Assembly: GCA_022843945.1 (NCBI GenBank)
Contig: JALHMR010000010.1
Coordinates: forward strand, 1-64,000
DNA: 64,000 bases
Origin: Rhodospirillaceae bacterium
GTDB taxonomy: Bacteria; Pseudomonadota; Alphaproteobacteria; CACIAM-22H2
Reading direction: 5' to 3'
Of this stretch, positions 1 to 64,000 are shown one piece after another. Position numbers and translations under genes: made by a program. How positions within the stretch are numbered: the stretch's first letter is position 1; the number at the start of each line of letters is the position of its first letter. A model generated the notes under the pieces. It had not been told where the DNA came from. It was given only the letters and a program-made list of their open reading frames with translations, and made no database searches.

Positions 1-696
1 GGCGGCGCGGGCGACCGCGGGATCGCCGAATTGCGGACGCCAGGCGGCGATGCGGCGCGCGGCGCGGCTGGCATAGCCGGCCCCCAGCATCAGGCCGTTG
101 AGCGCCATGCGGCATTCACCGCGGGTCAGCGCCAGCGCGAAGACCAGAGCGGCTCCGGCGAGTGCGGCGGCGCCGACGGCGACGGCCTGCGCGCCGAGGC
201 CGAGGCCGGCGGCGCTGCGCACGACTCCCCCCAGGAACAGGTGACCGACCACCCCGCCGAGACCGAGATCGAAGGGCCGCGGCCAACCCTCGGGCGAGGG
301 CAGGGCCGACACGGCCATCGCCGCGAGCAGCACCATGATCGGCATCAGCGCGATGCGCAGCCACCAGAGCGGCAGGCGATGGGCGCGCAGCAGACGCCAG
401 CCCCAGGCGCCGAACAGCAAGGCGATCAGAACGGCGCCGAGACCGACGGTCTGCAGCAGCAGGTCGGCGACGATGGCGCCCGGCCGGCCCATGAGATTGC
501 GCAGGGTCGCGTCCGTCGCATGCGACAGCGACGGATCGGCGGGCGTGTAGCTGGCCAGGGCGATGGCCAGGGCACCGCCTCCGGCGATCAGCGCCAGCCC
601 GGCGCTCTCGACCAGGCGCTTGCGCAGGAAGGCGCCAGCCCCGTCGGGAAACAGGAAATTGCCCATGCGGGCATTCATCGTGGTGCGCGCGGCCAT
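1..696 (-). CDS. ftsK: DNA translocase FtsK, N-terminal membrane part (truncated by window edge)
   Basis: The reading frame stays open to the window edge, so only the first 232 codons are present. It begins MAARTTMNARMGNF and has four hydrophobic segments, at roughly residues 30-50, 68-95, 105-125 and 140-175. This is the 4TM membrane anchor of FtsK. The stretch SYTPADPSLSHAT after the first segment, then NLMGRPGAIVADLL, is typical of that anchor. The ATG is preceded by GGAGG with a 4-base spacer. FtsK pumps chromosome ends through the division septum and activates dimer resolution. The linker and the ATPase motor lie outside the window, so the call rests on the anchor only. Confidence 0.85.
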   Translation of the reverse strand, partial: MAARTTMNARMGNFLFPDGAGAFLRKRLVESAGLALIAGGGALAIALASYTPADPSLSHATDATLRNLMGRPGAIVADLLLQTVGLGAVLIALLFGAWGWRLLRAHRLPLWWLRIALMPIMVLLAAMAVSALPSPEGWPRPFDLGLGGVVGHLFLGGVVRSAAGLGLGAQAVAVGAAALAGAALVFALALTRGECRMALNGLMLGAGYASRAARRIAAWRPQFGDPAVARAA

Positions 697-710
697 GTTG
701 CCTCCGTGCG

Positions 711-1904
711 TTACAACACCCGGGCCATGCGGGTGAGGGCCATTTCAACAGTCTCGAGATCGTGGATCAGCGCCACGCGGATATAGGGCACGCCGCTATT
801 GCGGCCGCTTGGATCGGGGCGCGTGAGATAGGCGCCGGGCAGGACCTTGATCGCCGCCTCGGCCCACAGCTTCTTGGTCGCGGCTTCGCCGTCGCCGACG
901 TCGAGCCAGAGGAACAGGCCGGCCTCGGGCGTGTAGTAGCCCGGCCGCTGGCCGAGCACGCGCTGCGCCAGGGCGAACTTCTCCTGATAGGAGCGGCGGA
1001 TCGGCGCGACATGATCGTCGTCGTTCCACAAGGCCGTTGCCGCTTCCAGGATCGGCGATGGGGTGGCGGCGCAGCTGTAGCTGCGCAGCTGGCAGAGCTT
1101 GGCGATGGTCTGCGGCGCGCCGACGGTGAAGCCGGAGCGCAGGCCCGCCGCACTCGAGCGCTTGGACAGCGAATGCAGCGCCACGATGTTGTCGAGCGAG
1201 CCGCCGAGGCTGGCGGCCGCTTCGAGGATGCCGCCCGGCGGCGTGCCGTTGTAGATCTCGGCGTAGCACTCGTCGACGATCAGCATGAAATCATGCTGGC
1301 GGGCGAGCTGGATGGCGCCGCGCAGGTAGTCGAGGCTGGCGCAGGCTCCCTGGGGATTGCCGGGCGTGCACAGGTACAGGAGCTGCGTGCGCGCCAGCAC
1401 GGCGGGCTCGATGGCGCCCAGATCGGGCATGAAGCCGGTCGCCTGCGTCGCCGGCAGGAAGCGCGGCTCGGCACCAGCCATGACCGCGGCCCCGTAATAG
1501 ACCTGGTAGAACGGATTGGGCATCAGCGCGATCGGCCGCTCGCCTCCCTCCATCGGCGTGATGGCGAGGAAGGCCGCCTGGAACAGGCCCTCGCGGGTGC
1601 CGGCGCAGGGCGCGATCTGGCGCTCGGCGTCGATCATCCCCTTGGGCAGCTTGTAGCGGCGGGCCAGCCAGCCGGCGCAGGCGGCGCGGAACTCAGGTGT
1701 GCCGTTGACCGCGGGGTAGCGGTTCCAGCTTTCGGAGGGGCGATTGGTGATGATGTCGTGGATGAAGGCCGGTGGGGCGTGGATCGGGTCGCCCACCGAC
1801 ATGATCACGGGGGGGAGATTGGCGCGCGGCTGGACGGGCTCGAGCAACGTATTGAGTTTGGTGAACGCGTAATCACTAAGCAGTTCTAAGCGCTTATTGA
1901 GCAT
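711..1904 (-). CDS. PLP-dependent aminotransferase, class I/II (N-succinyldiaminopimelate aminotransferase-like)
   Basis: A 397-residue fold-type I aminotransferase, close to the usual family length. The N-terminal SVGDPIHAPPAF and NRYPAVNGTPEFRAA match the substrate-loop region of the DapC/AspC group. LIVDECYAEIY holds the PLP-ring aspartate and tyrosine, and ALHSLSKRSSAAGLRSGF holds the Schiff-base lysine. DapC-type members transaminate N-succinyl-LL-2-amino-6-ketopimelate in lysine and peptidoglycan-precursor synthesis. The exact substrate cannot be read from sequence, so no symbol is given. It lies 14 bases upstream of ftsK on the same strand, and the two may be co-transcribed. Confidence 0.85.
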   Translation of the reverse strand: MLNKRLELLSDYAFTKLNTLLEPVQPRANLPPVIMSVGDPIHAPPAFIHDIITNRPSESWNRYPAVNGTPEFRAACAGWLARRYKLPKGMIDAERQIAPCAGTREGLFQAAFLAITPMEGGERPIALMPNPFYQVYYGAAVMAGAEPRFLPATQATGFMPDLGAIEPAVLARTQLLYLCTPGNPQGACASLDYLRGAIQLARQHDFMLIVDECYAEIYNGTPPGGILEAAASLGGSLDNIVALHSLSKRSSAAGLRSGFTVGAPQTIAKLCQLRSYSCAATPSPILEAATALWNDDDHVAPIRRSYQEKFALAQRVLGQRPGYYTPEAGLFLWLDVGDGEAATKKLWAEAAIKVLPGAYLTRPDPSGRNSGVPYIRVALIHDLETVEMALTRMARVL

Positions 1905-2205
1905 TCTGAAACTCTAGCACGAGCCCCCGATTCGGCCGGAAGCGAAATCTCGCATGGCCAAAAAGAACAAACGGGCACAGTTGTGTCTGCCCTATTCTTA
2001 AAGTAATGGGTTAGGAGCAGTCAAACCCCCTGTATCTAGGGGCAGAGAACAGCGTTCTCCCCAAAATACCCGAGTCGCCCCCGAGTCGCGGAACTGAATG
2101 AGAACAAGCACTTAGCGATACTATATGAGGTAGCAGGGGAGGGGCCGGCCCTATGGAAAAATGTCGAGAATGGCCCCGTCGGGCCCCGATAACCGGCTTC
2201 CGGAC
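1905..2205. other. Repeat-rich intergenic stretch without a convincing gene
   Basis: No credible gene is visible here. The stretch holds several small symmetrical elements: a hairpin with arms CCCCT/AGGGG at 2027-2042, a hairpin with arms GAGAAC/GTTCTC at 2045-2059, and two direct copies of CGAGTCGC at 2071-2078 and 2082-2089, spaced 11 bases apart. It is upstream of the aminotransferase and downstream of the amtB terminator. Regulatory sites for the aminotransferase are the simplest reading. A small RNA cannot be excluded, but no clear promoter-terminator pair was found. Confidence 0.4.
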
Positions 2206-2232
2206 AAAAAAAGGGCGGCCCGAAGGCCGCCC
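2206..2232 (-). terminator. Rho-independent terminator downstream of amtB
   Basis: On the minus strand an 8-bp perfect stem, GGGCGGCC with loop TTCG and GGCCGCCC, is followed directly by seven T residues. The UUCG tetraloop, all-GC stem and T-run make this a textbook intrinsic terminator. It lies about 30 bases after the amtB stop codon. Confidence 0.92.
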
Positions 2233-2262
2233 TCAGTGACACACGGGACTAGGAAACGAGAG

Positions 2263-3588
2263 TTACTGGATGGTCTCGCCGTGCAGGGCGAGATCGAGGC
2301 CGTCGCGCTCGGCTTCTTCGCCGACCCGCAGGCCCATGATCACGTCGAGCACCTTGAGGATCACGAAGCTCACGATGCCGCAGTAGATGATCGTCACTGC
2401 GATGCCGTAGAGCTGGGTCATGACCTGGCCGGGGTTGCCGTCCAGCAAACCCGACGAGCCTTCCGGCGAGGTCGCGCTGACGCTGATGGCGCCCACCGCG
2501 AACACACCGGTGAGGATGGCGCCGGTAATGCCGCCCACCGCATGCACGCCGAACACGTCGAGCGAGTCGTCGTAGCCGATCATGCGCTTGAGGCTAGTTG
2601 AGGCCCAGAAGCAGACCACGCCGGCGACGATGCCGATGACCAGCGCACCGCCGGGGAGCACGAAGCCCGAGGCCGGGGTGATGGCCACCAGGCCGGCGAC
2701 CGCACCCGAGATGATGCCGAGCACCGACGGCTTGCCGCGCGCCATCCACTCCGCGAACATCCAGGACAGGGCCGCAGCCGCGGTGGCGATCTGCGTCACC
2801 GCCATGGCGAGGCCGGCGCGGGCGTCGGCGGCAACCGCCGAACCGGCGTTGAAGCCGAACCAGCCGACCCACAGCAGGGCCGCACCGATCACCGCGAGCG
2901 TCAGGTTGTACGGCGAGAAGTTGTCATGGCCGTAACCCTTGCGCTTGCCGAGCACCAGCGCCGCGACGAGACCGGCAATACCGGCGTTGATGTGGACGAC
3001 CGTACCGCCGGCATAGTCGAGCACACCGGCCGCGCCCAGGAAACCGCCACCCCACACCCAATGGGCCACCGGCACGTACACCAGGAACAGCCAGAAGGTG
3101 ATGAACCAGAGCAGCGCCGAGAACTTCATGCGGTCGGCCACCGCGCCGGTGATCAGGGCGCAGGTGATGATCGCGAAGGTCATCTGGAAGGTCATGTAGA
3201 CGCCTTCCGGAATGGTCTTGGCGAGGTCGCTGACCGAGTCGAGGGCGAGGCCCTTGAGGAAGAACTGCGACAGCGTGCCGATATAGGCGCCGTCGCCGGT
3301 GAAGGCCAGGCTGTAGCCGGCGATCATCCACAGCACCGTCACCAGGCAGGTGATGGCGAAGCTCTGCATCATGGTCGCCAGCACGTTCTTCTTGCGCACC
3401 ATGCCGGCATAGAACAGCGCCACGCCGGGAATGGTCATCATCAGGACGAGGGCCGTCGACACCAGCATCCACGCCGTATCGCCGGTATCGAGCTTGGGCG
3501 CGTCGGCGGCGAAGGCCTCCGGCACCACGCCCATGAGCGCCGCGGCACCCGCCAGAGCGAGGACCAGCCAGCGGACAGAAATCTTCAT
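2263..3588 (-). CDS. amtB: Ammonium transporter AmtB
   Basis: A 441-residue Amt/Rh/MEP-family channel that conducts ammonia/ammonium across the inner membrane. The chosen ATG has AAGGAG 6 bases upstream and gives a cleavable signal peptide (MKISVRWLVLALAGAAALMG, cleavage near AFA-AD), as in other bacterial Amt proteins. About eleven hydrophobic helices follow. Family hallmarks include DTAWMLVSTALVLMMTIPG near the mature N-terminus, a conserved first pore histidine region at AGGTVVHINAGIAGL, and FGVHAVGGITGAI with the second. The C-terminus (LRVGEEAERDGLDLALHGE) is the cytoplasmic tail that binds P-II. An upstream extension to 3687 is open but lacks the signal-peptide start. glnK lies upstream on the same strand, separated by 443 bases. 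Confidence 0.96.
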   Translation of the reverse strand: MKISVRWLVLALAGAAALMGVVPEAFAADAPKLDTGDTAWMLVSTALVLMMTIPGVALFYAGMVRKKNVLATMMQSFAITCLVTVLWMIAGYSLAFTGDGAYIGTLSQFFLKGLALDSVSDLAKTIPEGVYMTFQMTFAIITCALITGAVADRMKFSALLWFITFWLFLVYVPVAHWVWGGGFLGAAGVLDYAGGTVVHINAGIAGLVAALVLGKRKGYGHDNFSPYNLTLAVIGAALLWVGWFGFNAGSAVAADARAGLAMAVTQIATAAAALSWMFAEWMARGKPSVLGIISGAVAGLVAITPASGFVLPGGALVIGIVAGVVCFWASTSLKRMIGYDDSLDVFGVHAVGGITGAILTGVFAVGAISVSATSPEGSSGLLDGNPGQVMTQLYGIAVTIIYCGIVSFVILKVLDVIMGLRVGEEAERDGLDLALHGETIQ

Positions 3589-3737
3589 CGGGTTCTCCTT
3601 GAGCCTGTTGACGGGTGACGCGGCCCGGCCGTCGCAGCCGCACCCCATACCCCCTTGGATAAGCGCAAGCCCCCTCAAGTCACCCAATACGAGGGTCCAC
3701 CCTGATAAGGAGGCCTGCCCTGACAGCCCTCGGAAAA

Positions 3738-3753
3738 TCCAAGATTCGTGCCA
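3738..3753 (-). promoter_or_regulatory. Sigma-54-type -24/-12 promoter candidate upstream of amtB
   Basis: The minus strand reads TGGCACG-AATC-TTGGA. It matches the sigma-54 consensus TGGCACG-N4-TTGCW at every informative position except the C of the -12 GC. Transcription would start near 3728, leaving a leader of about 140 nt before amtB. Ammonium transporter genes are classic NtrC/sigma-54 targets, which supports the reading. I did not find clear NtrC half-sites by eye. Confidence 0.5.
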
Positions 3754-3873
3754 CTTTCACGATGGGGACCGGCCCGCCTTAAGGGGTGCGGATGGGCCGT
3801 TAAGCAGACAGTCGGCCGCCCGCCGGGCTCTAGACCGGTCGAAGCTGCTTAAAAACGGGTCGCGTGGGGAGGG

Positions 3874-3894
3874 TCTGCCCTATTTTTGGGCAGA
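3874..3894. repeat. Perfect inverted repeat between glnK and amtB
   Basis: TCTGCCC and GGGCAGA form perfect 7-bp arms around a 7-base TATTTTT centre, about 120 bp upstream of the putative amtB -24/-12 element. That is a plausible place for an enhancer-type activator site, but the sequence does not resemble the NtrC consensus. A related sequence, GTCTGCCCTATT, occurs once more at 1985-1996. Apart from this repeat, the glnK terminator and the amtB promoter candidate, I see nothing in the 443-bp glnK-amtB gap. Confidence 0.45.
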
Positions 3895-3965
3895 AACGGC
3901 CGTCGAGGGTGAGGCGAAGCGGGGGCCGGCGAGCCAGCACGCTTCAAAGCGGTGATCGTCGCGAT

Positions 3966-4013
3966 AAAAAGGCAACAGACTGCGCCCCGGTATCACCGCA
4001 GCGCAGCCTTGCC
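3966..4013 (-). terminator. Intrinsic terminator downstream of glnK
   Basis: On the minus strand GGCAA pairs with TTGCC, and inside it GGCTGCGC pairs with GCGCAGTC (one G-U pair), with a small bulge and a loop of about 15 bases. The stem is followed by TTTTTAT. It starts about 18 bases after the glnK stop, so glnK can be transcribed alone without running into amtB. Confidence 0.75.
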
Positions 4014-4031
4014 GGACCCTGTAGCCGTCGT

Positions 4032-4439
<408 letters not shown>

Positions 4440-4559
4440 CTAGCACAGGCGCTAGCCGGGCCTCCAAACCGGTTGTTTCAAGAAACATGCCGTTATGGGG
4501 CCCCGGCCACGTCCCGTGACTCTCGACAGGGTAAGGGCGGCCGGGCCAAGCTGCGAAGA

Positions 4560-5834
4560 ATGAGCGAGATTTCTGCCAAGCCAACCGCCCCGGGAGGCTC
4601 GGGTGACGTCCTGGTCGTGGGCGGCGGGCTCGTCGGCCTGTCCCTGGCGCTCGCCCTGGGCGGCGCGGGCTTGCGGGTCACCGTGGTCGATCGCGAGCGG
4701 CCGGCGGCGGCGGCCGACGACCGCTTCGACGGGCGGGCCTCGGCCATCGCCTGGGGTTCGTCCCGCGTGTTGCGCGCCGTCGGTCTGTGGCAGGCGCTGG
4801 ACCGGCACGCCCAGCCGATCCGCGACATCCGCGTCTCGGACGGGGACTCGCGGCTGTTCCTTCATTACGACCACCGCGAGGTCCGGCTCGGGGATGCCGG
4901 GGAGGCGCCGCCACTGGGCTATATCGTGGAGAACCGTTTCATCCGCCGCGCGCTCTACGCGGCTGTCGCGGCCCGGCCGGAGATCACCCTCCTCGCCCCC
5001 GCGGAGCTGCTGAAGCTCGATCGCGAAGCCGGCCATGTCAGCGCGACGCTGGCCGACGGGCGGCGCTTACGCGCCGCCCTGGCGATTGCCTGCGACGGCG
5101 CCGAATCGCCGCAACGCGCGGCCGCCGGCATCGGCGTGGTGCGCTGGCGTTACGAGCAGGCAGGTATCGTCTGCTCGATCAGCCACCAGGAGCCGCACCA
5201 CGGCGTGGCGCATGAGCGCTTTCTGGGTGCCGGGCCCTTTGCCGTGCTGCCGTTGCCGGACGGCGAGGACGGGACGCATCGCTCGTCGATCGTCTGGACC
5301 GAACGCGCGGATCTGGCGCCGGCCATGCTGAAGCTCTCCGACGGGGAGTTCGCCGCCGAGATCGAGCAGCGCTTCGGTCCGCATCTGGGACGGATCGCGG
5401 TCGCCGGCCCGCGCTGGTCCTATCCGCTCGGCCTGCTGCATGCCGAACGCTATGTCGCCCACCGCCTGGCGCTGGCCGGCGATGCCGCGCACCGCATCCA
5501 TCCCATCGCCGGCCAGGGACTCAACCTCGGTCTGCGCGACGTCGCGTCGCTCGCCGAGTGCATCGTCGATGCGGCCCGACTCGGCCTCGATATCGGTTCG
5601 GCCGGGGCGCTCGAGCGCTACGAGCGCTGGCGCCGGGTCGACAGCCTGATGCTGGTCGGCGTGACCGACGGCCTCAACCGGCTGTTCTCCACCGATCTGG
5701 CGCCCGTCCGGCTGGCCCGCGATATCGGGCTCGGCGTGGTCAACGCCCTGCCGCCGCTCAAGCGGCTTTTCATGCGCCACGCCATGGGCATGGTCGGCGA
5801 CCTGCCGCGCCTGGTGCGGGGCGAGGCGCTTTAG
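4560..5834 (+). CDS. UbiH/UbiF-family FAD-dependent ubiquinone-biosynthesis hydroxylase
   Basis: A 424-residue class A flavoprotein monooxygenase. The N-terminal dinucleotide motif GGGLVG (residues 21-26) and VTVVDRE bind the FAD ADP part. GYIVENRFIRRAL and CDGAESPQR follow, and GDAAHRIHPIAGQGLNLGLRD (around 300-320) is the second FAD signature, diagnostic for the UbiH/UbiF/VisC/COQ6 group. These enzymes hydroxylate the ring of ubiquinone precursors at the membrane. Which ring position is modified is not deducible. The ATG at the MSEISAK start was chosen, because the open extension upstream lies antisense to glnK. Its stop overlaps the stop of the convergent glycosyltransferase. Confidence 0.88.
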   Translation: MSEISAKPTAPGGSGDVLVVGGGLVGLSLALALGGAGLRVTVVDRERPAAAADDRFDGRASAIAWGSSRVLRAVGLWQALDRHAQPIRDIRVSDGDSRLFLHYDHREVRLGDAGEAPPLGYIVENRFIRRALYAAVAARPEITLLAPAELLKLDREAGHVSATLADGRRLRAALAIACDGAESPQRAAAGIGVVRWRYEQAGIVCSISHQEPHHGVAHERFLGAGPFAVLPLPDGEDGTHRSSIVWTERADLAPAMLKLSDGEFAAEIEQRFGPHLGRIAVAGPRWSYPLGLLHAERYVAHRLALAGDAAHRIHPIAGQGLNLGLRDVASLAECIVDAARLGLDIGSAGALERYERWRRVDSLMLVGVTDGLNRLFSTDLAPVRLARDIGLGVVNALPPLKRLFMRHAMGMVGDLPRLVRGEAL

Positions 5835-6814
5835 CTCGGTTTGAACAGGGCGCGCGACGGCCGCAAGGCACCGTCGACGATCGCGCACCCTTTAAGCAGA
5901 TAGGTGACCCAGACGATCGGCAGGTACGGCCAGTCGCCAGGCCATGCGGTAAGCCAGGCCCGCATGTTCAGCCAGGTGGCCAGCACGGCGTAGAGCGGGA
6001 TACAGGGAACGAACAACCCGACAAACAGCAGGCGCCGACCGATCCCATCCTCCGGCCGCCCGAAGCGCACGAAATACGTGTGCCGTCCCCACTGGAGCTG
6101 GTGGGCGAGAAATCCCTTGAGGTCTGATCGATCGCGATGGGCAATGACCGGCTCCGGCACGAAGCGGATGCGGCCGCCGGCCTCACGAAGTCGCGCGACG
6201 AAGACGACGTCCTCGCCGGTCCGGAGCCGCTCGTCGAAGACATCCGTTTCGCGCAGGCGGGTCAGCTTCAAACTCATGTTTGTCGTCGGTATATGCACTG
6301 TGCCGACAACGTCGCGCGCGCCCGCCGACGGGATCGACGTGAACCACGACATCATGCGATCCAGTCGTGCCCAGATGCCGCTTCCCGTACCCTCGATCCC
6401 GCCTCCGATGCAGATCGCGTCGGGAGTCTCGCGATGACGAGCGAGATGCCCGTCGACGAAGCCAGCGGCGGGCCGGCAGTCGCCATCAAGCAGGATGGTC
6501 GTCTCGATGCTGTTCTCCCGGCACCAGCGAAGCGCCGTGTTTCGGGCGGCTCCCGCTCCTCGCCGGAGTGCGTGACGCAGGATGATCACGCGGGCATCGG
6601 CGGCCCAGGACTCGAATGCGGGGCTCGCCTCCAGTGACGGGCTGCAGCCGTCGTCCACGAGGACAAGTCGCGCGCCGCCCGGCAGATCGCGAAGGGTGTG
6701 GCTGACGGTATCGATCAGCTCGGCCGCCATTCCCGCAAAGGGGACAATGACGGCTGTGCGCGCGGCGTCGCCGCGCCAGTCAGCGGACCGGCTGCCAGGC
6801 AAGCTTCGGGACAT
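5831..6814 (-). CDS. Glycosyltransferase family 2 protein
   Basis: A 327-residue GT-A glycosyltransferase. The N-terminal TAVIVPFAGM and LVLVDDGCS are the nucleotide-binding strands, TTILLDGDCRP holds the metal-binding DxD-like motif, and DERLRTGEDVVFVARL is the acceptor/catalytic ED region. Hydrophobic segments near the C-terminus (LLFVGLFVPCIPLYAVLATWL and WPYLPIVWVTYLL) suggest membrane association, as in GT2 enzymes acting on lipid-linked or surface sugars. It overlaps the 3' end of the radical SAM gene by 35 bases, so the two are probably translationally coupled. Donor and acceptor are unknown. Confidence 0.82.
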   Translation of the reverse strand: MSRSLPGSRSADWRGDAARTAVIVPFAGMAAELIDTVSHTLRDLPGGARLVLVDDGCSPSLEASPAFESWAADARVIILRHALRRGAGAARNTALRWCRENSIETTILLDGDCRPAAGFVDGHLARHRETPDAICIGGGIEGTGSGIWARLDRMMSWFTSIPSAGARDVVGTVHIPTTNMSLKLTRLRETDVFDERLRTGEDVVFVARLREAGGRIRFVPEPVIAHRDRSDLKGFLAHQLQWGRHTYFVRFGRPEDGIGRRLLFVGLFVPCIPLYAVLATWLNMRAWLTAWPGDWPYLPIVWVTYLLKGCAIVDGALRPSRALFKPS

Positions 6815-7805
6815 TCATCGGGTTGAACAGGATGCTGCCCAGCATGGCGCAGTTATGGGTGCAATGACAGGCGCCCTTTTCGATGGCGGCAACCTGATCC
6901 TTGAGGGCGGCGCTGCCGTGGATATCGCTCCAGCTCTGCGTCCGCAAATCGCCGATCGACGGCAGCATCTCGCAGGATGACACCCGCCCATCCGCCCAGA
7001 CCACCATGTGGAACTTGCCGGCCTGGCACGGGATGACCTGCCGCTCCTCTTCGATCGTCGCCAGCGAGGTCTTCCAGAGATAGCGATGGTAGTTGCGCAG
7101 AATGCGGGCCGACGCCGGATTACGCCCATAGTCGTAGGTGCCGAGGATGGCGAATATGTCGGGGGCCATCTGTCGCAGCAGCGTCAGCGGCGGCAGGACG
7201 ACACCCGCGTCGAGCGTCGCGCCACGCAACAGGATGATGGAGTGAAAATCAGGTTTCCGGTCGCGCACCAGCCGCATCAGGGGCAGCAGCTCTTCGACGT
7301 TGTGGTTGGTCACCACGGTGTTGATCTTGATCGAGATCCCGCCAAGCTTTCGCAGGCGCTCGACGGTTCGCCAGACCTGCTCCCAGTTCCCCGGCTCCTT
7401 GCGGATGCGCTCGTGGGTTTCCTGAAGACCATCGAGACTCAGCGAAACGGCAATCTCCGCGTCGGTTCGGCGGCGCAGGCGGGTCAGTGACTCGATGGCA
7501 AGGTCCGGCAGCGAGCCGTTGGTCGGAATTTGAATCACCCGGGCGTCGAAGCAGCCGATGATCTCCGCGAGATCCTTGCGCAGGAACGGCTCGCCGCCGC
7601 CGATATCAAGCCAGAAAAGGCGCCCCGCTTCCTTGCCGAGAGTCTGATAGTCGGCAAGCCGGAGGTCCTTCTTCGGCGAAAAATCGATGAAGCAGTGCTC
7701 ACAGCGGAAATTGCAATGATTCGTCACGTGGACGATCAGGTGCTGGAGATTGCGCCTGACGAGATATTCGCCAAAGGCGCGCGCAAACGCTGAAGCAGTG
7801 GGCAT
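6780..7805 (-). CDS. Radical SAM protein with SPASM-like C-terminal cysteine region
   Basis: A 341-residue radical SAM enzyme. CNFRCEHC gives the [4Fe-4S] ligands C31, C35 and C38. DIGGGEPFLRKDL is the SAM-binding GGE region. C-terminal cysteines (IPCQAG, SSCEMLPS, CHCTHNC) resemble a SPASM/Twitch auxiliary cluster domain, known from peptide-modifying and some sugar or lipid-modifying enzymes. The ATG at 7805 is preferred to an in-frame TTG at 7817, because a perfect TATAAT lies at 7829-7834 and the TTG would leave almost no leader. The coupled GT2 gene downstream suggests a glycan or glycolipid role. The reaction is unknown. Confidence 0.85.
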   Translation of the reverse strand: MPTASAFARAFGEYLVRRNLQHLIVHVTNHCNFRCEHCFIDFSPKKDLRLADYQTLGKEAGRLFWLDIGGGEPFLRKDLAEIIGCFDARVIQIPTNGSLPDLAIESLTRLRRRTDAEIAVSLSLDGLQETHERIRKEPGNWEQVWRTVERLRKLGGISIKINTVVTNHNVEELLPLMRLVRDRKPDFHSIILLRGATLDAGVVLPPLTLLRQMAPDIFAILGTYDYGRNPASARILRNYHRYLWKTSLATIEEERQVIPCQAGKFHMVVWADGRVSSCEMLPSIGDLRTQSWSDIHGSAALKDQVAAIEKGACHCTHNCAMLGSILFNPMNVPKLAWQPVR

Positions 7806-7828
7806 CGGACAATCCAAGGATCGGCGGT

Positions 7829-7848
7829 ATTATATCCGCGAATCGCGG
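7829..7848 (-). promoter_or_regulatory. -10 element TATAAT flanked by a palindromic operator candidate
   Basis: The minus strand has a perfect TATAAT (7829-7834), and next to it, in the spacer, a 13-bp palindrome CCGCGA-A-TCGCGG (7836-7848). No good -35 hexamer is present at 16-18 bp, which is common for activator-dependent or repressed promoters. It would drive the radical SAM/GT2 pair. The divergent small-protein gene begins 66 bp away and may share the site. Confidence 0.45.
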
Positions 7849-7913
7849 CCAGAGGCATCGCCGTATTGGCTGGGCTTTGTGGCACCGGATTCGCCAAACG
7901 GGGGAGGTCTGGC

Positions 7914-8471
7914 ATGCTGCGGAGACCGGCGCAGGATCCTTGGAGCTGGAACTACGACATCATCGCAAGCCAGCGCGACGGACGTTTCTATCTCCGTATC
8001 GCCGAGCTGAACCTGATCGTCGAGGATGCCGATCTTCTGGGTGCCCATGTTCGGCTGGAGCGGGCGAAGCGCGAATTATTCGAGAGGTCGGCGACGCTCG
8101 ATGTGGCGGTTCCGCCACCCCGGGACATCGCCCTGCGGCAGGATCTCCGGCGAGCGACGCTGCCGTTTCTCATCAAAACAGCCGCGGTTACGCTCATGGC
8201 CGCGATCCTGATCGCGGCCTCGGCGGTGTCCGTTCACTACGCCTTGGAAGGCTCCCTGCGCTCCGCCGCGCAGCGCACGGGCCGCGCCGCGATCGAGCAG
8301 GTCATACGCGGTCTCGAGGATGTCGGGCGTCGCGACCTGACGCCCGAGCGGGCGGAACGGTTGCGCGCTTCCCTGCGGGGGGCGGTGCCGGTTCTGAAGC
8401 CGTTCATCGACGAATTGCGGCCCCTCTTCGCCGCCGATGCGGTCGACGCCGGCAGCGGCGCAAGCCGCTAG
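7914..8471 (+). CDS. Small protein of unknown function with one transmembrane segment
   Basis: A 185-residue protein. The ATG chosen has GGGGAGG 6 bases upstream, while upstream codons in the frame lack such a site. The N-terminal half (PWSWNYDIIASQRDGRFYLRI) looks soluble and charged. One clear membrane helix lies at about residues 87-108 (AAVTLMAAILIAASAVSVHYAL), and the remaining tail is alpha-helical, rich in R, E and L, and ends in an acidic stretch. I do not recognise the family. It is divergent from the radical SAM gene, and its stop shares the CTAG tetranucleotide with the convergent membrane protein. Confidence 0.6.
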   Translation: MLRRPAQDPWSWNYDIIASQRDGRFYLRIAELNLIVEDADLLGAHVRLERAKRELFERSATLDVAVPPPRDIALRQDLRRATLPFLIKTAAVTLMAAILIAASAVSVHYALEGSLRSAAQRTGRAAIEQVIRGLEDVGRRDLTPERAERLRASLRGAVPVLKPFIDELRPLFAADAVDAGSGASR

Positions 8472-10015
8472 GGCGATCGCGCGGGCGCGCAGTAGCGCGC
8501 GAAATGGCGGGCCAGTTCGGGCCGGAAGCTCACGGTCTGGTAGCAGGCATTCTCGGGGCCGTCCCGCGGCACAACGTTGGCGGGCAGCATCGAATGGAGA
8601 CCGGCGACAGCGATGAGACCGAAGGCTGCGGCCAGGCTCGAAGTCATCCGCCAGGCGCGCCACCGGCTTTGCTCGAGGGCGGCTGCGATCAGGATGCCGA
8701 GCGCGGTCGCCGTCCAGGGGTCGGTATAGATGCGGTAGCGCGGTGGAAAGCCCCTTAGACGGAAGACGACTTCGATGGCGAGCGCCAGCCCAAGTAGAGC
8801 CGCGGAGCGCAGGGCAGCCGACCTCCGGCCGCGCCAGAGAGCGAAACCCGCGCCGGCGAGGACGATCCACTCGACGAGGTGAAATGGGCTCCAGAGCCAG
8901 GACGTGACATCCAGGCGCGGGCGTAGCGTGGCGGCAAGGCTGCTGCCGATCTCCGCGACGAAGGCGCCCAGACCCTGCTGACCGGCAGCCATCGGCGTGG
9001 CGGCGAACTGCAGCATGTGATCGAGCAGGTTGACGACGACCATCGTGTTGTTTCGGTCGTGGCGGAGAAGCAGGAAAAACAGTCCGAGGGCGATTCCCGT
9101 TGCGCTGGCGGCGGCGCTGTTGATGATCCGTCGAGCGGGAAAACTGAATCCGATGCCATAGGTGACGATCGCCAGGCCGATGTATCCCGCGATTGCCGCC
9201 TGGTAGGCGCCGCTGCTATGGCCGATCTGGATCGCCCGCACGATCATCAGGGCGGCAGGGATCGTCATGGCGAGAGCGGCGAGCCGGAATGTCAGATCTA
9301 TTCCCTTCCCATCGACGGGGGGCGGCCCCATCGCCGAGTCCTGGCGGCGGCCGAAGAAGAGGGCCAGGATCGGCAAGCCGAGAAGCGGGAAAATCGCTTG
9401 TATCTTGGTGGCGAGCGCCAAGACTGCGACGAAGGCCGAACCGCCCAGAAGCACTTCCGCCCGACCTTCGGGCGCTTGCGCGGCCGACACCAGCCCGAGG
9501 AACGCGGCATAGCAGAAGATCACGGAGAGTATCTCAGGCCGCAGAATCACCGATTGGGCGCCGACACCGAGGCTGGTGGCCAGAATCAGTGCCGCCAACG
9601 CGGCAGCAAGGTCATGGCGTGTTATCCGCCTGACCGTCCAGAAAACAAGCGCGACCAGCAGCATGCTGAGCAGAACCGCCAGTCCGCGGCCCGCCACCAC
9701 GAGCCGCCCATAGGCGGAGTCGATCTCCGCGGCCGGCAGCGCGATCATGGTGCTGAAGGAAACGACGTCCAGGATACCGATCAAATAGAGCAGCTGGATC
9801 CACAGGCCGAGCAGAAGGAAATAGGCGTAGCCGGGGTGGTCGAAATTCCACTGCGGCAGACCGTCGTTCAGCAGCAAGGCCTCGTAGACGTAAGCGAGAT
9901 CGGCATCGGAAGTGGTGATGTAGGACCGGGTGATGTCGTGATGGAACGGGATGACCGCCGTGACGCCGGCCAGCAGGATGACGATGATCGCCGGTACGAG
10001 GCGCGAGGGCGCCAT
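8468..10015 (-). CDS. Polytopic membrane protein, possible GT-C (ArnT/PMT-like) glycosyltransferase
   Basis: A 515-residue protein with about eleven or twelve hydrophobic helices. The first loop after helix 1 contains TTSDADLAYVYEALLLND and NFDHPGYAYFLL. Acidic residues in the first periplasmic loop are typical of GT-C enzymes that use polyprenyl-phosphate sugars, for example ArnT and protein mannosyltransferases. No decisive motif is visible, so the enzyme class is an inference. It follows the methyltransferase-GT2 fusion by 5 bases, and that protein resembles enzymes that make polyprenyl-phosphate sugars, so donor-maker and user may be paired. Confidence 0.55.
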   Translation of the reverse strand: MAPSRLVPAIIVILLAGVTAVIPFHHDITRSYITTSDADLAYVYEALLLNDGLPQWNFDHPGYAYFLLLGLWIQLLYLIGILDVVSFSTMIALPAAEIDSAYGRLVVAGRGLAVLLSMLLVALVFWTVRRITRHDLAAALAALILATSLGVGAQSVILRPEILSVIFCYAAFLGLVSAAQAPEGRAEVLLGGSAFVAVLALATKIQAIFPLLGLPILALFFGRRQDSAMGPPPVDGKGIDLTFRLAALAMTIPAALMIVRAIQIGHSSGAYQAAIAGYIGLAIVTYGIGFSFPARRIINSAAASATGIALGLFFLLLRHDRNNTMVVVNLLDHMLQFAATPMAAGQQGLGAFVAEIGSSLAATLRPRLDVTSWLWSPFHLVEWIVLAGAGFALWRGRRSAALRSAALLGLALAIEVVFRLRGFPPRYRIYTDPWTATALGILIAAALEQSRWRAWRMTSSLAAAFGLIAVAGLHSMLPANVVPRDGPENACYQTVSFRPELARHFARYCAPARSP

Positions 10016-10020
10016 GATCG

Positions 10021-11472
10021 TCAGAACGCCTTGAAGCGGCGGTAGGCGACGAAGGCCATCCGCCAGAGATACCAGCCGTGGCGAAAGCGCGAAATCTGGG
10101 TTTCGCCGTAGCTCCGACCGGCATAGCGAAGCGGGACTTCGATGGTCTTCAGGAGTCGCCGGGCGGCTCCCAGGATCAGATCAAAATCCCCGAACGGGTC
10201 GTCGATCCGGAGCCAGCCGCGATCCGCGTCGATGGCCTGCCAGTCAGTCCGGCGCAAGCCCTTGGTACCGCATAGCGTGTCGGTCAGACGGCGGTTCAGA
10301 AGCCAGGAAAACAGCAGCGAAAAGGCGCGATTGCCAATCAGGTTCAAGAGCCGCATGGCGTCGTCGGCCATGGGATAGACGAAGCGGGTGCCATTGACGA
10401 AATCGGCCTGGCCCGAGGCGATCGCGTCGAACACCTTGGGCATGTCCTCCGGCGCCACGGTCATGTCGGCGTCCAGGATCATGACGATGTCGCCGGTGGC
10501 CTCCGCCATGCCGGTTCGGACCGCGTCGGCTTTGCCAATCCCCGGCTGGCGCAGGACGCGAGCCCGGCGCTCCGGATGCGCGGCGATCACCCGCTCGATC
10601 TCCTCGAAAGTGCCGTCGCTGCTGTGGCCTTCGACGAAGATGATCTCCAGCCGCGCCGGATATCGCGGCAGGCGCTGAAGGATCGGCTCGATATTGCCGC
10701 GCTCGTTGCGGCAGGGAATGATGACGCTTGCCGAAGGCTCCGGTGCCGCGGGGCCGGGCGGCGGCCGGGCGATCACGTAGCTCCGCAGCGCGAGATGCTC
10801 GACGACGGGCAACGTGCCGACGTAGCGATTGATGAGGTTGCCGGCACCGAAAGCGCGCCGCGGCAGAAGCTGGCGGCGCGCCGTCTGGACGGTGTCGTAG
10901 CGGGCCAGTGACAGCAGGTTTTCAACATCGCGTTGCGACAGCCAGCTCGCTCCTCTCTGGGGCATCTTGAGGGCCAGGGCTTCGCCCAGGCGCAGGAACG
11001 GCTCCCAGAGATGGCCGTGGTGGGCGATCACGATGCGCGAGCGGGAATGAAGGACGGACATCAGCCGCTCGAGGAACACCTGACAATCGTCAAGCAGGCC
11101 GAACGTATCCTGCAGGATGACGAAGTCGAAAGGTCCACCGGCAGCGCTCAGGGTTTCCGCGTCTTCGGCATCACCGACGATGAAGTGCAGACCAGGATGC
11201 TGCTCGCGCGCCAGGGCGATCATCCGGGGACTGAAGTCGATACCGACGCCGCGCGCCGGCCGCAGCGCCGCCAGCAGGGCCCCCGTGCCGCAGCCGATCT
11301 CGAGCACGGTTCGGCCCTCGGGAACCAGGAAACGCAGATAGCGCGTCTCTTCTTCGTAATAGTAGGCGTTGCGGGCGAGCCACCGGTCGCGCTCCGGGGC
11401 CATGCGCTCCGACAACTGCTGAATGGCTGACTTGCGCTGCGAACCAACCGCCGGGTTCGGCGCCGGGCTCAT
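10021..11472 (-). CDS. Fusion of SAM-dependent methyltransferase and DPM-synthase-like GT2
   Basis: A 483-residue two-domain protein. Residues 1-220 are a class I methyltransferase: VLEIGCGTGALLAAL is motif I, VGIDFSPRMIALA motif II, and FDFVILQDTFGLLDD motif IV. From about residue 245 a GT2 domain follows: ASVIIPCRNERGNIEPIL, EIIFVEGHSSDGT, IVMILDADMTV with DxD, and FVNGTRFVYP, as in dolichyl/polyprenyl-phosphate sugar synthases. The ATG overlaps the stop of the upstream GNAT gene (ATGA), which fixes the start. An open extension upstream is inside GNAT. Substrates are unknown. Confidence 0.8.
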   Translation of the reverse strand: MSPAPNPAVGSQRKSAIQQLSERMAPERDRWLARNAYYYEEETRYLRFLVPEGRTVLEIGCGTGALLAALRPARGVGIDFSPRMIALAREQHPGLHFIVGDAEDAETLSAAGGPFDFVILQDTFGLLDDCQVFLERLMSVLHSRSRIVIAHHGHLWEPFLRLGEALALKMPQRGASWLSQRDVENLLSLARYDTVQTARRQLLPRRAFGAGNLINRYVGTLPVVEHLALRSYVIARPPPGPAAPEPSASVIIPCRNERGNIEPILQRLPRYPARLEIIFVEGHSSDGTFEEIERVIAAHPERRARVLRQPGIGKADAVRTGMAEATGDIVMILDADMTVAPEDMPKVFDAIASGQADFVNGTRFVYPMADDAMRLLNLIGNRAFSLLFSWLLNRRLTDTLCGTKGLRRTDWQAIDADRGWLRIDDPFGDFDLILGAARRLLKTIEVPLRYAGRSYGETQISRFRHGWYLWRMAFVAYRRFKAF

Positions 11473-11939
11473 GCGCGCGTATCCACCGTCAATATGAACT
11501 TGAAGAAGACGTCGTCGCGGGCATAGCCGCAAGCGCGATAGAGCGCCTGGGCGGTGACGTTGTCGTGCTCCGTGGTCAGCTCAAGGCGGATGGCGCCGGT
11601 CTGGCGGGCGAAGTCGCGGGCCTGGTCCATCAGGCGCCGGCCGATGCCCAGGCGCCGCGCGCCCGGCGCCACGTACAGGTCGTTGAGGATCCAGACCCGT
11701 TTCATGGAAACCGAGGACAGCGACGGGTAGAGCTGGACGAAACCGACGGCCACGCCGTGATGGCGGGCGAGGAGAAGTGCTGCGTCCTTGCGCTTGAAGC
11801 GCTCGGCCAGGAAGGCGCGGGCCGCGGCGATATCGGAGGCCTGGCGGTAGAAGACGCGGTAGGCATCGAACAGGGCCGCGGCTTCGTCGAGATCGCGTGC
11901 GCCCGCTTCGCCGACGGTGATCCCCGCCCCCCGCGCCAT
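11469..11939 (-). CDS. GNAT family N-acetyltransferase
   Basis: A 156-residue GNAT protein. VWILNDLYVAPGARRLGIGRRLMDQA is the acetyl-CoA-binding motif A (R/Q-x-x-G-x-G/A), and NVTAQALYRACGYARDDVFFKF is the C-terminal motif B. Acceptor substrate is unknown. The length and lack of extra domains fit small-molecule or protein N-terminal acetyltransferases. It follows the DUF971 gene by 3 bases and overlaps the downstream fusion gene by 4, so it is one member of a tightly packed run that begins at the thioredoxin gene or at msrA. Confidence 0.8.
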   Translation of the reverse strand: MARGAGITVGEAGARDLDEAAALFDAYRVFYRQASDIAAARAFLAERFKRKDAALLLARHHGVAVGFVQLYPSLSSVSMKRVWILNDLYVAPGARRLGIGRRLMDQARDFARQTGAIRLELTTEHDNVTAQALYRACGYARDDVFFKFILTVDTRA

Positions 11940-11942
11940 GCG

Positions 11943-12338
11943 TCAAGCCTTGCCCACGCGCGCCGGCGGATCGCGCGACAGGCCCTTGGCGGCGAGGGCG
12001 GCCAGGTAGTCGTTCCAGATCTTGTCGCGGTTCTCGCCGAGATGGCGCAGGTATTCCCAGCTGAAGATGCCGGTATCGTGGAGGTCGTCGAACTTGATGC
12101 GGATGGCGTAGTGGCCGACCGGCTCGACGCCGAGAATCCCGATATGGCGCCGGCCGGCGACGATTTGCTTCTGGTCGGGGCCGTGTCCCATGACCTCGGC
12201 GGACGGGCTCTCGACCCGCAGCAGCTCTGCCGGGAAGGCGAAGCTCTTGCCGTCGTCGAAATCGATCTCGAGAGTCTTTTCGGCTTTCTTGAGCCGGATC
12301 TCGACCGGCCAGCTTCGGGTCCCGAAGCTCTCGCTCAC
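11943..12338 (-). CDS. DUF971 / gamma-butyrobetaine hydroxylase N-terminal-like domain protein
   Basis: A 131-residue protein starting at GTG in a GTGA overlap with the upstream Trm112-like gene. The frame continues upstream but only inside that gene. The domain signature is clear: [39 protein letters not shown] and [20 protein letters not shown]. In eukaryotes this domain is fused to Fe/2-oxoglutarate hydroxylases. Stand-alone bacterial forms (often next to apbC/mrp-type genes) are linked to iron-sulfur or metal handling, but no activity is proven. [12 protein letters not shown] is the most conserved block. Confidence 0.82.
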
Positions 12339-12541
12339 GGCTTGCCGGGATCGCTGACCGGGCCGGCGGTTTCGTCCAGGCGCCTGGCCTCGTCGATCAG
12401 CATGATCGGGATGCCGTCGCGGATCGGATAGGCGAGCCCCGCCTGCTCGCTGACCAGCTCCTCGCGCTCGGCATCGTAGCGCAGCGGCCCCTTGGTCAGG
12501 GGGCACACCAGGATCTCCAGCAGTTTCGGATCGACGGCCAT
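12335..12541 (-). CDS. Trm112/UPF0434 family protein
   Basis: A 68-residue protein starting [20 protein letters not shown] and ending with [21 protein letters not shown], the full Trm112 fold. The usual zinc ligands are only partly present: CPLTKG keeps one cysteine and the second CxxC is absent, as in many bacterial UPF0434 proteins. Eukaryotic and archaeal Trm112 activates tRNA and ribosomal methyltransferases. The bacterial role is not established. Its last four bases form the GTGA start of the DUF971 gene. The longer open frame upstream gives residues with no family match. Confidence 0.85.
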
Positions 12542-12604
12542 CGTCTCGCTCGTTTGGGTCCGGCTTTTTATCATCCGGCCGCAGCCGGCCGTCAATCAGG
12601 GCCG

Positions 12605-13306
12605 TCAGTGGCGGGCGGATTTATCGCCGCTGCCGGCCAGGCCCATCTCGATGAGCGCGATCATGGCACGGCCGCGCTCGACGGTGGTCGGGTATTCGAG
12701 CAGGGCCTGCTGCTCCTGGGGCGCGAAGGGGCAGAGCATGGCCAGCGTGGTGATCAGCCGCTCGTCGGGCGTTTCGGCCACCGCGTTCCAGTCGGCCGGG
12801 ATGTTGCGGGCCGCGAAATAGGCGCGCAGGCCGCGCAGCAGCCGGTCGCGGTCGAAGGCGCCGACCGTGGCCCCTTCTTCGGGCGTCAGGTCCGCCTGCC
12901 AGCGCGCGAAATCGGGCACCACCCGGCGGTAGCCGCGCGTGGTGGTCAGCTCCTCGGCGATGTCGAAGCGGCAGAGGCCCTGCAGGGCGATGACGTAGCG
13001 CCCGTCCTCGGTCTCGCTGAAGCTGACCAGCCGCCCGGCGCAGCCGGTGCCGTAGAGCGCGGTCGGCGGCGGCGTGAGGCCGTCGGCGCGGGTCATGCCC
13101 TCGCCGCCGGGCTGGCGCGGCTGGATCATGCCGATCAGCCGGTCGCGCGCCGCCAGCGCGTCGTCGATCATCGCCAGGTAGCGCGGCTCGAAGATGTTGA
13201 GCGGCAGCCGGCCGCGCGGCAGCAGCAGGGCCCCGGTCAGCGGGAAGACCGGCAGCGAGGTCGGCAGGTCGCCGATTCGGGCAAAGGGGCTGCTGCGGGC
13301 GTTCAC
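12605..13306 (-). CDS. LON N-terminal substrate-binding domain protein (stand-alone)
   Basis: A 233-residue protein consisting of the LON-N (PUA-like) domain without the AAA+ and protease parts. DLPTSLPVFPLTGALLLPRGRLPLNIFEPRYLAMIDDAL is the N-terminal strand-helix core, followed by GRLVSFSETEDGRYVIALQGLCRF. It starts at GTG in a GTGA overlap with the thioredoxin-TPR gene, a conserved pairing in alphaproteobacteria. Probable role is recognition of misfolded or hydrophobic peptides alongside that chaperone. No enzymatic residues are seen. A 63-base gap precedes the Trm112-like gene and contains a CGGCCG-cagc-CGGCCG dyad. Confidence 0.87.
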   Translation of the reverse strand: MNARSSPFARIGDLPTSLPVFPLTGALLLPRGRLPLNIFEPRYLAMIDDALAARDRLIGMIQPRQPGGEGMTRADGLTPPPTALYGTGCAGRLVSFSETEDGRYVIALQGLCRFDIAEELTTTRGYRRVVPDFARWQADLTPEEGATVGAFDRDRLLRGLRAYFAARNIPADWNAVAETPDERLITTLAMLCPFAPQEQQALLEYPTTVERGRAMIALIEMGLAGSGDKSARH

Positions 13307-14217
13307 GCGAACATCAGCGAGGACAGACGCTTGCGACCCGAGATGGTGTGCGGGTTGGTCGAGCCGAGGACCTCGAAGAATTTGACCATCTGCTTGCGCG
13401 CCGCCTCGTCGTTCCACTTGCGGTCGCGCTTGAACAGCTCGAGCAGCTGGTCGATCGCCTCCTCGACCTGCCCGCCGGCGAACAGCGCCGTGGCGAGGTC
13501 GAGCCGGGCCTGGTGATCGGCTGGATTCTGCGCCACCGCCTCGCGCAGCTTGCCGAGGTCGCCCGCCTCCTTCGCCTGGCTGGCGAGATCGAGGGCGGCG
13601 CGCGCCGCCACGACATCGGCGTGCTTCTGCGCCTCGGTCGGCAGGCCGTCGAGCAGCTGCTTGGCCTTGGCCGCATCGCCGGCAGCGAGATAGCACTTGG
13701 CCAGCCCGGCCGCCGCCTCGGCATTGCCGGGCTCGCGGGCCAACACCTGGCCGAGCAAGGCGCTGGCCGTACCCGTATCGCCTTCGGCCAGGGCCGCCTT
13801 GGCCTCTTCGAGCGCCATGGCGATCGGCGAGGGCTGGGCGGCCGCGGGGCCGCCGAGCTTCTTGATGAAGGCCTTGATCTGGCTCTCGGGCACGGCGCCG
13901 ACGAACCCGTCGACCGGCCGCCCGCCCTTGAAGGCGAAGACCGCCGGGATTGACTGGATGCGCATCTGCTGCGCGATCTCGGGATTCTCGTCGATATTGA
14001 CCTTGACCATGCGCACGGCGCCGTTGGCCTCGCGCACCGCCTTCTCGAGCGCCGGGCCGAGCTGCTTGCAGGGCCCGCACCACGGGGCCCAGAAATCGAC
14101 GATCACCGGCACGTCGCGCGAGCCCTCGATGACATCCGCCATGAAGGTGGTGACGTCGCTGTCCTTGATCAGAGTGGCGCCGCCCTTTGCGGGGGCCGCG
14201 CCGATAAGCGATTCCAT
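13303..14217 (-). CDS. Thioredoxin-TPR protein (CnoX/YbbN family)
   Basis: A 304-residue protein with an N-terminal thioredoxin domain and a C-terminal TPR region. FWAPWCGPCK places the redox cysteines at C47 and C50, and IQSIPAVFAFKGG holds the cis-proline. From about residue 130, helical repeats rich in A, E and L (EAKAALAEGDTGTASALLGQ, EAAAGLAKCYLAAGDAAKAK) form tetratricopeptides. E. coli YbbN has lost one catalytic cysteine, whereas this protein keeps the CxxC pair, so it could be both redox-active and a holdase. It is a cytosolic protein with no signal peptide, and it starts the run of overlapping genes downstream. Confidence 0.92.
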   Translation of the reverse strand: MESLIGAAPAKGGATLIKDSDVTTFMADVIEGSRDVPVIVDFWAPWCGPCKQLGPALEKAVREANGAVRMVKVNIDENPEIAQQMRIQSIPAVFAFKGGRPVDGFVGAVPESQIKAFIKKLGGPAAAQPSPIAMALEEAKAALAEGDTGTASALLGQVLAREPGNAEAAAGLAKCYLAAGDAAKAKQLLDGLPTEAQKHADVVAARAALDLASQAKEAGDLGKLREAVAQNPADHQARLDLATALFAGGQVEEAIDQLLELFKRDRKWNDEAARKQMVKFFEVLGSTNPHTISGRKRLSSLMFA

Positions 14218-14338
14218 GGTTCTATGGCCTTATTTCAACGAAAAGAAACGCGGCGCCGACGCTCCGCCGGCCCCGCCAAGCCCTTTAGATGGCGGTTTTC
14301 GCCGCGCTTCGCAACCTTTGCGGTACCGGACCGGGAGC

Positions 14339-14998
14339 CTAGCGCGCCCCCACGCCGGTGCCGATCGGGCACGAGACGCCGGTGCCGCCGAGCCCGCAAT
14401 AGCCGGCGGGGTTCTTGGCCAGATATTGCTGGTGGTAGTCCTCGGCGTAGTAGAACGGCGGCGCGTCGAGGATCTCGGTGGTGATCGGCCCGTAGCCGGC
14501 CGCGGCGATCGCCTTGGCATAGGCCGTTTTCGAGGCCTCGGCCAGCCGGCGCTGCTCGGGCGAGGTCACATAGATCCCGGAGCGGTACTGCGTGCCGATA
14601 TCGTTGCCCTGGCGCATGCCCTGGGTCGGATCATGGCTTTCCCAGAAGGTCTTGAGCAGGGCGTCGTAGCTGACGGTCTTGGGATCGAAGGCCACCAGCA
14701 CGACCTCGTTGTGTCCGGTCAGGCCGGAGCAGACCTCCTCGTAAGTCGCGTTCGGCGTCAGCCCGGCGGCGTAGCCGACGGCCGTGCTGAAGATATCGGG
14801 CATCTGCCAGAACTTGCGCTCCGCCCCCCAGAAGCAGCCGAGGCCGAACAGGGCCCGCTCGATGCCCTCGGGAAACGGCGGCGCGATCGGCCGGCCGAGC
14901 ACGAAATGCCGGTTGTCGATGGGCATCGGCGTGGAGCGGCCGGGCAGGGCCGTCTCGGGGGTAGGCAGGGCCGATTTCTTCTGGCGGAGCATGAACAT
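14339..14998 (-). CDS. msrA: Peptide methionine sulfoxide reductase MsrA
   Basis: A 219-residue Msr[14 protein letters not shown] carries the catalytic cysteine C55, and [14 protein letters not shown] at the C-terminus supplies the recycling cysteines. [15 protein letters not shown] and [26 protein letters not shown] are family blocks. It reduces methionine-S-sulfoxide in proteins using thioredoxin, which fits the thioredoxin-like gene 121 bases downstream on the same strand. The start was chosen for GAGG 6 bases upstream (ATG, with another ATG two codons later). An N-terminal extension of about 45 residues precedes the domain and has no signal-peptide character. Confidence 0.93.
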
Positions 14999-15050
14999 GG
15001 CGGACCTCAGCGGATGCCGGAATCGCTAATGTCGGCCTTTGGACGCACAC

Positions 15051-15078
15051 TTGCAATCCCGGCCGAAACCCCTATGAT
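15051..15078 (+). promoter_or_regulatory. Sigma-70-type promoter of tRNA-Gly
   Basis: TTGCAA (15051-15056), a 16-bp spacer and TATGAT (15073-15078) make a close match to the housekeeping consensus. The predicted start near 15085 gives a leader of about 38 nt before the tRNA. Confidence 0.6.
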
Positions 15079-15122
15079 CGCGCCGCTTTCGCCCGGCCGG
15101 GCTGTTGCCGCCGGTGAAAGTC

Positions 15123-15197
15123 GCGGGAGTAGCTCAGGGGTAGAGCATCACGTTGCCAACGTGAGGGTCGAGGGTTCGAATCCCTTCTCCCGCTCCA
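15123..15197 (+). tRNA. tRNA-Gly (anticodon GCC)
   Basis: The sequence folds into a full cloverleaf: a 7-bp acceptor stem (GCGGGAG with CTCCCGC), a D arm AGCTCAGGGGTAGAGC, an anticodon stem-loop CACGTTGCCAACGTG with anticodon GCC at 15155-15157, and a T arm with GGTTCGAATCC. The discriminator is T, and the 3' CCA is encoded. It reads GGC and GGT glycine codons. No intrinsic terminator was seen after it. The remaining 220 bases before the histidine kinase gene hold nothing I can identify. Confidence 0.97.
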
Positions 15198-15420
15198 TCT
15201 TCCCTTCAAAGCCTGCAACCTTTAGCGCTGCTGCGCTGCCTGACGAGGAAGATGGCGCGCGACCGCTGCCGGTCGCCAGGTCTCGTAAGTGTGACCGCGG
15301 CCGTTTCCGCGTCTCCTTTTCGTTAGCGATTTCTTAGCCAAGAAATGGGCCAAATGGCCGTTGCGCGCCGTCCCCGGGCGATTCCCGGGTGCGGGCGTAA
15401 GCCCTTGGAGGGTCGACAGG

Positions 15421-17991
15421 ATGTCGGAAGGCCGGAGAGCCACTGCCCGCGGTAGAGCCGCCGGCGGAGCCGCCGCCGTCCGTTCTGCAGGCGCCACGAC
15501 TCCGCGCCGCACCCTGCTTGTCCTTGGCGTGGTGATCGTCGTTGCCGCGTTGGTCGCTACAGCCGGCCTGGTCTGGGAGCGGCGCGAGCGCACGATCATC
15601 AGCGCCGGCCAGGAGATGCGGCGGTTGAGCACGGTGCTCGCCGGCGAGGTCGCGCGCACCATTCAGGGCGTCGACGTGATGCTCCGCGCCAGCGCCGAGG
15701 CCTACATTGCACTGGCGCAGACGGAGGCCTCGTCCACCGCTTCGGTCCACGCCATGCTGCGCGAGCGGGCCGCGGCTCTGTCCGATGTCGTGCGCATCCA
15801 TTTGATTGTCGGGGCCGATGGCCGGCTGCTCTATGACTCATTGACCCACCCGGCCACCACGTTGTGGCTTGGCGCCCGCGATTTCTTCGCCGCCCACCGC
15901 GATCGACCGGCGCAGGGACTGCACATCTCGCCGCCCTCCCGCCTGACGAACTACGGCGACTGGGTGCTCGCCCTGTCGCGCCGTCTCGAGCATCGCGACG
16001 GGAGTTTCGCGGGTGTGGTCGTCGCCGTGGTCAACGCGGTGCATTTCGAGAGCCTGTTCGGCAGCCTCGATCTGGGGCCGGGTACCGCCGTGTCGCTCGT
16101 CCACCACGATGGCGGGCTGATCGCGCGCGCCCCCCCGGAACCCGAGGCGATCGGCGCCATTGACCGCGAGACCGATCCGCGTGCGCTGCTCAAGCAGGGA
16201 ACTCGCGAGGCGGTCATCGGCATCGCGGAAGATGCCGGCCCGGCGCCCCCGATGCTTGCCGTGCGGGCGCTGCCCGATCTGCCGCTCGCGGTGGTGGTCA
16301 GTGGCCGCCACGCGGACCTGCTGGCCGGGTGGCGCGAGGAGACGTCGTGGGTCGCGGGAGCCGTGTCGCTTGCCCTTGTCGTCGTCCTGATCCTGCTGGG
16401 CCTGCTGGCCCGGCAGATCCGTCGTCACGAACACGTCGCCGAGGCGCTGGCGGAAAGCCAGCGCTGGCTTGATCGCGCGCAGGCAGCGGCCAATATCGGC
16501 AGCTGGGTGTCGCGGCTGAGCGGCCGCGACGACTGGTCACCGGAAACCTACCGTGTCCTGGGCGTGGATCCGGCCATGTTCGTGCCCTCGGTCGCCAATT
16601 TCGAGACGCTGGTCCATCCGGATGATTTCGCCGGCTATCGCCAAGCCGCCAGGCACTCGATCAAGACCGGCATCCCCTACAACCATGTCCATCGCATCAT
16701 CCGGCCCGATGGAACCGTGCGCTGGATCCATTCGCAGGCTGACACGATCCGCGATGCCAGCGGCCGGACCGTGCAGATGATCGGCACGGTTCAGGACATT
16801 ACCGACCGCAAGATCGCCGAGGACGCCTTGCGGCTGTCGGAAGCCCGCCTGCGCGACTACGCCGAAACCGCTTCGGACTGGTATTGGGAAACCGGCCCCG
16901 ACGACCGCTTCACCTACATGTCGAGCCGCATCAAGGCCTTCGGCATGGACGACAACGTGCGGCTCGGCAAGACGCGGCGCGAACTGGCGCTCGATGTCGC
17001 TGAGGACCCGGATAAATGGCGCGATCTGGAGGCGCTGACCGGTCGCCGCGAGCCGTTCCGCGACTTCGTCTACAGGATGGCGCTACCCGGCGAGCGCGAA
17101 ACCCATGTTTCGGTTAGCGGCAAGCCGGTCTTCGACGCCGATGGCCGGTTCCTCGGTTATCGCGGAACGGCGCGCGACGTCACCGCCTTCATCCAGGCCG
17201 AAGAGCGGTTGCGCGAGGCCAAGACCACGGCCGAGACGGCCAGCGCCGCCAAGACCTCGTTCCTCGCCAATATGAGCCATGAGCTGCGCACGCCGCTCAA
17301 TGCCATCATCGGCTTTGCCGAAGCGCTGTCGGCGGGCTACTTCGGCGCGCTCAACACCAAGCAGACCGAATACGTGCGCGATATCCGGGAGTCGGGCAAC
17401 CACCTCCTCCTGCTGATCAACGACCTGCTGGACGTCGCCAAGATCGAGGCCGGCAAGTTCGAGCTTCAGCCAGAGCCGCTCGATCTGGTGCAGGAGGTCC
17501 AGGCCTGCCTGCGTCTGGTGATGCCGCGGGCCGTGGAGGGCAATGTCAGCCTGGAGCCGCAGCTGCCCACGGGTCTGCCGCTCTTCCGGGCGGATCGGCG
17601 CGCCCTGAAGCAGGTGGTTCTCAACCTCCTGTCGAACGCCGTGAAGTTCACCCTGCCGGGCGGCCGCGTGACCGTCTCGGTGCGCTACGATCTGGCGGAT
17701 GGCGCCCAGATCTCGGTGGCCGATACGGGCATCGGTATCGCCTCGAGCGATCTGCCGAAGGTCGTGCTGCCGTTCGGCTCCCTGCCGCGCAATGCGACTC
17801 TCAGCCGGCGGCGCGAAGGCACGGGGCTCGGCCTGCCGCTGTCAAAATCGCTGGTCGAGATGCATGGCGGCCGCCTCGAGATCGTCAGCGAGGTCGGTCA
17901 CGGCACGATTGCCACGGTCCGGCTGCCGGCGGAGCCGCCGGCCCGGGGCGTGGCTATTCCAGGATCGACGTCAACAGCAGTGCAGCGGTGA
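15421..17991 (+). CDS. Membrane-bound sensor histidine kinase with dCache-like and two PAS domains
   Basis: An 856-residue kinase. Transmembrane helices lie near residues 35-55 ([20 protein letters not shown]) and 315-340 ([20 protein letters not shown]). Between them is a periplasmic domain with the [10 protein letters not shown] and [12 protein letters not shown] blocks of dCache/Gram-negative chemosensors. Two PAS domains follow (about 360-480 and 485-600), then HisKA with [10 protein letters not shown] (H620), and HATPase_c with N-box [14 protein letters not shown] and [11 protein letters not shown]. There is no receiver domain, and no response regulator gene is adjacent. GGAGG 9 bases before the ATG fixes the start. 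The 3' end overlaps the convergent small gene by 38 bases. Confidence 0.9.
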
Positions 17992-18316
17992 TCAGCGCGC
18001 CATAGAAGGCGCCGACGGTCCCCAGCACAAACAGGACGTTGCCCAGGCGGTTGACCTGTCGGGCACGGGCCTCGACCACGCGGCGGATCGGCGAGCGACG
18101 TTCCTTGCCGGCGACCAGTGTCAGGTAATACGAGCCGAAGGGTGTAGGGACGCTGAACCGGATATCGACCGGGTGCGTCTTCCAGGGTCGGTCCTGGGCC
18201 GCGATGGCGATCATCGTCTTGATTTCGGGTGGCAGCTGTTCGCGCACGGTCTCGGGCAGGCGGGACAGCAGCCAGGTATCGTCGTCGCTCAGAAGTGGCA
18301 GACTGGAAGCAGCCAT
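17954..18316 (-). CDS. Small single-pass membrane protein, tandem paralog A
   Basis: A 120-residue protein of unknown function. A soluble helix-rich N-terminus (WLLSRLPETVREQLPPEIKT) is followed by HPVDIRFSVPTPFGSYYLTL, a basic stretch AGKERRSPIRRVVEARAR, and a C-terminal hydrophobic helix ([23 protein letters not shown]). The same order and many identical positions occur in the next minus-strand gene, so the two are a tandem duplication. The charged AGxERRSPxRR block before the helix suggests a cytoplasmic domain anchored by its C-terminus. The coding end overlaps the histidine kinase gene. Confidence 0.72.
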   Translation of the reverse strand: MAASSLPLLSDDDTWLLSRLPETVREQLPPEIKTMIAIAAQDRPWKTHPVDIRFSVPTPFGSYYLTLVAGKERRSPIRRVVEARARQVNRLGNVLFVLGTVGAFYGALITAALLLTSILE

Positions 18317-18415
18317 AAGGAAATCCCATCGATCGCGGAGAGAGCCCGGTGCTCACTCGAGACTACGATGCCACCGGCCCGTGAATAAGGGGTTAAAACC
18401 TGAACGCACCCCCCC

Positions 18416-18772
18416 CTAGCGAAAGACGGTGCCGACCAGCAGGGCGATCAGCCGGTAGCCCGCGAAGAACAGGACGCCGACGGCGATGACAAACAGGATA
18501 TTGGCGGCCCGGGCGAGGTTGCGCCGGCGATCGGCCTCGCGGCGCTCGGGCGAGCGGCGTTCCTCGCCGGCGAGCACGGCAAGGTAGAAGCGCCGGAAAG
18601 GGAGGGGCAGCGACAGGCGTATGTCGACGTTGTGGTCGGCCCCGCCCTGGGCCGCGGCCTCGGCAATCGCCGCGCGCATGTCGGGGGTCAGGCGGGCCCG
18701 GATGTCCGGGGGCAGCCGCTCGATGATCCAACTGCCCCGTTGCCGCTCGTCCGCCGCCGTATTGTCGGCCAT
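18416..18772 (-). CDS. Small single-pass membrane protein, tandem paralog B
   Basis: A 118-residue protein paralogous to the preceding one. Shared blocks are RLPPDIRARLTPDMRAAIA, VDIRLSLPLPFRRFYLAVLAGEERRSPERR and a C-terminal helix NILFVIAVGVLFFAGYRLIALLV. Conservation of the P-x-PF-x3-YL core and of ERRSP between copies shows that these positions are under selection. No known domain was recognised. It lies 55 bases downstream of the FkbM-type gene on the same strand and 99 bases upstream of its paralog. Confidence 0.72.
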   Translation of the reverse strand: MADNTAADERQRGSWIIERLPPDIRARLTPDMRAAIAEAAAQGGADHNVDIRLSLPLPFRRFYLAVLAGEERRSPERREADRRRNLARAANILFVIAVGVLFFAGYRLIALLVGTVFR

Positions 18773-18827
18773 TGCCCCCGCCTGTTGTCGTCAGCCGGGA
18801 TGAGGCAATGCCCCCGGCCGCGGGTTG

Positions 18828-19763
18828 TCAAGCCGGCAGCGGCTCGGGCGTGGCGAGGAAGACCTGGCCCATGTCGATCTCCTCGGTCACCACGCGGCGC
18901 GGCCCGAACTCGATCGCGTAGGTCGTGTAGCCATAGCCTTTGAAGAACTTGACCGCGTCCATCAGGTTGCGGCCCTGCCGCTGCCAGTAGGACGGCTCAT
19001 AGAGGAAGAAGATCTTCGGGCGGTATTTCTCGATCGTTTTCAGCCCGCCCTGCAGCACGTTCCATTCCTCGCCCTGGGCCAGAAGCTTGATGACATCGAG
19101 CCGGGGAACCGGGTTCCGGGCGATGAAATCGTCGAGCGAATAGAGGTCGACATCGACCGCCCGGGTCGACTTGCCGACATTCTCCGCATGCAGGCTGGCG
19201 TTGGCGTAATTGCCGATCGTGTCGTCGTGCAGATAGAACGTGGTCTTGCCCGATTTGCTGGACAGCGCCGCCTGGTACGTCTCGACGAAATCGAGGCCGT
19301 TGAGGCGCAGATTGGCGCGCAGCCGCGCGTGCGGATGTGGATCGGGCTCGAAGCTCATGACCCGGCCGGTCGGGCCGACCCGGTTGCCCATGATGACGCT
19401 GTGCATGCCGATATTGGCGCCGATGTCGATGGCGACATGACCGGGCTGCAGCATGCGGTTGAGCAGCTCGCTGACCCGCGGCCGGAAATGGCCGTAGAAA
19501 AAGATGTACCACTCGCAGAACGAATGGGTGTCGACATGCATCTTCAGCCCGTCGTCGTAGTCGACGATGGTGCGCACCGGCTGGTTGTTGCCGGGGGGAT
19601 GGACCAGGCGCACCAGGCGATCGGTGCCCTTGGGATGAAAACGCCGGGTGATCTGGGCAAGCGTCCGGATCAGCGGCGAGCCGGTTTCCGGCGCGGGGTT
19701 CGGGGCAGCCTGGTTCATGGCGAGGGGAGTCAATTCGTGAACGGGGACGCGGACTTGGCTCAT
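18828..19763 (-). CDS. FkbM family SAM-dependent methyltransferase
   Basis: A 311-residue protein with the FkbM methyltransferase core. HVAIDIGANIGMHSVIMGNRVG is motif I, MSFEPDPHPHARLRANLRLNG motif II, and TYQAALSSKSGKTTFYL plus SLDDFI and LDVIKLLAQGEEWNVLQGG follow the family order. FkbM enzymes O-methylate hydroxyls on polyketides or, in polysaccharide settings, sugars. The family usually has DxKIDxEG at the motif here reading DVIKLLAQGEE, an unusual departure. The ATG at MSQVRVPV was chosen. A GTG nine codons upstream is also possible, and its shared ribosome site is weak. Confidence 0.8.
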   Translation of the reverse strand: MSQVRVPVHELTPLAMNQAAPNPAPETGSPLIRTLAQITRRFHPKGTDRLVRLVHPPGNNQPVRTIVDYDDGLKMHVDTHSFCEWYIFFYGHFRPRVSELLNRMLQPGHVAIDIGANIGMHSVIMGNRVGPTGRVMSFEPDPHPHARLRANLRLNGLDFVETYQAALSSKSGKTTFYLHDDTIGNYANASLHAENVGKSTRAVDVDLYSLDDFIARNPVPRLDVIKLLAQGEEWNVLQGGLKTIEKYRPKIFFLYEPSYWQRQGRNLMDAVKFFKGYGYTTYAIEFGPRRVVTEEIDMGQVFLATPEPLPA

Positions 19764-19882
19764 GTGCGAGCGATCCTGTGATCGTATCACCGCCGGAAGG
19801 GCGGGCTGTCAACAACGGATCGCCGGGCCGTTCATTCCAGCCTTGGCCGGGCGGCGACGACGCATGTCAGCGAGCAAAAACA

Positions 19883-19913
19883 TTGCGGTAACCTTTCGCT
19901 AATTTGTTAATAT
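19883..19913 (+). promoter_or_regulatory. Possible promoter of the glutamate dehydrogenase gene
   Basis: An AT-rich patch stands out against the GC-rich surroundings: TTGCGG (19883-19888) and TAATAT (19908-19913) with 19 bp between, or TTAATA at 18 bp. It lies 40 bases before the start codon in the divergent gap with the FkbM gene. Confidence 0.35.
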
Positions 19914-19953
19914 TAAAAGGTAAACGGCCCAGTTCACGGCTGAGGGGGAGACG

Positions 19954-22900
19954 ATGGCGAAAAGCGACAAGGGCCGCAAAGCCGAGATCGTCGACAAGAT
20001 CGCAAGCTTGGCCGCGACGCGGCTCAAGGGCGAGCCGGCCGAAACAGCCCAAGCCTTCCTCCGCCGGTTCTACGCCAACGTGGCGGTCGAGGACCTGGTC
20101 CAGATCGGCGCCGAGGATCTCTACGGCGCCGGACTCGCCCTGTGGCAGTTCGCCAAGATCCGCCAGCCGGGCAAGGCGCGCGTGCGCGTCTACACGCCCC
20201 GGCAATCCGAGCATGGCTGGTCGTCGCGCCATACGGTGATCGAGATCGTCAACGATGACATGCCGTTCCTGGTGGATTCGATCACCGCGGAGATCAACCG
20301 CCGCGATTTCAACGTTCATCTCGTCATTCACCCGGTGGTCCGGGTGCGCCGCGACGACAAAGGCAACCTCAAGGGTCTGGCCGAGGACGGAGCCAAGGAT
20401 GCCATCGCCGAATCGATGATGCATGTCGAGCTCGACGAGGTCACCGACGCGGCGGCGCTCAGCGCTTTACAGCAGGGCGTGGAATCGGTGCTCGAATCCG
20501 TTCGTGTCTCGGTCGCCGACTGGAAGGCGGTGCTCGAGCGCGGCCGCGAGGTCATCGAGGATCTCGACAAGAAGCCGCCGCCCCTGCCCAAGGAGGAGGT
20601 CAAGACCGCCCGCGATTTTCTCCAGTGGATGCTGGACAACCATTTCACCTTCCTGGGTTATCGCGAGTACGATTTTTCCGGCGAAGGCAGCAGCGCCAAG
20701 AGCGGCCTGACTCCCGGCCGCGGGCTCGGCCTGTGCCGCGACGACGCTTTCGTGATCTTCGATGGCCTGCGCAACCTCGGCGCCCTGCCGCCTGACGTAC
20801 AGGAATTCGTGCGCCAGCCGCGGCTGATGAAGATCGCCAAGGCCAACCGGCGTTCGCCGGTCCACCGCTCCGCCTATCTCGACGCGATCGGCCTCAAGAA
20901 GTTCGGCCCCAAGGGCCAGGTCGTGGGCGAACGCGTCTTCCTCGGCCTGTTCACCTCGACGGCCTATAGCGAGCGCCCCACGGCCATCCCGCTGCTGGCC
21001 GACAAGATCGCGCGTATCGTCAAGCGCTCGGGCATCGCGCCCAACAGCCACGACGGCAAGGCCCTGCAGCACATCCTTGAGACCTATCCGCGCGACGAGC
21101 TGTTCCAGGCCTCCGAGGACGATCTGCTGGAAACGGCGCTGGGCATCGTCCATCTGCAGGAACGCCAGCGCATCGCCCTGTTCGTGCGGCGCGATCCTTA
21201 CGAGCGGTTCATCTCGGCGATGGTCTTCGTGCCGCGCGACCGTTTCAACACCGATCTGCGCATCCGCTTCCACCAGATCCTGGCCAAGGCGTATGCCGGC
21301 CGGACCTCGGCGTTCTACGTCCATTTCGCCGACGATTCCCAGCTGGTGCGGGTGCTCTTCATCGTCGGCACCGTGCCGGGCAAGGTGCCGAACGTTTCGG
21401 TCGAAGAGCTCGAGCGCGAGCTCGTCGAGGCCGGCCGCAGCTTCAGCGACCGTCTCAAGGAGGCCCTGGTCGATGCCGAAGGCGAGGCGCAAGGGCTGGC
21501 CAAGCTGCGCCGCTACGGTGACGCCTTTCCCAGCGCCTATCGCGAGGACTTCACGCCCGAGCAGGCGGTAGCCGACATCATCACGGCCGAGCGCGTCTTG
21601 GGCGGCATCGAGCCGATCGGCCTCAACCTCTACCGGCAAGTCGACGCCGCGGATAACGAGCTGGGCTTCCGGGTGTTCCACAAGGATGCGCCGGTGCCGC
21701 TCTCGGACCTGCTGCCCATGCTCGAGAACATGGACCTCAAGGTCATGACCGAGGTGCCGTACGAGATCCGGCCGAAGGCGATCGGCACCAACGCCGCGGG
21801 CGAGGCTGTCTGGCTGCACGACTTCACCGTGATCTGCAATCACAAGGACGTCGACCTCGCCTCCGTCAAGGCGGCCTTCGAGGAGACCTTTTCCGCGATC
21901 TGGACGGGGCTCGCCGAATCGGACCGCTTCAATCGCCTGGTCATCGGCGCCGGGCTGCGGGTGCGCGAAGTTGCCGCGCTCCGGGCCTTTGCCAAGTACC
22001 TGCGCCAGGCCGGCATTCCCTTCAGCCAGAGCTACATGGAAGACACGCTGAGCGCGTACCCGAAGATCGCGCGCCGGCTGGTCGACCTGTTCCTCACCCT
22101 GCACGACCCGGCCAACCGTAAGGATGCCGACGTGCGGGCCAACGGCGTGGTCGTCGAGATCAACCACCTGCTGGACGAGGTGCAGAGCCTCGACGAAGAC
22201 CGCATCCTGCGGCGCCTGCTCAACCTCGTGCGCTCGACCCTGCGCACCAACTATTTCCAGAAGGGCGCCGACGGCCGCCCCAAGCCCTACATGTCCTTCA
22301 AGCTCGACAGCCAGAAGCTCGAGGAGCTGCCGCTGCCCCGGCCGCTGGTCGAGATCTGGGTCTATTCGCCCGAGGTCGAGGCCGTCCATCTGCGCGGCGG
22401 GCGCGTGGCGCGCGGCGGCATCCGCTGGTCCGATCGGCGCGAGGATTTCCGCACCGAGATCCTGGGCCTGATCAAGGCACAGATGGTCAAGAACGCCGTC
22501 ATCGTGCCGGTCGGCTCGAAGGGAGGCTTCTTCGTCAAGCGGCCGCCGCCGGCCGAGGCGGGGCGCGACGCGTTCATGGCCAAAGGCATCGAGTGCTACA
22601 AGACGCTGATGCGCGGGATGCTCGACATCACCGACAACCTGAGCCCGAACGGCGTGGTGCCGCCCAAGGACGTGGTGCGTCTCGATAGCGACGACGCCTA
22701 CCTGGTCGTCGCCGCCGACAAGGGCACGGCCACCTTCTCCGACATCGCCAACGGTGTCGCCCGCGACTACGGCTTCTGGCTGGATGATGCGTTCGCCTCG
22801 GGCGGCTCGGTCGGCTACGACCACAAGGCCATGGGCATCACGGCTCGCGGCGCCTGGGAAGCGGTGAAGCGCCACTTCCGCGAGCTCGGCCTCGACACCC

Positions 22901-24816
22901 AGACCACCGATTTCACGACGGTCGGCGTGGGCGACATGTCGGGCGACGTGTTCGGCAACGGCATGCTGCGCTCGACGCATATCAAGCTCCTCGCAGCCTT
23001 CGACCACCGCCACGTGTTCATCGATCCCAGTCCCGATCCGGCGATCTCCTTCGCCGAGCGTGACCGGCTGTTCAAGCTGCCGCGCTCCTCCTGGGCCGAT
23101 TACAACGCCAAGCTGATCTCCAAGGGCGGCGGCGTGTTCGACCGCAAGGCGAAGTCGATCAAGCTGACGCCGGAGATCAAGAAGGCGCTCGAGATCGGCG
23201 CCGAATCGGTGACCCCGGCGGAGCTGATGAAGGCCATTCTCAAGGCACCGGTCGACCTGCTGTTCTTCGGCGGCATCGGCAACTACTTCAAGGCGGCGAG
23301 CGAAAGCCACGCCGAGTGCGGCGACCGCGCCAACGACGCGATCCGCGTCGATGGTCGGGAGATCCGCGCCCGGGTGGTCGGCGAGGGCGCCAATCTCGGC
23401 GCCACCCATCGCGGCCGCATCGAGTACGGGCAGGCCGGCGCCGGCGGCAAGGGCGGCAAGATCAATACCGACGCGATCGACAACTCGGCCGGCGTCGACA
23501 CCTCGGATCACGAGGTCAACATCAAGATCCTGCTCGGCGATGTCGTGGCCCGCGGCGACATGACCATCAAGCAGCGCGATATCCTGATGGCGAAGATGAC
23601 CGACGAGGTCGCCGAGCTGGTGCTGCGCGACAACTATCTGCAGACCCAGGCGCTGTCGCTGGCCGAGCGCGACGGCGTCTCGGCGCTCGACCGCTGCCAG
23701 CGGCTGATCCGCGCCCAGGAGAAGAGCGGCCGGCTCAACCGTGCCATCGAGTTCCTGCCCGACGACGACGAGATCGCCCAGCGGGCGGCGGCGGCGCGCG
23801 GCCTGACCCGGCCGGAGCTTGCCGTGCTGCTCGCCTATGCCAAGATGTCGCTCTACGACGAGCTGCTGGCCAGCGACCTGCCGGACGATCCCTCGCTCGG
23901 CGAGGACCTGGTGAAGTACTTCCCCCGGCCGTTGCGCAAGGACTACGCCGAGGCGATCGCCCGGCACCGGCTGCGCCGCGAGATCATCGCCACGGTGGTC
24001 ACCAACTCGATGATCAACCGCGGCGGCGTCACCTTCGCCAACGACCTGCGGGAGCGCACCAACGCCGGCAGCCCGGATATCACCCGCGCCTATACCGTGG
24101 CGCGCCAGGTCTTCGGCCTGCGCAGGCTCTGGGCCGAGATCGAGGCGCTCGACAACAAGGCGCCGGCGGCGACGCAGTACCGGATGCTGGCGACGACGAT
24201 GCAGGTGCTCGAACGGGCGACGCTCTGGCTGCTGCGCAACAGCACCGGCCCGATCGACATCGCCGCGGCGATCCGGCGTTTCGAGCCGGGGACGAGCGCC
24301 CTCGCGGCCGCCATGCCCGGCGTGCTCGATGCCGGCCGTGTGGCGGAGAGCGCCAGGCTGGCCGCCACCCTGGCCGCGGACGGGGTGCCGACCGGGCTCG
24401 CCAACACCGTGTCCTATCTCGACGACATGATCGCGGCCCTCGATATCGTGCGCATCGCCGAGGCGGTCAAATCGGGCGTGCCCGAGGTGGCGCGGCTGTA
24501 CTTTGCGGTCGGGGCCCGGCTGGGCCTCGACTGGCTGCGCTCGGCGGCCGGCAAGATCAAGATCGAGACGCCGTGGCAGAAACGCGCGGTCGAAGCGGTC
24601 TACGACGACCTGTCCTCGCAGCAGGGCGAGATCGCCCGGCGGGCGGTCAATGGCGGCGGGGCGGGCGAGGCGGCGATGACTTCGTGGATGGCGAGCAACC
24701 AGGCCAACCTGGCGCGCATCGACGGGCTGATGACCGAGCTCAGGGCCTCCCCGGTCGTCGACCTGGCGGCGCTTACCGTGGCCGGTCGCGAGCTGCGGGT
24801 CCTGACCTCGAGCTAG
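19954..24816 (+). CDS. NAD-specific glutamate dehydrogenase, large (180-kDa) type
   Basis: A 1620-residue enzyme of the large NAD-GDH class found in alphaproteobacteria and actinomycetes. It converts glutamate to 2-oxoglutarate and ammonium, usually in the catabolic direction. The N-terminal half holds ACT-like regulatory domains (residues about 80-180 and 390-500 by pattern). The catalytic domain (about 720-1230) contains VARGGIRWSDRREDFRTEI and KNAVIVPVGSKGGFFVK with the substrate lysine, VGVGDMSGDVFGNGML, and the Rossmann part RARVVGEGANLG. GAGGGGGAG lies just before the ATG. A helical C-terminal domain follows. The gene is single and separated by 47 bases from the transporter. Confidence 0.96.
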   Translation: MAKSDKGRKAEIVDKIASLAATRLKGEPAETAQAFLRRFYANVAVEDLVQIGAEDLYGAGLALWQFAKIRQPGKARVRVYTPRQSEHGWSSRHTVIEIVNDDMPFLVDSITAEINRRDFNVHLVIHPVVRVRRDDKGNLKGLAEDGAKDAIAESMMHVELDEVTDAAALSALQQGVESVLESVRVSVADWKAVLERGREVIEDLDKKPPPLPKEEVKTARDFLQWMLDNHFTFLGYREYDFSGEGSSAKSGLTPGRGLGLCRDDAFVIFDGLRNLGALPPDVQEFVRQPRLMKIAKANRRSPVHRSAYLDAIGLKKFGPKGQVVGERVFLGLFTSTAYSERPTAIPLLADKIARIVKRSGIAPNSHDGKALQHILETYPRDELFQASEDDLLETALGIVHLQERQRIALFVRRDPYERFISAMVFVPRDRFNTDLRIRFHQILAKAYAGRTSAFYVHFADDSQLVRVLFIVGTVPGKVPNVSVEELERELVEAGRSFSDRLKEALVDAEGEAQGLAKLRRYGDAFPSAYREDFTPEQAVADIITAERVLGGIEPIGLNLYRQVDAADNELGFRVFHKDAPVPLSDLLPMLENMDLKVMTEVPYEIRPKAIGTNAAGEAVWLHDFTVICNHKDVDLASVKAAFEETFSAIWTGLAESDRFNRLVIGAGLRVREVAALRAFAKYLRQAGIPFSQSYMEDTLSAYPKIARRLVDLFLTLHDPANRKDADVRANGVVVEINHLLDEVQSLDEDRILRRLLNLVRSTLRTNYFQKGADGRPKPYMSFKLDSQKLEELPLPRPLVEIWVYSPEVEAVHLRGGRVARGGIRWSDRREDFRTEILGLIKAQMVKNAVIVPVGSKGGFFVKRPPPAEAGRDAFMAKGIECYKTLMRGMLDITDNLSPNGVVPPKDVVRLDSDDAYLVVAADKGTATFSDIANGVARDYGFWLDDAFASGGSVGYDHKAMGITARGAWEAVKRHFRELGLDTQTTDFTTVGVGDMSGDVFGNGMLRSTHIKLLAAFDHRHVFIDPSPDPAISFAERDRLFKLPRSSWADYNAKLISKGGGVFDRKAKSIKLTPEIKKALEIGAESVTPAELMKAILKAPVDLLFFGGIGNYFKAASESHAECGDRANDAIRVDGREIRARVVGEGANLGATHRGRIEYGQAGAGGKGGKINTDAIDNSAGVDTSDHEVNIKILLGDVVARGDMTIKQRDILMAKMTDEVAELVLRDNYLQTQALSLAERDGVSALDRCQRLIRAQEKSGRLNRAIEFLPDDDEIAQRAAAARGLTRPELAVLLAYAKMSLYDELLASDLPDDPSLGEDLVKYFPRPLRKDYAEAIARHRLRREIIATVVTNSMINRGGVTFANDLRERTNAGSPDITRAYTVARQVFGLRRLWAEIEALDNKAPAATQYRMLATTMQVLERATLWLLRNSTGPIDIAAAIRRFEPGTSALAAAMPGVLDAGRVAESARLAATLAADGVPTGLANTVSYLDDMIAALDIVRIAEAVKSGVPEVARLYFAVGARLGLDWLRSAAGKIKIETPWQKRAVEAVYDDLSSQQGEIARRAVNGGGAGEAAMTSWMASNQANLARIDGLMTELRASPVVDLAALTVAGRELRVLTSS

Positions 24817-24863
24817 CGCGACACAGTCTCGTAAGGTCGGGGGCCGGCTGTTAAGGTCGGCCC

Positions 24864-26156
24864 ATGCCTCTGCCGCCTGATTCGCCGCGCTTCGACCGGC
24901 GCGCCGTCGCCGCCTGGTGCCTGTTCGACTGGGCGAACTCTTCGTTTCCCGCGGTCATCACGACCTTCGTCTTCGCCACCTATTTCACGCAAGGCGTGGC
25001 CGCCGACCCGATCAGCGGCACGGCGGCCTGGGGCCATGCCCTGGCGGTGGCCGGGCTGATCATCGCCGTGCTCAGCCCCGTCCTCGGCTCGGTCGCCGAC
25101 ATGACCGGCCGGCGCAAGGCCTGGCTGGCGGCATTCGCGGCCCTCAACGTGGTCGCCATGGCGGCGCTGTGGTGGGTCCGGCCGTCGCCCGATTCGATGA
25201 TGCTGGCCCTGGTCGGCATCGTCGTGGCCACCGTCGCCTTCGAGCTGGCCAGCGTGTTCTACAACGCCCTGCTGCCCGAGCTGGTGCCGGCCTCGCATAT
25301 CGGCCGCGTCTCGGGCTGGGGCTGGGGGTCGGGCTATGTCGGCGGCATCGTCTGCCTGGGGCTGGTGCTGGTGCTGTTCGTCCAGGCCGAGACGCCGCTC
25401 TTCGGCCTCGACAAGCAGGCGGCCGAGCATGTGCGGGCAGCCTCGCCGTTCGCGGCGCTGTGGTATGCGCTGTTCGCCCTGCCGCTCTTCGGCTTTGTCC
25501 GTGAGCCTCTCGGCGGCAAGCTTGGTATGCGGCAGGCCGTGGCTCTCGGCCTGGCCGAGCTGCGGGCGACTCTGCGGTCCCTTCTGCGGCCCGAGCGTCG
25601 GCCGATCGCCTGGTTCCTCCTCGCCCAGATGATCTACGCCGATGGTCTGACGACTCTCTTCGCCTTCGGCGGGATCTATGCGGCCGGCACCTTCGGCATG
25701 GACCTGGCCGAGGTCATCGTCTTCGGCATCGCGCTCAACGTCACCGCCGGTCTGGGCGCGTTTTCATTCGCTTGGCTCGACGACCGCCTGGGCGGGCGCT
25801 GGACCATCGCCGTGTCGCTGGCGGCGCTGATCGCCGTCAGCACCGCCCTGCTGCTGATCGAATCGAAGGCCTGGTTCTGGGGCCTGGGCCTGCTGCTCGG
25901 CATCTTCTTCGGCCCCGTGCAGGCGGCCAGCCGCTCGATGATGGCGCGTTTGGCTCCGGCCGAGCACCGGGGGCAGATGTTCGGCCTGCTGGCGCTCTCG
26001 GGCCGCGTCACGGCCTTCGCCGGCCCGGCCATCCTGGGCTGGGCGACGGTGGCCGCGGGGAGCCAGCGTGCCGGCATGGCCACGATCCTGGCCTTCTTCG
26101 CCGTCGGCCTCGGCATCCTGCTGGTCCAAGTCCCGGCGGACCGCCTGCCGCGCTGA
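24864..26156 (+). CDS. MFS transporter, UMF1 (Atg22-like) family
   Basis: A 430-residue protein with about twelve membrane helices. The start is strongly diagnostic: AAWCLFDWANSSFPAVITTF, then FATYFTQGVA, and the MFS loop LGSVADMTGRRKAWL between helices 2 and 3. FYNALLPELVPASHIGRVSGWGWGSGYVGG is the UMF1 signature. Eukaryotic Atg22 exports amino acids from vacuoles. Bacterial UMF1 substrates are unknown. The position next to glutamate dehydrogenase makes an amino-acid or metabolite efflux role attractive, but this is only context. Confidence 0.88.
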   Translation: MPLPPDSPRFDRRAVAAWCLFDWANSSFPAVITTFVFATYFTQGVAADPISGTAAWGHALAVAGLIIAVLSPVLGSVADMTGRRKAWLAAFAALNVVAMAALWWVRPSPDSMMLALVGIVVATVAFELASVFYNALLPELVPASHIGRVSGWGWGSGYVGGIVCLGLVLVLFVQAETPLFGLDKQAAEHVRAASPFAALWYALFALPLFGFVREPLGGKLGMRQAVALGLAELRATLRSLLRPERRPIAWFLLAQMIYADGLTTLFAFGGIYAAGTFGMDLAEVIVFGIALNVTAGLGAFSFAWLDDRLGGRWTIAVSLAALIAVSTALLLIESKAWFWGLGLLLGIFFGPVQAASRSMMARLAPAEHRGQMFGLLALSGRVTAFAGPAILGWATVAAGSQRAGMATILAFFAVGLGILLVQVPADRLPR

Positions 26157-26231
26157 CACCTGGCTTTCGCTTGCCAGCCTTGAAGCTTGCTATATGTTGA
26201 CGCCGTTTTGCGCGGCAAAGCGGTAGTGTCG

Positions 26232-27413
26232 ATGAAATGTTCATTGTGCGGCCACCAGCCGACCGTCGAGTTCCTCAATCTCGGCCGGCAGCCACTCGCC
26301 AACAAATACCCCGCCGCGGCGGACTTTCAGACCGAGGATTTCTTCCCGCTCGCCGTGTATTTCTGCGAGCGCTGCAAGAACGTGCAGCTCGGCACGGTCG
26401 TCTCGCGCGAGCGCATGTTCGTCGACTATTACTACCTGTCCTCGGTGAACGCGGCGCTCGTCCGCCACTTCGAGGCACTGGCGGGAAAGCTCAAGGGCTC
26501 GCGCTTTGTCGTCGATGTCGGCTCGAATGACGGCATCCTGCTCAAGCCGCTGAAGGCGCTCGGCGTCAAGGCGCTCGGCATTGAGCCCTCGATCAACGTC
26601 TCGAAGATCGCCAACGACCAGGGCCTTGAGACGCTCACCTCGTTCTTCGACATCCCGGCCGCCACCGACGTCGGGACAAAATACGGCCGTGCCGACGTCA
26701 TCGTGGCCAGCAGCGTCTTCACCCATCTCGAGGATCCGCACGGCTTCATCGAGGCCGTGAAGGCGCTTCTCTCCGACGACGGGCGCTTCATCATCGAGGT
26801 CGAGTACATCGGCAACATCATCAAGAATACGCAGTTCGAGCGCTTCTATCTCGACCGGATCTTTTACTACTCGCTGACCTCGCTCCGCGCCCTGTTCGAG
26901 GCGCACGACATGGTCATCGCCGATGTCGAGCAGATCGAGCCGCATGGCGGCTCGCTCCAGGTCTTCGTCCAGCGCAAGGGCCACGGCAAACCACCGACGC
27001 CGAGCGTGGCCCGGCAGCTTGCCGTGGAGGCCGAAAACCTGACCGCGGCCAAGCTCGAGGCCTTTCGCCGCGAGGTCGATACCCAGCTCTCCGCGCTGAA
27101 GCGGATCCTCGGCGAGCACAAGCAGGCGGGCATCCGTGTCGCCGGCTACGGCGCTCCGGCCCGGGTCTCGACGATCTGCAACTATGGCGATATCGGGCCC
27201 TCGCTCATCGAGTTCACGGTCGACGACAGCCCGCTCAAGCAGAACAAGTACACGCCGGGCACCCACATCCCGATCGTCCCCAAGGAGCATCTGGACCGCA
27301 ACCGGCCGGACCTCCTTGTCGTATTCGCCTATGAATACTTCGAGGATATTCGTAAAAAGACCGGCGGCGCCTACCGCTACCTCCTGCCCATCCCGCCGCG
27401 CGAAGTCCGCTGA
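26232..27413 (+). CDS. Sugar C-methyltransferase-like protein with N-terminal zinc site
   Basis: A 393-residue three-part protein. The N-terminal domain has four cysteines in CSLCGHQP and CERCKNVQ, the zinc-binding Methyltransf_13 module. The middle is a SAM-binding domain with VVDVGSNDGILLKPLKALG and VIVASSVFTHLEDPHGF. The C-terminal Methyltransf_14 domain (GIRVAGYGAPARVSTICNY) matches sugar C-methyltransferases such as TylC3/NovU types, which add methyl to a ketosugar carbon of a nucleotide sugar. The ATG at MKCSLC was chosen, because upstream codons encode no family residues. It precedes the UXS-like gene by 25 bases. Confidence 0.85.
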   Translation: MKCSLCGHQPTVEFLNLGRQPLANKYPAAADFQTEDFFPLAVYFCERCKNVQLGTVVSRERMFVDYYYLSSVNAALVRHFEALAGKLKGSRFVVDVGSNDGILLKPLKALGVKALGIEPSINVSKIANDQGLETLTSFFDIPAATDVGTKYGRADVIVASSVFTHLEDPHGFIEAVKALLSDDGRFIIEVEYIGNIIKNTQFERFYLDRIFYYSLTSLRALFEAHDMVIADVEQIEPHGGSLQVFVQRKGHGKPPTPSVARQLAVEAENLTAAKLEAFRREVDTQLSALKRILGEHKQAGIRVAGYGAPARVSTICNYGDIGPSLIEFTVDDSPLKQNKYTPGTHIPIVPKEHLDRNRPDLLVVFAYEYFEDIRKKTGGAYRYLLPIPPREVR

Positions 27414-27438
27414 CCTCTTAATCCTGGCACCAACGAGC

Positions 27439-28512
27439 ATGTCCTCCCTGACCGATCTCACCCAAGAAGACAGCGCGACCATCGTCCGCAACCTCGGCGC
27501 CGACGCGCAACGCTTCGCCGGCAAGACGGTGCTGCTCTCCGGCGGGGCCGGCTTCCTGGGGCGCCACTTCCTGGCCGTGTTCCGCCGGCTCAATGAAAGC
27601 GTCCTGAAGCAGCCTTGCAAGGTCATCTCGGTCGACAATTACATCACCGGCGAGCAGTCCGGCGCTGCCGAGACCACACATCCCGATCCGCATGTCGTCA
27701 ACGTCTGGGCCGACGTCTGCTATCCGCTTCCGGTCCGTGAAGACCTGCATTTCATCATGCATGCCGCGGGCGTCGCCTCGCCGGTTTACTACATGAAGTA
27801 TCCGCTGGAGACGATCGAAAGCGCGGTCCAGGGCACCAAGAACCTGATGGAACTCGCACGCCGCAATCCGAAGCTCGAAGGGTTCCTGTACTTCAGCTCC
27901 AGCGAGATCTACGGCGATCCCGATCCCAAGGCGGTGCCGACGCCCGAGACCTATCACGGCTACGTCTCGAGCGTGGGGCCCCGCGCCTGCTACGACGAAT
28001 CGAAACGACTGGGCGAGACGATCTCGACCGTCTATCAGCAGCGCTACGGCGTGCCGGTCACGATCGTGCGGCCCTTCAATGTCTTTGGTCCAGGCATGAA
28101 GCACAACGACCGGCGCGTCGTGCCCATGTTCACCTACGAGGCGCTGAATGGCCGGGCGCTGCCGGTTCACGGTGACGGCAGCCAGACCCGGACATTCTGC
28201 TACATCACGGATGCCATCACCGGTTTCCTCAAGGTGCTGCTCAAGGGCAAGCCCGGCGAGGCGTACAACATCGGCAATGCGAACAACGAGATTTCGATGC
28301 GCAACCTGGCGCAGATGTTCACCAAGCTGGTTCCCGGCTCGACCCTCAATACGATCCCCTATCCCGACACCTATCCGGCGGGCGAGCCGCAGCGCCGCTG
28401 CCCGGACCTGAGCAAGGCAGCCGAGCATCTCGGCTACGCCTCGAAGGTCGATTTGCCGGACGGGCTGTCCCGCTTCATCGCCTGGGCCCGGGGGCAGGAA
28501 AGCTATCGTTAG
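27439..28512 (+). CDS. NAD-dependent epimerase/dehydratase, UDP-glucuronate decarboxylase-like
   Basis: A 357-residue extended SDR. SGGAGFLGRHFL is the NAD-binding motif, YFSSSEIYG carries the catalytic serine, and ACYDESKRLGE gives the tyrosine-lysine pair (YxxxK). RACYDESKR and RPFNVFGPGMKHNDRRVVPMF resemble UDP-xylose synthases, which oxidise and decarboxylate UDP-glucuronate. An N-terminal stretch of about 30 residues precedes the Rossmann fold. The C-terminal helix PDGLSRFIAWARGQESYR ends at TAG. The next gene lies in the same frame immediately after this stop, an unusual arrangement. Confidence 0.85.
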   Translation: MSSLTDLTQEDSATIVRNLGADAQRFAGKTVLLSGGAGFLGRHFLAVFRRLNESVLKQPCKVISVDNYITGEQSGAAETTHPDPHVVNVWADVCYPLPVREDLHFIMHAAGVASPVYYMKYPLETIESAVQGTKNLMELARRNPKLEGFLYFSSSEIYGDPDPKAVPTPETYHGYVSSVGPRACYDESKRLGETISTVYQQRYGVPVTIVRPFNVFGPGMKHNDRRVVPMFTYEALNGRALPVHGDGSQTRTFCYITDAITGFLKVLLKGKPGEAYNIGNANNEISMRNLAQMFTKLVPGSTLNTIPYPDTYPAGEPQRRCPDLSKAAEHLGYASKVDLPDGLSRFIAWARGQESYR

Positions 28513-28527
28513 GAAACGAGGTTCGTC

Positions 28528-29397
28528 ACGTCGATAGGTTCTCTCCGGCTCGGGCTTGTTGGGCGCGGACGATGGGGCAAGACCATCGAGCGTACATTGC
28601 TGTCGTTTCCGGACGTCTCGCTGACATCGATTGGCCGTGGTCCGGCATGCCCCGACCCGCTTGACGCGGTGGTGATTGCGACTCCGGCCGCCACGCATGC
28701 CGAGCTGGCGCTTCCCTATATCGAGCGCGGCATCGCAACCTTCATCGAGAAGCCGATGACGGTCTCGGTTGCCGATGCGGAACGTATCGCGGGTGCCGCG
28801 CAGCGCTCCGGCGCGCCCGTCTTCGTCGGCCATATCTATCTGTTCAACCCTGCTTTTGCGGCGCTCCTGCAAGTGCTTCCAAGTCTCGGCGCCATTCGCT
28901 ATGTCCTCTGCGAGGGAATGAGCAACGCGCCAACGGCGACGGCATCCCTGCTCTGGGAGTGGCTGCCGCATCACCTGTCCATGGGCAGGGCGATGCTTGC
29001 CGCGGAGCCCCGCCATGTCGAAGCCTGGAGCTTGTCAGGCGCGGAAAACCCACAGGCGGTCGCTTCACGGTTTGGGTTCGGGTCGACGACGCTGGTGTCG
29101 ATCACCAGCTGGCTGTCGCCGGTCAAACGCCGGCAGATCACCATTCCCGGTGCCAACGGAACCCTGGTTTTCGACGACACGGCCGAGCGGAAGCTCGCGC
29201 TGTACGGCCCGGATGGCGGCGTAACCTATCCGGCCTATGCGGGTGAAATGCCGCTGACCTGCGAACTGCAGGCATTCCTCGACGTCGTCCGGCGCGGCCA
29301 AGCGGACCGCGATCACGTCGGAGAGTCGACCGCCATCGTTCGCTACATCGCCGGCGCGGAACAGGCGCTGCACGGGCACAGGGCCGTTGCCCTGTAG
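28528..29397 (+). CDS. Gfo/Idh/MocA family oxidoreductase with non-canonical start
   Basis: A protein of about 289 residues. LRLGLVGRGRWGKTI is the dinucleotide-binding motif, and DAVVIATPAATHAEL and ATFIEKPMTVSVADA (EKP) are family hallmarks. Members oxidise or reduce sugars, often nucleotide sugars. The frame runs from the TAG of the upstream SDR with no ATG, GTG or TTG before the Rossmann motif. The first TTG (28597) would delete that motif. The best start is ACG at 28528, 6 bases after GAGG, reading TSIGSLRL. A one-base change would make it ATG. ATA at 28534 is another option. Readthrough of the TAG would fuse the two enzymes. Confidence 0.78.
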   Translation, partial: TSIGSLRLGLVGRGRWGKTIERTLLSFPDVSLTSIGRGPACPDPLDAVVIATPAATHAELALPYIERGIATFIEKPMTVSVADAERIAGAAQRSGAPVFVGHIYLFNPAFAALLQVLPSLGAIRYVLCEGMSNAPTATASLLWEWLPHHLSMGRAMLAAEPRHVEAWSLSGAENPQAVASRFGFGSTTLVSITSWLSPVKRRQITIPGANGTLVFDDTAERKLALYGPDGGVTYPAYAGEMPLTCELQAFLDVVRRGQADRDHVGESTAIVRYIAGAEQALHGHRAVAL

Positions 29398-29408
29398 GAC
29401 ACGGGCAC

Positions 29409-30986
29409 CTAGTGCCGGAAGTGGCGAAGCCCGGTGAAGACCATCGCCAGCCCCTTGTCATCGGCGGCGGCGATCACTTCGGCGTCGCGCACTGAGCCCC
29501 CGGGCTGGATGACCGCGGTGGCGCCGGCCTCGGCCGCGGCCAGCAGCCCGTCGGCAAAGGGAAAGAACGCATCCGAAGCGACAACCGATCCGACGGCGCG
29601 GCTTTGCGTCTCGCCCGCGGCCTTGGCCGCCTCGGCCGCCTTCCAGGCCGCGATCCGCGAGGAATCGACCCGGCTCATCTGACCGGCGCCGATGCCGACC
29701 GTTGCCCCGTCCCTGGCATAGACGATGGCATTCGATTTGACATGCTTGGCCACGGCAAAGGCGAACAGCATGTCCGCCCGCTCGCGCGCCGTCGGGGCGC
29801 GCTTGGTGACGACCTTCAGGTCGTTATCGGCGATTCGTCCGTGATCGCGGTCCTGGACCAGGAAGCCGCCGGCAACCGAGCGCACGGTCAGCTCCTTCGA
29901 CCCGGGATCCGGGAGGCCGCCGGTCAGCAGAAGCCGAAGGTTCTTCTTGGCCGCCAGGATGCGTAAGGCGTCGGCATCGGCCTCCGGCGCCACGATGACC
30001 TCGACGAAAATCTTGGCGATCTCGCTGGCCGTTGCGCCGTCGAGCGGTCGGTTGAGCGCGACGATGCCGCCGAAAGCGCTCACCGGATCGCAGGCATAGG
30101 CCTTGAGATAGGCATCGTGCAGGCCGCTGCCGAGGGCCACGCCGCAGGGGTTGGCGTGCTTGATGATGGCGACAGCCGGCGTGGCGAGCTCGGCCACGCA
30201 TTCGAAGGCGGCGTCGGTATCGTTGAGGTTGTTGTAGCTGAGCTCCTTGCCTTGTACCTGGCGTGCCGTGGCGATCCCGGGACGGGACGGGCCGCCAATA
30301 TAGAAAGCCGCGGTTTGATGAGGATTCTCACCGTAGCGCAGGAGCTGGCGCCGCTCTCCGCCGAACACCCGGCGCTCGGGAAAGGTCTCGCCGAGCTGTC
30401 CGGCAAACCATGAACCGATAGCGGCGTCGTAGGCGGCGGTTCGCGAATAAGCCTTGGCCGCCAGGCGGCGGCGCAACGGCAGTCCCGTCGCTCCGTCGGC
30501 CTGATCCAGCTCGGCGACGAGCTCGGCATAGTCGGCCGGGTCGGTGACCACGGTGACGAAATCGTGGTTCTTCGCCGCCGCCCGGATCAGGGCCGGGCCG
30601 CCGATATCGATATTCTCGATGCAGTCGTCGAACGGGGCGGCCTTGGCCACCGTCGCCTCGAAGGGGTAGAGGTTGACCACGACGAGATCGATCGGCGCGA
30701 TGGCGTGGTCGCGCATGGCGGCCTGGTGCTCGGCCGCATCGCGCCGGCCCAGTATGCCGCCGTGGATCTTCGGATGGAGCGTCTTCACCCGGCCGTCCAT
30801 GATCTCCGGGAAGCCCGTATGAGCGCCGACCTCGATCACGCGCAAGCCGGCATCCGACAGCGTCTTGGCGGAGCCGCCGGTGGACAGAATCTCGACGCCG
30901 TGGCGGGCCAGGCTGCGCCCGAACTCGACAAGCCCGGTTTTGTCCGAGACGGAGATCAGGGCGCGGCGGATTTTGATCGTGCTCAT
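29409..30986 (-). CDS. purH: Bifunctional AICAR formyltransferase/IMP cyclohydrolase
   Basis: A 525-residue PurH, the usual length. The N-terminal IMP cyclohydrolase (MGS-like fold, residues 1-200) shows [25 protein letters not shown] and [13 protein letters not shown]. The C-terminal AICAR transformylase has [27 protein letters not shown] and [12 protein letters not shown], ending [11 protein letters not shown] and [13 protein letters not shown]. It performs the last two steps of de novo purine synthesis. It is convergent with the Gfo/Idh gene and follows a methyltransferase gene on the same strand by 24 bases. A purine gene inside a sugar cluster is unusual, and a shared transcript is likely. 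Confidence 0.97.
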
Positions 30987-31010
30987 TCGAAGGTCCGGGC
31001 CTGGCTGGTT

Positions 31011-31766
31011 TCAGGGCTTCGTGGCAATCAGAAGCAGGTTCTTGCCGAACGGCGGTGCGATGACGCTCTCGAAGGCACGGGTCACCGGCACACCAATCGC
31101 ATCATAGAGGCGGGCGGCGGCCGGGTTGAAATCCGTGGCGCCGGCCAGCCGGTTGACGATGAACCAGGGGATGGTTCCCAGAAGATCGAAATAGCGGCAG
31201 CGCTCCACCTTGAAGCCGGCCGCGACCGATTTGCCGACCAGCTCGCCGCGGTTATAGCGGCGATGGTGACCGACGAGACGATCGAGCGCGCTATAGAGGA
31301 TCATCAGGGCGGGGACGAAAATCAGAAGATGCCCGCCTGGCCGCAGCGCCCGGCAAATCTGGCTCAGAATGGCAGCGTCGTCGGCGACATGCTCCAGGAC
31401 GTTGATCATCACGACCGAATCGTAGCTTCCCGGCTCCGCCGCCTCCGCCCACTGCTCGGCGCTGCAGTTGAGGACGCGAACCCGGTCCTCCTGAGCAAAA
31501 CGCTCGATGAGCCGCTGATGCTGAACCGATGATGGCTCGATGAGGTCGAGCGTCGACGTGCTTTCCAGAAGGGCCGCGCTATAAGCGCCGATGCCGGCTC
31601 CGATCTCGGCCGCCCGGCCGCCAAGGTAGGGACGCATCTCGTCCATGACCCATTGCCGGTAGCGCCGAAGGACAAGAAGCGTCTCGAGGTCCGACCCCTC
31701 ATAGGCCAACGACTCGGCCGGGGTCGCGGGGGCAAGCCGCGGCGGCGATGCGGCATCGGGATGCAA
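31011..31766 (-). CDS. Class I SAM-dependent methyltransferase
   Basis: A 251-residue methyltransferase. AAEIGAGIGAYSAALL is motif I, LDLIEPSSVQHQ the acidic post-I strand, and YDSVVMINVLEHVADDAAIL with ALRPGGHLLIFVPAL motifs IV-V. It begins at TTG with GAGGA 4 bases upstream, 8 bases after the end of the dehydratase gene. There is no ATG in frame before motif I. A C-terminal part rich in aromatics (YFDLLGTIPWFIVNRL) resembles proteins that methylate hydrophobic or glycan substrates. The acceptor is unknown. Confidence 0.75.
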   Translation of the reverse strand: MHPDAASPPRLAPATPAESLAYEGSDLETLLVLRRYRQWVMDEMRPYLGGRAAEIGAGIGAYSAALLESTSTLDLIEPSSVQHQRLIERFAQEDRVRVLNCSAEQWAEAAEPGSYDSVVMINVLEHVADDAAILSQICRALRPGGHLLIFVPALMILYSALDRLVGHHRRYNRGELVGKSVAAGFKVERCRYFDLLGTIPWFIVNRLAGATDFNPAAARLYDAIGVPVTRAFESVIAPPFGKNLLLIATKP

Positions 31767-31774
31767 AGCGTCCT

Positions 31775-33721
31775 CTACCGCAAGGCCGAGGGGCGCTCGA
31801 GCGGCCGGGGCCGCGTTGTCGGAGCCTCGACTTCGGCGCCGTAGAACTCGGGCACCAGGCGCCGGATAAGCCGCAAGGTCGCCGCCGTATCGTCGGTGCG
31901 CGCGGCCGCGGCCAGCTCGTCGATGGCCTTGGCGAGGAACGCCCGGTCGACGACGCGCGGCGCCGCCAGCAGGATGCCGCTCATCGCCGTCGGCTGAAGC
32001 GGCTCCGCCGAGTGGAACAGCTCTTCGTTGAGCTTTTCACCGGGACGCAGGCCCGTGAACGCAATCTTCACATCGCGGTCCGGCCGCAGTCCGGCCAGGC
32101 GGATCATGCGTCGGGCGAGGTCGACGATCCTGACCGGCTCACCCATGTCCAGGACATAGATGCCGCCGCCGTCCTGGCCGCCGGCGCCAAGCGCCGAAGC
32201 CTGCAGCACGAGCTCGACCGCTTCGCGCACGGTCATGAAGTAGCGGGTGATGTCCGGATGCGTGACCGTCAACGGCCCGCCCTGCGCGAGCTGGCGCTGG
32301 AACAGCGGCACCACGGAGCCGGTCGAGCCCAGCACGTTGCCGAAGCGCACCGTGACGAAGCGCGTCGAGTTGCCGTGCGCCCGGCCCTCGAGGTCCAGGG
32401 CCTGGCACCAGCTTTCGGCAATGCGCTTGCTGGCACCCATGACGCTCGTCGGGTTGACGGCCTTGTCGGTCGAGATCAGCACCATGGTCTCGACGCCCGA
32501 CTGCCGACAGGCATCGACGATATGCCGCGTGCCGACGATGTTCGTCAGGACGCCTTCCGAAGGATGCGCCTCGACCATCGGCACATGCTTGAGGGCCGCC
32601 GCGTGAAAGACGATCGCCGGCCGCTCGCTGGCGATCAGGCTGGCCATGCGCTCGCCGTCCCGCACGTCCGCCAGGATGGCCGTGCGCTCGATCCCCGGCT
32701 GGCGCTCGCCCAACTCGAGATCGATCGAATAGAGATTGAATTCGGAGCTATCGAGAAGCGCAATGCGCGCCGGCGCCAAGTCGGCGATCTGGCGCACCAG
32801 TTCGCCGCCGATCGTTCCGCCAGCTCCTGTAACGAGCACGCGCCGGCCGGCGATCAGGGCCTTCATTGCGGCCCGGTCGAGGACGGTCTGCGGGCGCCCG
32901 AGAAGGTCTTCGATGGCGATCGGGCGCACGTCGATGTCTGTCGTGGCGGCCGTGCGCAGCTCGGTCAGCCGCGGCAGGCGGGCGACGTTCAGGCCGAGCT
33001 GGTCGGCGGTATCGACGAGCTTGGCGAGACTGCTGCCGGTGATCGTCGCCTTGGTGACCACGAGCCGCTGGGGCGCCTTGCCGCTGGATTTCAGCCGTTC
33101 GACCACGGCCGGCAAATCGTCCAGTGCGCCGAGCACCTCGACGCTGCCGATGAAGCGGCCGATGCGGCCCGGGCTGTCGTCGACGATACCCACGACATGG
33201 TATTCGGCGCTGCCGCGGCGCTGCGTGGCCTCGATGAAAACCTCGGCAACGTCGCCGGCGCCGGCCAACAGCACCGGGACCCGGCTCTTGGCCGTCGAGT
33301 CGAAGGTGAAAGTGAGCCGGCCGTCTTTCAGGCGCCGATAGAGAATTCGCGGCGCCGCCAGCAGGATCATCAGGACGAACCAGTTGATGAAGACCAGCGA
33401 CCGCGGCAGGTCGTCCAGGCGGGTGGTCAGGAACATGGCCGCCAGGAACAGCAGGATGACGAGCGTGGCCGCCCGGGCAATCGTGATCAGATCGTTGAGC
33501 GAGGCGTAACGCCAGATACCGCGGTGGATGTCGAGCCGCCAGAAGACCACGCCGGCGATGCCGCTGAACAACGCGGTGGTCGCGATGAGAAAGCTCGCCG
33601 GATACATCGAGAAATCGCCGACCCGCAGGTAAAGCGAGACGACAAACGACAGCGCCGCCATGACCACGTCATGGCTGAACGCAACGGTAGGGCGGGTCAG
33701 TCGGGCGAGAAAAGAGAGCAT
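31775..33721 (-). CDS. Membrane-anchored nucleotide-sugar 4,6-dehydratase (CapD/WbpM/PglF type)
   Basis: A 648-residue protein. Four hydrophobic helices occupy the first 130 residues, and a CoA-binding-like domain follows (VPVLLAGAGDVAEVFI). From about residue 290 comes an SDR domain with VLVTGAGGTIGGELVRQ. The catalytic region is ISTDKAVNPTSVMGASKR, where T/D/K and M-x3-K replace the usual YxxxK as in WbpM and PglF. These inner-membrane enzymes make UDP-2-acetamido-2,6-dideoxy-4-keto-hexose from UDP-GlcNAc, the first step toward bacillosamine, QuiNAc, FucNAc or legionaminic-type sugars. It could feed the aminotransferases encoded upstream. Confidence 0.9.
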   Translation of the reverse strand: MLSFLARLTRPTVAFSHDVVMAALSFVVSLYLRVGDFSMYPASFLIATTALFSGIAGVVFWRLDIHRGIWRYASLNDLITIARAATLVILLFLAAMFLTTRLDDLPRSLVFINWFVLMILLAAPRILYRRLKDGRLTFTFDSTAKSRVPVLLAGAGDVAEVFIEATQRRGSAEYHVVGIVDDSPGRIGRFIGSVEVLGALDDLPAVVERLKSSGKAPQRLVVTKATITGSSLAKLVDTADQLGLNVARLPRLTELRTAATTDIDVRPIAIEDLLGRPQTVLDRAAMKALIAGRRVLVTGAGGTIGGELVRQIADLAPARIALLDSSEFNLYSIDLELGERQPGIERTAILADVRDGERMASLIASERPAIVFHAAALKHVPMVEAHPSEGVLTNIVGTRHIVDACRQSGVETMVLISTDKAVNPTSVMGASKRIAESWCQALDLEGRAHGNSTRFVTVRFGNVLGSTGSVVPLFQRQLAQGGPLTVTHPDITRYFMTVREAVELVLQASALGAGGQDGGGIYVLDMGEPVRIVDLARRMIRLAGLRPDRDVKIAFTGLRPGEKLNEELFHSAEPLQPTAMSGILLAAPRVVDRAFLAKAIDELAAAARTDDTAATLRLIRRLVPEFYGAEVEAPTTRPRPLERPSALR

Positions 33722-33780
33722 GAGCGGGGTCGAGTCGAAACTGGGCCCCTTTTAGCACAAACCGCCGGCCACCGGTCGCC

Positions 33781-34914
33781 TTAGACCGCGGCTACGGCAG
33801 CCAGCAGGGCGGTCGTGATTCGCGCCACCGTCGCCTCGTCCAGATAGGGATGCATGGGAAGCGCCAGGATCTCCTCGCATAAGCGTTCGGAGACCGGCAG
33901 GGACCCCGGGCCGCTGCCGAAGCGCTCAAAAGCGGGCTGGAAATGCAAGGGCTTAGGGTAATAGATGGCGGTGGGGATGCCTTGCCCGGCCAAACTCTCC
34001 CGCACCCTGTCCCGCCCGGGGACGCGCACGCAGTACTGCGCCCAGGCGCTGCTCGCGTCGGAACGGCGGGGCGGAACCTTGACCTTGCCGGAGAGGCGAG
34101 CATCGAAGGCCTTCGCCCAGCGCTCGCGCGCCGTCAGCTCGTCGGCAAAGACCTCGAGCTTGGCCAGCAGGACGGCAGCCTGGAGGGTGTCGAGGCGCGC
34201 GTTCGTGCCCAGGCGGACGATCTCGTAACGATCATCCCCCGCCCCGTGGGCGCGGATCGACTTGAGCACCTTCGCCCGCTCGTCATCGTCGACGAAGATG
34301 GCGCCCCCCTCGCCGTAGGCGCCCAGCGGCTTGGCCGGGAAGAAGCTGGTCGCCGTCGCGGCGGCCAGGGTCCCGACCGCGCGATTGCCAAGACGGGCGC
34401 CGAAGCTCTGGGCCGCATCGGCCAGCACGACCAGGCCTTCCTGCCGGGCGAGCGTGTCGATGGCGGGATAGTCCGCCGGCAGGCCGAAAAGATCGACCGG
34501 CATGATCGCCCGCGGACGAAGCGTTCCCGCCCGACGCGTCTCGCGAATGGCTTTCGCCAGGGACTCCGTATCCAGGTTGAACGTGGCCTCGTCGACATCG
34601 ACGAAAACCGGGCTGGCGCCGAGGGAGACCACGACTTCGGCCGTGGCGGGAAACGTGAAGGCTGGAAGAAAGACCGCGTCACCCGGACCGACACCGTCGG
34701 CCATCAGCGGCAGACGCAGGGCCTCGGTCCCGCTGGCGACGGTGACGCAGTGACGCGCCCCGCAGAATCCGGCGAGCGCCGTTTCCAGTTCCGCCACCTC
34801 GGGGCCCAGGACATATTGGCCATGCTCGAGAACGCGCCGGAGGCGGACATCGATCGATGGTTTCAGGCGGGCGTATTGCGCCTTGAGATCGATGAATGGC
34901 AACGGCGTGGACAT
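33781..34914 (-). CDS. DegT/DnrJ/EryC1 sugar aminotransferase
   Basis: A 377-residue PLP enzyme that transaminates ketosugar nucleotides. FIDLKAQYARLKPSIDVRL at the N-terminus and VTVASGTEALRLPLMA and LPAFTFPATAEVVVSLGA are family blocks. The PLP lysine lies in SFFPAKPLGAYGEGGAIF, and ADAAQSFGA holds the aspartate that contacts PLP nitrogen. The N-terminal sequence is closest in style to WbpE/WlbC 3-amino-sugar transaminases, but this is not decisive. It sits between the CapD-like dehydratase and a second DegT protein, matching a diamino-hexose pathway. Confidence 0.88.
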   Translation of the reverse strand: MSTPLPFIDLKAQYARLKPSIDVRLRRVLEHGQYVLGPEVAELETALAGFCGARHCVTVASGTEALRLPLMADGVGPGDAVFLPAFTFPATAEVVVSLGASPVFVDVDEATFNLDTESLAKAIRETRRAGTLRPRAIMPVDLFGLPADYPAIDTLARQEGLVVLADAAQSFGARLGNRAVGTLAAATATSFFPAKPLGAYGEGGAIFVDDDERAKVLKSIRAHGAGDDRYEIVRLGTNARLDTLQAAVLLAKLEVFADELTARERWAKAFDARLSGKVKVPPRRSDASSAWAQYCVRVPGRDRVRESLAGQGIPTAIYYPKPLHFQPAFERFGSGPGSLPVSERLCEEILALPMHPYLDEATVARITTALLAAVAAV

Positions 34915-34953
34915 GGGCAGACTCTCCGCTTCTCACGGCCCCGCAAACAGCGA

Positions 34954-34975
34954 GGCCGCCGGGTGAGCGGCGGCC
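34954..34975 (-). repeat. Perfect GC-rich hairpin between two aminotransferase genes
   Basis: The arms GGCCGCCG and CGGCGGCC are perfect 8-bp complements with a 6-base loop. On the minus strand only a weak T-rich stretch follows (TCGCTGTTT). It may be a partial terminator or an RNA-stabilising hairpin within the operon. Confidence 0.55.
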
Positions 34976-35005
34976 TACAGAACGATCGCTGGAGCCGAGG
35001 AGAGG

Positions 35006-36478
35006 TTACGCCAACCCGACGCGCTGTACCAGACGGCGAAGCTGCGCCTGGCGGGCGATGACGCCGCCGATATACCGGGTTTCGGCAGCCGACAGGGTGA
35101 CCGCGGAGGGCAGGCTCAAGCCGCCGCGCGACAGGGCGGTGGTCGTCGGATAGGCGCGGTTGCCGGCGTAGGGGCGGTAGGGTGGCATCTCGTGCAACGG
35201 ATAGAACAGCGGCCGCGTCTCGATGCCGGCCTTGTCGAGGCGCACGGCGAACTCGTCGCGGCTGATGCCCAGGGCGGCGAAATCCATGACGATCGAGTAC
35301 GCCCAGTAGCTGTTCAGCAGGCCCGGCAGGTTGGCCGGCAGCGCGACGCCGTCGATCCCGCCCAGCGTCTCGCCGTACTGGCCGGCGATCTCGATCTTGC
35401 GCTCGAGAAACCGGTCGAGCTGCTCGATCTGGGCGCAGCCGAGGGCGGCCTGCATGTTGGTCAGCCGGTAGTTGAAGCCAACCTCGAGATGCCAGTAACG
35501 CTTGGCCGGATCCATGCCGTGGTCGCGCAGCATGCGCGCCCGCTGCGCCGAGCGCGCGTCGCGGAAGGCAATGGCCCCGCCTTCGCCGGTGGTGATCAGC
35601 TTGTTGGAGAAAAAGCTGAACGTGCCGGCGTCGCCAATGGCGCCGCACGGCCTGTCCTTGTAGCGCGAGCCCATGGCTTCCGCGGCATCCTCGATCACCA
35701 GAAGCTTGTGGCGCGCGGCCAGCGCCAGCAGCGCGTCCATCTCCGCCGGCTGTCCGTAGAGATGGACCGGCATGATCGCCTTGGTGCGCGCGGTGATCGC
35801 GGCGGCCACGGCCGCCGGATCGATGTTCAGGGACACCCGGTCGACATCAACGATCACCGGTGTGGCGCCTGCCTGGATCACGGTGTTGATGGTGGCGGCG
35901 AAGGTCAGGTCCGGCAGGATGACCTCATCGCCGGGCCCGATGCCGAGCGCGACGAGCGCCAGATGGAGCGCCACCGTGCCGTTCGACACGGCCAGAACCT
36001 GCTCGGCGGGCAGGCCGAGCCGCTTGCCGATCTCCGCCTCGAAGCGGCGCACGAACGGCCCTTGCGAGGAGATCCAGCGGGTCTCGATGCATTCGGTGAC
36101 GTATTTGAGCTCGTTGCCCGAGAGCGACGGCTCGGCGACCGGGATGCGCCGGGCGCGCGCCGGCGAGGCGTAGTCCACGGGACGCTGGTCGGCATCGAGA
36201 AGCGGGACGATCCCCGAGCCCCGGCTCATCTGGCGGCGCAGACTGGTCTCGTCCGCGTCCGCCGCGAGAGCGCCATCCGGTCGCACGGCGACCGAGGCGG
36301 GGCTGTCGAGGTTGTGGCCGGCGGCAATCGCCGCCTCGATCGTGCCGCCGTCAATCAGGCCGCTATAGCGGCCCTTGGCATCCACGGTGATGAGCTGGGC
36401 CGGGCCGCCGCGGTCGAGCTGGCTCAGCGCCGCTCGCAGGCTGCTGTCTTCGCCTATCGTGAGATCCGCCAGCCCCAT
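35006..36478 (-). CDS. CBS-domain-DegT/DnrJ/EryC1 aminotransferase fusion
   Basis: A 490-residue fusion. Residues 1-115 resemble a CBS module (MGLADLTIGEDSSLRAALSQ, AQLITVDAKGRYSGLIDGG, GSGIVPLLDADQRPVDYAS), the adenine-nucleotide sensing fold. From RRIPVAEPSLSGNELKYV onward there is a full DegT aminotransferase with VSNGTVALHLALVALG, LPDLTFAATINTVIQAGA, VIEDAAEAMGSRYK and the lysine in SFFSNKLITTGEGG. CBS domains are more often fused to nucleotidyltransferases in legionaminic-type pathways, so allosteric control of a transaminase by AMP/ATP is an inference. Start at MGLADL was chosen over an upstream GTG-like codon in the leader. Confidence 0.85.
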   Translation of the reverse strand: MGLADLTIGEDSSLRAALSQLDRGGPAQLITVDAKGRYSGLIDGGTIEAAIAAGHNLDSPASVAVRPDGALAADADETSLRRQMSRGSGIVPLLDADQRPVDYASPARARRIPVAEPSLSGNELKYVTECIETRWISSQGPFVRRFEAEIGKRLGLPAEQVLAVSNGTVALHLALVALGIGPGDEVILPDLTFAATINTVIQAGATPVIVDVDRVSLNIDPAAVAAAITARTKAIMPVHLYGQPAEMDALLALAARHKLLVIEDAAEAMGSRYKDRPCGAIGDAGTFSFFSNKLITTGEGGAIAFRDARSAQRARMLRDHGMDPAKRYWHLEVGFNYRLTNMQAALGCAQIEQLDRFLERKIEIAGQYGETLGGIDGVALPANLPGLLNSYWAYSIVMDFAALGISRDEFAVRLDKAGIETRPLFYPLHEMPPYRPYAGNRAYPTTTALSRGGLSLPSAVTLSAAETRYIGGVIARQAQLRRLVQRVGLA

Positions 36479-36508
36479 CGGTGATATCCGGATTAATGTT
36501 GAATTACA

Positions 36509-36524
36509 GGTGCCTGCAGGCACC
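36509..36524. repeat. Perfect 16-bp palindrome upstream of the CBS-DegT gene
   Basis: GGTGCCTGCAGGCACC is fully self-complementary and lies 31 bp before the CBS-DegT start, downstream of the glycosyltransferase stop. It may be an operator, or a short hairpin with a TGCA loop. Confidence 0.5.
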
Positions 36525-36575
36525 GCCGCCGTCCACCGTCCAAGAACGGGGCGCGCAGACGTTTATTCCGGCTTC

Positions 36576-37835
36576 CTAGGCTTGTCCAGATACAAGCGTC
36601 TTTCCAGGCGGTTCGGGTGATGTCGCGATGCCGAGCCGGGCAAACAAGGCCAGAAGCCGGTCAGTTTGCGCGCCCGAGGTCAGATGCTGCACGTCTGTGG
36701 CGGAGGGAGCGTCCATCGATCCCGACCGGATACGGTCCAGCGCCCGGCCGATGTCGGCGGCCGTGTTGCAGGAGACGAGGACGCCGCCGCAGCTCTTGGC
36801 CAGGTCCACCGACTCGTCGATCTCCGCAGGGATACAGAGGATCGGTCGACGGGCCGCGAGGAGCTCGAGAAGCTTGTGATGAAACATGCCGGGGCCGGCC
36901 CTCACGTACAGGTTGACGTCCGCCGACCGGATCAGGGAGAGGAGCTCATCTGGACCGATGAAGTCCCGCAGGTCGAGTTCCAGGCGGGGCGAGCGGCCGT
37001 GGGCCGCGGCGGCAAGGCGCTTACCCTCGCTGCCGGCGTAGCGCAGGCAAATCCTGGCCTCCGGATGATCGCCGAGCCACTGCTCGAAGCCGGAGATGAT
37101 CTGGCCTATCGCTTCGTCGTGGTAGAGGCCTCCCGTCATGGCGACGGTCAGCCCGTTGGCGAGCCGCGGTGCAGGCGGGGTGAACTCTGCGGCCCAGGCA
37201 TTGGGTATGCCGCTTCGCACGACCTCCGTGGGATGCGTCGCCTCGGTCTCCCAGCCCTCGAGCAGGATCCCGGCCAGCGCCGTCGTCGCGGCCGCGTCAG
37301 CGAAGCGGCGCTTGGTCAAGGCTCGGAAGGGGGCCGGCACGAAGTTGGCCCAGCGATCCTTCACATCCCGCACCCAGGGACATCCCGCGAGCGCCGCCAG
37401 GTCCTGCGCGATCGCCCAGGCCCCGGTATTGCCGAACGTTGCCCAGATCACGTCTGGCTGAAAGCCTTCGGCCAGCGGCTGCAGATAGAGCGTTGCGGCG
37501 CGTCGCCAGTCCTCGAAGACATTGCCGTGCCGCAGATAGTGCCAGGCGATCAGCGGCAGGCGCAGCGCGCGCGGCAAGGCGCCTTCGCGGATGCGTTGAA
37601 GCGTGGTGAGGGGAACAGGGGCACAGGCCAGATTGAACGGCGACCGCCAGTCGTGCTGGGCCAGGAGCGCGCCCAGTCGCGCCGGGTCGGGGCCCTGGTC
37701 GCTGCGCCGGAGCGTTTCGGTCAGGAGCACGACCTGATGGCCCCGCTCGGCGAGGCTGCGGGCGAAGTCGCGCAGGCGGACGGCGCAGACATGCGGCCGT
37801 TCCGGATGGCAGTGGTTGATGAGGACGGCTCGCAT
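36576..37835 (-). CDS. Glycosyltransferase, GT-B-like (family 4-type)
   Basis: A 419-residue protein. AVLINHCHPERPHVCAVRLRDFARSLAERGHQVVLLTE is the donor/acceptor-sensing N-domain, and VIWATFGNTGAWAIAQDLA follows. The C-terminal half has YAGSEGKRLAAAAHG, RDFIGPDELLSLIRSADVNLYV and HHKLLELLAARRPILCIPAE, with the E-x7-E-like region of retaining GT-B enzymes. The start at MRAVLINHC was chosen. The open extension upstream overlaps asnB. It follows the asparagine-synthase gene by 5 bases, which suggests the two modify one repeating unit. Confidence 0.78.
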   Translation of the reverse strand: MRAVLINHCHPERPHVCAVRLRDFARSLAERGHQVVLLTETLRRSDQGPDPARLGALLAQHDWRSPFNLACAPVPLTTLQRIREGALPRALRLPLIAWHYLRHGNVFEDWRRAATLYLQPLAEGFQPDVIWATFGNTGAWAIAQDLAALAGCPWVRDVKDRWANFVPAPFRALTKRRFADAAATTALAGILLEGWETEATHPTEVVRSGIPNAWAAEFTPPAPRLANGLTVAMTGGLYHDEAIGQIISGFEQWLGDHPEARICLRYAGSEGKRLAAAAHGRSPRLELDLRDFIGPDELLSLIRSADVNLYVRAGPGMFHHKLLELLAARRPILCIPAEIDESVDLAKSCGGVLVSCNTAADIGRALDRIRSGSMDAPSATDVQHLTSGAQTDRLLALFARLGIATSPEPPGKTLVSGQA

Positions 37836-37840
37836 GCGCG

Positions 37841-39766
37841 TCACGCCCTGGCTGCGACCGGCGCCGCGGCAAACAGCGAAACCTTTTCCGCCTGCTGCAG
37901 AGGCTGCAGAAAATGGCGGCGCCACATCTCGGCGATGAACGGCTTCCACAAGACGGTGCCGAGTCCGCTGGCGCCGCCCCGCGCGCGTTCGACGACTTGC
38001 CGCCACCAAGCGACATTCCACACCCCCCAGGCGAGGAAATCGCCATCGGCCAGGAGCGCCTCGAACGCATCGAGCAGGGGCCCCCGAAACCAGAGATCAT
38101 GCGGCGGCACGAAGCCATGCTTGTTCCAGCGCCGGCTGACGGTCTCGGGCAGCAGTCCCTGCATGGCGGCGCGCAGGATCCGCTTGGTCTGGATATCGCC
38201 CATCAGGAACTCAGCCGGCAGGCTGAAGACGAATTCTGCCAGCCGGTGGTCGCAGAACGGCAGCCTGACCTCGCGCGAGTGCGCCATGGAGTTCCGGTCG
38301 CCGTAGCGAAGCAAGGTCGGCAGGGTGGTATGAAAGCTCTCCTCGAACAGCTGCGCCTTCAGGCCGGTGAAGGCGCCGGGGCGCGGCGCGGGCATGTCCC
38401 GGCGCAGCAGCGCGGCCGCTTCGGGCTCGAGGCCGAAGGAAAAATCACTGCCGGTCTTCAGCCAGCCGGCCAGCCGCCAGCGCCAGGCGCCCGGCAGGGC
38501 GCGCTTGAACGCCATCGACGGCGTGGGCAGGGCTTTCGGATAGCGCGCGCGAATCCCGGCGCGCTCGCCCCGCGCCTCCGCGGCGCCGGTGCGCTCGCGG
38601 CAATACGCCTCGAAATACTGCTCGTAACCGCCCAGGAGCTCGTCGCCGCCCTGGCCGTCGAGCAGGACGGTCACACCGGCCTCCCGCGCGCTCTTGAAGA
38701 CGGACCACTGGGCGTACTGGCTGCCGCTGCCGACCGGGAGCTCGTTATGCCACATGAACTGAGGCAGATCGGCGAGCAGGCCCTCGGCGGTCGGGAACGC
38801 CAGATGCGGCGTGGCGCCGGCCGCGTGGGTGACGGCGTCGGCGTAGGGCCCTTCGTCGGCCGGCGTGCCCGGAAAGCGACCGGTAAAGACATGGTACGGC
38901 ACCTCGGACCCCACGATCTGGCGCGCGAGCATGACGATCGAGCTGGAATCCAGGCCGCCGGAAAGGCACGACCCGACGGGCACATCGCTGCGCAGCCGCA
39001 GGCGCACCGAGTCCTGCAGGAGCTCCCGGAATTCCCGGGCGGCATCGTTGAAACGCGGCACGGCCGCGGTGGGTTTGGGCTCGAGGGTCCAGTATCGATC
39101 GGTCCGCGCGGTCATCGTGTCGAGGTCGAGCGACAGCATCTCTCCCGGCAGCAGCTGCTGGATTCCCCGAAAGACGGTCTGGGATCGGTCGTCGATCCCC
39201 GCCGACCCGCTGCCCAGGAAACGGAGCACCGCGGCGGTGTCCGGAACGTCGTCGATCTCCTTCAGGGAAAGCAGCGCCTTGTACTCCGAGGCGAAGGCGA
39301 AGTAGTCGCCCGTCAGAGCGAAGAGAAACGGCTTTTCGCCGAAGCGGTCTCGGGCACAGATGAGGCGGCGCCGCTCGCGATCATAGAGGGCGAAGGCAAA
39401 CATGCCGTTGAGCTCACGCAACGCCTCGTCGCCCCACAGGCGGTACGCTTCGAGGATGACTTCGGTGTCGCTCTGGGAGCGAAAGGATGCCCCTTGCGCC
39501 CGCAAGCGGGACGCCAACTCCACGTAGTTGTAGATCTCTCCATTGTAGCAAATGACGAATCGTCCGGAGGCGTCGCTCATCGGCTGAGCGCCCGTGGGCG
39601 AAAGATCGATGATCGATAGGCGCCGATGGCCGAACGCCACGCACCCTGAAGCATCCACCCAGTAGTTCTCGCCGTCCGGACCGCGATGAGCCTGCAGTGC
39701 GGTCATGCGCTGGAGCGCTGCCCGGGCAACGGGGCGGAGGGCAGCTAGGCCGGCTATACCGCACAT
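37841..39766 (-). CDS. Asparagine synthetase (glutamine-hydrolysing) family amidotransferase 1
   Basis: A 641-residue AsnB-like protein. The mature N-terminal nucleophile is C2 of MCGIAG, supported by RRLSIIDLSPTGAQPM and CYNGEIYNYVELA of the Ntn glutaminase. The C-terminal ATP-pyrophosphatase has the PP-loop CLSGGLDSSSIVML. In surface-sugar loci such proteins amidate uronic-acid carboxyls rather than aspartate, and the neighbouring dehydrogenase that makes uronates supports this. The start at MCGIAG is required for the N-terminal cysteine. Any upstream codons extend only into the promoter region. A paralog lies at 54037. Confidence 0.88.
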   Translation of the reverse strand: MCGIAGLAALRPVARAALQRMTALQAHRGPDGENYWVDASGCVAFGHRRLSIIDLSPTGAQPMSDASGRFVICYNGEIYNYVELASRLRAQGASFRSQSDTEVILEAYRLWGDEALRELNGMFAFALYDRERRRLICARDRFGEKPFLFALTGDYFAFASEYKALLSLKEIDDVPDTAAVLRFLGSGSAGIDDRSQTVFRGIQQLLPGEMLSLDLDTMTARTDRYWTLEPKPTAAVPRFNDAAREFRELLQDSVRLRLRSDVPVGSCLSGGLDSSSIVMLARQIVGSEVPYHVFTGRFPGTPADEGPYADAVTHAAGATPHLAFPTAEGLLADLPQFMWHNELPVGSGSQYAQWSVFKSAREAGVTVLLDGQGGDELLGGYEQYFEAYCRERTGAAEARGERAGIRARYPKALPTPSMAFKRALPGAWRWRLAGWLKTGSDFSFGLEPEAAALLRRDMPAPRPGAFTGLKAQLFEESFHTTLPTLLRYGDRNSMAHSREVRLPFCDHRLAEFVFSLPAEFLMGDIQTKRILRAAMQGLLPETVSRRWNKHGFVPPHDLWFRGPLLDAFEALLADGDFLAWGVWNVAWWRQVVERARGGASGLGTVLWKPFIAEMWRRHFLQPLQQAEKVSLFAAAPVAARA

Positions 39767-39801
39767 TGAGGTCTGGGATATTCCGGGCTCTGGTGTGGCG
39801 T

Positions 39802-39841
39802 GCCCCATCGGATTCGCAAGGCCGGGCAGAACCGATGGGGC
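39802..39841 (-). promoter_or_regulatory. Long inverted repeat in the leader of the asnB-like gene
   Basis: Perfect 10-bp arms GCCCCATCGG and CCGATGGGGC flank a 20-base loop. It sits directly downstream of the predicted minus-strand promoter at 39848-39876, so the transcript would begin at about the first arm. It may protect the 5' end or act as a control hairpin. As DNA it could be a protein-binding dyad. Confidence 0.5.
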
Positions 39842-39847
39842 TTGCGC

Positions 39848-39876
39848 ACTATGCGAAGAATTACGGTCAACGACAA
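39848..39876 (-). promoter_or_regulatory. Possible sigma-70 promoter for the asnB-like operon
   Basis: Minus strand: TTGTCG, 17-bp spacer, CATAGT (39848-39853). Each hexamer matches the consensus at four of six positions. Predicted start near 39841 gives a leader of about 75 nt. Confidence 0.4.
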
Positions 39877-39907
39877 GCTCAAGCGCGCCGCGCGGATCTG
39901 CCTCCAA

Positions 39908-39936
39908 TTGACAAACGTCTAGGCGGGGGGTATCGG
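39908..39936 (+). promoter_or_regulatory. Promoter candidate for the UDP-sugar dehydrogenase gene
   Basis: A perfect TTGACA (39908-39913), 17-bp spacer and TATCGG (39931-39936). The start would be near 39943, 20 bases before the start codon. It is divergent from the asnB-like promoter. Confidence 0.5.
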
Positions 39937-39962
39937 GGCGGTCCGCTTCGTCGATTATCCGA

Positions 39963-41243
39963 ATGACCGCCCCTTCACGTCTCTGCATCATCGGCCTTGG
40001 ATATGTGGGTTTGCCGCTGGCTGTGGCGCTTGCCCGGCATTTTCCCGTAATCGGCCTGGATGCCAATCCGAGGCGCGTGGCCGAGCTCCAAAGCGGCGTC
40101 GACCGCAATCTCGAGGTCAAGGCGGAAAGTCTGCGGATCGACACATTGCGGGTGACGGCAGAAGCCGCGCAGGCGGCGGGCTGCGATGTCTACATCATCA
40201 CCGTCCCGACGCCTGTCGATTCCAACAACAAGCCAGACCTGACGGCCGTGCGCGCAGCCTGCGCGACCGTCGGCAGGCTACTCACCTCCGGGGCGATCGT
40301 TGTTCTGGAAAGCACCGTCTATCCCGGCGTTACCGAGGAGGTTTGCGGCCCGGCCCTCGAGGCCGCTTCGGGTCTCGTCTGCGGCAAGGATTTCTTCCTG
40401 GGTTACAGTCCCGAGCGGATCAATCCCGGTGATCGCGAGCACACGGTCGAGCGCATCACCAAGGTGGTCGCGGGTCAGACCCCCGAAGTGGCACAACGCC
40501 TTGCCCACATCTACGGCGCGATAAACGAGGGCAAGGTATTCGTCGCCAGGAGCATCAAGACAGCCGAAGCGGCAAAGGTGATCGAAAACGCGCAGCGCGA
40601 CATCAACATCGCTTTCATCAATGAAGTCACGGTGATCTTCAATAAACTCGGCCTGTCGATTTTTGATGTCCTGGACGCGGCCCGCACCAAGTGGAACTTT
40701 CTGCCGTTCACGCCGGGACTCGTTGGCGGGCACTGTATCGGCGTCGACCCTTACTATCTGGCGGATTGCGCGCATCGGTTGGGTCACAATCCGGCGGTTA
40801 TTCTCGCGGGCCGCCAGATCAACGATGACATGAGCGCCTATCTCGCGCGGGAAATTGCGGGATTGCTGGAGCCCGGCGGGGCGCAGCCAGCCCGGATCCT
40901 GGTGCTGGGATTGACCTTCAAGGAGAACGTGCCCGATCTGCGCAATTCCAAGGTCGCTGACCTATGCCGGACATTGGCGCAAACCGGCGCGCGCATCGAT
41001 ATCCATGATCCGCTCGCCGATGCCGACGATGCCCGGCATGAGTTCGGGCTCGACTTGCTGGGCACTCTCGATGGTGCGGCAGGATACGATTGTGTCGTAG
41101 GAGCGGTCCCGCATCGCGAGTATCTTGCCCTCACGGCTCGCGACTTCGAGCGCCTGCTCAAGCCCGGCGGCATGGTTGCCGACATCAAGGGAATGTGGCG
41201 AAGCCTCGAACTCCCTGCGACACTGCGCCGCTGGCAAGTGTAG
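39963..41243 (+). CDS. UDP-N-acetyl-hexosamine 6-dehydrogenase (TviB/WbpO-type)
   Basis: A 426-residue nucleotide-sugar dehydrogenase. CIIGLGYVGLPLAVALARHF binds NAD. TVPTPVDSNNKPDL is the family's TPV motif. TVYPGVTEEVCGP and GYSPERINPGDREHTV follow. The catalytic cysteine is in VGGHCIGVDPYYL, and LGLTFKENVPDLRNSK is the UDP-binding C-domain. TviB/WbpO oxidise UDP-GlcNAc or UDP-GalNAc to the uronic acids. It therefore supplies a carboxylate substrate that the asparagine-synthase-like enzymes could amidate. It is followed by a 277-bp gap. Confidence 0.92.
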   Translation: MTAPSRLCIIGLGYVGLPLAVALARHFPVIGLDANPRRVAELQSGVDRNLEVKAESLRIDTLRVTAEAAQAAGCDVYIITVPTPVDSNNKPDLTAVRAACATVGRLLTSGAIVVLESTVYPGVTEEVCGPALEAASGLVCGKDFFLGYSPERINPGDREHTVERITKVVAGQTPEVAQRLAHIYGAINEGKVFVARSIKTAEAAKVIENAQRDINIAFINEVTVIFNKLGLSIFDVLDAARTKWNFLPFTPGLVGGHCIGVDPYYLADCAHRLGHNPAVILAGRQINDDMSAYLAREIAGLLEPGGAQPARILVLGLTFKENVPDLRNSKVADLCRTLAQTGARIDIHDPLADADDARHEFGLDLLGTLDGAAGYDCVVGAVPHREYLALTARDFERLLKPGGMVADIKGMWRSLELPATLRRWQV

Positions 41244-41282
41244 CGGGGCGGGGCACGGGACGCAGATACGGGGCGAGCCTGT

Positions 41283-41298
41283 GCATCAGCCCTGATGC
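41283..41298. repeat. Hairpin after the UDP-sugar dehydrogenase gene
   Basis: GCATCAG and CTGATGC pair perfectly around CC, and GATAC/GTATC can extend it on the outside at a distance. There is no T-run, so it is not a clear terminator. The rest of the 277-bp gap before the polymerase-like gene holds nothing I can identify. Confidence 0.4.
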
Positions 41299-41520
41299 GT
41301 ATCTTCGAACGACATCGCAGTTGTCGGCGCTCACCTGCAGAGGGACATGCGCCAGGTCAGCGAACTGGATACGTGGGTACTTGTGCCCAAAATCCGGCCT
41401 TGGGCTCCATCTTAAGAATTACGCTGGACAGCCGGGCGCCGGCATCATCTCCTGTTGTGTAGACTCGGCAGGAACAACGGATGAGCGGTTTTGTGCCGTT
41501 CCCGGTAAAAGGGGGGCAAG

Positions 41521-42990
41521 ATGGCGAGGGCTAGCGTTGGCGCGCCAGTTGGGCTCGCGGGCGCTTCGCTTGTGCTCGCCGCGACGCTTCTCCTTCCCGG
41601 CTTGTGGGACGTGCTCGCGCTTCGGTGGCTCTTCCGTATCGGAACAGCGGTCGCTTTTCTCCTTGCGGGGCGGTTGTTCTGGGCAGGGTCGACCCGCCTC
41701 TCCATTCTGACGCCCGTCTATCTGCTGGGGTTCATCGCGTTCTTCTTCTTCTCATTGATCCCGGCCCTCTACGTCGCGTTTGTCTTCGATCCGTCGCTGT
41801 ACCCGGTCGACCTCATGAGCCGCAGCCACTTCGTGCCGACGCATGAGGGTTTCGTTATTGCTTTCGGCGATGGCCTGACAGTTCCGTTCGTCGGAAGCTC
41901 TGCCGAACGTCTGGTTCTTGTCTTCTCTCTCTTGTGTCTGGCGGCGGCGGTTGTCGTAGCGCTCGCCCATCTAGGCCAGCGGGGCGGACCGATCGAGTGG
42001 CGCGCCTCCAGGAGCCGCCTGGTGATCCTGTGCGGCATCGGGCTGGCGGCGTGCGCCGCTGTCTGGTTCCTCCGCTGGCCCATCGACGCAGCTCGAGCCG
42101 CCGGCTCACCGTCCGGTCTCGCCCACGAGCTGTTCGGCGTTATGCCGGTTATCGTGGCCTTCTGCCTCGCCGGGTTGGCCTTCTCGATCCGCGCCGGCCA
42201 GCGCCTGCCATGGTTTTTGCTGCTGGTCCTCGTCGTCGGGGCTTTGTTCACTGTAGGGCCGCTGATGACCAAGCAGTTCGTGATCATCGTCACGGTCGTC
42301 GGTCTTTTTCTGGGCAGCCGCCGAGATGTGCCGCGCCGGGCCCGGTGGATTCTGGGGGCGGTGATCGTCGTTGTCCCGCTTATCGCGCTGCCCCTGGCGA
42401 TGGTCGCGCGCAGCCACATGGCTGTCACGGTGCAGGCGCTCGGCAATCCCCATGTTCTTATCGGGCAGACGTCGTATTATCTGATCAACAAGCTCGTCTA
42501 TCGCCAGGGGGAGAGCGGCTATTGCCTGAAGAGCGCTTTGGAGCGCCATCTGGATGGCGACCACGGCAACACGCCATTCTATTTCGCCGCCGCCCTTGTG
42601 CCGCGGGCTCTTTGGCCTGCCAAGCCGAGTTTTTCGCGAGGGCACGAATACGCACTCGCGTACTGTGGCTACGAAAGCCTGAATCCTGCCGCCTTGCATT
42701 CCGCGTCGGTAACCCTTCTCGGCGAACCCCTTATTCAGGGCGGTCTCCCCGGCTTGCTTGTCGCCCTCCTGACGATTATCGGCGGTTTATCAATCCTGTC
42801 GGGCCTGCTTATGCGAGGCCCGCTCCCAGCCCGGGTCGCGGTGATGGCGTTGACTCCGTGGTTGATCGATTTCGATCAGGCATTTTCGTTGTATGTGGCG
42901 CTGAATGTGAAGGTGGCCCTCGTCATGGCACCGCTGATCGTATTGGTGGCATGGCCCGACAACAGGGAAACCGCACACCTACCGGTATGA
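41521..42990 (+). CDS. Polytopic membrane protein, Wzy/O-antigen polymerase candidate
   Basis: A 489-residue protein with about eleven hydrophobic helices. A long hydrophilic segment in the second half (QTSYYLINKLVYRQGESGYCLKSALERHLDGDHGNTPFYFAAALVPRALWPAKPSFSRG) separates helices. The large loop plus RxxWPxKP-like motif resembles O-antigen ligase/polymerase proteins, which are poorly conserved in sequence. GGGGGG lies just before the ATG. The neighbours are sugar dehydrogenase and epimerase genes, which supports the assignment, but polymerisation is inferred. Confidence 0.65.
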   Translation: MARASVGAPVGLAGASLVLAATLLLPGLWDVLALRWLFRIGTAVAFLLAGRLFWAGSTRLSILTPVYLLGFIAFFFFSLIPALYVAFVFDPSLYPVDLMSRSHFVPTHEGFVIAFGDGLTVPFVGSSAERLVLVFSLLCLAAAVVVALAHLGQRGGPIEWRASRSRLVILCGIGLAACAAVWFLRWPIDAARAAGSPSGLAHELFGVMPVIVAFCLAGLAFSIRAGQRLPWFLLLVLVVGALFTVGPLMTKQFVIIVTVVGLFLGSRRDVPRRARWILGAVIVVVPLIALPLAMVARSHMAVTVQALGNPHVLIGQTSYYLINKLVYRQGESGYCLKSALERHLDGDHGNTPFYFAAALVPRALWPAKPSFSRGHEYALAYCGYESLNPAALHSASVTLLGEPLIQGGLPGLLVALLTIIGGLSILSGLLMRGPLPARVAVMALTPWLIDFDQAFSLYVALNVKVALVMAPLIVLVAWPDNRETAHLPV

Positions 42991-42993
42991 CCA

Positions 42994-43935
42994 ATGACTA
43001 AGGTCGCGGTCGCGTCCCGTTCCTTTTCCCGTCACCCACAGTTGCGAGCGGAGCTTCTGCAGCGCTATCCCGCGACGTCTTTCAATGATCAGGGCGTGGC
43101 GCTGGCCGGGGAGGCCCTGATCGCCTTTCTCGAAGGGCACGAGAAAGCGATTGTCGCGCTCGAGCGGCTCGATGAGGCGGTCTTGTCGTGCCTGCCCCAA
43201 TTGCGCGTGGTCAGCAAATACGGCGTCGGGCTCGACAAGCTTGATCTGCCGGCGCTGGCGGCGCGCGGGATAAAGCTCGGATGGAAGGGAGGGGTCAATC
43301 GCCGTTCCGTCGCCGAGCTTGTGGTCGGTTTTGCGATCGTTGCCCTGCGCCGTCTTCGCGAGGCGAATAACCTCGTCATGGGAGGCGGGTGGAGCCAGCT
43401 GGCGGGGCGGCAACTCTCGGATTGTACCGTGGGCATCATCGGCTGCGGCCATGTCGGGCAGGATGTCGTCAAACTGCTCGCCGGTTTCGGTTGCCCCGTA
43501 CTGGCTCACGATATCCGTGATTTTCCCGAGTTCTACACCAGGTATAACGTCACCAAGGTAGACCTCGACACCTTGCTGGAGCGTGCCGACGTCGTGACGC
43601 TCCACGTTCCTCTCGATCGCTCCACCGCCAATCTGCTCGCGGGCGAACGCTTGTCGCGGATGAAGAAGGGGGCGATTCTCATCAATACCGCTCGTGGGGG
43701 TATCGTCGACGAGGTGGCTCTCAAGCACATGCTGACGAGCGGTCATTTGTCCGCTGCTGCTTTCGACGTCTTTGCCTCGGAGCCCCCCGATGATCGCGAG
43801 CTTCTGGCCCTGCCAAACCTCTTTGTCACACCGCATATCGGCGGAAGCTCTCAGGAGGCGATTCTGGCAATGGGTCGGGCGGCCATCGAAGGCCTCGACG
43901 AGGCGGGTGACCCGCTGGCCTTTGTCGGCTCGTAG
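42994..43935 (+). CDS. D-isomer-specific 2-hydroxyacid dehydrogenase
   Basis: A 313-residue protein of the D-2-hydroxyacid dehydrogenase family. VSKYGVGLDKLDL and VNRRSVAELVVGF cover the catalytic domain, VGIIGCGHVGQDVVKLL binds NAD, and LINTARGGIVDEVAL with VTPHIGGSS gives the catalytic Arg/Glu/His set. Substrate could be a 2-keto acid or phosphoglycerate-like compound. In sugar loci such enzymes may make glycerate or lactate-type decorations. It begins 3 bases after the polymerase gene. Confidence 0.85.
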   Translation: MTKVAVASRSFSRHPQLRAELLQRYPATSFNDQGVALAGEALIAFLEGHEKAIVALERLDEAVLSCLPQLRVVSKYGVGLDKLDLPALAARGIKLGWKGGVNRRSVAELVVGFAIVALRRLREANNLVMGGGWSQLAGRQLSDCTVGIIGCGHVGQDVVKLLAGFGCPVLAHDIRDFPEFYTRYNVTKVDLDTLLERADVVTLHVPLDRSTANLLAGERLSRMKKGAILINTARGGIVDEVALKHMLTSGHLSAAAFDVFASEPPDDRELLALPNLFVTPHIGGSSQEAILAMGRAAIEGLDEAGDPLAFVGS

Positions 43936-43971
43936 TCCGGAACCCACTCCGTCGTAACCGTGGCAGTTGGT

Positions 43972-44781
43972 ATGAGGATCGCAGTCACTGGCGCCCGAGG
44001 GTTGATCGGACGGCGGCTATTGTCGGCTTTGCAAGGTGCGGGGCTGGATGGCAGAGCGTTGGACGGTGACGTGCGCGTGGCCGATACCTTTGCCGGGTCC
44101 TTCGATGCCTTGCTCCACTTCGGCGGCGCCATGCCGCGCCACTTTGCGGATGACGCGGCGGGCGCGTGGCGGGCGAATGTCGATGGGGCTGCCCTCGCGG
44201 TCGAGGCCTGCCGGCGAAATGGCGCCTACTTGATCTACGCCTCGACCTCGGGCGTTTACGAACGGCGCGGAGCCGGCAGCGTTGCCGAGACCGCACCTCT
44301 CGCTCCTGGCTCGACGTATGCCGAAAGCAAGCGGCTGGCTGAGCAGGCCTGCTTGTCCCTGGGCAAGGGAGTGGCCGTCCTGCGGCTCTTCACCGTTTAT
44401 GGCCCGCAGCAGCGGGACGACATGCTTGTCGGATACCTTGTGGCGCAGGCCAGGGCACGCCGCCCGATCGTCGTGCGCACACCGTCATCAGGGCGCGATT
44501 TCGTTCACGCGGATGATGTGGCCGCCGCCTGCATCGCGGTGCTCCAGCGCCGGCCCTCGACAACGATCCTCAATATCGGCTCGGGCGAGTGTACCGAGGT
44601 GCGAAGCGTCGTCCAGGCGGTGCTGGAGCGTGTGGGTCACGACGTGCCGGTGGAATGGTGCAAGGATACGCCGGGCGACCGTATCTGGGCGGATACGGCT
44701 CTGGCTCGCCGGCTTCTCGGGTGGTCGGCCGCGATCCCGTTAGCTAAAGGTCTCGACAACGTTGTGGCCGAGGCCCGCTAG
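43972..44781 (+). CDS. NAD-dependent epimerase/dehydratase
   Basis: A 269-residue extended SDR, short for the family. RIAVTGARGLIGRRLLSAL binds NAD, ASTSGVYERRGAG has the serine, and STYAESKRLAEQ the tyrosine-lysine pair. TVYGPQQRDDML and FVHADDVAAACIAVL follow. Start at ATG 43972 was chosen, with a GTG four codons upstream as an alternative. The stop overlaps the stop of the convergent epimerase gene by sharing CTAG. The sugar substrate is not deducible. Confidence 0.82.
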   Translation: MRIAVTGARGLIGRRLLSALQGAGLDGRALDGDVRVADTFAGSFDALLHFGGAMPRHFADDAAGAWRANVDGAALAVEACRRNGAYLIYASTSGVYERRGAGSVAETAPLAPGSTYAESKRLAEQACLSLGKGVAVLRLFTVYGPQQRDDMLVGYLVAQARARRPIVVRTPSSGRDFVHADDVAAACIAVLQRRPSTTILNIGSGECTEVRSVVQAVLERVGHDVPVEWCKDTPGDRIWADTALARRLLGWSAAIPLAKGLDNVVAEAR

Positions 44782-45770
44782 TTCCACGCGGCGAGACGCT
44801 GCAGATTCTGCCCCGGACTCTGGAACTGCTCGCGGAAAGCGCGGAACCAGGCGATCGTCTTTCGCAGGCCGTCAATGAACGGAACCCGTGGCTGCCAGCC
44901 CAGGACATCGCGGGCGCTCTGATTGTCCGCGGCCATCCGCCAGATTTCAGTTGGTCGATGGGGAAGAGCGCCGATGTGAAGCTCGGACTTCGAGGCGGTC
45001 TCGCGATGGATCGTCGAGACCAGGTCGCGGATGGCAATTTCCTCGCCCGTACCGAGATTCAGGGTGCGTCCAACGGCCGCCGGAGCAGTGCCGGCAAGCA
45101 GGATTCCATCCACCAGGTTTTCGACGAAGTTGAATTCGCGAGTCTGCACGCCGGCGGTGGCATGGACAGGATGGCCGTCCAGACAAGTGAGAATGAGCTC
45201 CGCCACGACCGCGCGAACGCTCTGGTAGGGGCCAAAGGCATTGAAGGGGCGAACGATGGCGACGGGCTTGCCCATCTCTTCCATCAGCATGCGGCAATAC
45301 AGCTCGCCGGCATACTTGCCCACGGAGTACGGAGACACCGGGCGCGGCGTCATGGTCTCCACGAAAGGAACCTGGCGCTGGCTGCCATAGACTTCCGACG
45401 TCGATACGTAGACAAGACGTTCGTAGGTATCCAGGGCCTGGGCCAGGTTTGCCGTCCCCTTGCCGTTCACGTCCATCGCCTCGCCGACGTGGATAAAGCT
45501 GTCGCCGACGTGGTTGTAGGCAGCGAGATGAAAGACAAGCTGAGGGGAGAAATCGCGGATCTGCAGCAGCGAGTCGAGGTTTCGCAAATCCGCCTCGATG
45601 ACGCGCACCCGATCCCAAAGATCAGCGATCCGAATATTGTCGATGACGCTGTTGTACTTCGTCAGGACTGCCACATCGGCACCGGCACCCACCAGGCGGC
45701 GGGTGAGATGGGAGCCAATAAACCCGGATCCGCCTGTGACGAGAATCCGTTTTCCTTTGAGTTCTGTCAT
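44778..45770 (-). CDS. NAD-dependent epimerase/dehydratase (GDP/UDP-sugar)
   Basis: A 330-residue extended SDR. LVTGGSGFIGSHLTRRLVG binds NAD, YVSTSEVYGSQRQVPF carries the serine, and PYSVGKYAGELYCRM the catalytic tyrosine and lysine. PFNAFGPYQSVRAVVAEL and REFNFVENLVDGI follow. The ATG overlaps the stop of the upstream nucleotidyltransferase gene (ATGA), so activation and modification of one sugar are probably coupled. Product could be an epimerised or 4-keto sugar. Confidence 0.85.
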   Translation of the reverse strand: MTELKGKRILVTGGSGFIGSHLTRRLVGAGADVAVLTKYNSVIDNIRIADLWDRVRVIEADLRNLDSLLQIRDFSPQLVFHLAAYNHVGDSFIHVGEAMDVNGKGTANLAQALDTYERLVYVSTSEVYGSQRQVPFVETMTPRPVSPYSVGKYAGELYCRMLMEEMGKPVAIVRPFNAFGPYQSVRAVVAELILTCLDGHPVHATAGVQTREFNFVENLVDGILLAGTAPAAVGRTLNLGTGEEIAIRDLVSTIHRETASKSELHIGALPHRPTEIWRMAADNQSARDVLGWQPRVPFIDGLRKTIAWFRAFREQFQSPGQNLQRLAAWN

Positions 45771-46519
45771 GGATCGGTGCCGATCTTGGAAGGAGCTGCC
45801 GTGAAATCCTCGGCGACCGTATAGTAATGTTTGATCGCCTTTTCCGCATTTCGTCGCTCAAGCGCGGTGTTGAAGGTGATGTTCAAGCCGCGATGCTGGA
45901 AGGTGGCGAGGCGCCCGGACGCCACAAGCGTCTGGAACAGCGCTACGAGGCCGGCGCCATCGGGCATCGTCAACCACGCCGGGACGACGTGGTCGAAGAC
46001 GGCCCGCTCCATCAGCGAGAAGCCGACAAAATAGTTGTGGACCGGCTTCTCCTCGAAGCTGCGGACCATACCGTCGTCATCGACGTTCAGCAGACCGAAG
46101 GGGTTGCGGATGGGCGCGCTCAATATCGTCGCCAGCGCGCGCCGCTTCTCGTGAAAAGCCACGATGTCGGCCACGGAAACGTCGATGAACGTATCCGCGT
46201 AGGCGACGAGGAAGCGTTCCGAGACACGGTCGCGAATGCCATGGAGGCGGCCGAGCATGCTTGCTTCGACACCGAGGTCGGAAAAGCTGAGATCGAATTT
46301 CAGCGGGCGATCGTAGTGCTGGCGGATCATCTCACCTTTGTATCCGATACAGAGATGAACCCGGCGGAGGCCCTGCGCAGTCAGAAAATCAATGACGTGG
46401 TCCAGGATCGGGCGGCCATCGACCGGCACCAGGGCCTTGGGTAGACGATCGGTTGCCGGCCGCAGGCGAACCCCGCGGCCGCCACACAGGATAACGAGAT
46501 CGAGATCGGCGACGCTCAC
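45767..46519 (-). CDS. Sugar-1-phosphate nucleotidyltransferase
   Basis: A 250-residue GT-A-fold pyrophosphorylase. CGGRGVRLRPATDRLPKALVPVDGRPIL is the signature (GGxGxRL and PK). VAYADTFIDVSVADIV is the metal site, and NPFGLLNVDDDGMV with FEEKP follows. It makes NDP-sugars from sugar-1-phosphate and NTP. The start is a GTG in GTGA overlap with the upstream GT2 gene. Open frames that extend further upstream lie inside that gene. The nucleotide base is not deducible. It lies between a GT2 and an epimerase, so one activated sugar may be made and used here. Confidence 0.85.
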   Translation of the reverse strand: MSVADLDLVILCGGRGVRLRPATDRLPKALVPVDGRPILDHVIDFLTAQGLRRVHLCIGYKGEMIRQHYDRPLKFDLSFSDLGVEASMLGRLHGIRDRVSERFLVAYADTFIDVSVADIVAFHEKRRALATILSAPIRNPFGLLNVDDDGMVRSFEEKPVHNYFVGFSLMERAVFDHVVPAWLTMPDGAGLVALFQTLVASGRLATFQHRGLNITFNTALERRNAEKAIKHYYTVAEDFTAAPSKIGTDP

Positions 46520-47502
46520 CGCCGCCCGCCCGCCGCTTCGCGAACGATGTAGGTCGGCCGGCCGTGGACCTCCGAAAGGACCCGGCCGACATACTCGCCA
46601 ATCATGCCGATGCCTATAAGCTGCACGCCGCCTAGAAACGAGACCGCGACGGCCAGCGACGCCCAGCCGTGCGGAATCGTATTGGAAGGATCGGTCAGCG
46701 TAACGATCAGAGCCCATGTCGCATAACCGATGGAGCCCGCGGCGACGCACATCCCCGCGATGGTGAAGAGGCGGAGCGGCAGGATGGAGAATGATAGAAC
46801 CCCGCTCAGGGCGAACGACATCAATGTGGTCAGGGAAAATTTGGTTCGTCCGGAATGGCGACGTGCCGGCTCATAGGGAAGCGCGGCTTGCCGGAAGCCG
46901 ATCCAATGGGTCAGGCCCCGCAGGAATTTCGATTTCTCGGGCAGGGCGATTACGGCATCGAGCGCCGCTCGGTCGAGCAGCCGGAAGTCGGATTGCCGCT
47001 CGTCGAGAGGCATGCTGCAGAGCAGGCTCAGGCCCCGGTAGAAAAGACGATCGAAGGCACGTCGGAGCGACGACTGGGAGACCGGAGAGCCGCTGCCCGA
47101 CGGCTGTTTATACGTGCTGACGACGTCGTTGCCTTGCTCCCAGAGATCAAGCATGCGCGGAATGAACGCCGGAGGATGCTGAAGGTCGGCATCCAGCGTG
47201 ACGACGACGTCGCCCGTGCAGTGCTCCATGGCGGCCACCAAGCCGCCCTGATGGCCGAAGTTGCGCGATAGGGAGACATAGGCCAGCCGAGGGTCGCTCT
47301 GCCGTAATTTTCTCAGGATTCGAAGCGAGTCGTCGGTGCTGCCGTTGTCGACTATGAGAATTTCAAAATCGAGGCCGTCGCGTTCCAGGACCTCGCGCAA
47401 CTCGGAGTAGAACGGGACGAGGTTTCCCTCCTCGTTCCACGCCGTCGTGACGACGGACACCTTGGCCCTCTTACGCGATCGCGCGCTCGATCCATCCCCC
47501 AT
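46516..47502 (-). CDS. GtrB-like GT2 polyprenyl-phosphate glycosyltransferase
   Basis: A 328-residue protein. SVVTTAWNEEGNLVPFYSEL, LIVDNGSTDDSLRIL and VVTLDADLQHPPAFI (DxD) form the GT-A catalytic part. Two C-terminal hydrophobic helices (LRLFTIAGMCVAAGSIGYATW and WASLAVAVSFLGGVQLIGIGM) follow and the tail GEYVGRVLSEVHGRPTYIVRE is characteristic of the GtrB/DPMS group. These enzymes transfer a sugar to undecaprenyl phosphate at the inner membrane. It is the first gene of a three-gene operon and would feed a GT-C enzyme elsewhere. Confidence 0.9.
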   Translation of the reverse strand: MGDGSSARSRKRAKVSVVTTAWNEEGNLVPFYSELREVLERDGLDFEILIVDNGSTDDSLRILRKLRQSDPRLAYVSLSRNFGHQGGLVAAMEHCTGDVVVTLDADLQHPPAFIPRMLDLWEQGNDVVSTYKQPSGSGSPVSQSSLRRAFDRLFYRGLSLLCSMPLDERQSDFRLLDRAALDAVIALPEKSKFLRGLTHWIGFRQAALPYEPARRHSGRTKFSLTTLMSFALSGVLSFSILPLRLFTIAGMCVAAGSIGYATWALIVTLTDPSNTIPHGWASLAVAVSFLGGVQLIGIGMIGEYVGRVLSEVHGRPTYIVREAAGGRR

Positions 47503-47558
47503 CGCCCGATCCTTGCCTTTGGCTGTGCCTTGCGTATCCCCACGCCGGAGGCGGGCCG

Positions 47559-47587
47559 ACTTTAGTTATTCGCAGGGTCAGCCTCAA
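47559..47587 (-). promoter_or_regulatory. Promoter candidate for the GT2-nucleotidyltransferase-epimerase operon
   Basis: Minus strand TTGAGG, 17-bp spacer, TAAAGT. The start near 47552 gives a leader of about 50 nt. The divergent methyltransferase begins 27 bp from the -35. Confidence 0.45.
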
Positions 47588-47613
47588 GCCTCAGTTGTCG
47601 TGCCCGTACCGCG

Positions 47614-48528
47614 ATGTTAATGAGGGGCGGCGGAACAGTTGCGTGGGGCAGCGTGGCGCAGGCTGCGGACAAGAATGACAGGGCGAGCGAGAATGGCCGC
47701 GTCTGTCTTGTTTGCGGCGGCGGGATGCAACCGGATCGCCGTCCCGGCCTGATCCGCTGCCGCGAATGCGGATTTGTCACGGCGGACGTTGCAATCGATG
47801 AAGCGGGCCTGCGGGCGCTCTACGGCCGGCACTATTTCAATGGCGGAGAGTACGCCGACTACGCCGCTGACCAGGACGCCTTGCGGCGAAATTTCAGCCG
47901 GCGGATCGCAACCCTGCTGCGCCATGTAAGCAACCCCGGCGCCCGGTCACTGTTCGAAATCGGATCGGCCTACGGCTTCTTTCTCGACGAGGCAAAGCCT
48001 CGGTTTGCCACCGTCAGTGGCATCGATGTCGCCGAAGACGCGGCGCGCGCGGCTCAGGCACGGGGACTTTCCGTGCAGGCCGGCGATTTCCTGACGACGG
48101 ATACCGGCCGGCACGACGTCTACTGCCTATGGGATACGATCGAGCATCTGCAGCATCCCGATCGGGTGATTGCCAAGATTGCGCGCGAAATTCGCGCAGG
48201 TGGCATCATCGCGATCACCACGGGCGATATCGATAGCCTCAATGCCCGCTTGCGGGGCCGCCGGTGGCGACTCATACATCCGCCCACGCATCTGCACTAT
48301 TTTTCGGGGGAGACGCTGGCGGCTTTGCTCGCGCGGCACGGCTTCAGGACCGTCGAGCGGGAATACGTGGGAAGCACACGCAGCCTTCGGGCGATCGCGC
48401 ATGGCTTGCTGGCGCTGGGTGGGCGCAGTGACGCGGTGTATCGGAGCATCGAACCGCTTATCCCGCCGCGATGGGAGGTTACCCTCAATCTGTTCGATAT
48501 CATGCATGTCATCGCGAGGAAGATGTGA
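47614..48528 (+). CDS. Class I methyltransferase with N-terminal zinc-ribbon-like region
   Basis: A 304-residue protein. CLVCGGGMQPDRRPGLIRCRECGF supplies four cysteines of a zinc ribbon. LFEIGSAYGFFLDEAKPRF is motif I, and YCLWDTIEHLQHPDRVIAKIAREI motif IV. HPPTHLHYFSGETLAALLARHGF is common to methyltransferases in polysaccharide loci. The N-terminal 30 residues vary, and a later start is possible. It is translationally coupled to the membrane protein through GTGA. Confidence 0.8.
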   Translation: MLMRGGGTVAWGSVAQAADKNDRASENGRVCLVCGGGMQPDRRPGLIRCRECGFVTADVAIDEAGLRALYGRHYFNGGEYADYAADQDALRRNFSRRIATLLRHVSNPGARSLFEIGSAYGFFLDEAKPRFATVSGIDVAEDAARAAQARGLSVQAGDFLTTDTGRHDVYCLWDTIEHLQHPDRVIAKIAREIRAGGIIAITTGDIDSLNARLRGRRWRLIHPPTHLHYFSGETLAALLARHGFRTVEREYVGSTRSLRAIAHGLLALGGRSDAVYRSIEPLIPPRWEVTLNLFDIMHVIARKM

Positions 48529-49772
48529 GCAGCGCTGCCTCCCCCCGGCGCGATGATTACCTGTCCCCCGGCTCCCTGGTCGTGGTGGCGCTGTTCTCTT
48601 CCCTTGCCCTGATATTCATTCTTCTCAAATCGCTGACCCTCTCGTTATTGAGCACGGAGCCGGCTTTTGCGCCGTTCGCGCATTGGCATCAGACCTGTGC
48701 CGGCGAGTTGCGCCCCTGCCTGCGCGCGACCGGCGCCATCGTCGGGCTGGGTTTCGAGTACGTTTTTCGCGGTCTGGCGGAGCTGATGTTCTGGGAGCTC
48801 GCGCGGTCTCCGCTGCCGGCCGAGACGCCGTGGCCATTGCCTCCCGCCGAGGATCTGGTCCTGCGCCATGTCGTGCCGCTCGCGGCTTACATCGCCTATT
48901 GTTTCACATGCCTGCTGCCGATCCTTCTGGCGGCCTTTTGCTGGTATCGCGAGACGTCAACGCGGCTGATATTTGTCGTTGTCGTCTTTGGTGCTCTTTT
49001 TGGCTGGCATCCGGTTGTTGTCACGATCTTCTTCGATGCCATGTCGCTGATCGCGGATTGGCCGCGGTCCTACTATTTGTTCTGGCCGAATCTGGCGCCC
49101 TACGATTTCGCCGCGCTCGCGGTCGTCATGATCTCGTTGCTCTATGCCGGCTCCCGGCGCCCCAAGATCTGGTGGGAAATGGCGGCGCTTGCGGCGGCCG
49201 CCCAGCTGACCATCGAGTATCTCGGGCTGGTTTTCGGCCTGGCGCTCGCGGCCGCCGCGCTCGTCGAGCCCGCGGCGTCACGCGCCGCGGCCTGGCGTGT
49301 CGCACTGATGCGCCTGGGCATCGTCGGCGCGGCGTCGATAGTGGCTGCCGTAGGATCGGGCCTGGCCTTTTCCCTGTTCGGTCATGTCAGCGCCTTCAGC
49401 GGCGCGTCGGACGCATCCTCGGCCATGTTGACTCGCTGGCTGCCCACCAACCTGTCGATTTGGAAGGTGGTCGTTGCCAACGTCGTGACCCTCGGGGCTC
49501 TGGCGCTGGCGGGCGGTGCGCTGATGGGCTGTTTTGCCGGCTGGCGGGAGCGCGGGGCGGCAGCCGCGCTGAACGGCCGGATCGCGGCGGCCGCGGTTGG
49601 GATCGTGGCCGCCTTTCTGGCCGTGCTTCTCGGCGGCATGGTAGTTCTCGCCTATCCTGCTGAAATGTCTAGGCAATTCATGCCTTTCGCACTGGCTATG
49701 GTGGTCCTGGGGGCTAAGGGGCTGGAAGTCGCATGCGCCTCGACGCCAGCCCCAATACCGTCTTCACATTAA
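48525..49772 (+). CDS. Polytopic membrane protein of unknown function
   Basis: A 415-residue protein starting at GTG in a GTGA overlap. About nine or ten hydrophobic helices are present. A loop after helix 1 contains APFAHWHQTCAGELRPCLRATG with two cysteines, and a second loop holds SLIADWPRSYYLFWPNLAPYDF. I do not recognise a family. Coupling to a methyltransferase and position before the regulators suggest a transport, polymerase or glycosyltransferase role, but nothing decisive is visible. Confidence 0.6.
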   Translation: MSSAASPRRDDYLSPGSLVVVALFSSLALIFILLKSLTLSLLSTEPAFAPFAHWHQTCAGELRPCLRATGAIVGLGFEYVFRGLAELMFWELARSPLPAETPWPLPPAEDLVLRHVVPLAAYIAYCFTCLLPILLAAFCWYRETSTRLIFVVVVFGALFGWHPVVVTIFFDAMSLIADWPRSYYLFWPNLAPYDFAALAVVMISLLYAGSRRPKIWWEMAALAAAAQLTIEYLGLVFGLALAAAALVEPAASRAAAWRVALMRLGIVGAASIVAAVGSGLAFSLFGHVSAFSGASDASSAMLTRWLPTNLSIWKVVVANVVTLGALALAGGALMGCFAGWRERGAAAALNGRIAAAAVGIVAAFLAVLLGGMVVLAYPAEMSRQFMPFALAMVVLGAKGLEVACASTPAPIPSSH

Positions 49773-49802
49773 CCCCTAATCCGCTGATTTATCGGAATTT
49801 CC

Positions 49803-49865
49803 TTGACGTTCATTCTACGAACAGGTAGCTGTTCAGTAGTTGAACTACCCGTTTCGGGAACGGGT
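49803..49865 (+). promoter_or_regulatory. Promoter-operator region of the long sugar operon, with two inverted repeats
   Basis: TTGACG at 49803-49808 could be a -35, with a weak TAGCTG 17 bp later. The -10 lies within a strong dyad: CTAC-GAACAG-gtag-CTGTTC-a-GTAG (49815-49839). A second perfect dyad, ACCCGTT-tcggg-AACGGGT, occupies 49847-49865, just before the ribosome site AGGGG and the GTG start of the winged-helix gene. Binding of that regulator to its own promoter is inferred from position. Confidence 0.45.
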
Positions 49866-49881
49866 CGGGGTTAGGGGTCCG

Positions 49882-50532
49882 GTGTCTGATTCCACGTCGC
49901 AGCAGGCCAGAGGCGAAAGCGAGATCACGCTGGGGTTGCTGACGGCCGTCGATCGCGACCAGTCGGTCACGCAGCGTCGCCTGGCCTACGATCTCGGCAT
50001 CGCGCTGGGCCTCGCCAACGCCTATATCCGGCGCTGCGTCACCAAGGGCCTGATCAAGATCGCCCAAGCGCCGACCCACCGTTACGCCTACTACCTCACG
50101 CCCAAGGGCTTCGCGGAAAAGAGCCGCCTGACGGCCGAATTTCTGTCGCAATCGTTCAAGCTCATCCGCATGGCGCGCCAGCAGTATTCGGAGATCCTCG
50201 AGCGCTGCGTCGCGCAGGGCATCAAGCGCATCGCGATCTTCGGCGCCGCCGATCTGGCGGAAGTCGTTGTGCTTTGCGCGCGCGACTTCCAGATCACCGT
50301 CGTCGGCGCCGTCAGCAATGGCGCCGCCGTGGGCGATTTTGGCGTTCCCCTGGCCGGCAGCGTGGCCGAGCTCGCCGATTTCGACGTGATCATCGTTGCG
50401 GACCTGGCGGACCCGCAGAGGAGCTACGACCGTCTCGTCGAAGCCCTGGGACACGACAAGGTTCTGACCCCGGCGTTCCTCAACATTTCCAGGTCGGTGT
50501 CGCGCAGCAGCGACGAGGACGCCACGCCATGA
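49882..50532 (+). CDS. Winged-helix (MarR-type) transcriptional regulator of the polysaccharide operon
   Basis: A 216-residue protein. Residues 15-75 form a winged helix with the recognition helix in SVTQRRLAYDLGIALGLANAYIRRCVTKGLIK and wing APTHRYAYYLTPKGF, as in exopolysaccharide-associated MarR-like regulators. The C-terminal half IKRIAIFGAADLAEVVVLCARD looks like a small Rossmann-type fold, suggesting that it senses a nucleotide or metabolite. The GTG start has AGGGG 4 bases upstream. A TTG 14 codons earlier is open too. Its stop overlaps the antiterminator start by ATGA. Confidence 0.75.
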   Translation: MSDSTSQQARGESEITLGLLTAVDRDQSVTQRRLAYDLGIALGLANAYIRRCVTKGLIKIAQAPTHRYAYYLTPKGFAEKSRLTAEFLSQSFKLIRMARQQYSEILERCVAQGIKRIAIFGAADLAEVVVLCARDFQITVVGAVSNGAAVGDFGVPLAGSVAELADFDVIIVADLADPQRSYDRLVEALGHDKVLTPAFLNISRSVSRSSDEDATP

Positions 50533-51032
50533 AGCAATGGTTTGTGGTGCAGACCCATCCGAACGGCGAGATCAAGGCGGCGCTGAATCTGCGCCGCCAG
50601 AATTTCAGCATCTACCTGCCGCAGTATCTCAAGCTGCGCCGCCATGCTCGCCGGCGCGACTGGGTTCGCGCGCCTCTGTTCCCGCGTTATCTGTTCGTGT
50701 CGCTGGACCTCGGCGCTGATCGATGGTCCGCCGTCCGCTCCACCATGGGTGTCAGCCACCTCATCTGTAACGGCAACGATCCGGTTCCGGTGCCTGACGC
50801 GATCATCGGCGCCATCCGCGCCCGCGAGGATGCACAGGGAATCGTGAGTCTAAACCGGGTCGTCCCCCTGAGACGGGGCGAGTCGGTCAGGGTTCTCGCC
50901 GGCGCCTTTAGCGACCAGGTCGCGATCTTTGATTGCGAAACCGCCGCTGACCGCGTCAGGGTTCTGCTCAATCTCCTGGGCAGGATCGTCAGGATTGAAC
51001 TGCCACTCGACGCGGTCGGCGCCGCCGCCTGA
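50529..51032 (+). CDS. NusG/RfaH-like transcription antiterminator
   Basis: A 167-residue NusG paralog. The NGN domain is clear: MKQWFVVQTHPNGEIKAALNL, FSIYLPQYLKLRR and FPRYLFVSLDLGADRWSAVRSTMGV. The C-terminal KOW-like part has LRRGESVRVLAGAFSDQVAIF. RfaH/UpxY-type paralogs travel with RNA polymerase and keep long polysaccharide operons transcribed through pauses and terminators. It immediately precedes a ten-gene operon about 10 kb long. The ATG overlaps the regulator stop (ATGA), and a 109-bp gap separates it from the DegT gene. Confidence 0.87.
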   Translation: MKQWFVVQTHPNGEIKAALNLRRQNFSIYLPQYLKLRRHARRRDWVRAPLFPRYLFVSLDLGADRWSAVRSTMGVSHLICNGNDPVPVPDAIIGAIRAREDAQGIVSLNRVVPLRRGESVRVLAGAFSDQVAIFDCETAADRVRVLLNLLGRIVRIELPLDAVGAAA

Positions 51033-51141
51033 TCGTCGAAGGCAGAAGGCATGTGCGGTCTGGGGTGAGTCACCCGGACTGCGGTAGCGTGCCTATTTTC
51101 AGCTTCCGTTTCGGTCCACTCCAATCATCGGGTCCTGTCCC

Positions 51142-52284
51142 ATGACCATCCCGTTCGGCGCTCCGATCATCGAATCCGAAGAACGCCAAGCCGTTCTTAA
51201 CGTGCTGGCGGGCCCTATCCTGGTGCACGGTCCGCGTGCCACGCAGTTCGAGAACGATTTCGCCGCCTTTACCGGTGCTCCCTACGCGGTTTCGGTATCC
51301 AACTGCACGGCCGGCATGCATCTCGTTTACCTCGCCCTCGGTCTGGGGCCGGGCGATGAGGTCATCGTTCCCGCCCAGACCCACGTCGCCACGGCGCATG
51401 CCGTCGAAGCGGTCGGCGCCACGCCGGTCTTCGTCGATGCCGACGCCGAGACCGGCAATATCGATATCGAGGCCGTCGAGGCGGCAGTCACGCCACGGAC
51501 CAAGGCGATTGCCGTCGTGCACTTTCTCGGCATGCCGGTCGACATGGACCAGATCAACCGCATCGCGCGCGCCCGTAAGCTCTTTGTCGTCGAGGATGCG
51601 GCGCTCGCGGTCGGCACCCGCTATAACGGCACGCATGCCGGCTGCCTCGGTGACGTCGGCGTCTTCTCCTTTTACCCGGTCAAGCACATCACGACAGCAG
51701 AAGGCGGCATGGTCATCACCAAGCACGCCGACCTCGCGGCAAAAGTGCGCCTGAAGCGGGCCTTCGGTGTCGACCGGGCGCACGGCGAGCGCGATATTCC
51801 CGGCATGTATGACGTGGTCGATTTCGGCCTGAACTATCGCATGAGCGAGATTCACGCAGCCCTGGGGATCGAGCAGCTCAAGAAGGCTGAGGGCTTTGTG
51901 GCCAAGCGGCGCGCGAACTACAATGCCCTCTCCCGCGCCTTGGGCAATCACGAGCGTTTCAGCTTGCTGCGCTCGACCCACGGCGGCTTCGAGAGCAGCT
52001 ACTATTGCCTCTCGGTGGTGCTTGACGAGGCCGCGGCGGAAAAGCGCCCGGCCATCATGGCGGCGATGAAGGACCAGGGCGTGGGTACCAGCATCTACTA
52101 TCCCAAACCGGTGCCGCGCATGACGGTCTATCGTAACAAGTACGGCTACGAACCGGCGCGCTACACCAATGCGGCACGCATCAGCGATCGCTCGATCGCC
52201 CTGCCGGTCGGGCCTCACCTGGACGAGGCGGATATGCATGTCGTGGCGAAGGCCCTGACCCACGCAATCGAAAGAGTCGCATAA
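51142..52284 (+). CDS. DegT/DnrJ/EryC1 aminotransferase
   Basis: A 380-residue sugar aminotransferase. VSVSNCTAGMHLVYLALGLGPG, VPAQTHVATAHAVEAVGATP and VEDAALAVGTRYNG are family blocks. The PLP lysine is in FSFYPVKHITTAEGGMV. It aminates a keto-sugar nucleotide, probably at C4 as in PseC/LegC, though the position cannot be read off. It directly abuts the following epimerase gene (no gap) and starts the enzyme part of the operon. It is the third DegT enzyme in the window. Confidence 0.88.
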   Translation: MTIPFGAPIIESEERQAVLNVLAGPILVHGPRATQFENDFAAFTGAPYAVSVSNCTAGMHLVYLALGLGPGDEVIVPAQTHVATAHAVEAVGATPVFVDADAETGNIDIEAVEAAVTPRTKAIAVVHFLGMPVDMDQINRIARARKLFVVEDAALAVGTRYNGTHAGCLGDVGVFSFYPVKHITTAEGGMVITKHADLAAKVRLKRAFGVDRAHGERDIPGMYDVVDFGLNYRMSEIHAALGIEQLKKAEGFVAKRRANYNALSRALGNHERFSLLRSTHGGFESSYYCLSVVLDEAAAEKRPAIMAAMKDQGVGTSIYYPKPVPRMTVYRNKYGYEPARYTNAARISDRSIALPVGPHLDEADMHVVAKALTHAIERVA

Positions 52285-53328
52285 ATGACTGACTTTCCCA
52301 TTCGCGGCCGACGCATCGTCCTGACGGGCGGAGCTGGCTTCATCGGCCACAACCTGGCGCTCGAGCTGAAGCGGCGTGGCGGCGATGTCCACGTCGTGGA
52401 CAGTCTTCAGGTCAACAACCTGATCGCCATCACCCACAACAAGGACAACGTTCCGAACCGGGACCTTTACCTGACGCTGATCAACGAACGGCTCGAGCTT
52501 CTGCGTCAGGCGGGGATCCCGCTTCACGTGCAGGATGCGCGCGACTACGCGGTGATGAACGAGATCCTGGACGAGCTGCAGCCCCAAACGATCGTCCACC
52601 TCGCGGCCGTCGCCCACGCCACGCGGGCGAACAAGGACCCGCATACGACATTCGACCACAGCCTGAGAACTCTCGAAAATACCCTCGACTACGCGAAGAA
52701 CAAGGTCGAGCACGTCATCTTCCTGTCCTCCAGCATGGTTTACGGCAATTTCGATGGTGCCGCGGTTACCGAGGACACCGTCTGCAACCCGATCGGCATC
52801 TATGGCGCGTTGAAGTTTGCCGGCGAGAAGATGATGATCGCCTACAACCAGGTCTTCGGCCTGAACTACACCATCATCCGGCCGTCGGCGTTGTACGGCG
52901 AGCGGTGTGTCAGCCGCCGCGTCGGTCAGATGTTCATCGAGAATGCGATTCAAGGGCTCGATCTGACAGTGGTCGGCGACGGTTCGGACCGGCTGGATTT
53001 CACCTATATCGGGGACCTGGTGGATGGTCTCTGCCGCTGCATCGAAGACAAGCGCGCCCGTAACGAGGTCTTCAACATCACCTACGGCCAGGGCCGCTCG
53101 CTCGGTGAGATGGTTGAGATCGTCAAGCGCGAATTCCCCGGCGTGACGGTGCGATCCGCGCCGCGTGACAAGCTCATGCCCGAACGCGGCACGCTTTCAA
53201 ACCAGAAGGCCCGCGATCTGCTCGGGTATCAGTCCCAGTATCCGCTTGAGATCGGCCTCGTTCGTTACATCAAGTGGTACAAGGGGCTCTGGGAAAGTCG
53301 CGCCAAGACGGCCGCGCAGGCCGATTAG
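52285..53328 (+). CDS. NAD-dependent epimerase/dehydratase
   Basis: A 347-residue extended SDR. VLTGGAGFIGHNLALELKRRG binds NAD, VIFLSSSMVYGNF carries the serine, and IGIYGALKFAGEKMMI provides tyrosine and lysine (YxxxK). IRPSALYGERCVSRRVGQMF and RLDFTYIGDLVDG follow. It may be a dehydratase or epimerase that creates the keto-sugar for the DegT enzyme encoded just upstream. An internal stretch after the first beta strands (DSLQVNNLIAITHNKDNV) is not typical of PseB/LegB, so exact assignment is open. Confidence 0.85.
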   Translation: MTDFPIRGRRIVLTGGAGFIGHNLALELKRRGGDVHVVDSLQVNNLIAITHNKDNVPNRDLYLTLINERLELLRQAGIPLHVQDARDYAVMNEILDELQPQTIVHLAAVAHATRANKDPHTTFDHSLRTLENTLDYAKNKVEHVIFLSSSMVYGNFDGAAVTEDTVCNPIGIYGALKFAGEKMMIAYNQVFGLNYTIIRPSALYGERCVSRRVGQMFIENAIQGLDLTVVGDGSDRLDFTYIGDLVDGLCRCIEDKRARNEVFNITYGQGRSLGEMVEIVKREFPGVTVRSAPRDKLMPERGTLSNQKARDLLGYQSQYPLEIGLVRYIKWYKGLWESRAKTAAQAD

Positions 53329-53346
53329 GCCGCGCCCGCGGATATC

Positions 53347-54036
53347 ATGGGATTGCGGCCATCGCCTTGGTTGAGCCGGGTTCTTGGCAGGCCGGCGCAC
53401 AGCGTCGATGAGTCGCCTTTTGCCGATACGCGGCTGCCGGCGGCTCCCGCCTTCATCGATGCCAAGGTCGACGTCGAGCGGGCAGACCGTGTCGCCGAAC
53501 TTACCGCAGCAGGCTTTCGGCTCGTTACGGTGAACGTTCAATTGAAGCGCCCATCCGGGTATCCATCATCCTTGCCGACCGGGATCGCTGTTCGGCCGGC
53601 TCGCGATGGCGACCGCGATGCCGTATCGGATATCGCCGGCCGCGCGTTTACTCTCGATCGATTCCATGTCGACCCGATGATCGATCGGCCGATCGCTGAC
53701 CGAATCAAGGCGGAATGGGCTGCCAACTTTTTCATCGGGGAGCGCGGTGATGTCATGGCGGTATCGGAAATCGACGGCCGTATCGCGGGCTTCAATCTGC
53801 TGTTCCGGCGCGAGCGCACGCTGATCATCGATCTCATCGCCGTGGCGCCGGAGCTGCAGCGGCGCGGGGTCGCCGGCGCGATGATCGACTATGCCGCGGC
53901 ACAATGGGGCGATGAACGGGAAATGGTCGTGGGCACCCAGCTGACAAACCAGGCCAGCCTTGCGCTGTATCAGCGCGTCGGCTTCCGGCTGGAATCGGCC
54001 GCCTATGTCCTTCACCACCACGGGACCGCCGCGTAG
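53347..54036 (+). CDS. GNAT N-acetyltransferase (sugar amine acetylation)
   Basis: A 229-residue protein. The GNAT fold begins near residue 80 (IAVRPARDGDRDAVSDIAGRAF). LIIDLIAVAPELQRRGVAGAMIDYA is motif A for acetyl-CoA, and NQASLALYQRVGFRLESAAYVLHHH motif B. The layout is like WecD/PseH-type enzymes, which acetylate 4-amino-hexose nucleotides. In this operon it would acylate the amine introduced by the DegT enzyme. The N-terminal 75 residues are an extra region of unknown use. It ends at the base before the next start codon. Confidence 0.8.
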   Translation: MGLRPSPWLSRVLGRPAHSVDESPFADTRLPAAPAFIDAKVDVERADRVAELTAAGFRLVTVNVQLKRPSGYPSSLPTGIAVRPARDGDRDAVSDIAGRAFTLDRFHVDPMIDRPIADRIKAEWAANFFIGERGDVMAVSEIDGRIAGFNLLFRRERTLIIDLIAVAPELQRRGVAGAMIDYAAAQWGDEREMVVGTQLTNQASLALYQRVGFRLESAAYVLHHHGTAA

Positions 54037-55869
54037 ATGTGCGGGATAGCGGGCTTCTTCGGCTTCGCTGACGGCATTGCCGGACGCATTCCGGCAACAC
54101 AGGGATCCATGCGCCGTCGTGGCCCCGATGCGCAGGGCGCGTCCAGTCATCGCAGCCAATCCGGCCGCGAGGCGATCTTGGTCCAGACCCGTCTCAAGAT
54201 CATCGATCTTTCGGATCGCGCCGATCAGCCGTTCCGCTACAAGGCGAAGCACCTCGTCTTCAACGGCGAGATCTACAACTATCTCGAGCTTCGTCAGCAG
54301 CTGGAGAAGCGCGGGCATCGTTTTGTTACCCAGTCGGATACGGAAGTCCTCATCCATCATCTCGACGAGTTCGGTGCTGCCGGTATCGCCGATCTCGAGG
54401 GCATGTGGGCATTCGCTCTCTATGACGAGGCGGATAGCAGCCTGACACTTTGCCGCGACCGCTTCGGCGAGAAGCCGCTCTATCTGCTGCAGGACGGAGC
54501 GGGAATTTATTTCGCCTCCGAGGTCAAAGCGCTGATGATGCTCGCCGGGCGCAAGCTGGCCATCAATTACGACCAGCTCTCCCGTTTTATCGTCAACGGC
54601 TACAAAGCGCTTAACAAGCAGCTCCATCATCAGTTCTTCATCGGCCTCGAAGTGCTGCCGCCGGCCTGCGTGCGGCGCATCGACCGCGACGGGCTCAGCC
54701 ACCAGTGGCGCTACTGGAACCCCTGCCTGCAGCAGGAGCAGGGTATGGACTTCGGGGAGGCGGTGGCGGGGACAAAGGCCCGGCTGATTCGCTCGCTCGA
54801 GATACGACTACGCGCCGATGTTCCGCTGGCCTTCATGCTGTCGGGTGGGGTCGACTCGAATAGCCTGATCGGCATCGCCAAGCGTCTCTTCGGCTACGAC
54901 GTCCACGGCTTCACGGTTATCGCCGACGACGAGCGCTACGGCGAAGCGGACGTCGTCCGGCAATCAGTCCAGGCCTTGGGCATCCGTCACACCGAGATTC
55001 CGGCCGATAGATCCGATTTCATCGCCAAGCTGCGGACCCTCGTCAACTATCATGATGCTCCCGTCGCCACCACGGTCGACTTCGCCATCTGGCAGCTGAT
55101 CGAGAAGGTGGCGGCCCACGGCTACAGGATCGTGATTTCCGGCAACGGCGCCGACGAGCTTTTCTCGGGTTACTACGATCACCACCTGCTCTATCTCGCC
55201 GCCGTCCATCAGGATCCGAACCTGTACGGCCACAGCTTGCGCCAGTGGAACGACAAGGTGCGGCCACACGTCCGCAATCCGTACCTGACCGAGCCGGAAC
55301 GCTTCGTGCGGACCCCGGCGGAACGCCGTCATATCTACCTGGGTAGCGAAGAGTTCGGGCGGCTCTTTCATGCCCCGTGGGCGGAGCCTTTCTGGGAGGC
55401 TGCCTATACCCCCGACCTCATGCGCAACCGCATGGCCAACGAAATCTTCCATGAGAGCGTGCCTGTGGTGCTGCACGAGGACGACCTCAATGCGATGTAT
55501 CACTCGGTGGAGAACCGCTCGCCGTTTCTGGATCGCGATCTCTTCGAGTTCGCCAACTCCGTGCCAACCCGGCATCTCGTGCGTGACGGTGCCGCTAAGG
55601 CCGTCCTGCGGGAGGCGGTGCGCGGTATCGCGCCCGATCACATCGTCGACCAGGTGCGTAAGGTCGGGTTCAATGTGCCGACCGAGGAGTACGTGGATCT
55701 TTCGTCGCCGGAGAATGTCGACTTCCTGACCGGCGACAGCCCGATCTTCGACTATGTCGACCGCGAGCGCATACGGGACCTGGTCGCATCAAATACCAGC
55801 ACCAATAGCCGGAGCAAGGCGCTGTTCAATTTCATCAGCTCCAAGGTCTTCGTAGAAGAGTTTTCATGA
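54037..55869 (+). CDS. Asparagine synthetase family amidotransferase 2
   Basis: A 610-residue protein of the AsnB family. C2 in MCGIAGFFGF is the glutaminase nucleophile, TRLKIIDLSDRADQPF and VFNGEIYNYLELR line the glutamine pocket, and FMLSGGVDSNSLIGIAKRLFG is the ATP-binding PP-loop. An unusual insertion is KALMMLAGRKLAINYDQL and a C-terminal tail that ends FISSKVFVEEFS. It differs from the paralog at 37841 across much of its length, so these are not recent duplicates. It probably amidates a sugar carboxyl. The stop overlaps an ATG (ATGA) that leads to a 23-codon frame. Confidence 0.88.
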   Translation: MCGIAGFFGFADGIAGRIPATQGSMRRRGPDAQGASSHRSQSGREAILVQTRLKIIDLSDRADQPFRYKAKHLVFNGEIYNYLELRQQLEKRGHRFVTQSDTEVLIHHLDEFGAAGIADLEGMWAFALYDEADSSLTLCRDRFGEKPLYLLQDGAGIYFASEVKALMMLAGRKLAINYDQLSRFIVNGYKALNKQLHHQFFIGLEVLPPACVRRIDRDGLSHQWRYWNPCLQQEQGMDFGEAVAGTKARLIRSLEIRLRADVPLAFMLSGGVDSNSLIGIAKRLFGYDVHGFTVIADDERYGEADVVRQSVQALGIRHTEIPADRSDFIAKLRTLVNYHDAPVATTVDFAIWQLIEKVAAHGYRIVISGNGADELFSGYYDHHLLYLAAVHQDPNLYGHSLRQWNDKVRPHVRNPYLTEPERFVRTPAERRHIYLGSEEFGRLFHAPWAEPFWEAAYTPDLMRNRMANEIFHESVPVVLHEDDLNAMYHSVENRSPFLDRDLFEFANSVPTRHLVRDGAAKAVLREAVRGIAPDHIVDQVRKVGFNVPTEEYVDLSSPENVDFLTGDSPIFDYVDRERIRDLVASNTSTNSRSKALFNFISSKVFVEEFS

Positions 55870-55902
55870 ACGACTTGAGCATGACGGCGAAGGCTGGGCC
55901 GC

Positions 55903-56583
55903 TTGTTAGCAATCATTCAGGCTCGCTGTACCTCTAGCCGCCTTCCGGGAAAGGTGCTCCGGGAAATCAATGGGCAACCGCTCCTGGACTACCTGCTACA
56001 GCGCCTGGAGCGCTGTCGCCAGCTGGACGGCATCATATTGGCGACGTCGGTTGAGCCCAGTGACGATGCTCTTGAAGCGTATGCCGCGCGCCGGCGGGTT
56101 GGGTGCATCCGCGGGCCCCTTGACGATGTTGCGGCACGGTTCCGGCTGGTCCTGCAGGCCACGGGCGCATCGGCCTTCGCCCGGGTCAGCGGCGACAGCC
56201 CGCTGCTCGACCCTGCCTTGATCGACCGGGCGGTTTCTTTGTTCGATGACGGCGACTGGCACCTCGTCACCAATGTTCAGACGCGCACCTTTCCCAAGGG
56301 ACAATCGGTCGAGATCCTGGATGCGGCGACCTTTGCGGAAGTCAGCGAGAGCTACACCACCGCGCCGGACCGTGAGCATGTCACGCCGTTTTATTACGCC
56401 AACGCCGAACGCTTCCGCATTCGCAATTTCGAGAGCGATCGGGAGCTGGGCGAGATGAGAATGGTGATCGATACCCAAGCCGATCTCGACAGTTTCCAGG
56501 CCATCGTGAAGCACATGGACCGTCCTCACTGGGAGTACGGGGTCGATGATCTCGTGCCTCTTTACGAGGCCCTGGCGCCGTGA
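55903..56583 (+). CDS. Cytidylyltransferase family protein (SpsF/NeuA-like)
   Basis: A 226-residue protein. LAIIQARCTSSRLPGKVLREINGQPLLDYLL is the CTP-binding signature, and FARVSGDSPLLDPALI the catalytic aspartate region. VIDTQADLDSF closes the fold. The family activates acylneuraminates or related sugars as CMP-derivatives, and with NeuB downstream the CMP-nonulosonate role is the simplest. The start used is a TTG with AAGG 9 bases upstream. The ATG in the ATGA overlap with the previous gene is one base out of frame with this gene. Confidence 0.8.
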   Translation: MLAIIQARCTSSRLPGKVLREINGQPLLDYLLQRLERCRQLDGIILATSVEPSDDALEAYAARRRVGCIRGPLDDVAARFRLVLQATGASAFARVSGDSPLLDPALIDRAVSLFDDGDWHLVTNVQTRTFPKGQSVEILDAATFAEVSESYTTAPDREHVTPFYYANAERFRIRNFESDRELGEMRMVIDTQADLDSFQAIVKHMDRPHWEYGVDDLVPLYEALAP

Positions 56584-57590
56584 CGAGTCGGTCCTACCGG
56601 GCAGCGGTGATCGGTCTTGGTGTCGGCGAGCGGCATATTTTCGGCTACGAGCTGCATCCGCAATGCCGTGTGGAGGTCCTGTGCGATATCGATGCCGCCA
56701 AGCTCGCCGAGGTGGCTGCGCGCCATCCTGGCCGTCGCCTGACGCGCGAGCCCGCCGAAGTCCTGGATGATCCGAGCATCGACATCGTGTCAATCGCCTC
56801 CTACGACAACGTTCATTTCGAGCAGATCATGCGCGCGCTGGACCACGGCAAGCACGTCTTCGTCGAAAAGCCGTTGTGTCTGACCGAGGCGGAGCTTGCC
56901 GGGATCCGTGGCGCCCTCGCAGCCCGTCCGGCCCTTCAGCTCTCCTCCAACTTGATCCTGCGCCGCGCGCCGCGCTTCAAATCGCTGCACGAGCAGATTC
57001 GCGCCGGTGACCTCGGCCGGCTGTATTACGTCGAAGGTGACTACAACTACGGCCGCTTCCACAAGCTCACGAGCGGCTGGCGGGGCGAACTGCCTTTTTA
57101 TTCGGTCGTGCACGGCGGCGCGATTCACATGATTGACCTGCTGATGTGGCTTGCCGGTGAACGCCCCACCGAGGTCTTTGCCTATGGTGGGCGCGGTGCA
57201 CCCGAAGGTTCGACGTTCAAATTCAACGATACCGTCGCCGCTGTTCTCAAATTCCCGAGCGGAATGCTGGGCAGGATCACCGCGAATTTTCCCTGCAAGA
57301 TGCCGCATCATCACGCCCTTACCGTCCATGGAACCAAGGCCTCCTTCGTGCACAACAGCCTGGGCGCGCGATTTTTTACGTCGACGGATCCCGAAATTGC
57401 CCCGTCGGTCGTGACCACGGCGTATCCCGGGGCGCAGAAGGGCGACATGCTTCCCGCGTTTGTCGATGCCGTGATCAACGGCGGAGAGCCGGAAGTCACC
57501 GCTGACGAGGTCATGGCCGGCATGCAGGTCTCTCTCGCCATCGAGCGCGCCGCGACGCAAGGCGTGCCGGTGCCCGTCGTTTACAACTGA
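56580..57590 (+). CDS. Gfo/Idh/MocA family oxidoreductase
   Basis: A 336-residue protein. AAVIGLGVGERHIFGYELH binds NAD(P), IDIVSIASYDNVHFEQI follows and GKHVFVEKPLCLTEAEL contains the EKP signature. The C-terminal alpha/beta domain includes FYSVVHGGAIHMIDLLMWL. These enzymes oxidise or reduce C3 of nucleotide sugars (WbpB/WlbA-like) or other sugar alcohols. The GTG start lies in a GTGA overlap with the cytidylyltransferase gene. Twenty bases separate it from NeuB. Confidence 0.85.
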   Translation: MTSRSYRAAVIGLGVGERHIFGYELHPQCRVEVLCDIDAAKLAEVAARHPGRRLTREPAEVLDDPSIDIVSIASYDNVHFEQIMRALDHGKHVFVEKPLCLTEAELAGIRGALAARPALQLSSNLILRRAPRFKSLHEQIRAGDLGRLYYVEGDYNYGRFHKLTSGWRGELPFYSVVHGGAIHMIDLLMWLAGERPTEVFAYGGRGAPEGSTFKFNDTVAAVLKFPSGMLGRITANFPCKMPHHHALTVHGTKASFVHNSLGARFFTSTDPEIAPSVVTTAYPGAQKGDMLPAFVDAVINGGEPEVTADEVMAGMQVSLAIERAATQGVPVPVVYN

Positions 57591-57610
57591 ATGTCACGCA
57601 TAGGCCCTGG

Positions 57611-58621
57611 ATGAAAATCGGACCTCTCGATACCGACCGTGAGGTCGTGGTCGTTGCGGAGATCGGCAACAATCACGAAGGAAGCGTGGCGCTGGCCGAA
57701 GAGATGATCGGGCGCGCCGCCGAGGCTGGCGCCCATGCCGTCAAGCTGCAGACTTTCGTCCCCGAATTATTCACCACGCCGCGTGAGGCGCAACGCTTTG
57801 CCCGCCTAACCAAGTTTCGGCTGCCTCCGGAAGCCTGGCCGAAACTGGCCAAGCTGGCGGAGAGCCTGGGGATCGTGTTCTTCTCGACGCCCTTGGATCT
57901 GGAAAGCGTGAAGCTGCTAAACCCGCTGGTTCCGGTGTTCAAGATCGCTTCCAGCGACAACACTTTCACCCCGCTCCTCGAGGCCGTCGCAGCGCTGGCC
58001 AAGCCGATCATCCTGTCGACCGGCCTGGCGACTATCGGCGAATTGCAGCGCGCCAAAGCGGCCATCGATGCGGTATGGCAGGCGCGGGGCGTGTCGCCCG
58101 GCTTGCTCTGCCTTCATTGTGTCTGCAGCTATCCCGTGCCCGCGGAGCAGGCGAACCTGGCGGCGATACCGACGTTGGCGGCGGGCCTGGGCGTACCGGT
58201 CGGCTACTCGGATCACACGCTCGGTATCGAGGCCGCGGTGCTCTCCGTCGGCCTCGGCGCCAGGCTGGTCGAAAAGCACTTTACGCTGGATAAGAATTTC
58301 TCGGACTTCCGCGACCATCAGCTTTCAGCGGATCCCGCGGAGTTCAAGGAACTCGTCCGTCGTGTCAAGGAAGCCGCGCTCTTGATGGGGGACGGGCGCA
58401 AGGTCCTCCAGCCCTGCGAAGAGGCGATGGTCCCTCTGGTACGCCGCTCCGCGGCGGCGTCCGGCGCCCTGGCCAAAGGCTCGGTCCTGACCAAATCGGA
58501 CCTCATCTGGATCAGGCCGGGCGACGGGTTCTCTGTTGAGGACGAGCGCCAATTGCTTGGCAGGCACCTGACGGTGGATTTGGCCCGTGGAGACATCATC
58601 CGTCGCGAGCATCTGGAGTAG
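57611..58621 (+). CDS. N-acetylneuraminate synthase family (NeuB/PseI/LegI)
   Basis: A 336-residue NeuB-family protein. VVVVAEIGNNHEGSVALAEEMI and AVKLQTFVPE form the PEP-condensing barrel start. STGLATIGELQRA and VGYSDHTLGIEAAV line the active site. HFTLDKNFSDFRDHQLSADP is typical of PseI/LegI/NeuB. A SAF/antifreeze-like domain ends the protein (PLVRRSAAASGALAKGSV to ARGDIIRREHLE). It condenses phosphoenolpyruvate with a 6-carbon amino sugar to make a nine-carbon acid. Whether the product is legionaminic, pseudaminic or another acid is unknown. Confidence 0.92.
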   Translation: MKIGPLDTDREVVVVAEIGNNHEGSVALAEEMIGRAAEAGAHAVKLQTFVPELFTTPREAQRFARLTKFRLPPEAWPKLAKLAESLGIVFFSTPLDLESVKLLNPLVPVFKIASSDNTFTPLLEAVAALAKPIILSTGLATIGELQRAKAAIDAVWQARGVSPGLLCLHCVCSYPVPAEQANLAAIPTLAAGLGVPVGYSDHTLGIEAAVLSVGLGARLVEKHFTLDKNFSDFRDHQLSADPAEFKELVRRVKEAALLMGDGRKVLQPCEEAMVPLVRRSAAASGALAKGSVLTKSDLIWIRPGDGFSVEDERQLLGRHLTVDLARGDIIRREHLE

Positions 58622-59257
58622 ATGATGGCGTCGTCGCCGCCGCGAGTCGCGCTCATCGAATACGGTGTCGGCAATCTCGGCTCGGTGCTCAATGCCTGCC
58701 GGCGGTGTGGCGTGGAGCCGGTCATCGCGCGCACGGCGGCCGAACTCGACAGCGCCAGCCCGACCCATATCCTGTTGCCTGGTGTCGGTGCGGTGGGGGA
58801 GGTTCTGGCCAACCTTCGCGCCCAGGACCTCGAACCTGCTCTGCGCCGGCATGTTCTTGATCAGAAAACACCGCTATTGGGGATATGCGTCGGCATGCAG
58901 ATGCTGGCCGATAGCTGCGAGGAGCATGGCGAACATGCGGGGCTCGGCTTTATCCCGGGCCGGGTCAAGCATCTCGGCCCGCTCGTCGGCGATCGGCCGT
59001 TGCCGCATATCGGATGGAACACCATAAGGCCGGCGGCCGCGGAGGACCCGCTGTGGCGGTCCGTAACTGACGAGCATTTCTATTTTCTTCACAGCTACGC
59101 TTTCGTATGCGAGCCGCCGTTCGCGGCATGCCAGACGGAGTACGGCGGCGAGTTCGTCAGTGGCGTGAAGCGCGGCAATGTCTACGGGGTCCAGTTTCAT
59201 CCCGAGAAAAGCTCGGCAGCCGGGATGAGGCTGCTCGATAACTTCTTCCATATCTGA
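58622..59257 (+). CDS. HisH-like glutaminase subunit of a sugar amidotransferase
   Basis: A 211-residue class I glutamine amidotransferase. Catalytic residues are C89 in GICVGMQML, H193 and E195 in GVQFHPEKSS. YGVGNLGSVLNACRRCG is the HisH-type start. It hydrolyses glutamine and passes ammonia to a synthase partner. The next two genes encode the HisF-like partner and WbpG, so it belongs to surface-sugar amidination, as hisH2 in Pseudomonas, and not to histidine synthesis. It begins at the base after the NeuB stop. Confidence 0.85.
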   Translation: MMASSPPRVALIEYGVGNLGSVLNACRRCGVEPVIARTAAELDSASPTHILLPGVGAVGEVLANLRAQDLEPALRRHVLDQKTPLLGICVGMQMLADSCEEHGEHAGLGFIPGRVKHLGPLVGDRPLPHIGWNTIRPAAAEDPLWRSVTDEHFYFLHSYAFVCEPPFAACQTEYGGEFVSGVKRGNVYGVQFHPEKSSAAGMRLLDNFFHI

Positions 59258-59259
59258 CC

Positions 59260-60048
59260 TTGCTGAAGCGCCGGCTGATTCCGGTCCTGTTCCTCAAGGA
59301 CGGGCTCATGGTCCGCAGCCAGGGCTTCGATACGCACCAGGTGATCGGTCATCCGCTGACCCATGTGACGCGCATGACGCAATGGGACGTCGACGAGCTG
59401 ATCGTGATCGATATCAGCGAGAATGCGAATTCGTACGAGATCTTCCGCGATGATCAGAAATTCAAGGGAGCGGGAGACCTGCTTCAGTTCATTGCCAGCG
59501 TGGCCGAGACCTGCGCCATGCCCTTGGCCTTCGGGGGCAACATCCGGAGCGTCGAGGACGTGCACGCGCGCATCTTGAACGGCGCCGACAAGGTTACCGT
59601 GAACTCGATGCTGGTGGATGCGCCAGCAGCGGTCACCGAAGCCTCCAGAAAATTCGGCGCCCAGGCGATCGTCGCCAGCATCGATTACCGCATGGTGGAG
59701 GGCCAGGCGCGCACGTTCACCCATCTGGCGCGGCGCGACCAGAAGGTCGACCCTGCGGCTTGGGCGCGCCGCGCTGAAGACCTGGGAGTGGGCGAGATCC
59801 TGTTGAACGCGGTCGACCGCGATGGAACAGGGCGCGGCTATGATATCGAGACGATTGCCCGGGTCGCCGAGGCGGTTCGCGTCCCCGTCGTGGCGTGCGG
59901 TGGGGCGGGGCATCAGCGCCACTTCAAGAGCTGCTTCGATGAGACAAAGGCGAGCGGCGTTGCCGCCGGCAATATCTTCCATTTCACTGAAAACGCGTAT
60001 CCCAATATCAAGCGCTACCTTCGATCGACACGCACGGATATCCGCTGA
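59260..60048 (+). CDS. HisF-like synthase subunit, sugar amidotransferase type
   Basis: A 262-residue TIM barrel that matches HisF along its length (LAFGGNIRSVEDVHARILNGADKVTVNS, IVASIDYRMVEG, LLNAVDRDGTGRGYD, VVACGGAG). The start RRLIPVLFLKDGL places F11 where catalytic Asp11 of HisF is conserved (IPCLD). The second catalytic acid is present (SIDYR). Loss of the first aspartate means it should not make imidazole glycerol phosphate. Ammonia tunnelling from HisH to WbpG is the likely remaining role. The start codon is TTG, 2 bases after the HisH stop. Confidence 0.85.
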   Translation: MLKRRLIPVLFLKDGLMVRSQGFDTHQVIGHPLTHVTRMTQWDVDELIVIDISENANSYEIFRDDQKFKGAGDLLQFIASVAETCAMPLAFGGNIRSVEDVHARILNGADKVTVNSMLVDAPAAVTEASRKFGAQAIVASIDYRMVEGQARTFTHLARRDQKVDPAAWARRAEDLGVGEILLNAVDRDGTGRGYDIETIARVAEAVRVPVVACGGAGHQRHFKSCFDETKASGVAAGNIFHFTENAYPNIKRYLRSTRTDIR

Positions 60049-60051
60049 CCC

Positions 60052-61188
60052 ATGACTGTTGAAATCCCTCCGGTCCACTACTGCGCGCGCTGTGTTTACC
60101 CCTCGAGCTCGGCGGTTTCGCTCGTGTTCGACAAGAACGGCGTGTGCAGCGGCTGTCGCGTCCATGATCAGCGCAATGAGATCGATTGGGAAGAGCGGCT
60201 CGAGATGTTGCTCGAGCTGGTCGAGCCTTACCGCAAGCCCACCGGCTACGAATGCGTGATCGGCGTTTCCGGTGGAAAGGACAGTTATTTCCAGACCCAC
60301 TTCGTCACCGAGAAGCTTGGCTTGAAGCCGCTGCTGGTGACCTATGACGGCAACAACTTCCTCGATGTCGGCTGGCGCAATCTGCTGCGCATGAAGGAGC
60401 TGTTCAACACCGACCACCTCATCCTGCGGCCCTCGGTGGACCTTCTCGTCCGGCTGAATCGCCTGGCGTTCCGCAAGATGGGTGATATGAACTGGCATGC
60501 CCATGCCGGTATCGGCTCCACGGTCATGATGACCGCGGTGCGTTACAACATCCCACTCGTCTTCTGGGGCGAGCATGGATACACCGATCTGGGCGGCATG
60601 TACTCGATGTACGATCTGGTGGAATACACCGCGCGCTATCGTCGCGACCATCAGATGCGCGGTTACGACTGGCACGACATGCTCGGCGATTCAGAAGACC
60701 CGATCGCGGAGCATGAGATGCAATGGTGCATCTATCCCAGCGATGAGGACATCAACCGGGTCGGTCTGCGCGGCGTCTATATCGGCAACTACGACCGCTG
60801 GGACGCCAATGCGCACTCGCAGCTGGTCGTCGACAAGTACGGCTGGGAGCCGTCGCCCGTTCCCTTCGATCGCACCTACCGGCGGTTTTCGAACCTTGAC
60901 GATCGCTATGAGAACGGGGCGCACGACTATCTGAAGTTCATCAAGTTCGGCTATGGGCGGGCGACCGACCATTCCTGCAAGGACATTCGCCGCGGGCATA
61001 TGACCCGCGAACAGGGCATCGAAATGGTGCGTCGCTACGATCATGTCCGGCCGTCGGATCTCGATTTCTGGCTCAACTACGTTGAGCGCAACGAGGAATG
61101 GTTCTGGGGAATAGCGGATACGTTCCGTTCGCCCAAGGTTTGGACGAAGGACAATGGCCGGTGGCTGAAGCGGAACATTTGGGACTAA
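60052..61188 (+). CDS. N-acetyl sugar amidotransferase (WbpG/PseA family)
   Basis: A 378-residue ATP-pyrophosphatase. Four cysteines (C11, C14, C32, C35) form an N-terminal zinc site, CARC and CSGC. GVSGGKDSYFQTHFV is the PP-loop (SGGKDS at residues 73-78). VFWGEHGYTDLGG follows. WbpG/PseA enzymes with HisH2/HisF2 convert an acetamido group to an acetamidino group, in O-antigen mannuronates and in pseudaminic acid. The three adjacent genes form that set here. It starts 3 bases after the HisF-like gene. Confidence 0.9.
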   Translation: MTVEIPPVHYCARCVYPSSSAVSLVFDKNGVCSGCRVHDQRNEIDWEERLEMLLELVEPYRKPTGYECVIGVSGGKDSYFQTHFVTEKLGLKPLLVTYDGNNFLDVGWRNLLRMKELFNTDHLILRPSVDLLVRLNRLAFRKMGDMNWHAHAGIGSTVMMTAVRYNIPLVFWGEHGYTDLGGMYSMYDLVEYTARYRRDHQMRGYDWHDMLGDSEDPIAEHEMQWCIYPSDEDINRVGLRGVYIGNYDRWDANAHSQLVVDKYGWEPSPVPFDRTYRRFSNLDDRYENGAHDYLKFIKFGYGRATDHSCKDIRRGHMTREQGIEMVRRYDHVRPSDLDFWLNYVERNEEWFWGIADTFRSPKVWTKDNGRWLKRNIWD

Positions 61189-61227
61189 GCGATTGGTAAA
61201 TATTGTTTTTTTGCTTAAAAAGCTCGT

Positions 61228-61256
61228 CGCATTTGGGGCTACGCAAACGGTATACT
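61228..61256 (+). promoter_or_regulatory. Possible promoter in an AT-rich patch before the B12-radical SAM gene
   Basis: TATACT at 61251-61256 is a good -10. The -35 region is poor. An A/T-rich stretch upstream (61195-61222, with a run of seven T) could act as an UP element or mark a boundary. Confidence 0.35.
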
Positions 61257-61323
61257 GGCGCCCGGCGTGCGGCATTTTGCTATGGCCCGAAAAAGCGGCG
61301 GCCAGTGGAAGGGTAGTTGGGCA

Positions 61324-63204
61324 ATGAAAACGATGATCGTCACGACACCGATCCGGCCCAAGCCCACTCCTTTTCCGCCCTTCGGCAGCCTCGCGCTGAT
61401 CAAATACCTTCGCAAGGCGGGCCTCGAAAACGTGGTCTTTTACGACATCGATTGTCTGCGGCCGAGCTTTGACCAGGCGCTCGAGCACATTGTACGCGAG
61501 CGTCCTGATGTGCTCGGTATCAGTGCGGTCGTCTCTACCGCTTATGCCTACACGAAGCGCTTGTCCGAAGCTGTAAAGGCACGGTTGCCGGATACACTCG
61601 TTGTGGTGGGCGGCAATATGGCCGCCAGTGCCGAAATCCTCCTGCGCAAGACCGGAACCGATCTATGCGTGATCGGTGAGGGAGAGGTCGTCTTTGCCAA
61701 CCTCGCCAAGCGGGCCGCACAAACACGCCGGCCTGAGGATTTTAAAGATATTGCCGGCTTGGCCCTGATCGATCCCGCCGGCCAGATGATCAACACGGGA
61801 TATGAGACCCAGATTCCCGGCCCGGAAATCTACGACATAGACTGGGACGACCTCGCTCGAGGATCCAACATCGAGCATTTCTTTCCAACTGCGACCAAGG
61901 ACGCCGTTATTACTGACGAGGTATTCAACGGTGACCCGCGTATCCGCGAGCCCCATCGCCAGGGCAAGCGTTTCGGCTATCTCTATGCGTCCAAAGGGTG
62001 TGTCAACCGTTGCACCTTCTGTCATCGCTGGGACAAGGGCCTGCGAGTTATTCCCGTCGATCTTTTGATGCAGCGGCTCGAAGAGCTGATCGAGCGTTTC
62101 AATGTCGGATTCGTGAAGTTTGCCGATGAAAATTTCGGCGCCGATCCACGCTGGCTGAAGGAGTTCTGCGAAAAGATCCGGCGCTATGACGTCTTATGGC
62201 ATTGCGGAACGCGTGTGCGGGGGATGACGCCAGAGGTCGTGGCGATGATGAAAGACGCCGGTTGCGCGCGCCTGGGCTTCGGCATCGAGACCGGTTCAGA
62301 AAAGATGCTGATGGTCATGGAGAAGAAGGTCGGCGTGGCGGAAAATTATCGGGCAGTGGAGACGACACAGGCCCTCGCCATCGCCGCGCCAATCGCGTTG
62401 GTTATCGGCATGCCCGGCGAAACAAAGGAGACCATCCGCGAAACCATCACGTTTTGCCAGCACGCCAAGACCCTGGCGCCAACGCTCAATCCAAACGACT
62501 TGAGCATCAATTACGCTCAAGCGTTGCCAGGCACGCCGCTCTACGAGTTCGCGCGCGCGAAAGGGTTTATCGGCCGGGATATTGATGGCGAAGAGCAATA
62601 CCTCATCAGCATCTCCGACAAAGATGCGCATGACGAGTTCAGCACCCTTAACTTCACGGAAGAATCCACATTGGCCTGCCAAACATGGCGGCCGCTGCTT
62701 ACCATTGAGACCAACTATGCGTTCATCCGCAAATGGGGCATCGAGACCTATCTGCGGAATCTGCTGACTGATCGTAATTTCTTCAGCATGGACGATGCGA
62801 CGGATACCGGATATTTCGCGAATCCCCGGCGTCTTCTTGAGACAAAAAGCAGCGCTTCAAGCGGCGCGCCATCCGATCAGCCTTCGGGTGTGTTGCCCAG
62901 ACGCCCAAGCCTGCTGCGGCTCCTGCGGAAACGCCAGCTCGGCCTCGCGCTAATATGTTACCCCGTGCTGGCTTATCGCCTACGCCATTTCCTGATTGGG
63001 CTTGTGCTTATCAAGGATGCGCAAAAGTTCGGTGTACCATATGCCCTCTCCTTGCTTGCCGATCATTTGAAGCTGCGGCTTAGCAAGCTGATGGCCGCGT
63101 CCCGACGCTTCGAATACAAGTCCCTGCGAAAGATCGTCGACAAGGATATTGGCCCCTTGATGGGCGATGCCGAAGCCACTCTCCAGTTGCGCAAGGGGCG
63201 CTGA
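61324..63204 (+). CDS. B12-binding-type radical SAM protein
   Basis: A 626-residue protein. An N-terminal Rossmann-like half (MIVTTPIRPKPTPFPPFGSLALIKYL, VLGISAVVSTAY, VVVGGNMAAS, CVIGEGE) resembles B12-binding domains but I see no DxHxxG. ASKGCVNRCTFCHRW gives cluster cysteines C226, C230, C233. GFGIETGSEKM and VIGMPGETKETIRETI follow. A C-terminal extension of about 160 residues, with a hydrophobic stretch (ALICYPVLAYRLRHFLIGLVLI), suggests membrane association. Class B enzymes of this kind alter sugars, lipids or antibiotics. The ATG at MKTMIV was chosen. Confidence 0.82.
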   Translation: MKTMIVTTPIRPKPTPFPPFGSLALIKYLRKAGLENVVFYDIDCLRPSFDQALEHIVRERPDVLGISAVVSTAYAYTKRLSEAVKARLPDTLVVVGGNMAASAEILLRKTGTDLCVIGEGEVVFANLAKRAAQTRRPEDFKDIAGLALIDPAGQMINTGYETQIPGPEIYDIDWDDLARGSNIEHFFPTATKDAVITDEVFNGDPRIREPHRQGKRFGYLYASKGCVNRCTFCHRWDKGLRVIPVDLLMQRLEELIERFNVGFVKFADENFGADPRWLKEFCEKIRRYDVLWHCGTRVRGMTPEVVAMMKDAGCARLGFGIETGSEKMLMVMEKKVGVAENYRAVETTQALAIAAPIALVIGMPGETKETIRETITFCQHAKTLAPTLNPNDLSINYAQALPGTPLYEFARAKGFIGRDIDGEEQYLISISDKDAHDEFSTLNFTEESTLACQTWRPLLTIETNYAFIRKWGIETYLRNLLTDRNFFSMDDATDTGYFANPRRLLETKSSASSGAPSDQPSGVLPRRPSLLRLLRKRQLGLALICYPVLAYRLRHFLIGLVLIKDAQKFGVPYALSLLADHLKLRLSKLMAASRRFEYKSLRKIVDKDIGPLMGDAEATLQLRKGR

Positions 63205-63277
63205 GCGGTCTCTTGGCTTGCTGGGACTTGTGAAAGCGCACGTAACCTTCGTGCTCCGTCGGCACTGATCGAGGTTT

Positions 63278-64000
63278 ATGGCTGTGTATCAGACGCTTAA
63301 AGCCGCCTATCGCAGGGCGTTCATTACCGATCATCCTGTGATGCTCATGATCGGGCATCTGCGGCAGCCCAAGCGGTTCGTCCGCCTGGCCTTATATGAT
63401 CAAGTTTTCGGAAAGCTTCCGCTCCTCTCCCGGGCACGGCCAGCACTGCCCGCGTCAGGACCGATCGACGAAGCTTTCGTTGAAAAGGCCTACGGGGATA
63501 TCCGGGATCAGGGAATCTCGATATTTCCGGGCCTGTTCGCCAAGCAAGCGCAAGCCCTTCGTGAGCAGTACATGCGTCCCCTGGAGGCCTACGAAGAGTT
63601 TGACCGCTACGACCGAATCTTTTTCAACCCCACCTGCAATGACCTGATCTCATCATTCATCCTGAATGAGACATTTCTGGTGCTCGCGGCAAAGTACATG
63701 CGATGCCAGCCCTATCTGCGGCTCGGCCCGTCGCTGGCTGTGCTGAAGGCTGCGCACACGACCATTCCCAAGCTCGGAATCCCGCACGGACTAGACGCGA
63801 ACGGGTGGCATATCGATACACCGACCCTTTTTGGCTTCCATCTGATCCTGAACGATACCAGTGCGACTGACACCCGGATGCGCTATGCCCTGGGCAGTCA
63901 CAAGGTCCGCCGATCATCATCAGGATTGCGCTCGGAAGAGTCGATCGAGCGGCGATACAAGGTGCTTGATTGTGTCGGGCCGGCAGGCACGCTGTATATC
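63278..64000 (+). CDS. Phytanoyl-CoA dioxygenase-like protein (truncated by window edge)
   Basis: The first 241 codons of an open frame that runs off the window. The region HGLDANGWHIDTPTLFGFHLILND contains the HxD metal motif (HID) of Fe(II)/2-oxoglutarate oxygenases, and RYALGSHKV and VGPAGTLYI near the end resemble the cupin barrel just before the distal histidine. A stop lies three codons before the start, so the ATG is secure. The distal His and Arg are outside the window. It could hydroxylate a sugar or lipid part of the surface glycan. Confidence 0.65.
   Translation, partial: MAVYQTLKAAYRRAFITDHPVMLMIGHLRQPKRFVRLALYDQVFGKLPLLSRARPALPASGPIDEAFVEKAYGDIRDQGISIFPGLFAKQAQALREQYMRPLEAYEEFDRYDRIFFNPTCNDLISSFILNETFLVLAAKYMRCQPYLRLGPSLAVLKAAHTTIPKLGIPHGLDANGWHIDTPTLFGFHLILNDTSATDTRMRYALGSHKVRRSSSGLRSEESIERRYKVLDCVGPAGTLYI

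Follow-up and report, generated by a model that had tools for sequence, protein, structure and literature searches.

A winged-helix regulator and an RfaH-like NusG paralog as a predicted control cassette for an alphaproteobacterial glycan gene cluster

Two overlapping genes, encoding a winged-helix regulator and an RfaH-like NusG paralog, stand at the head of a glycan gene cluster in the window analysed here, the 64,000-nucleotide stretch at positions 1 to 64,000 of contig JALHMR010000010.1 from a Rhodospirillaceae bacterium. The best explanation is that the pair serves as a self-contained control cassette for this long surface-glycan (nonulosonate-type) cluster. We consider it probable, from comparison with related loci, that the winged-helix protein controls initiation and that RfaH-type loading of the NusG paralog then takes place at a pause where an RNA hairpin adjoins an ops core. 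The features of the locus are as follows.

49803..49808, + strand: -35-like hexamer TTGACG, its last base being the first base of operator 1
49808..49822, + strand: operator 1, GTTCATTCTACGAAC, one mismatch to GTTCA-N5-TGAAC
49831..49845, + strand: operator 2, GTTCAGTAGTTGAAC, an exact match covering the likely -10/+1 region at a distance of 23 bp from operator 1
49847..49865, + strand: second dyad, ACCCGTT-N5-AACGGGT, of doubtful role
49882..50532, + strand: winged-helix regulator with a C-terminal Rossmann-like domain, 216 aa, GTG start at 49882, stop TGA at 50530-50532
50529..51032, + strand: RfaH-like NusG paralog, 167 aa, ATG start at 50529, ATGA overlap with the regulator
51055..51082, + strand: RNA hairpin, GCGGUCUGGG-GUGAGUCA-CCCGGACUGC, abutting the ops core
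51080..51091, + strand: ops core, TGCGGTAGCGTG, behind the NusG-like gene and ahead of the first enzyme gene
51142..52284, + strand: DegT/DnrJ/EryC1 aminotransferase, first gene after ops
52285..53328, + strand: NAD-dependent sugar epimerase/dehydratase
53347..54036, + strand: GNAT acetyltransferase
54037..55869, + strand: asparagine synthase-like amidotransferase
55903..56583, + strand: cytidylyltransferase
56580..57590, + strand: GFO/IDH/MocA oxidoreductase
57611..58621, + strand: NeuB-family synthase
58622..59257, + strand: HisH-type glutaminase subunit
59260..60048, + strand: HisF/WbuZ-type subunit
60052..61188, + strand: WbuX N-acetyl sugar amidotransferase
61267..63204, + strand: B12-binding radical SAM protein

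The genes from the aminotransferase onwards read as nonulosonate-type sugar synthesis with amidation. The initial annotation had proposed an operon of 10 kb; instead, the same-strand run is about 30 kb long, with + strand ORFs separated by small gaps up to a contig position of ~79.8 kb (ORFs only; gene names extend to 64 kb).

The regulator and the NusG paralog

The upstream protein had been described as a MarR-like regulator with a Rossmann-like C-terminal half. The winged helix is supported by a match to the DNA-binding domain HTH_24 (PF13412) at E 2.8e-6, its 27.2 bits exceeding the curated cut-off of 21.9. The MarR_EPS model TIGR04176, whose name implies exopolysaccharide loci, matches at E 9e-16 but at 57.8 bits falls below its curated cut-off of 88; the winged-helix domain matches this model in all 44 members of our alignment, and with 105 positions the model leaves no room for a Rossmann half. 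The latter half is confirmed as a prediction: in an AlphaFold2 model built on 44 sequences (whole-model mean pLDDT 85.6), most of its 10-residue blocks average a pLDDT above 90. When the C-terminal half was compared by VIA-align, the top rows were periplasmic binding proteins (Z 10.0 to 9.8), and further matches included Rex (3wg9; Z 9.7, rmsd 2.9, 95 aligned), a UDP-quinovosamine dehydrogenase domain (3nkl; Z 8.8, rmsd 2.9, 93 aligned) and WbaP (8t53; Z 8.1, rmsd 2.7, 86 aligned), while Foldseek returned no match for this half at E <= 0.001. We read these matches of a predicted model as a common fold and nothing further.

Rex redox repressors have the same order of a winged helix followed by a Rossmann domain, and Rex is among the better structural matches. 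However, this fold match is tied with those to periplasmic binding proteins and dehydrogenases (Z 8-10), and the regulator has no sequence match to Rex. The same tie defeated an attempt to name the Rossmann ligand by structure, and an attempt by family was likewise abandoned, as PglD_N, NeuD and CoA_binding_3 were found in only 1-3 of the 44 members and with weak E-values. The Rossmann-like half may place the regulator under ligand control. A search of the organism's own genome for paralogous regulators gave weak matches (E >= 0.009), among which L002 and L004, in or opposite ORFs that appear unrelated by eye, were rejected.

The downstream gene had been annotated as an RfaH/UpxY-like antiterminator overlapping the regulator by ATGA. 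The overlap is confirmed, the ATG at 50529 lying in the regulator's stop region, as is membership of the NusG family (PF02357, E 5.9e-22). Since the score for the RfaH equivalog model TIGR01955 (E 5.8e-37, 127.1 bits) is under the cut-off of 144.5, we term the protein RfaH-like and do not assign it to RfaH. Scores for the UpxY model NF033644 (E 8.1e-19, 68.2 bits, cut-off 100) and the LoaP model NF033641 (36.1 bits, cut-off 125) are also below their cut-offs, and the RfaH model is the best-fitting of these sequence models. In E. coli, ops base T6 is flipped into a pocket formed by H20, R23, Q24 and R73 of RfaH (PMC5995543). The paralog aligns with E. coli RfaH over this region without a net shift in numbering; R23, Q24 and T72 are kept, H20 is changed to N and R73 to M. 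Among 28 aligned rows, a chosen part of 53 sequences, Q24 and T72 are present in 28, R23 in 26, H20 in 16 and R73 in 3. The AlphaFold2 model shows the KOW domain as a beta barrel and not in the autoinhibited helical form, which may only reflect the method.

The pairing itself is widespread. A same-strand regulator lies directly upstream of the NusG paralog in all 29 of the best-scoring loci of the class (L020-L048, with L027 interrupted by a contig end). Among 62 lower-scoring NusG-paralog places, comprising those of a 385-genome scan of the class that had no locus until then, a same-strand regulator was present in 39 and lacking beside the paralog in 23, some of which end at contig ends; at one place (L160) the regulator lies downstream of the NusG-like gene. 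A search across the phylum detected the regulator (E 1e-20) in 6 of 398 genomes, of which one lies outside the class.

Operators over the promoter of the pair

Two strong dyads had been proposed in the leader of the pair. At the first, placed at 49815-49839, an inverted repeat GAACAG/CTGTTC does exist (49819-49834) but the register was wrong. Compared with upstream sequences of relatives, it is a by-product of the right half of operator 1 and the left half of operator 2. The second dyad, ACCCGTT/AACGGGT at 49847-49865, also exists as an inverted repeat, but the role given to it is not borne out: it was not among the commonest words common to the upstream regions of relatives, in a general word count that was not aimed at the dyad. 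The leader folds better than its shuffles (z -3.2), and a strict sigma-70 scan passed no site in it. Of 44 upstream regions of the regulator gene, 33 contain TTGACGTT, with GTTCA-N5-TGAAC fused to it, and this comparison of upstream regions supports the -35 assignment. The -10 of the pair's promoter is weakly supported.

The operator motif was derived from a discovery set of upstream regions that left out L007, L027, L053, L058 and L067, each cut or a near-duplicate. At least one operator (no more than one mismatch, within 200 nt) is present in 43 of the 43 regions, the region studied here included, and at least two in 35 of the 43. In total there are 85 sites, compared with a mean of 0.15 in dinucleotide shuffles, and the commonest spacings are 23, 24 and 22 bp. 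With the motif in hand, the 62 further NusG-paralog places were fetched as a test. Where these carried a same-strand regulator, an operator was found in 34 of 39, lying no more than 250 nt upstream of the match or inside its first 60 nt; L181, one of the 34, comes from a genome already present in the first batch. Three further genomes from the phylum search have two exact operators each, together with a NusG paralog and a hairpin-ops element. Within the 64-kb window, GTTCA-N5-YGAAC occurs only at the two sites listed above, against an expectation of 0.15. The operator is present as well at two loci with short-form regulators that lack the Rossmann half (L210 and L218), which suggests that the specificity for this sequence is probably set by the winged helix.

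A hairpin-fused ops core behind the paralog gene

A search for an ops-like pause element in the leader had been suggested. The element is not there, but is found behind the NusG-like gene and ahead of the aminotransferase gene, so that the arrangement of ops before target genes known from RfaH is present. The core TGCGGTAGCGTG differs by one base from the enterobacterial ops, GGCGGTAGCGTG. By itself the single copy of GGTAGCGTG in the window carries little weight, as 22 of 100 shuffles also have one. In the first batch of relatives, GCGG[T/C]AGC is located within 130 nt after the paralog stop in 27 of 48 alphaproteobacterial loci, a count that includes three near-duplicates and L027 as a variant lacking one G; it was found in none of seven NusG-paralog loci from Thermodesulfobacteriota/Deltaproteobacteria. 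The later batch has the element within 200 nt in 20 of 62 loci and is without it in 42, some of which end at contig ends. A search with the TCACCCGGACTGCGGTAGC pattern at three mismatches was rejected as too loose, having matched 161 of 385 genomes.

To avoid picking by the core, we anchored on the hairpin arm instead. TCACC or GCACC is found within 180 nt after the NusG-like gene in 32 of 46 first-batch loci and in none of the other 14. Behind this anchor, GCGGTAGC follows in 22 loci and GCGGCAGC in 2, and in 8 there are 2 to 5 mismatches; the ops core is thus either kept or the element is absent. We also collected 49 distinct elements by GCGG[T/C]AGC. The constancy of those letters proves nothing, as the elements were picked by them, and positions unused in picking were examined: T is found at T11 in 43 and at position 1 in 42, position 12 carries G in 32 and T in 16, and position 10 is unconstrained. 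At T6, 44 elements have T and 5 have C. In E. coli, ops bases 3-8 are important for recruiting RfaH, and T11/G12 for pausing (PMC5995543).

The adjoining hairpin has ten pairs (51055-51064 with 51073-51082) and a folding energy of -22.4 kcal/mol (z -2.9). It is kept with altered letters in relatives, with a mean z of -2.0 over 27, of which seven have z above -1, two of these positive. The MAFFT alignment A1 could not align the variable 5' arms, and covariation was therefore examined by permutation. When 3' arms were permuted among the 49 elements, the real pairing energy was reached in 0 of 1000 permutations (sum of -471 versus -376 +- 13; z -7.3). A control with shuffled upstream halves gave z -1.2 +- 1.3 over 20 sets, with a worst value of -4.4, and part of the covariation signal may reflect composition or kinship. 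Thirty-two elements do not have the commonest arm; in 18 of these their own arm pairs better than the commonest would, in 5 equally well and in 9 less well. Pair counts from A4 lean towards structure, its 5' ends having been chosen by eye; A5 contained reverse-strand matches and was left out of the counts, and the model R1, with pairs in the wrong register, was discarded. If the stem ends at 51079, 11 nt separate it from the expected pause end at 51090, a position transferred from E. coli. This spacing resembles that of hairpin-stabilised pauses, and by this analogy the hairpin probably strengthens the predicted pause at ops.

Rfam holds no match for the element. Its JUMPstart covariance model RF01707 finds nothing in 49500-51500 (E up to 10) or in 20 relatives (E up to 1); in the organism's own genome it has five matches under the cut-off, none at the hairpin-ops site. 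Rfam lists JUMPstart for Gammaproteobacteria, and a conserved stem-loop among JUMPstart elements has been reported (PMC2864571), so a stem beside ops is not new in itself.

To relate the element to the paralog, a covariance model of ten elements (R2) was run with stricter filters over 385 genomes of the class, 89 of which have a NusG paralog at E <= 1e-15. At E <= 1e-4 the element is observed in 30 of the 89 genomes with a paralog (59 are without it) and in 0 of the 296 that lack one. Leaving out seven training genomes, the counts are 23 and 0 (Fisher p 3.5e-17, a value that overstates independence because the sequences are related). At E <= 0.01 the matches are 43 with and 10 without the paralog, and at E <= 0.05, where chance matches enter, 52 and 31.

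Eighteen elements are remote, meaning that they are not directly behind a NusG-like gene. These include all nine R2 matches of this kind at E <= 1e-4; L131, L135, L136, L227, L228 and L230 at up to 1e-3; the weaker L045 and L231; and L128, from a pattern search. Other R2 matches above 1e-3 were left out. An operator with no more than one mismatch lies within 400 nt upstream of 11 of the 18 (L041, L042, L045, L112, L128, L130, L132, L133, L136, L228 and L231), the other seven (L109, L113, L129, L131, L135, L227 and L230) being without. From the 60 such sites in the 5.4 Mb of the organism's own genome, about 0.005 would be expected per 400 nt. The operators at L041, L042 and L045 are not independent of a pair, as their region is common with a divergent one. 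We dropped L134, L229 and L232, which are R2 matches that lack either the TCAC arm or the core; with them included the count is 11 of 21, with L229 and L232 lacking an operator. The genome of the remote element L135 has no detected NusG paralog. The longest ORF starting within 400 nt behind each element was assigned by Pfam as follows.

L112, L128, L131: DegT aminotransferase
L130, L133, L135, L231: Polysacc_synt_2 dehydratase
L132: cytidylyltransferase
L136: NeuB
L109, L129: ABC transporter
L230: short-chain dehydrogenase
L041, L042: methyltransferase, cut or weak
L113, L227, L228: ORF with no Pfam match
L045: no ORF of 100 aa behind the element in the stretch examined

Plain sugar-synthesis genes lie behind 9 of the 18 remote elements, and exporters behind two. 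The 11 of 18 with an operator point to one regulon that bears both marks. Since remote operons in several relatives have the same operator and element, we infer that the cassette also acts in trans there.

The organism studied here appears different in this regard. Its genome has four copies of GCGGTAGCGTG versus six of a reversed control pattern, and the three other GCGGTAGCGTG sites have no TCACCC arm right before the core. R2 finds one site at E 0.05. The 60 operator sites at one mismatch or fewer compare with 18 for a reversed control, and among the 50 of these 60 matches that were listed, the exact operators elsewhere (C27 and C52) have no second copy or TTGAC within ~60 nt. These searches suggest that the cassette probably has a single target in its own genome.

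A two-stage switch and its alternatives

Collectively, the widespread operator over the promoter, the ops core with a covarying hairpin that tracks the paralog, and the remote operons with both marks are comparative evidence for the two-stage switch proposed in the initial annotation, which erred in such details as the register of the first dyad, the role of the second, the place of ops and the length of the operon. In the proposed mechanism, the winged-helix protein would bind GTTCA-N5-TGAAC twice over the promoter, from the -35 to about +1, and govern initiation, its most likely role being that of an autorepressor. By binding a ligand, the Rossmann-like half may relieve or tighten repression, and a nucleotide, sugar nucleotide or NAD(H) is our guess for this ligand. 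Having transcribed the pair, RNA polymerase would reach the hairpin-ops element at 51055-51091, pause, and expose the non-template ops bases. The NusG paralog would load there like RfaH, displace NusG, and carry polymerase through the downstream glycan genes.

The direction of control at the first stage is predicted from operator position. At the remote operon L130 the operator is just upstream of a TTGACG hexamer, as would suit an activator. In contrast, the operators of the pair's own promoter, like those of L112, L128 and L133, are inside or downstream of the -35 region, the usual place for a repressor, and we regard activation as unlikely. It is very improbable that the two genes are an ordinary co-directional pair without mutual function, with operators bound by another factor and an element unrelated to the paralog. 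Against that reading, 34 of the 39 loci fetched later have operators with the regulator gene, two loci with short-form regulators among them, and the element tracks the paralog in 30 genomes to 0.

For the second stage, the genes lie at the head of their target cluster, as do those for UpxY and TaA (PMC7593976), and the UpxY model does match the paralog (E 8.1e-19). An UpxY-like mode could be imagined in which the paralog works on the leader of its own gene, or attaches to polymerase in cis during its synthesis, with the ops-like element left as a relic or serving as a plain pause site. We think this improbable, as the UpxY score is below its cut-off and the RfaH model fits far better, the element lies behind the paralog gene with its core kept where the hairpin arm is present, and it also precedes remote sugar-metabolism genes. 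LoaP needs and binds an RNA hairpin in the leader (PMC12691694), and a covarying hairpin adjoins ops here, consistent with a paralog that reads RNA instead of, or besides, non-template DNA. However, the hairpin letters vary with pairing kept while the ops core is kept as sequence, which fits DNA reading, and the LoaP score is far under its cut-off (36.1 bits versus 125), so that we hold recruitment of the LoaP kind to be unlikely too. More tentatively than the two-stage switch itself, we suggest that the alphaproteobacterial cassette may mark glycan operons twice: with an operator that the winged-helix/Rossmann protein would read at initiation, and with a hairpin-stabilised ops pause at which the paralog would read non-template DNA and perhaps RNA too.

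Similar to RfaH with ops/JUMPstart in Enterobacteriaceae, the locus has a NusG paralog, a near-identical ops core, an element before polysaccharide genes, remote operons that are likely served in relatives, and R23, Q24 and T72 of the ops pocket. A conserved stem-loop has likewise been reported among JUMPstart elements (PMC2864571). Unlike RfaH, the paralog has its gene next to that of a winged-helix regulator at the start of the target cluster, H20 and R73 are changed, and the Rfam JUMPstart model does not match. UpxY and LoaP are also NusG paralogs that serve biosynthetic clusters, and LoaP uses an RNA hairpin, but both models score under their cut-offs and an ops core is present here. Wang et al. 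2020 (PMC7593976) link an RfaH cluster termed CL4 to an HTH transcriptional regulator, and the pair may belong to this cluster; the parts of the main text of that paper that were covered describe no operator or ops for CL4. With HTH-associated CL4 already in print, we view the pair as a variant of RfaH-type control. Such control is known, and the partner operator and the hairpin-fused ops are the new parts; in searches of the main text of open-access papers we found no report of this operator or element in Alphaproteobacteria.

As of 2020, no representative other than E. coli RfaH was said to have a recruitment mode known in detail (PMC7593976). A review asks how specialised NusG proteins that are encoded inside their target operons find these operons, and proposes a cis-binding ancestor with DNA-reading residues arising late (PMC7819879). 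Here, in many genera of another class, a cis-encoded paralog is accompanied by a covarying hairpin, a partner operator and an ops that is nearly perfect, all predicted at base resolution, and this makes the recruitment question directly testable. The operator and the hairpin-ops element also provide two motifs for listing glycan regulons from sequence. If the proposal of doubly marked operons is true, the recruitment modes of RfaH and LoaP would be joined in one element, and sensing of a glycan metabolite would be coupled to both checkpoints. The layout is common to many related bacteria, in which a known enterobacterial mechanism would be recast with new parts.

The window neighbourhood and a JUMPstart match in the same genome

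One further coding region lies upstream of the regulator–NusG paralog pair, and a Pfam search with it gave no match at E up to 1.

48471-49772: membrane-like protein, 433 aa

The best match to the Rfam JUMPstart model in the window's own genome (G000:C8:76865-76891, fetched as loci L017 and L138) scored 22 bits, below the cut-off. It is a further copy of GCGGTAGCGTG lacking TCACCC, the hairpin arm that directly precedes the ops core in the window, and was taken as a chance match.

Variant and isolated ops elements

Position 6 of ops is C, not T, at five loci (L046, L047, L108, L135, and L136); in E. coli, the T at this position is the base flipped out by RfaH (PMC5995543). At L135 the hairpin and abutting ops core lie ahead of a Polysacc_synt_2 dehydratase gene, and no NusG paralog was detected in that genome (G225) at E 1e-15. 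The paralog may have diverged or be missing, or the element may be a relic.

Divergent and incomplete pairs

At L041, L042, and L045 the pair is divergent from the ops-bearing operon, and the region common to both contains three or four operators (GTTCA-N5-TGAAC). A full-length regulator from outside the Alphaproteobacteria (L225) has one exact and one near operator, with no NusG paralog found at the locus. Seven Thermodesulfobacteriota/Deltaproteobacteria loci (L009-L015) carry a NusG paralog without a winged-helix gene; the DNA directly 3' of this paralog, just past position 4500, appears conserved.

Regulator forms and the Rossmann half

One regulator copy (L066) contains an in-frame TGA, is possibly decayed, and has no NusG-like match at its locus. 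At L210 and L218 the regulators adjoining the NusG paralog are short, about 120 aa, and lack the Rossmann half, and these loci share the operator with the full-length pairs. Judging from these short sequences, the Rossmann half may have been either added or lost later.
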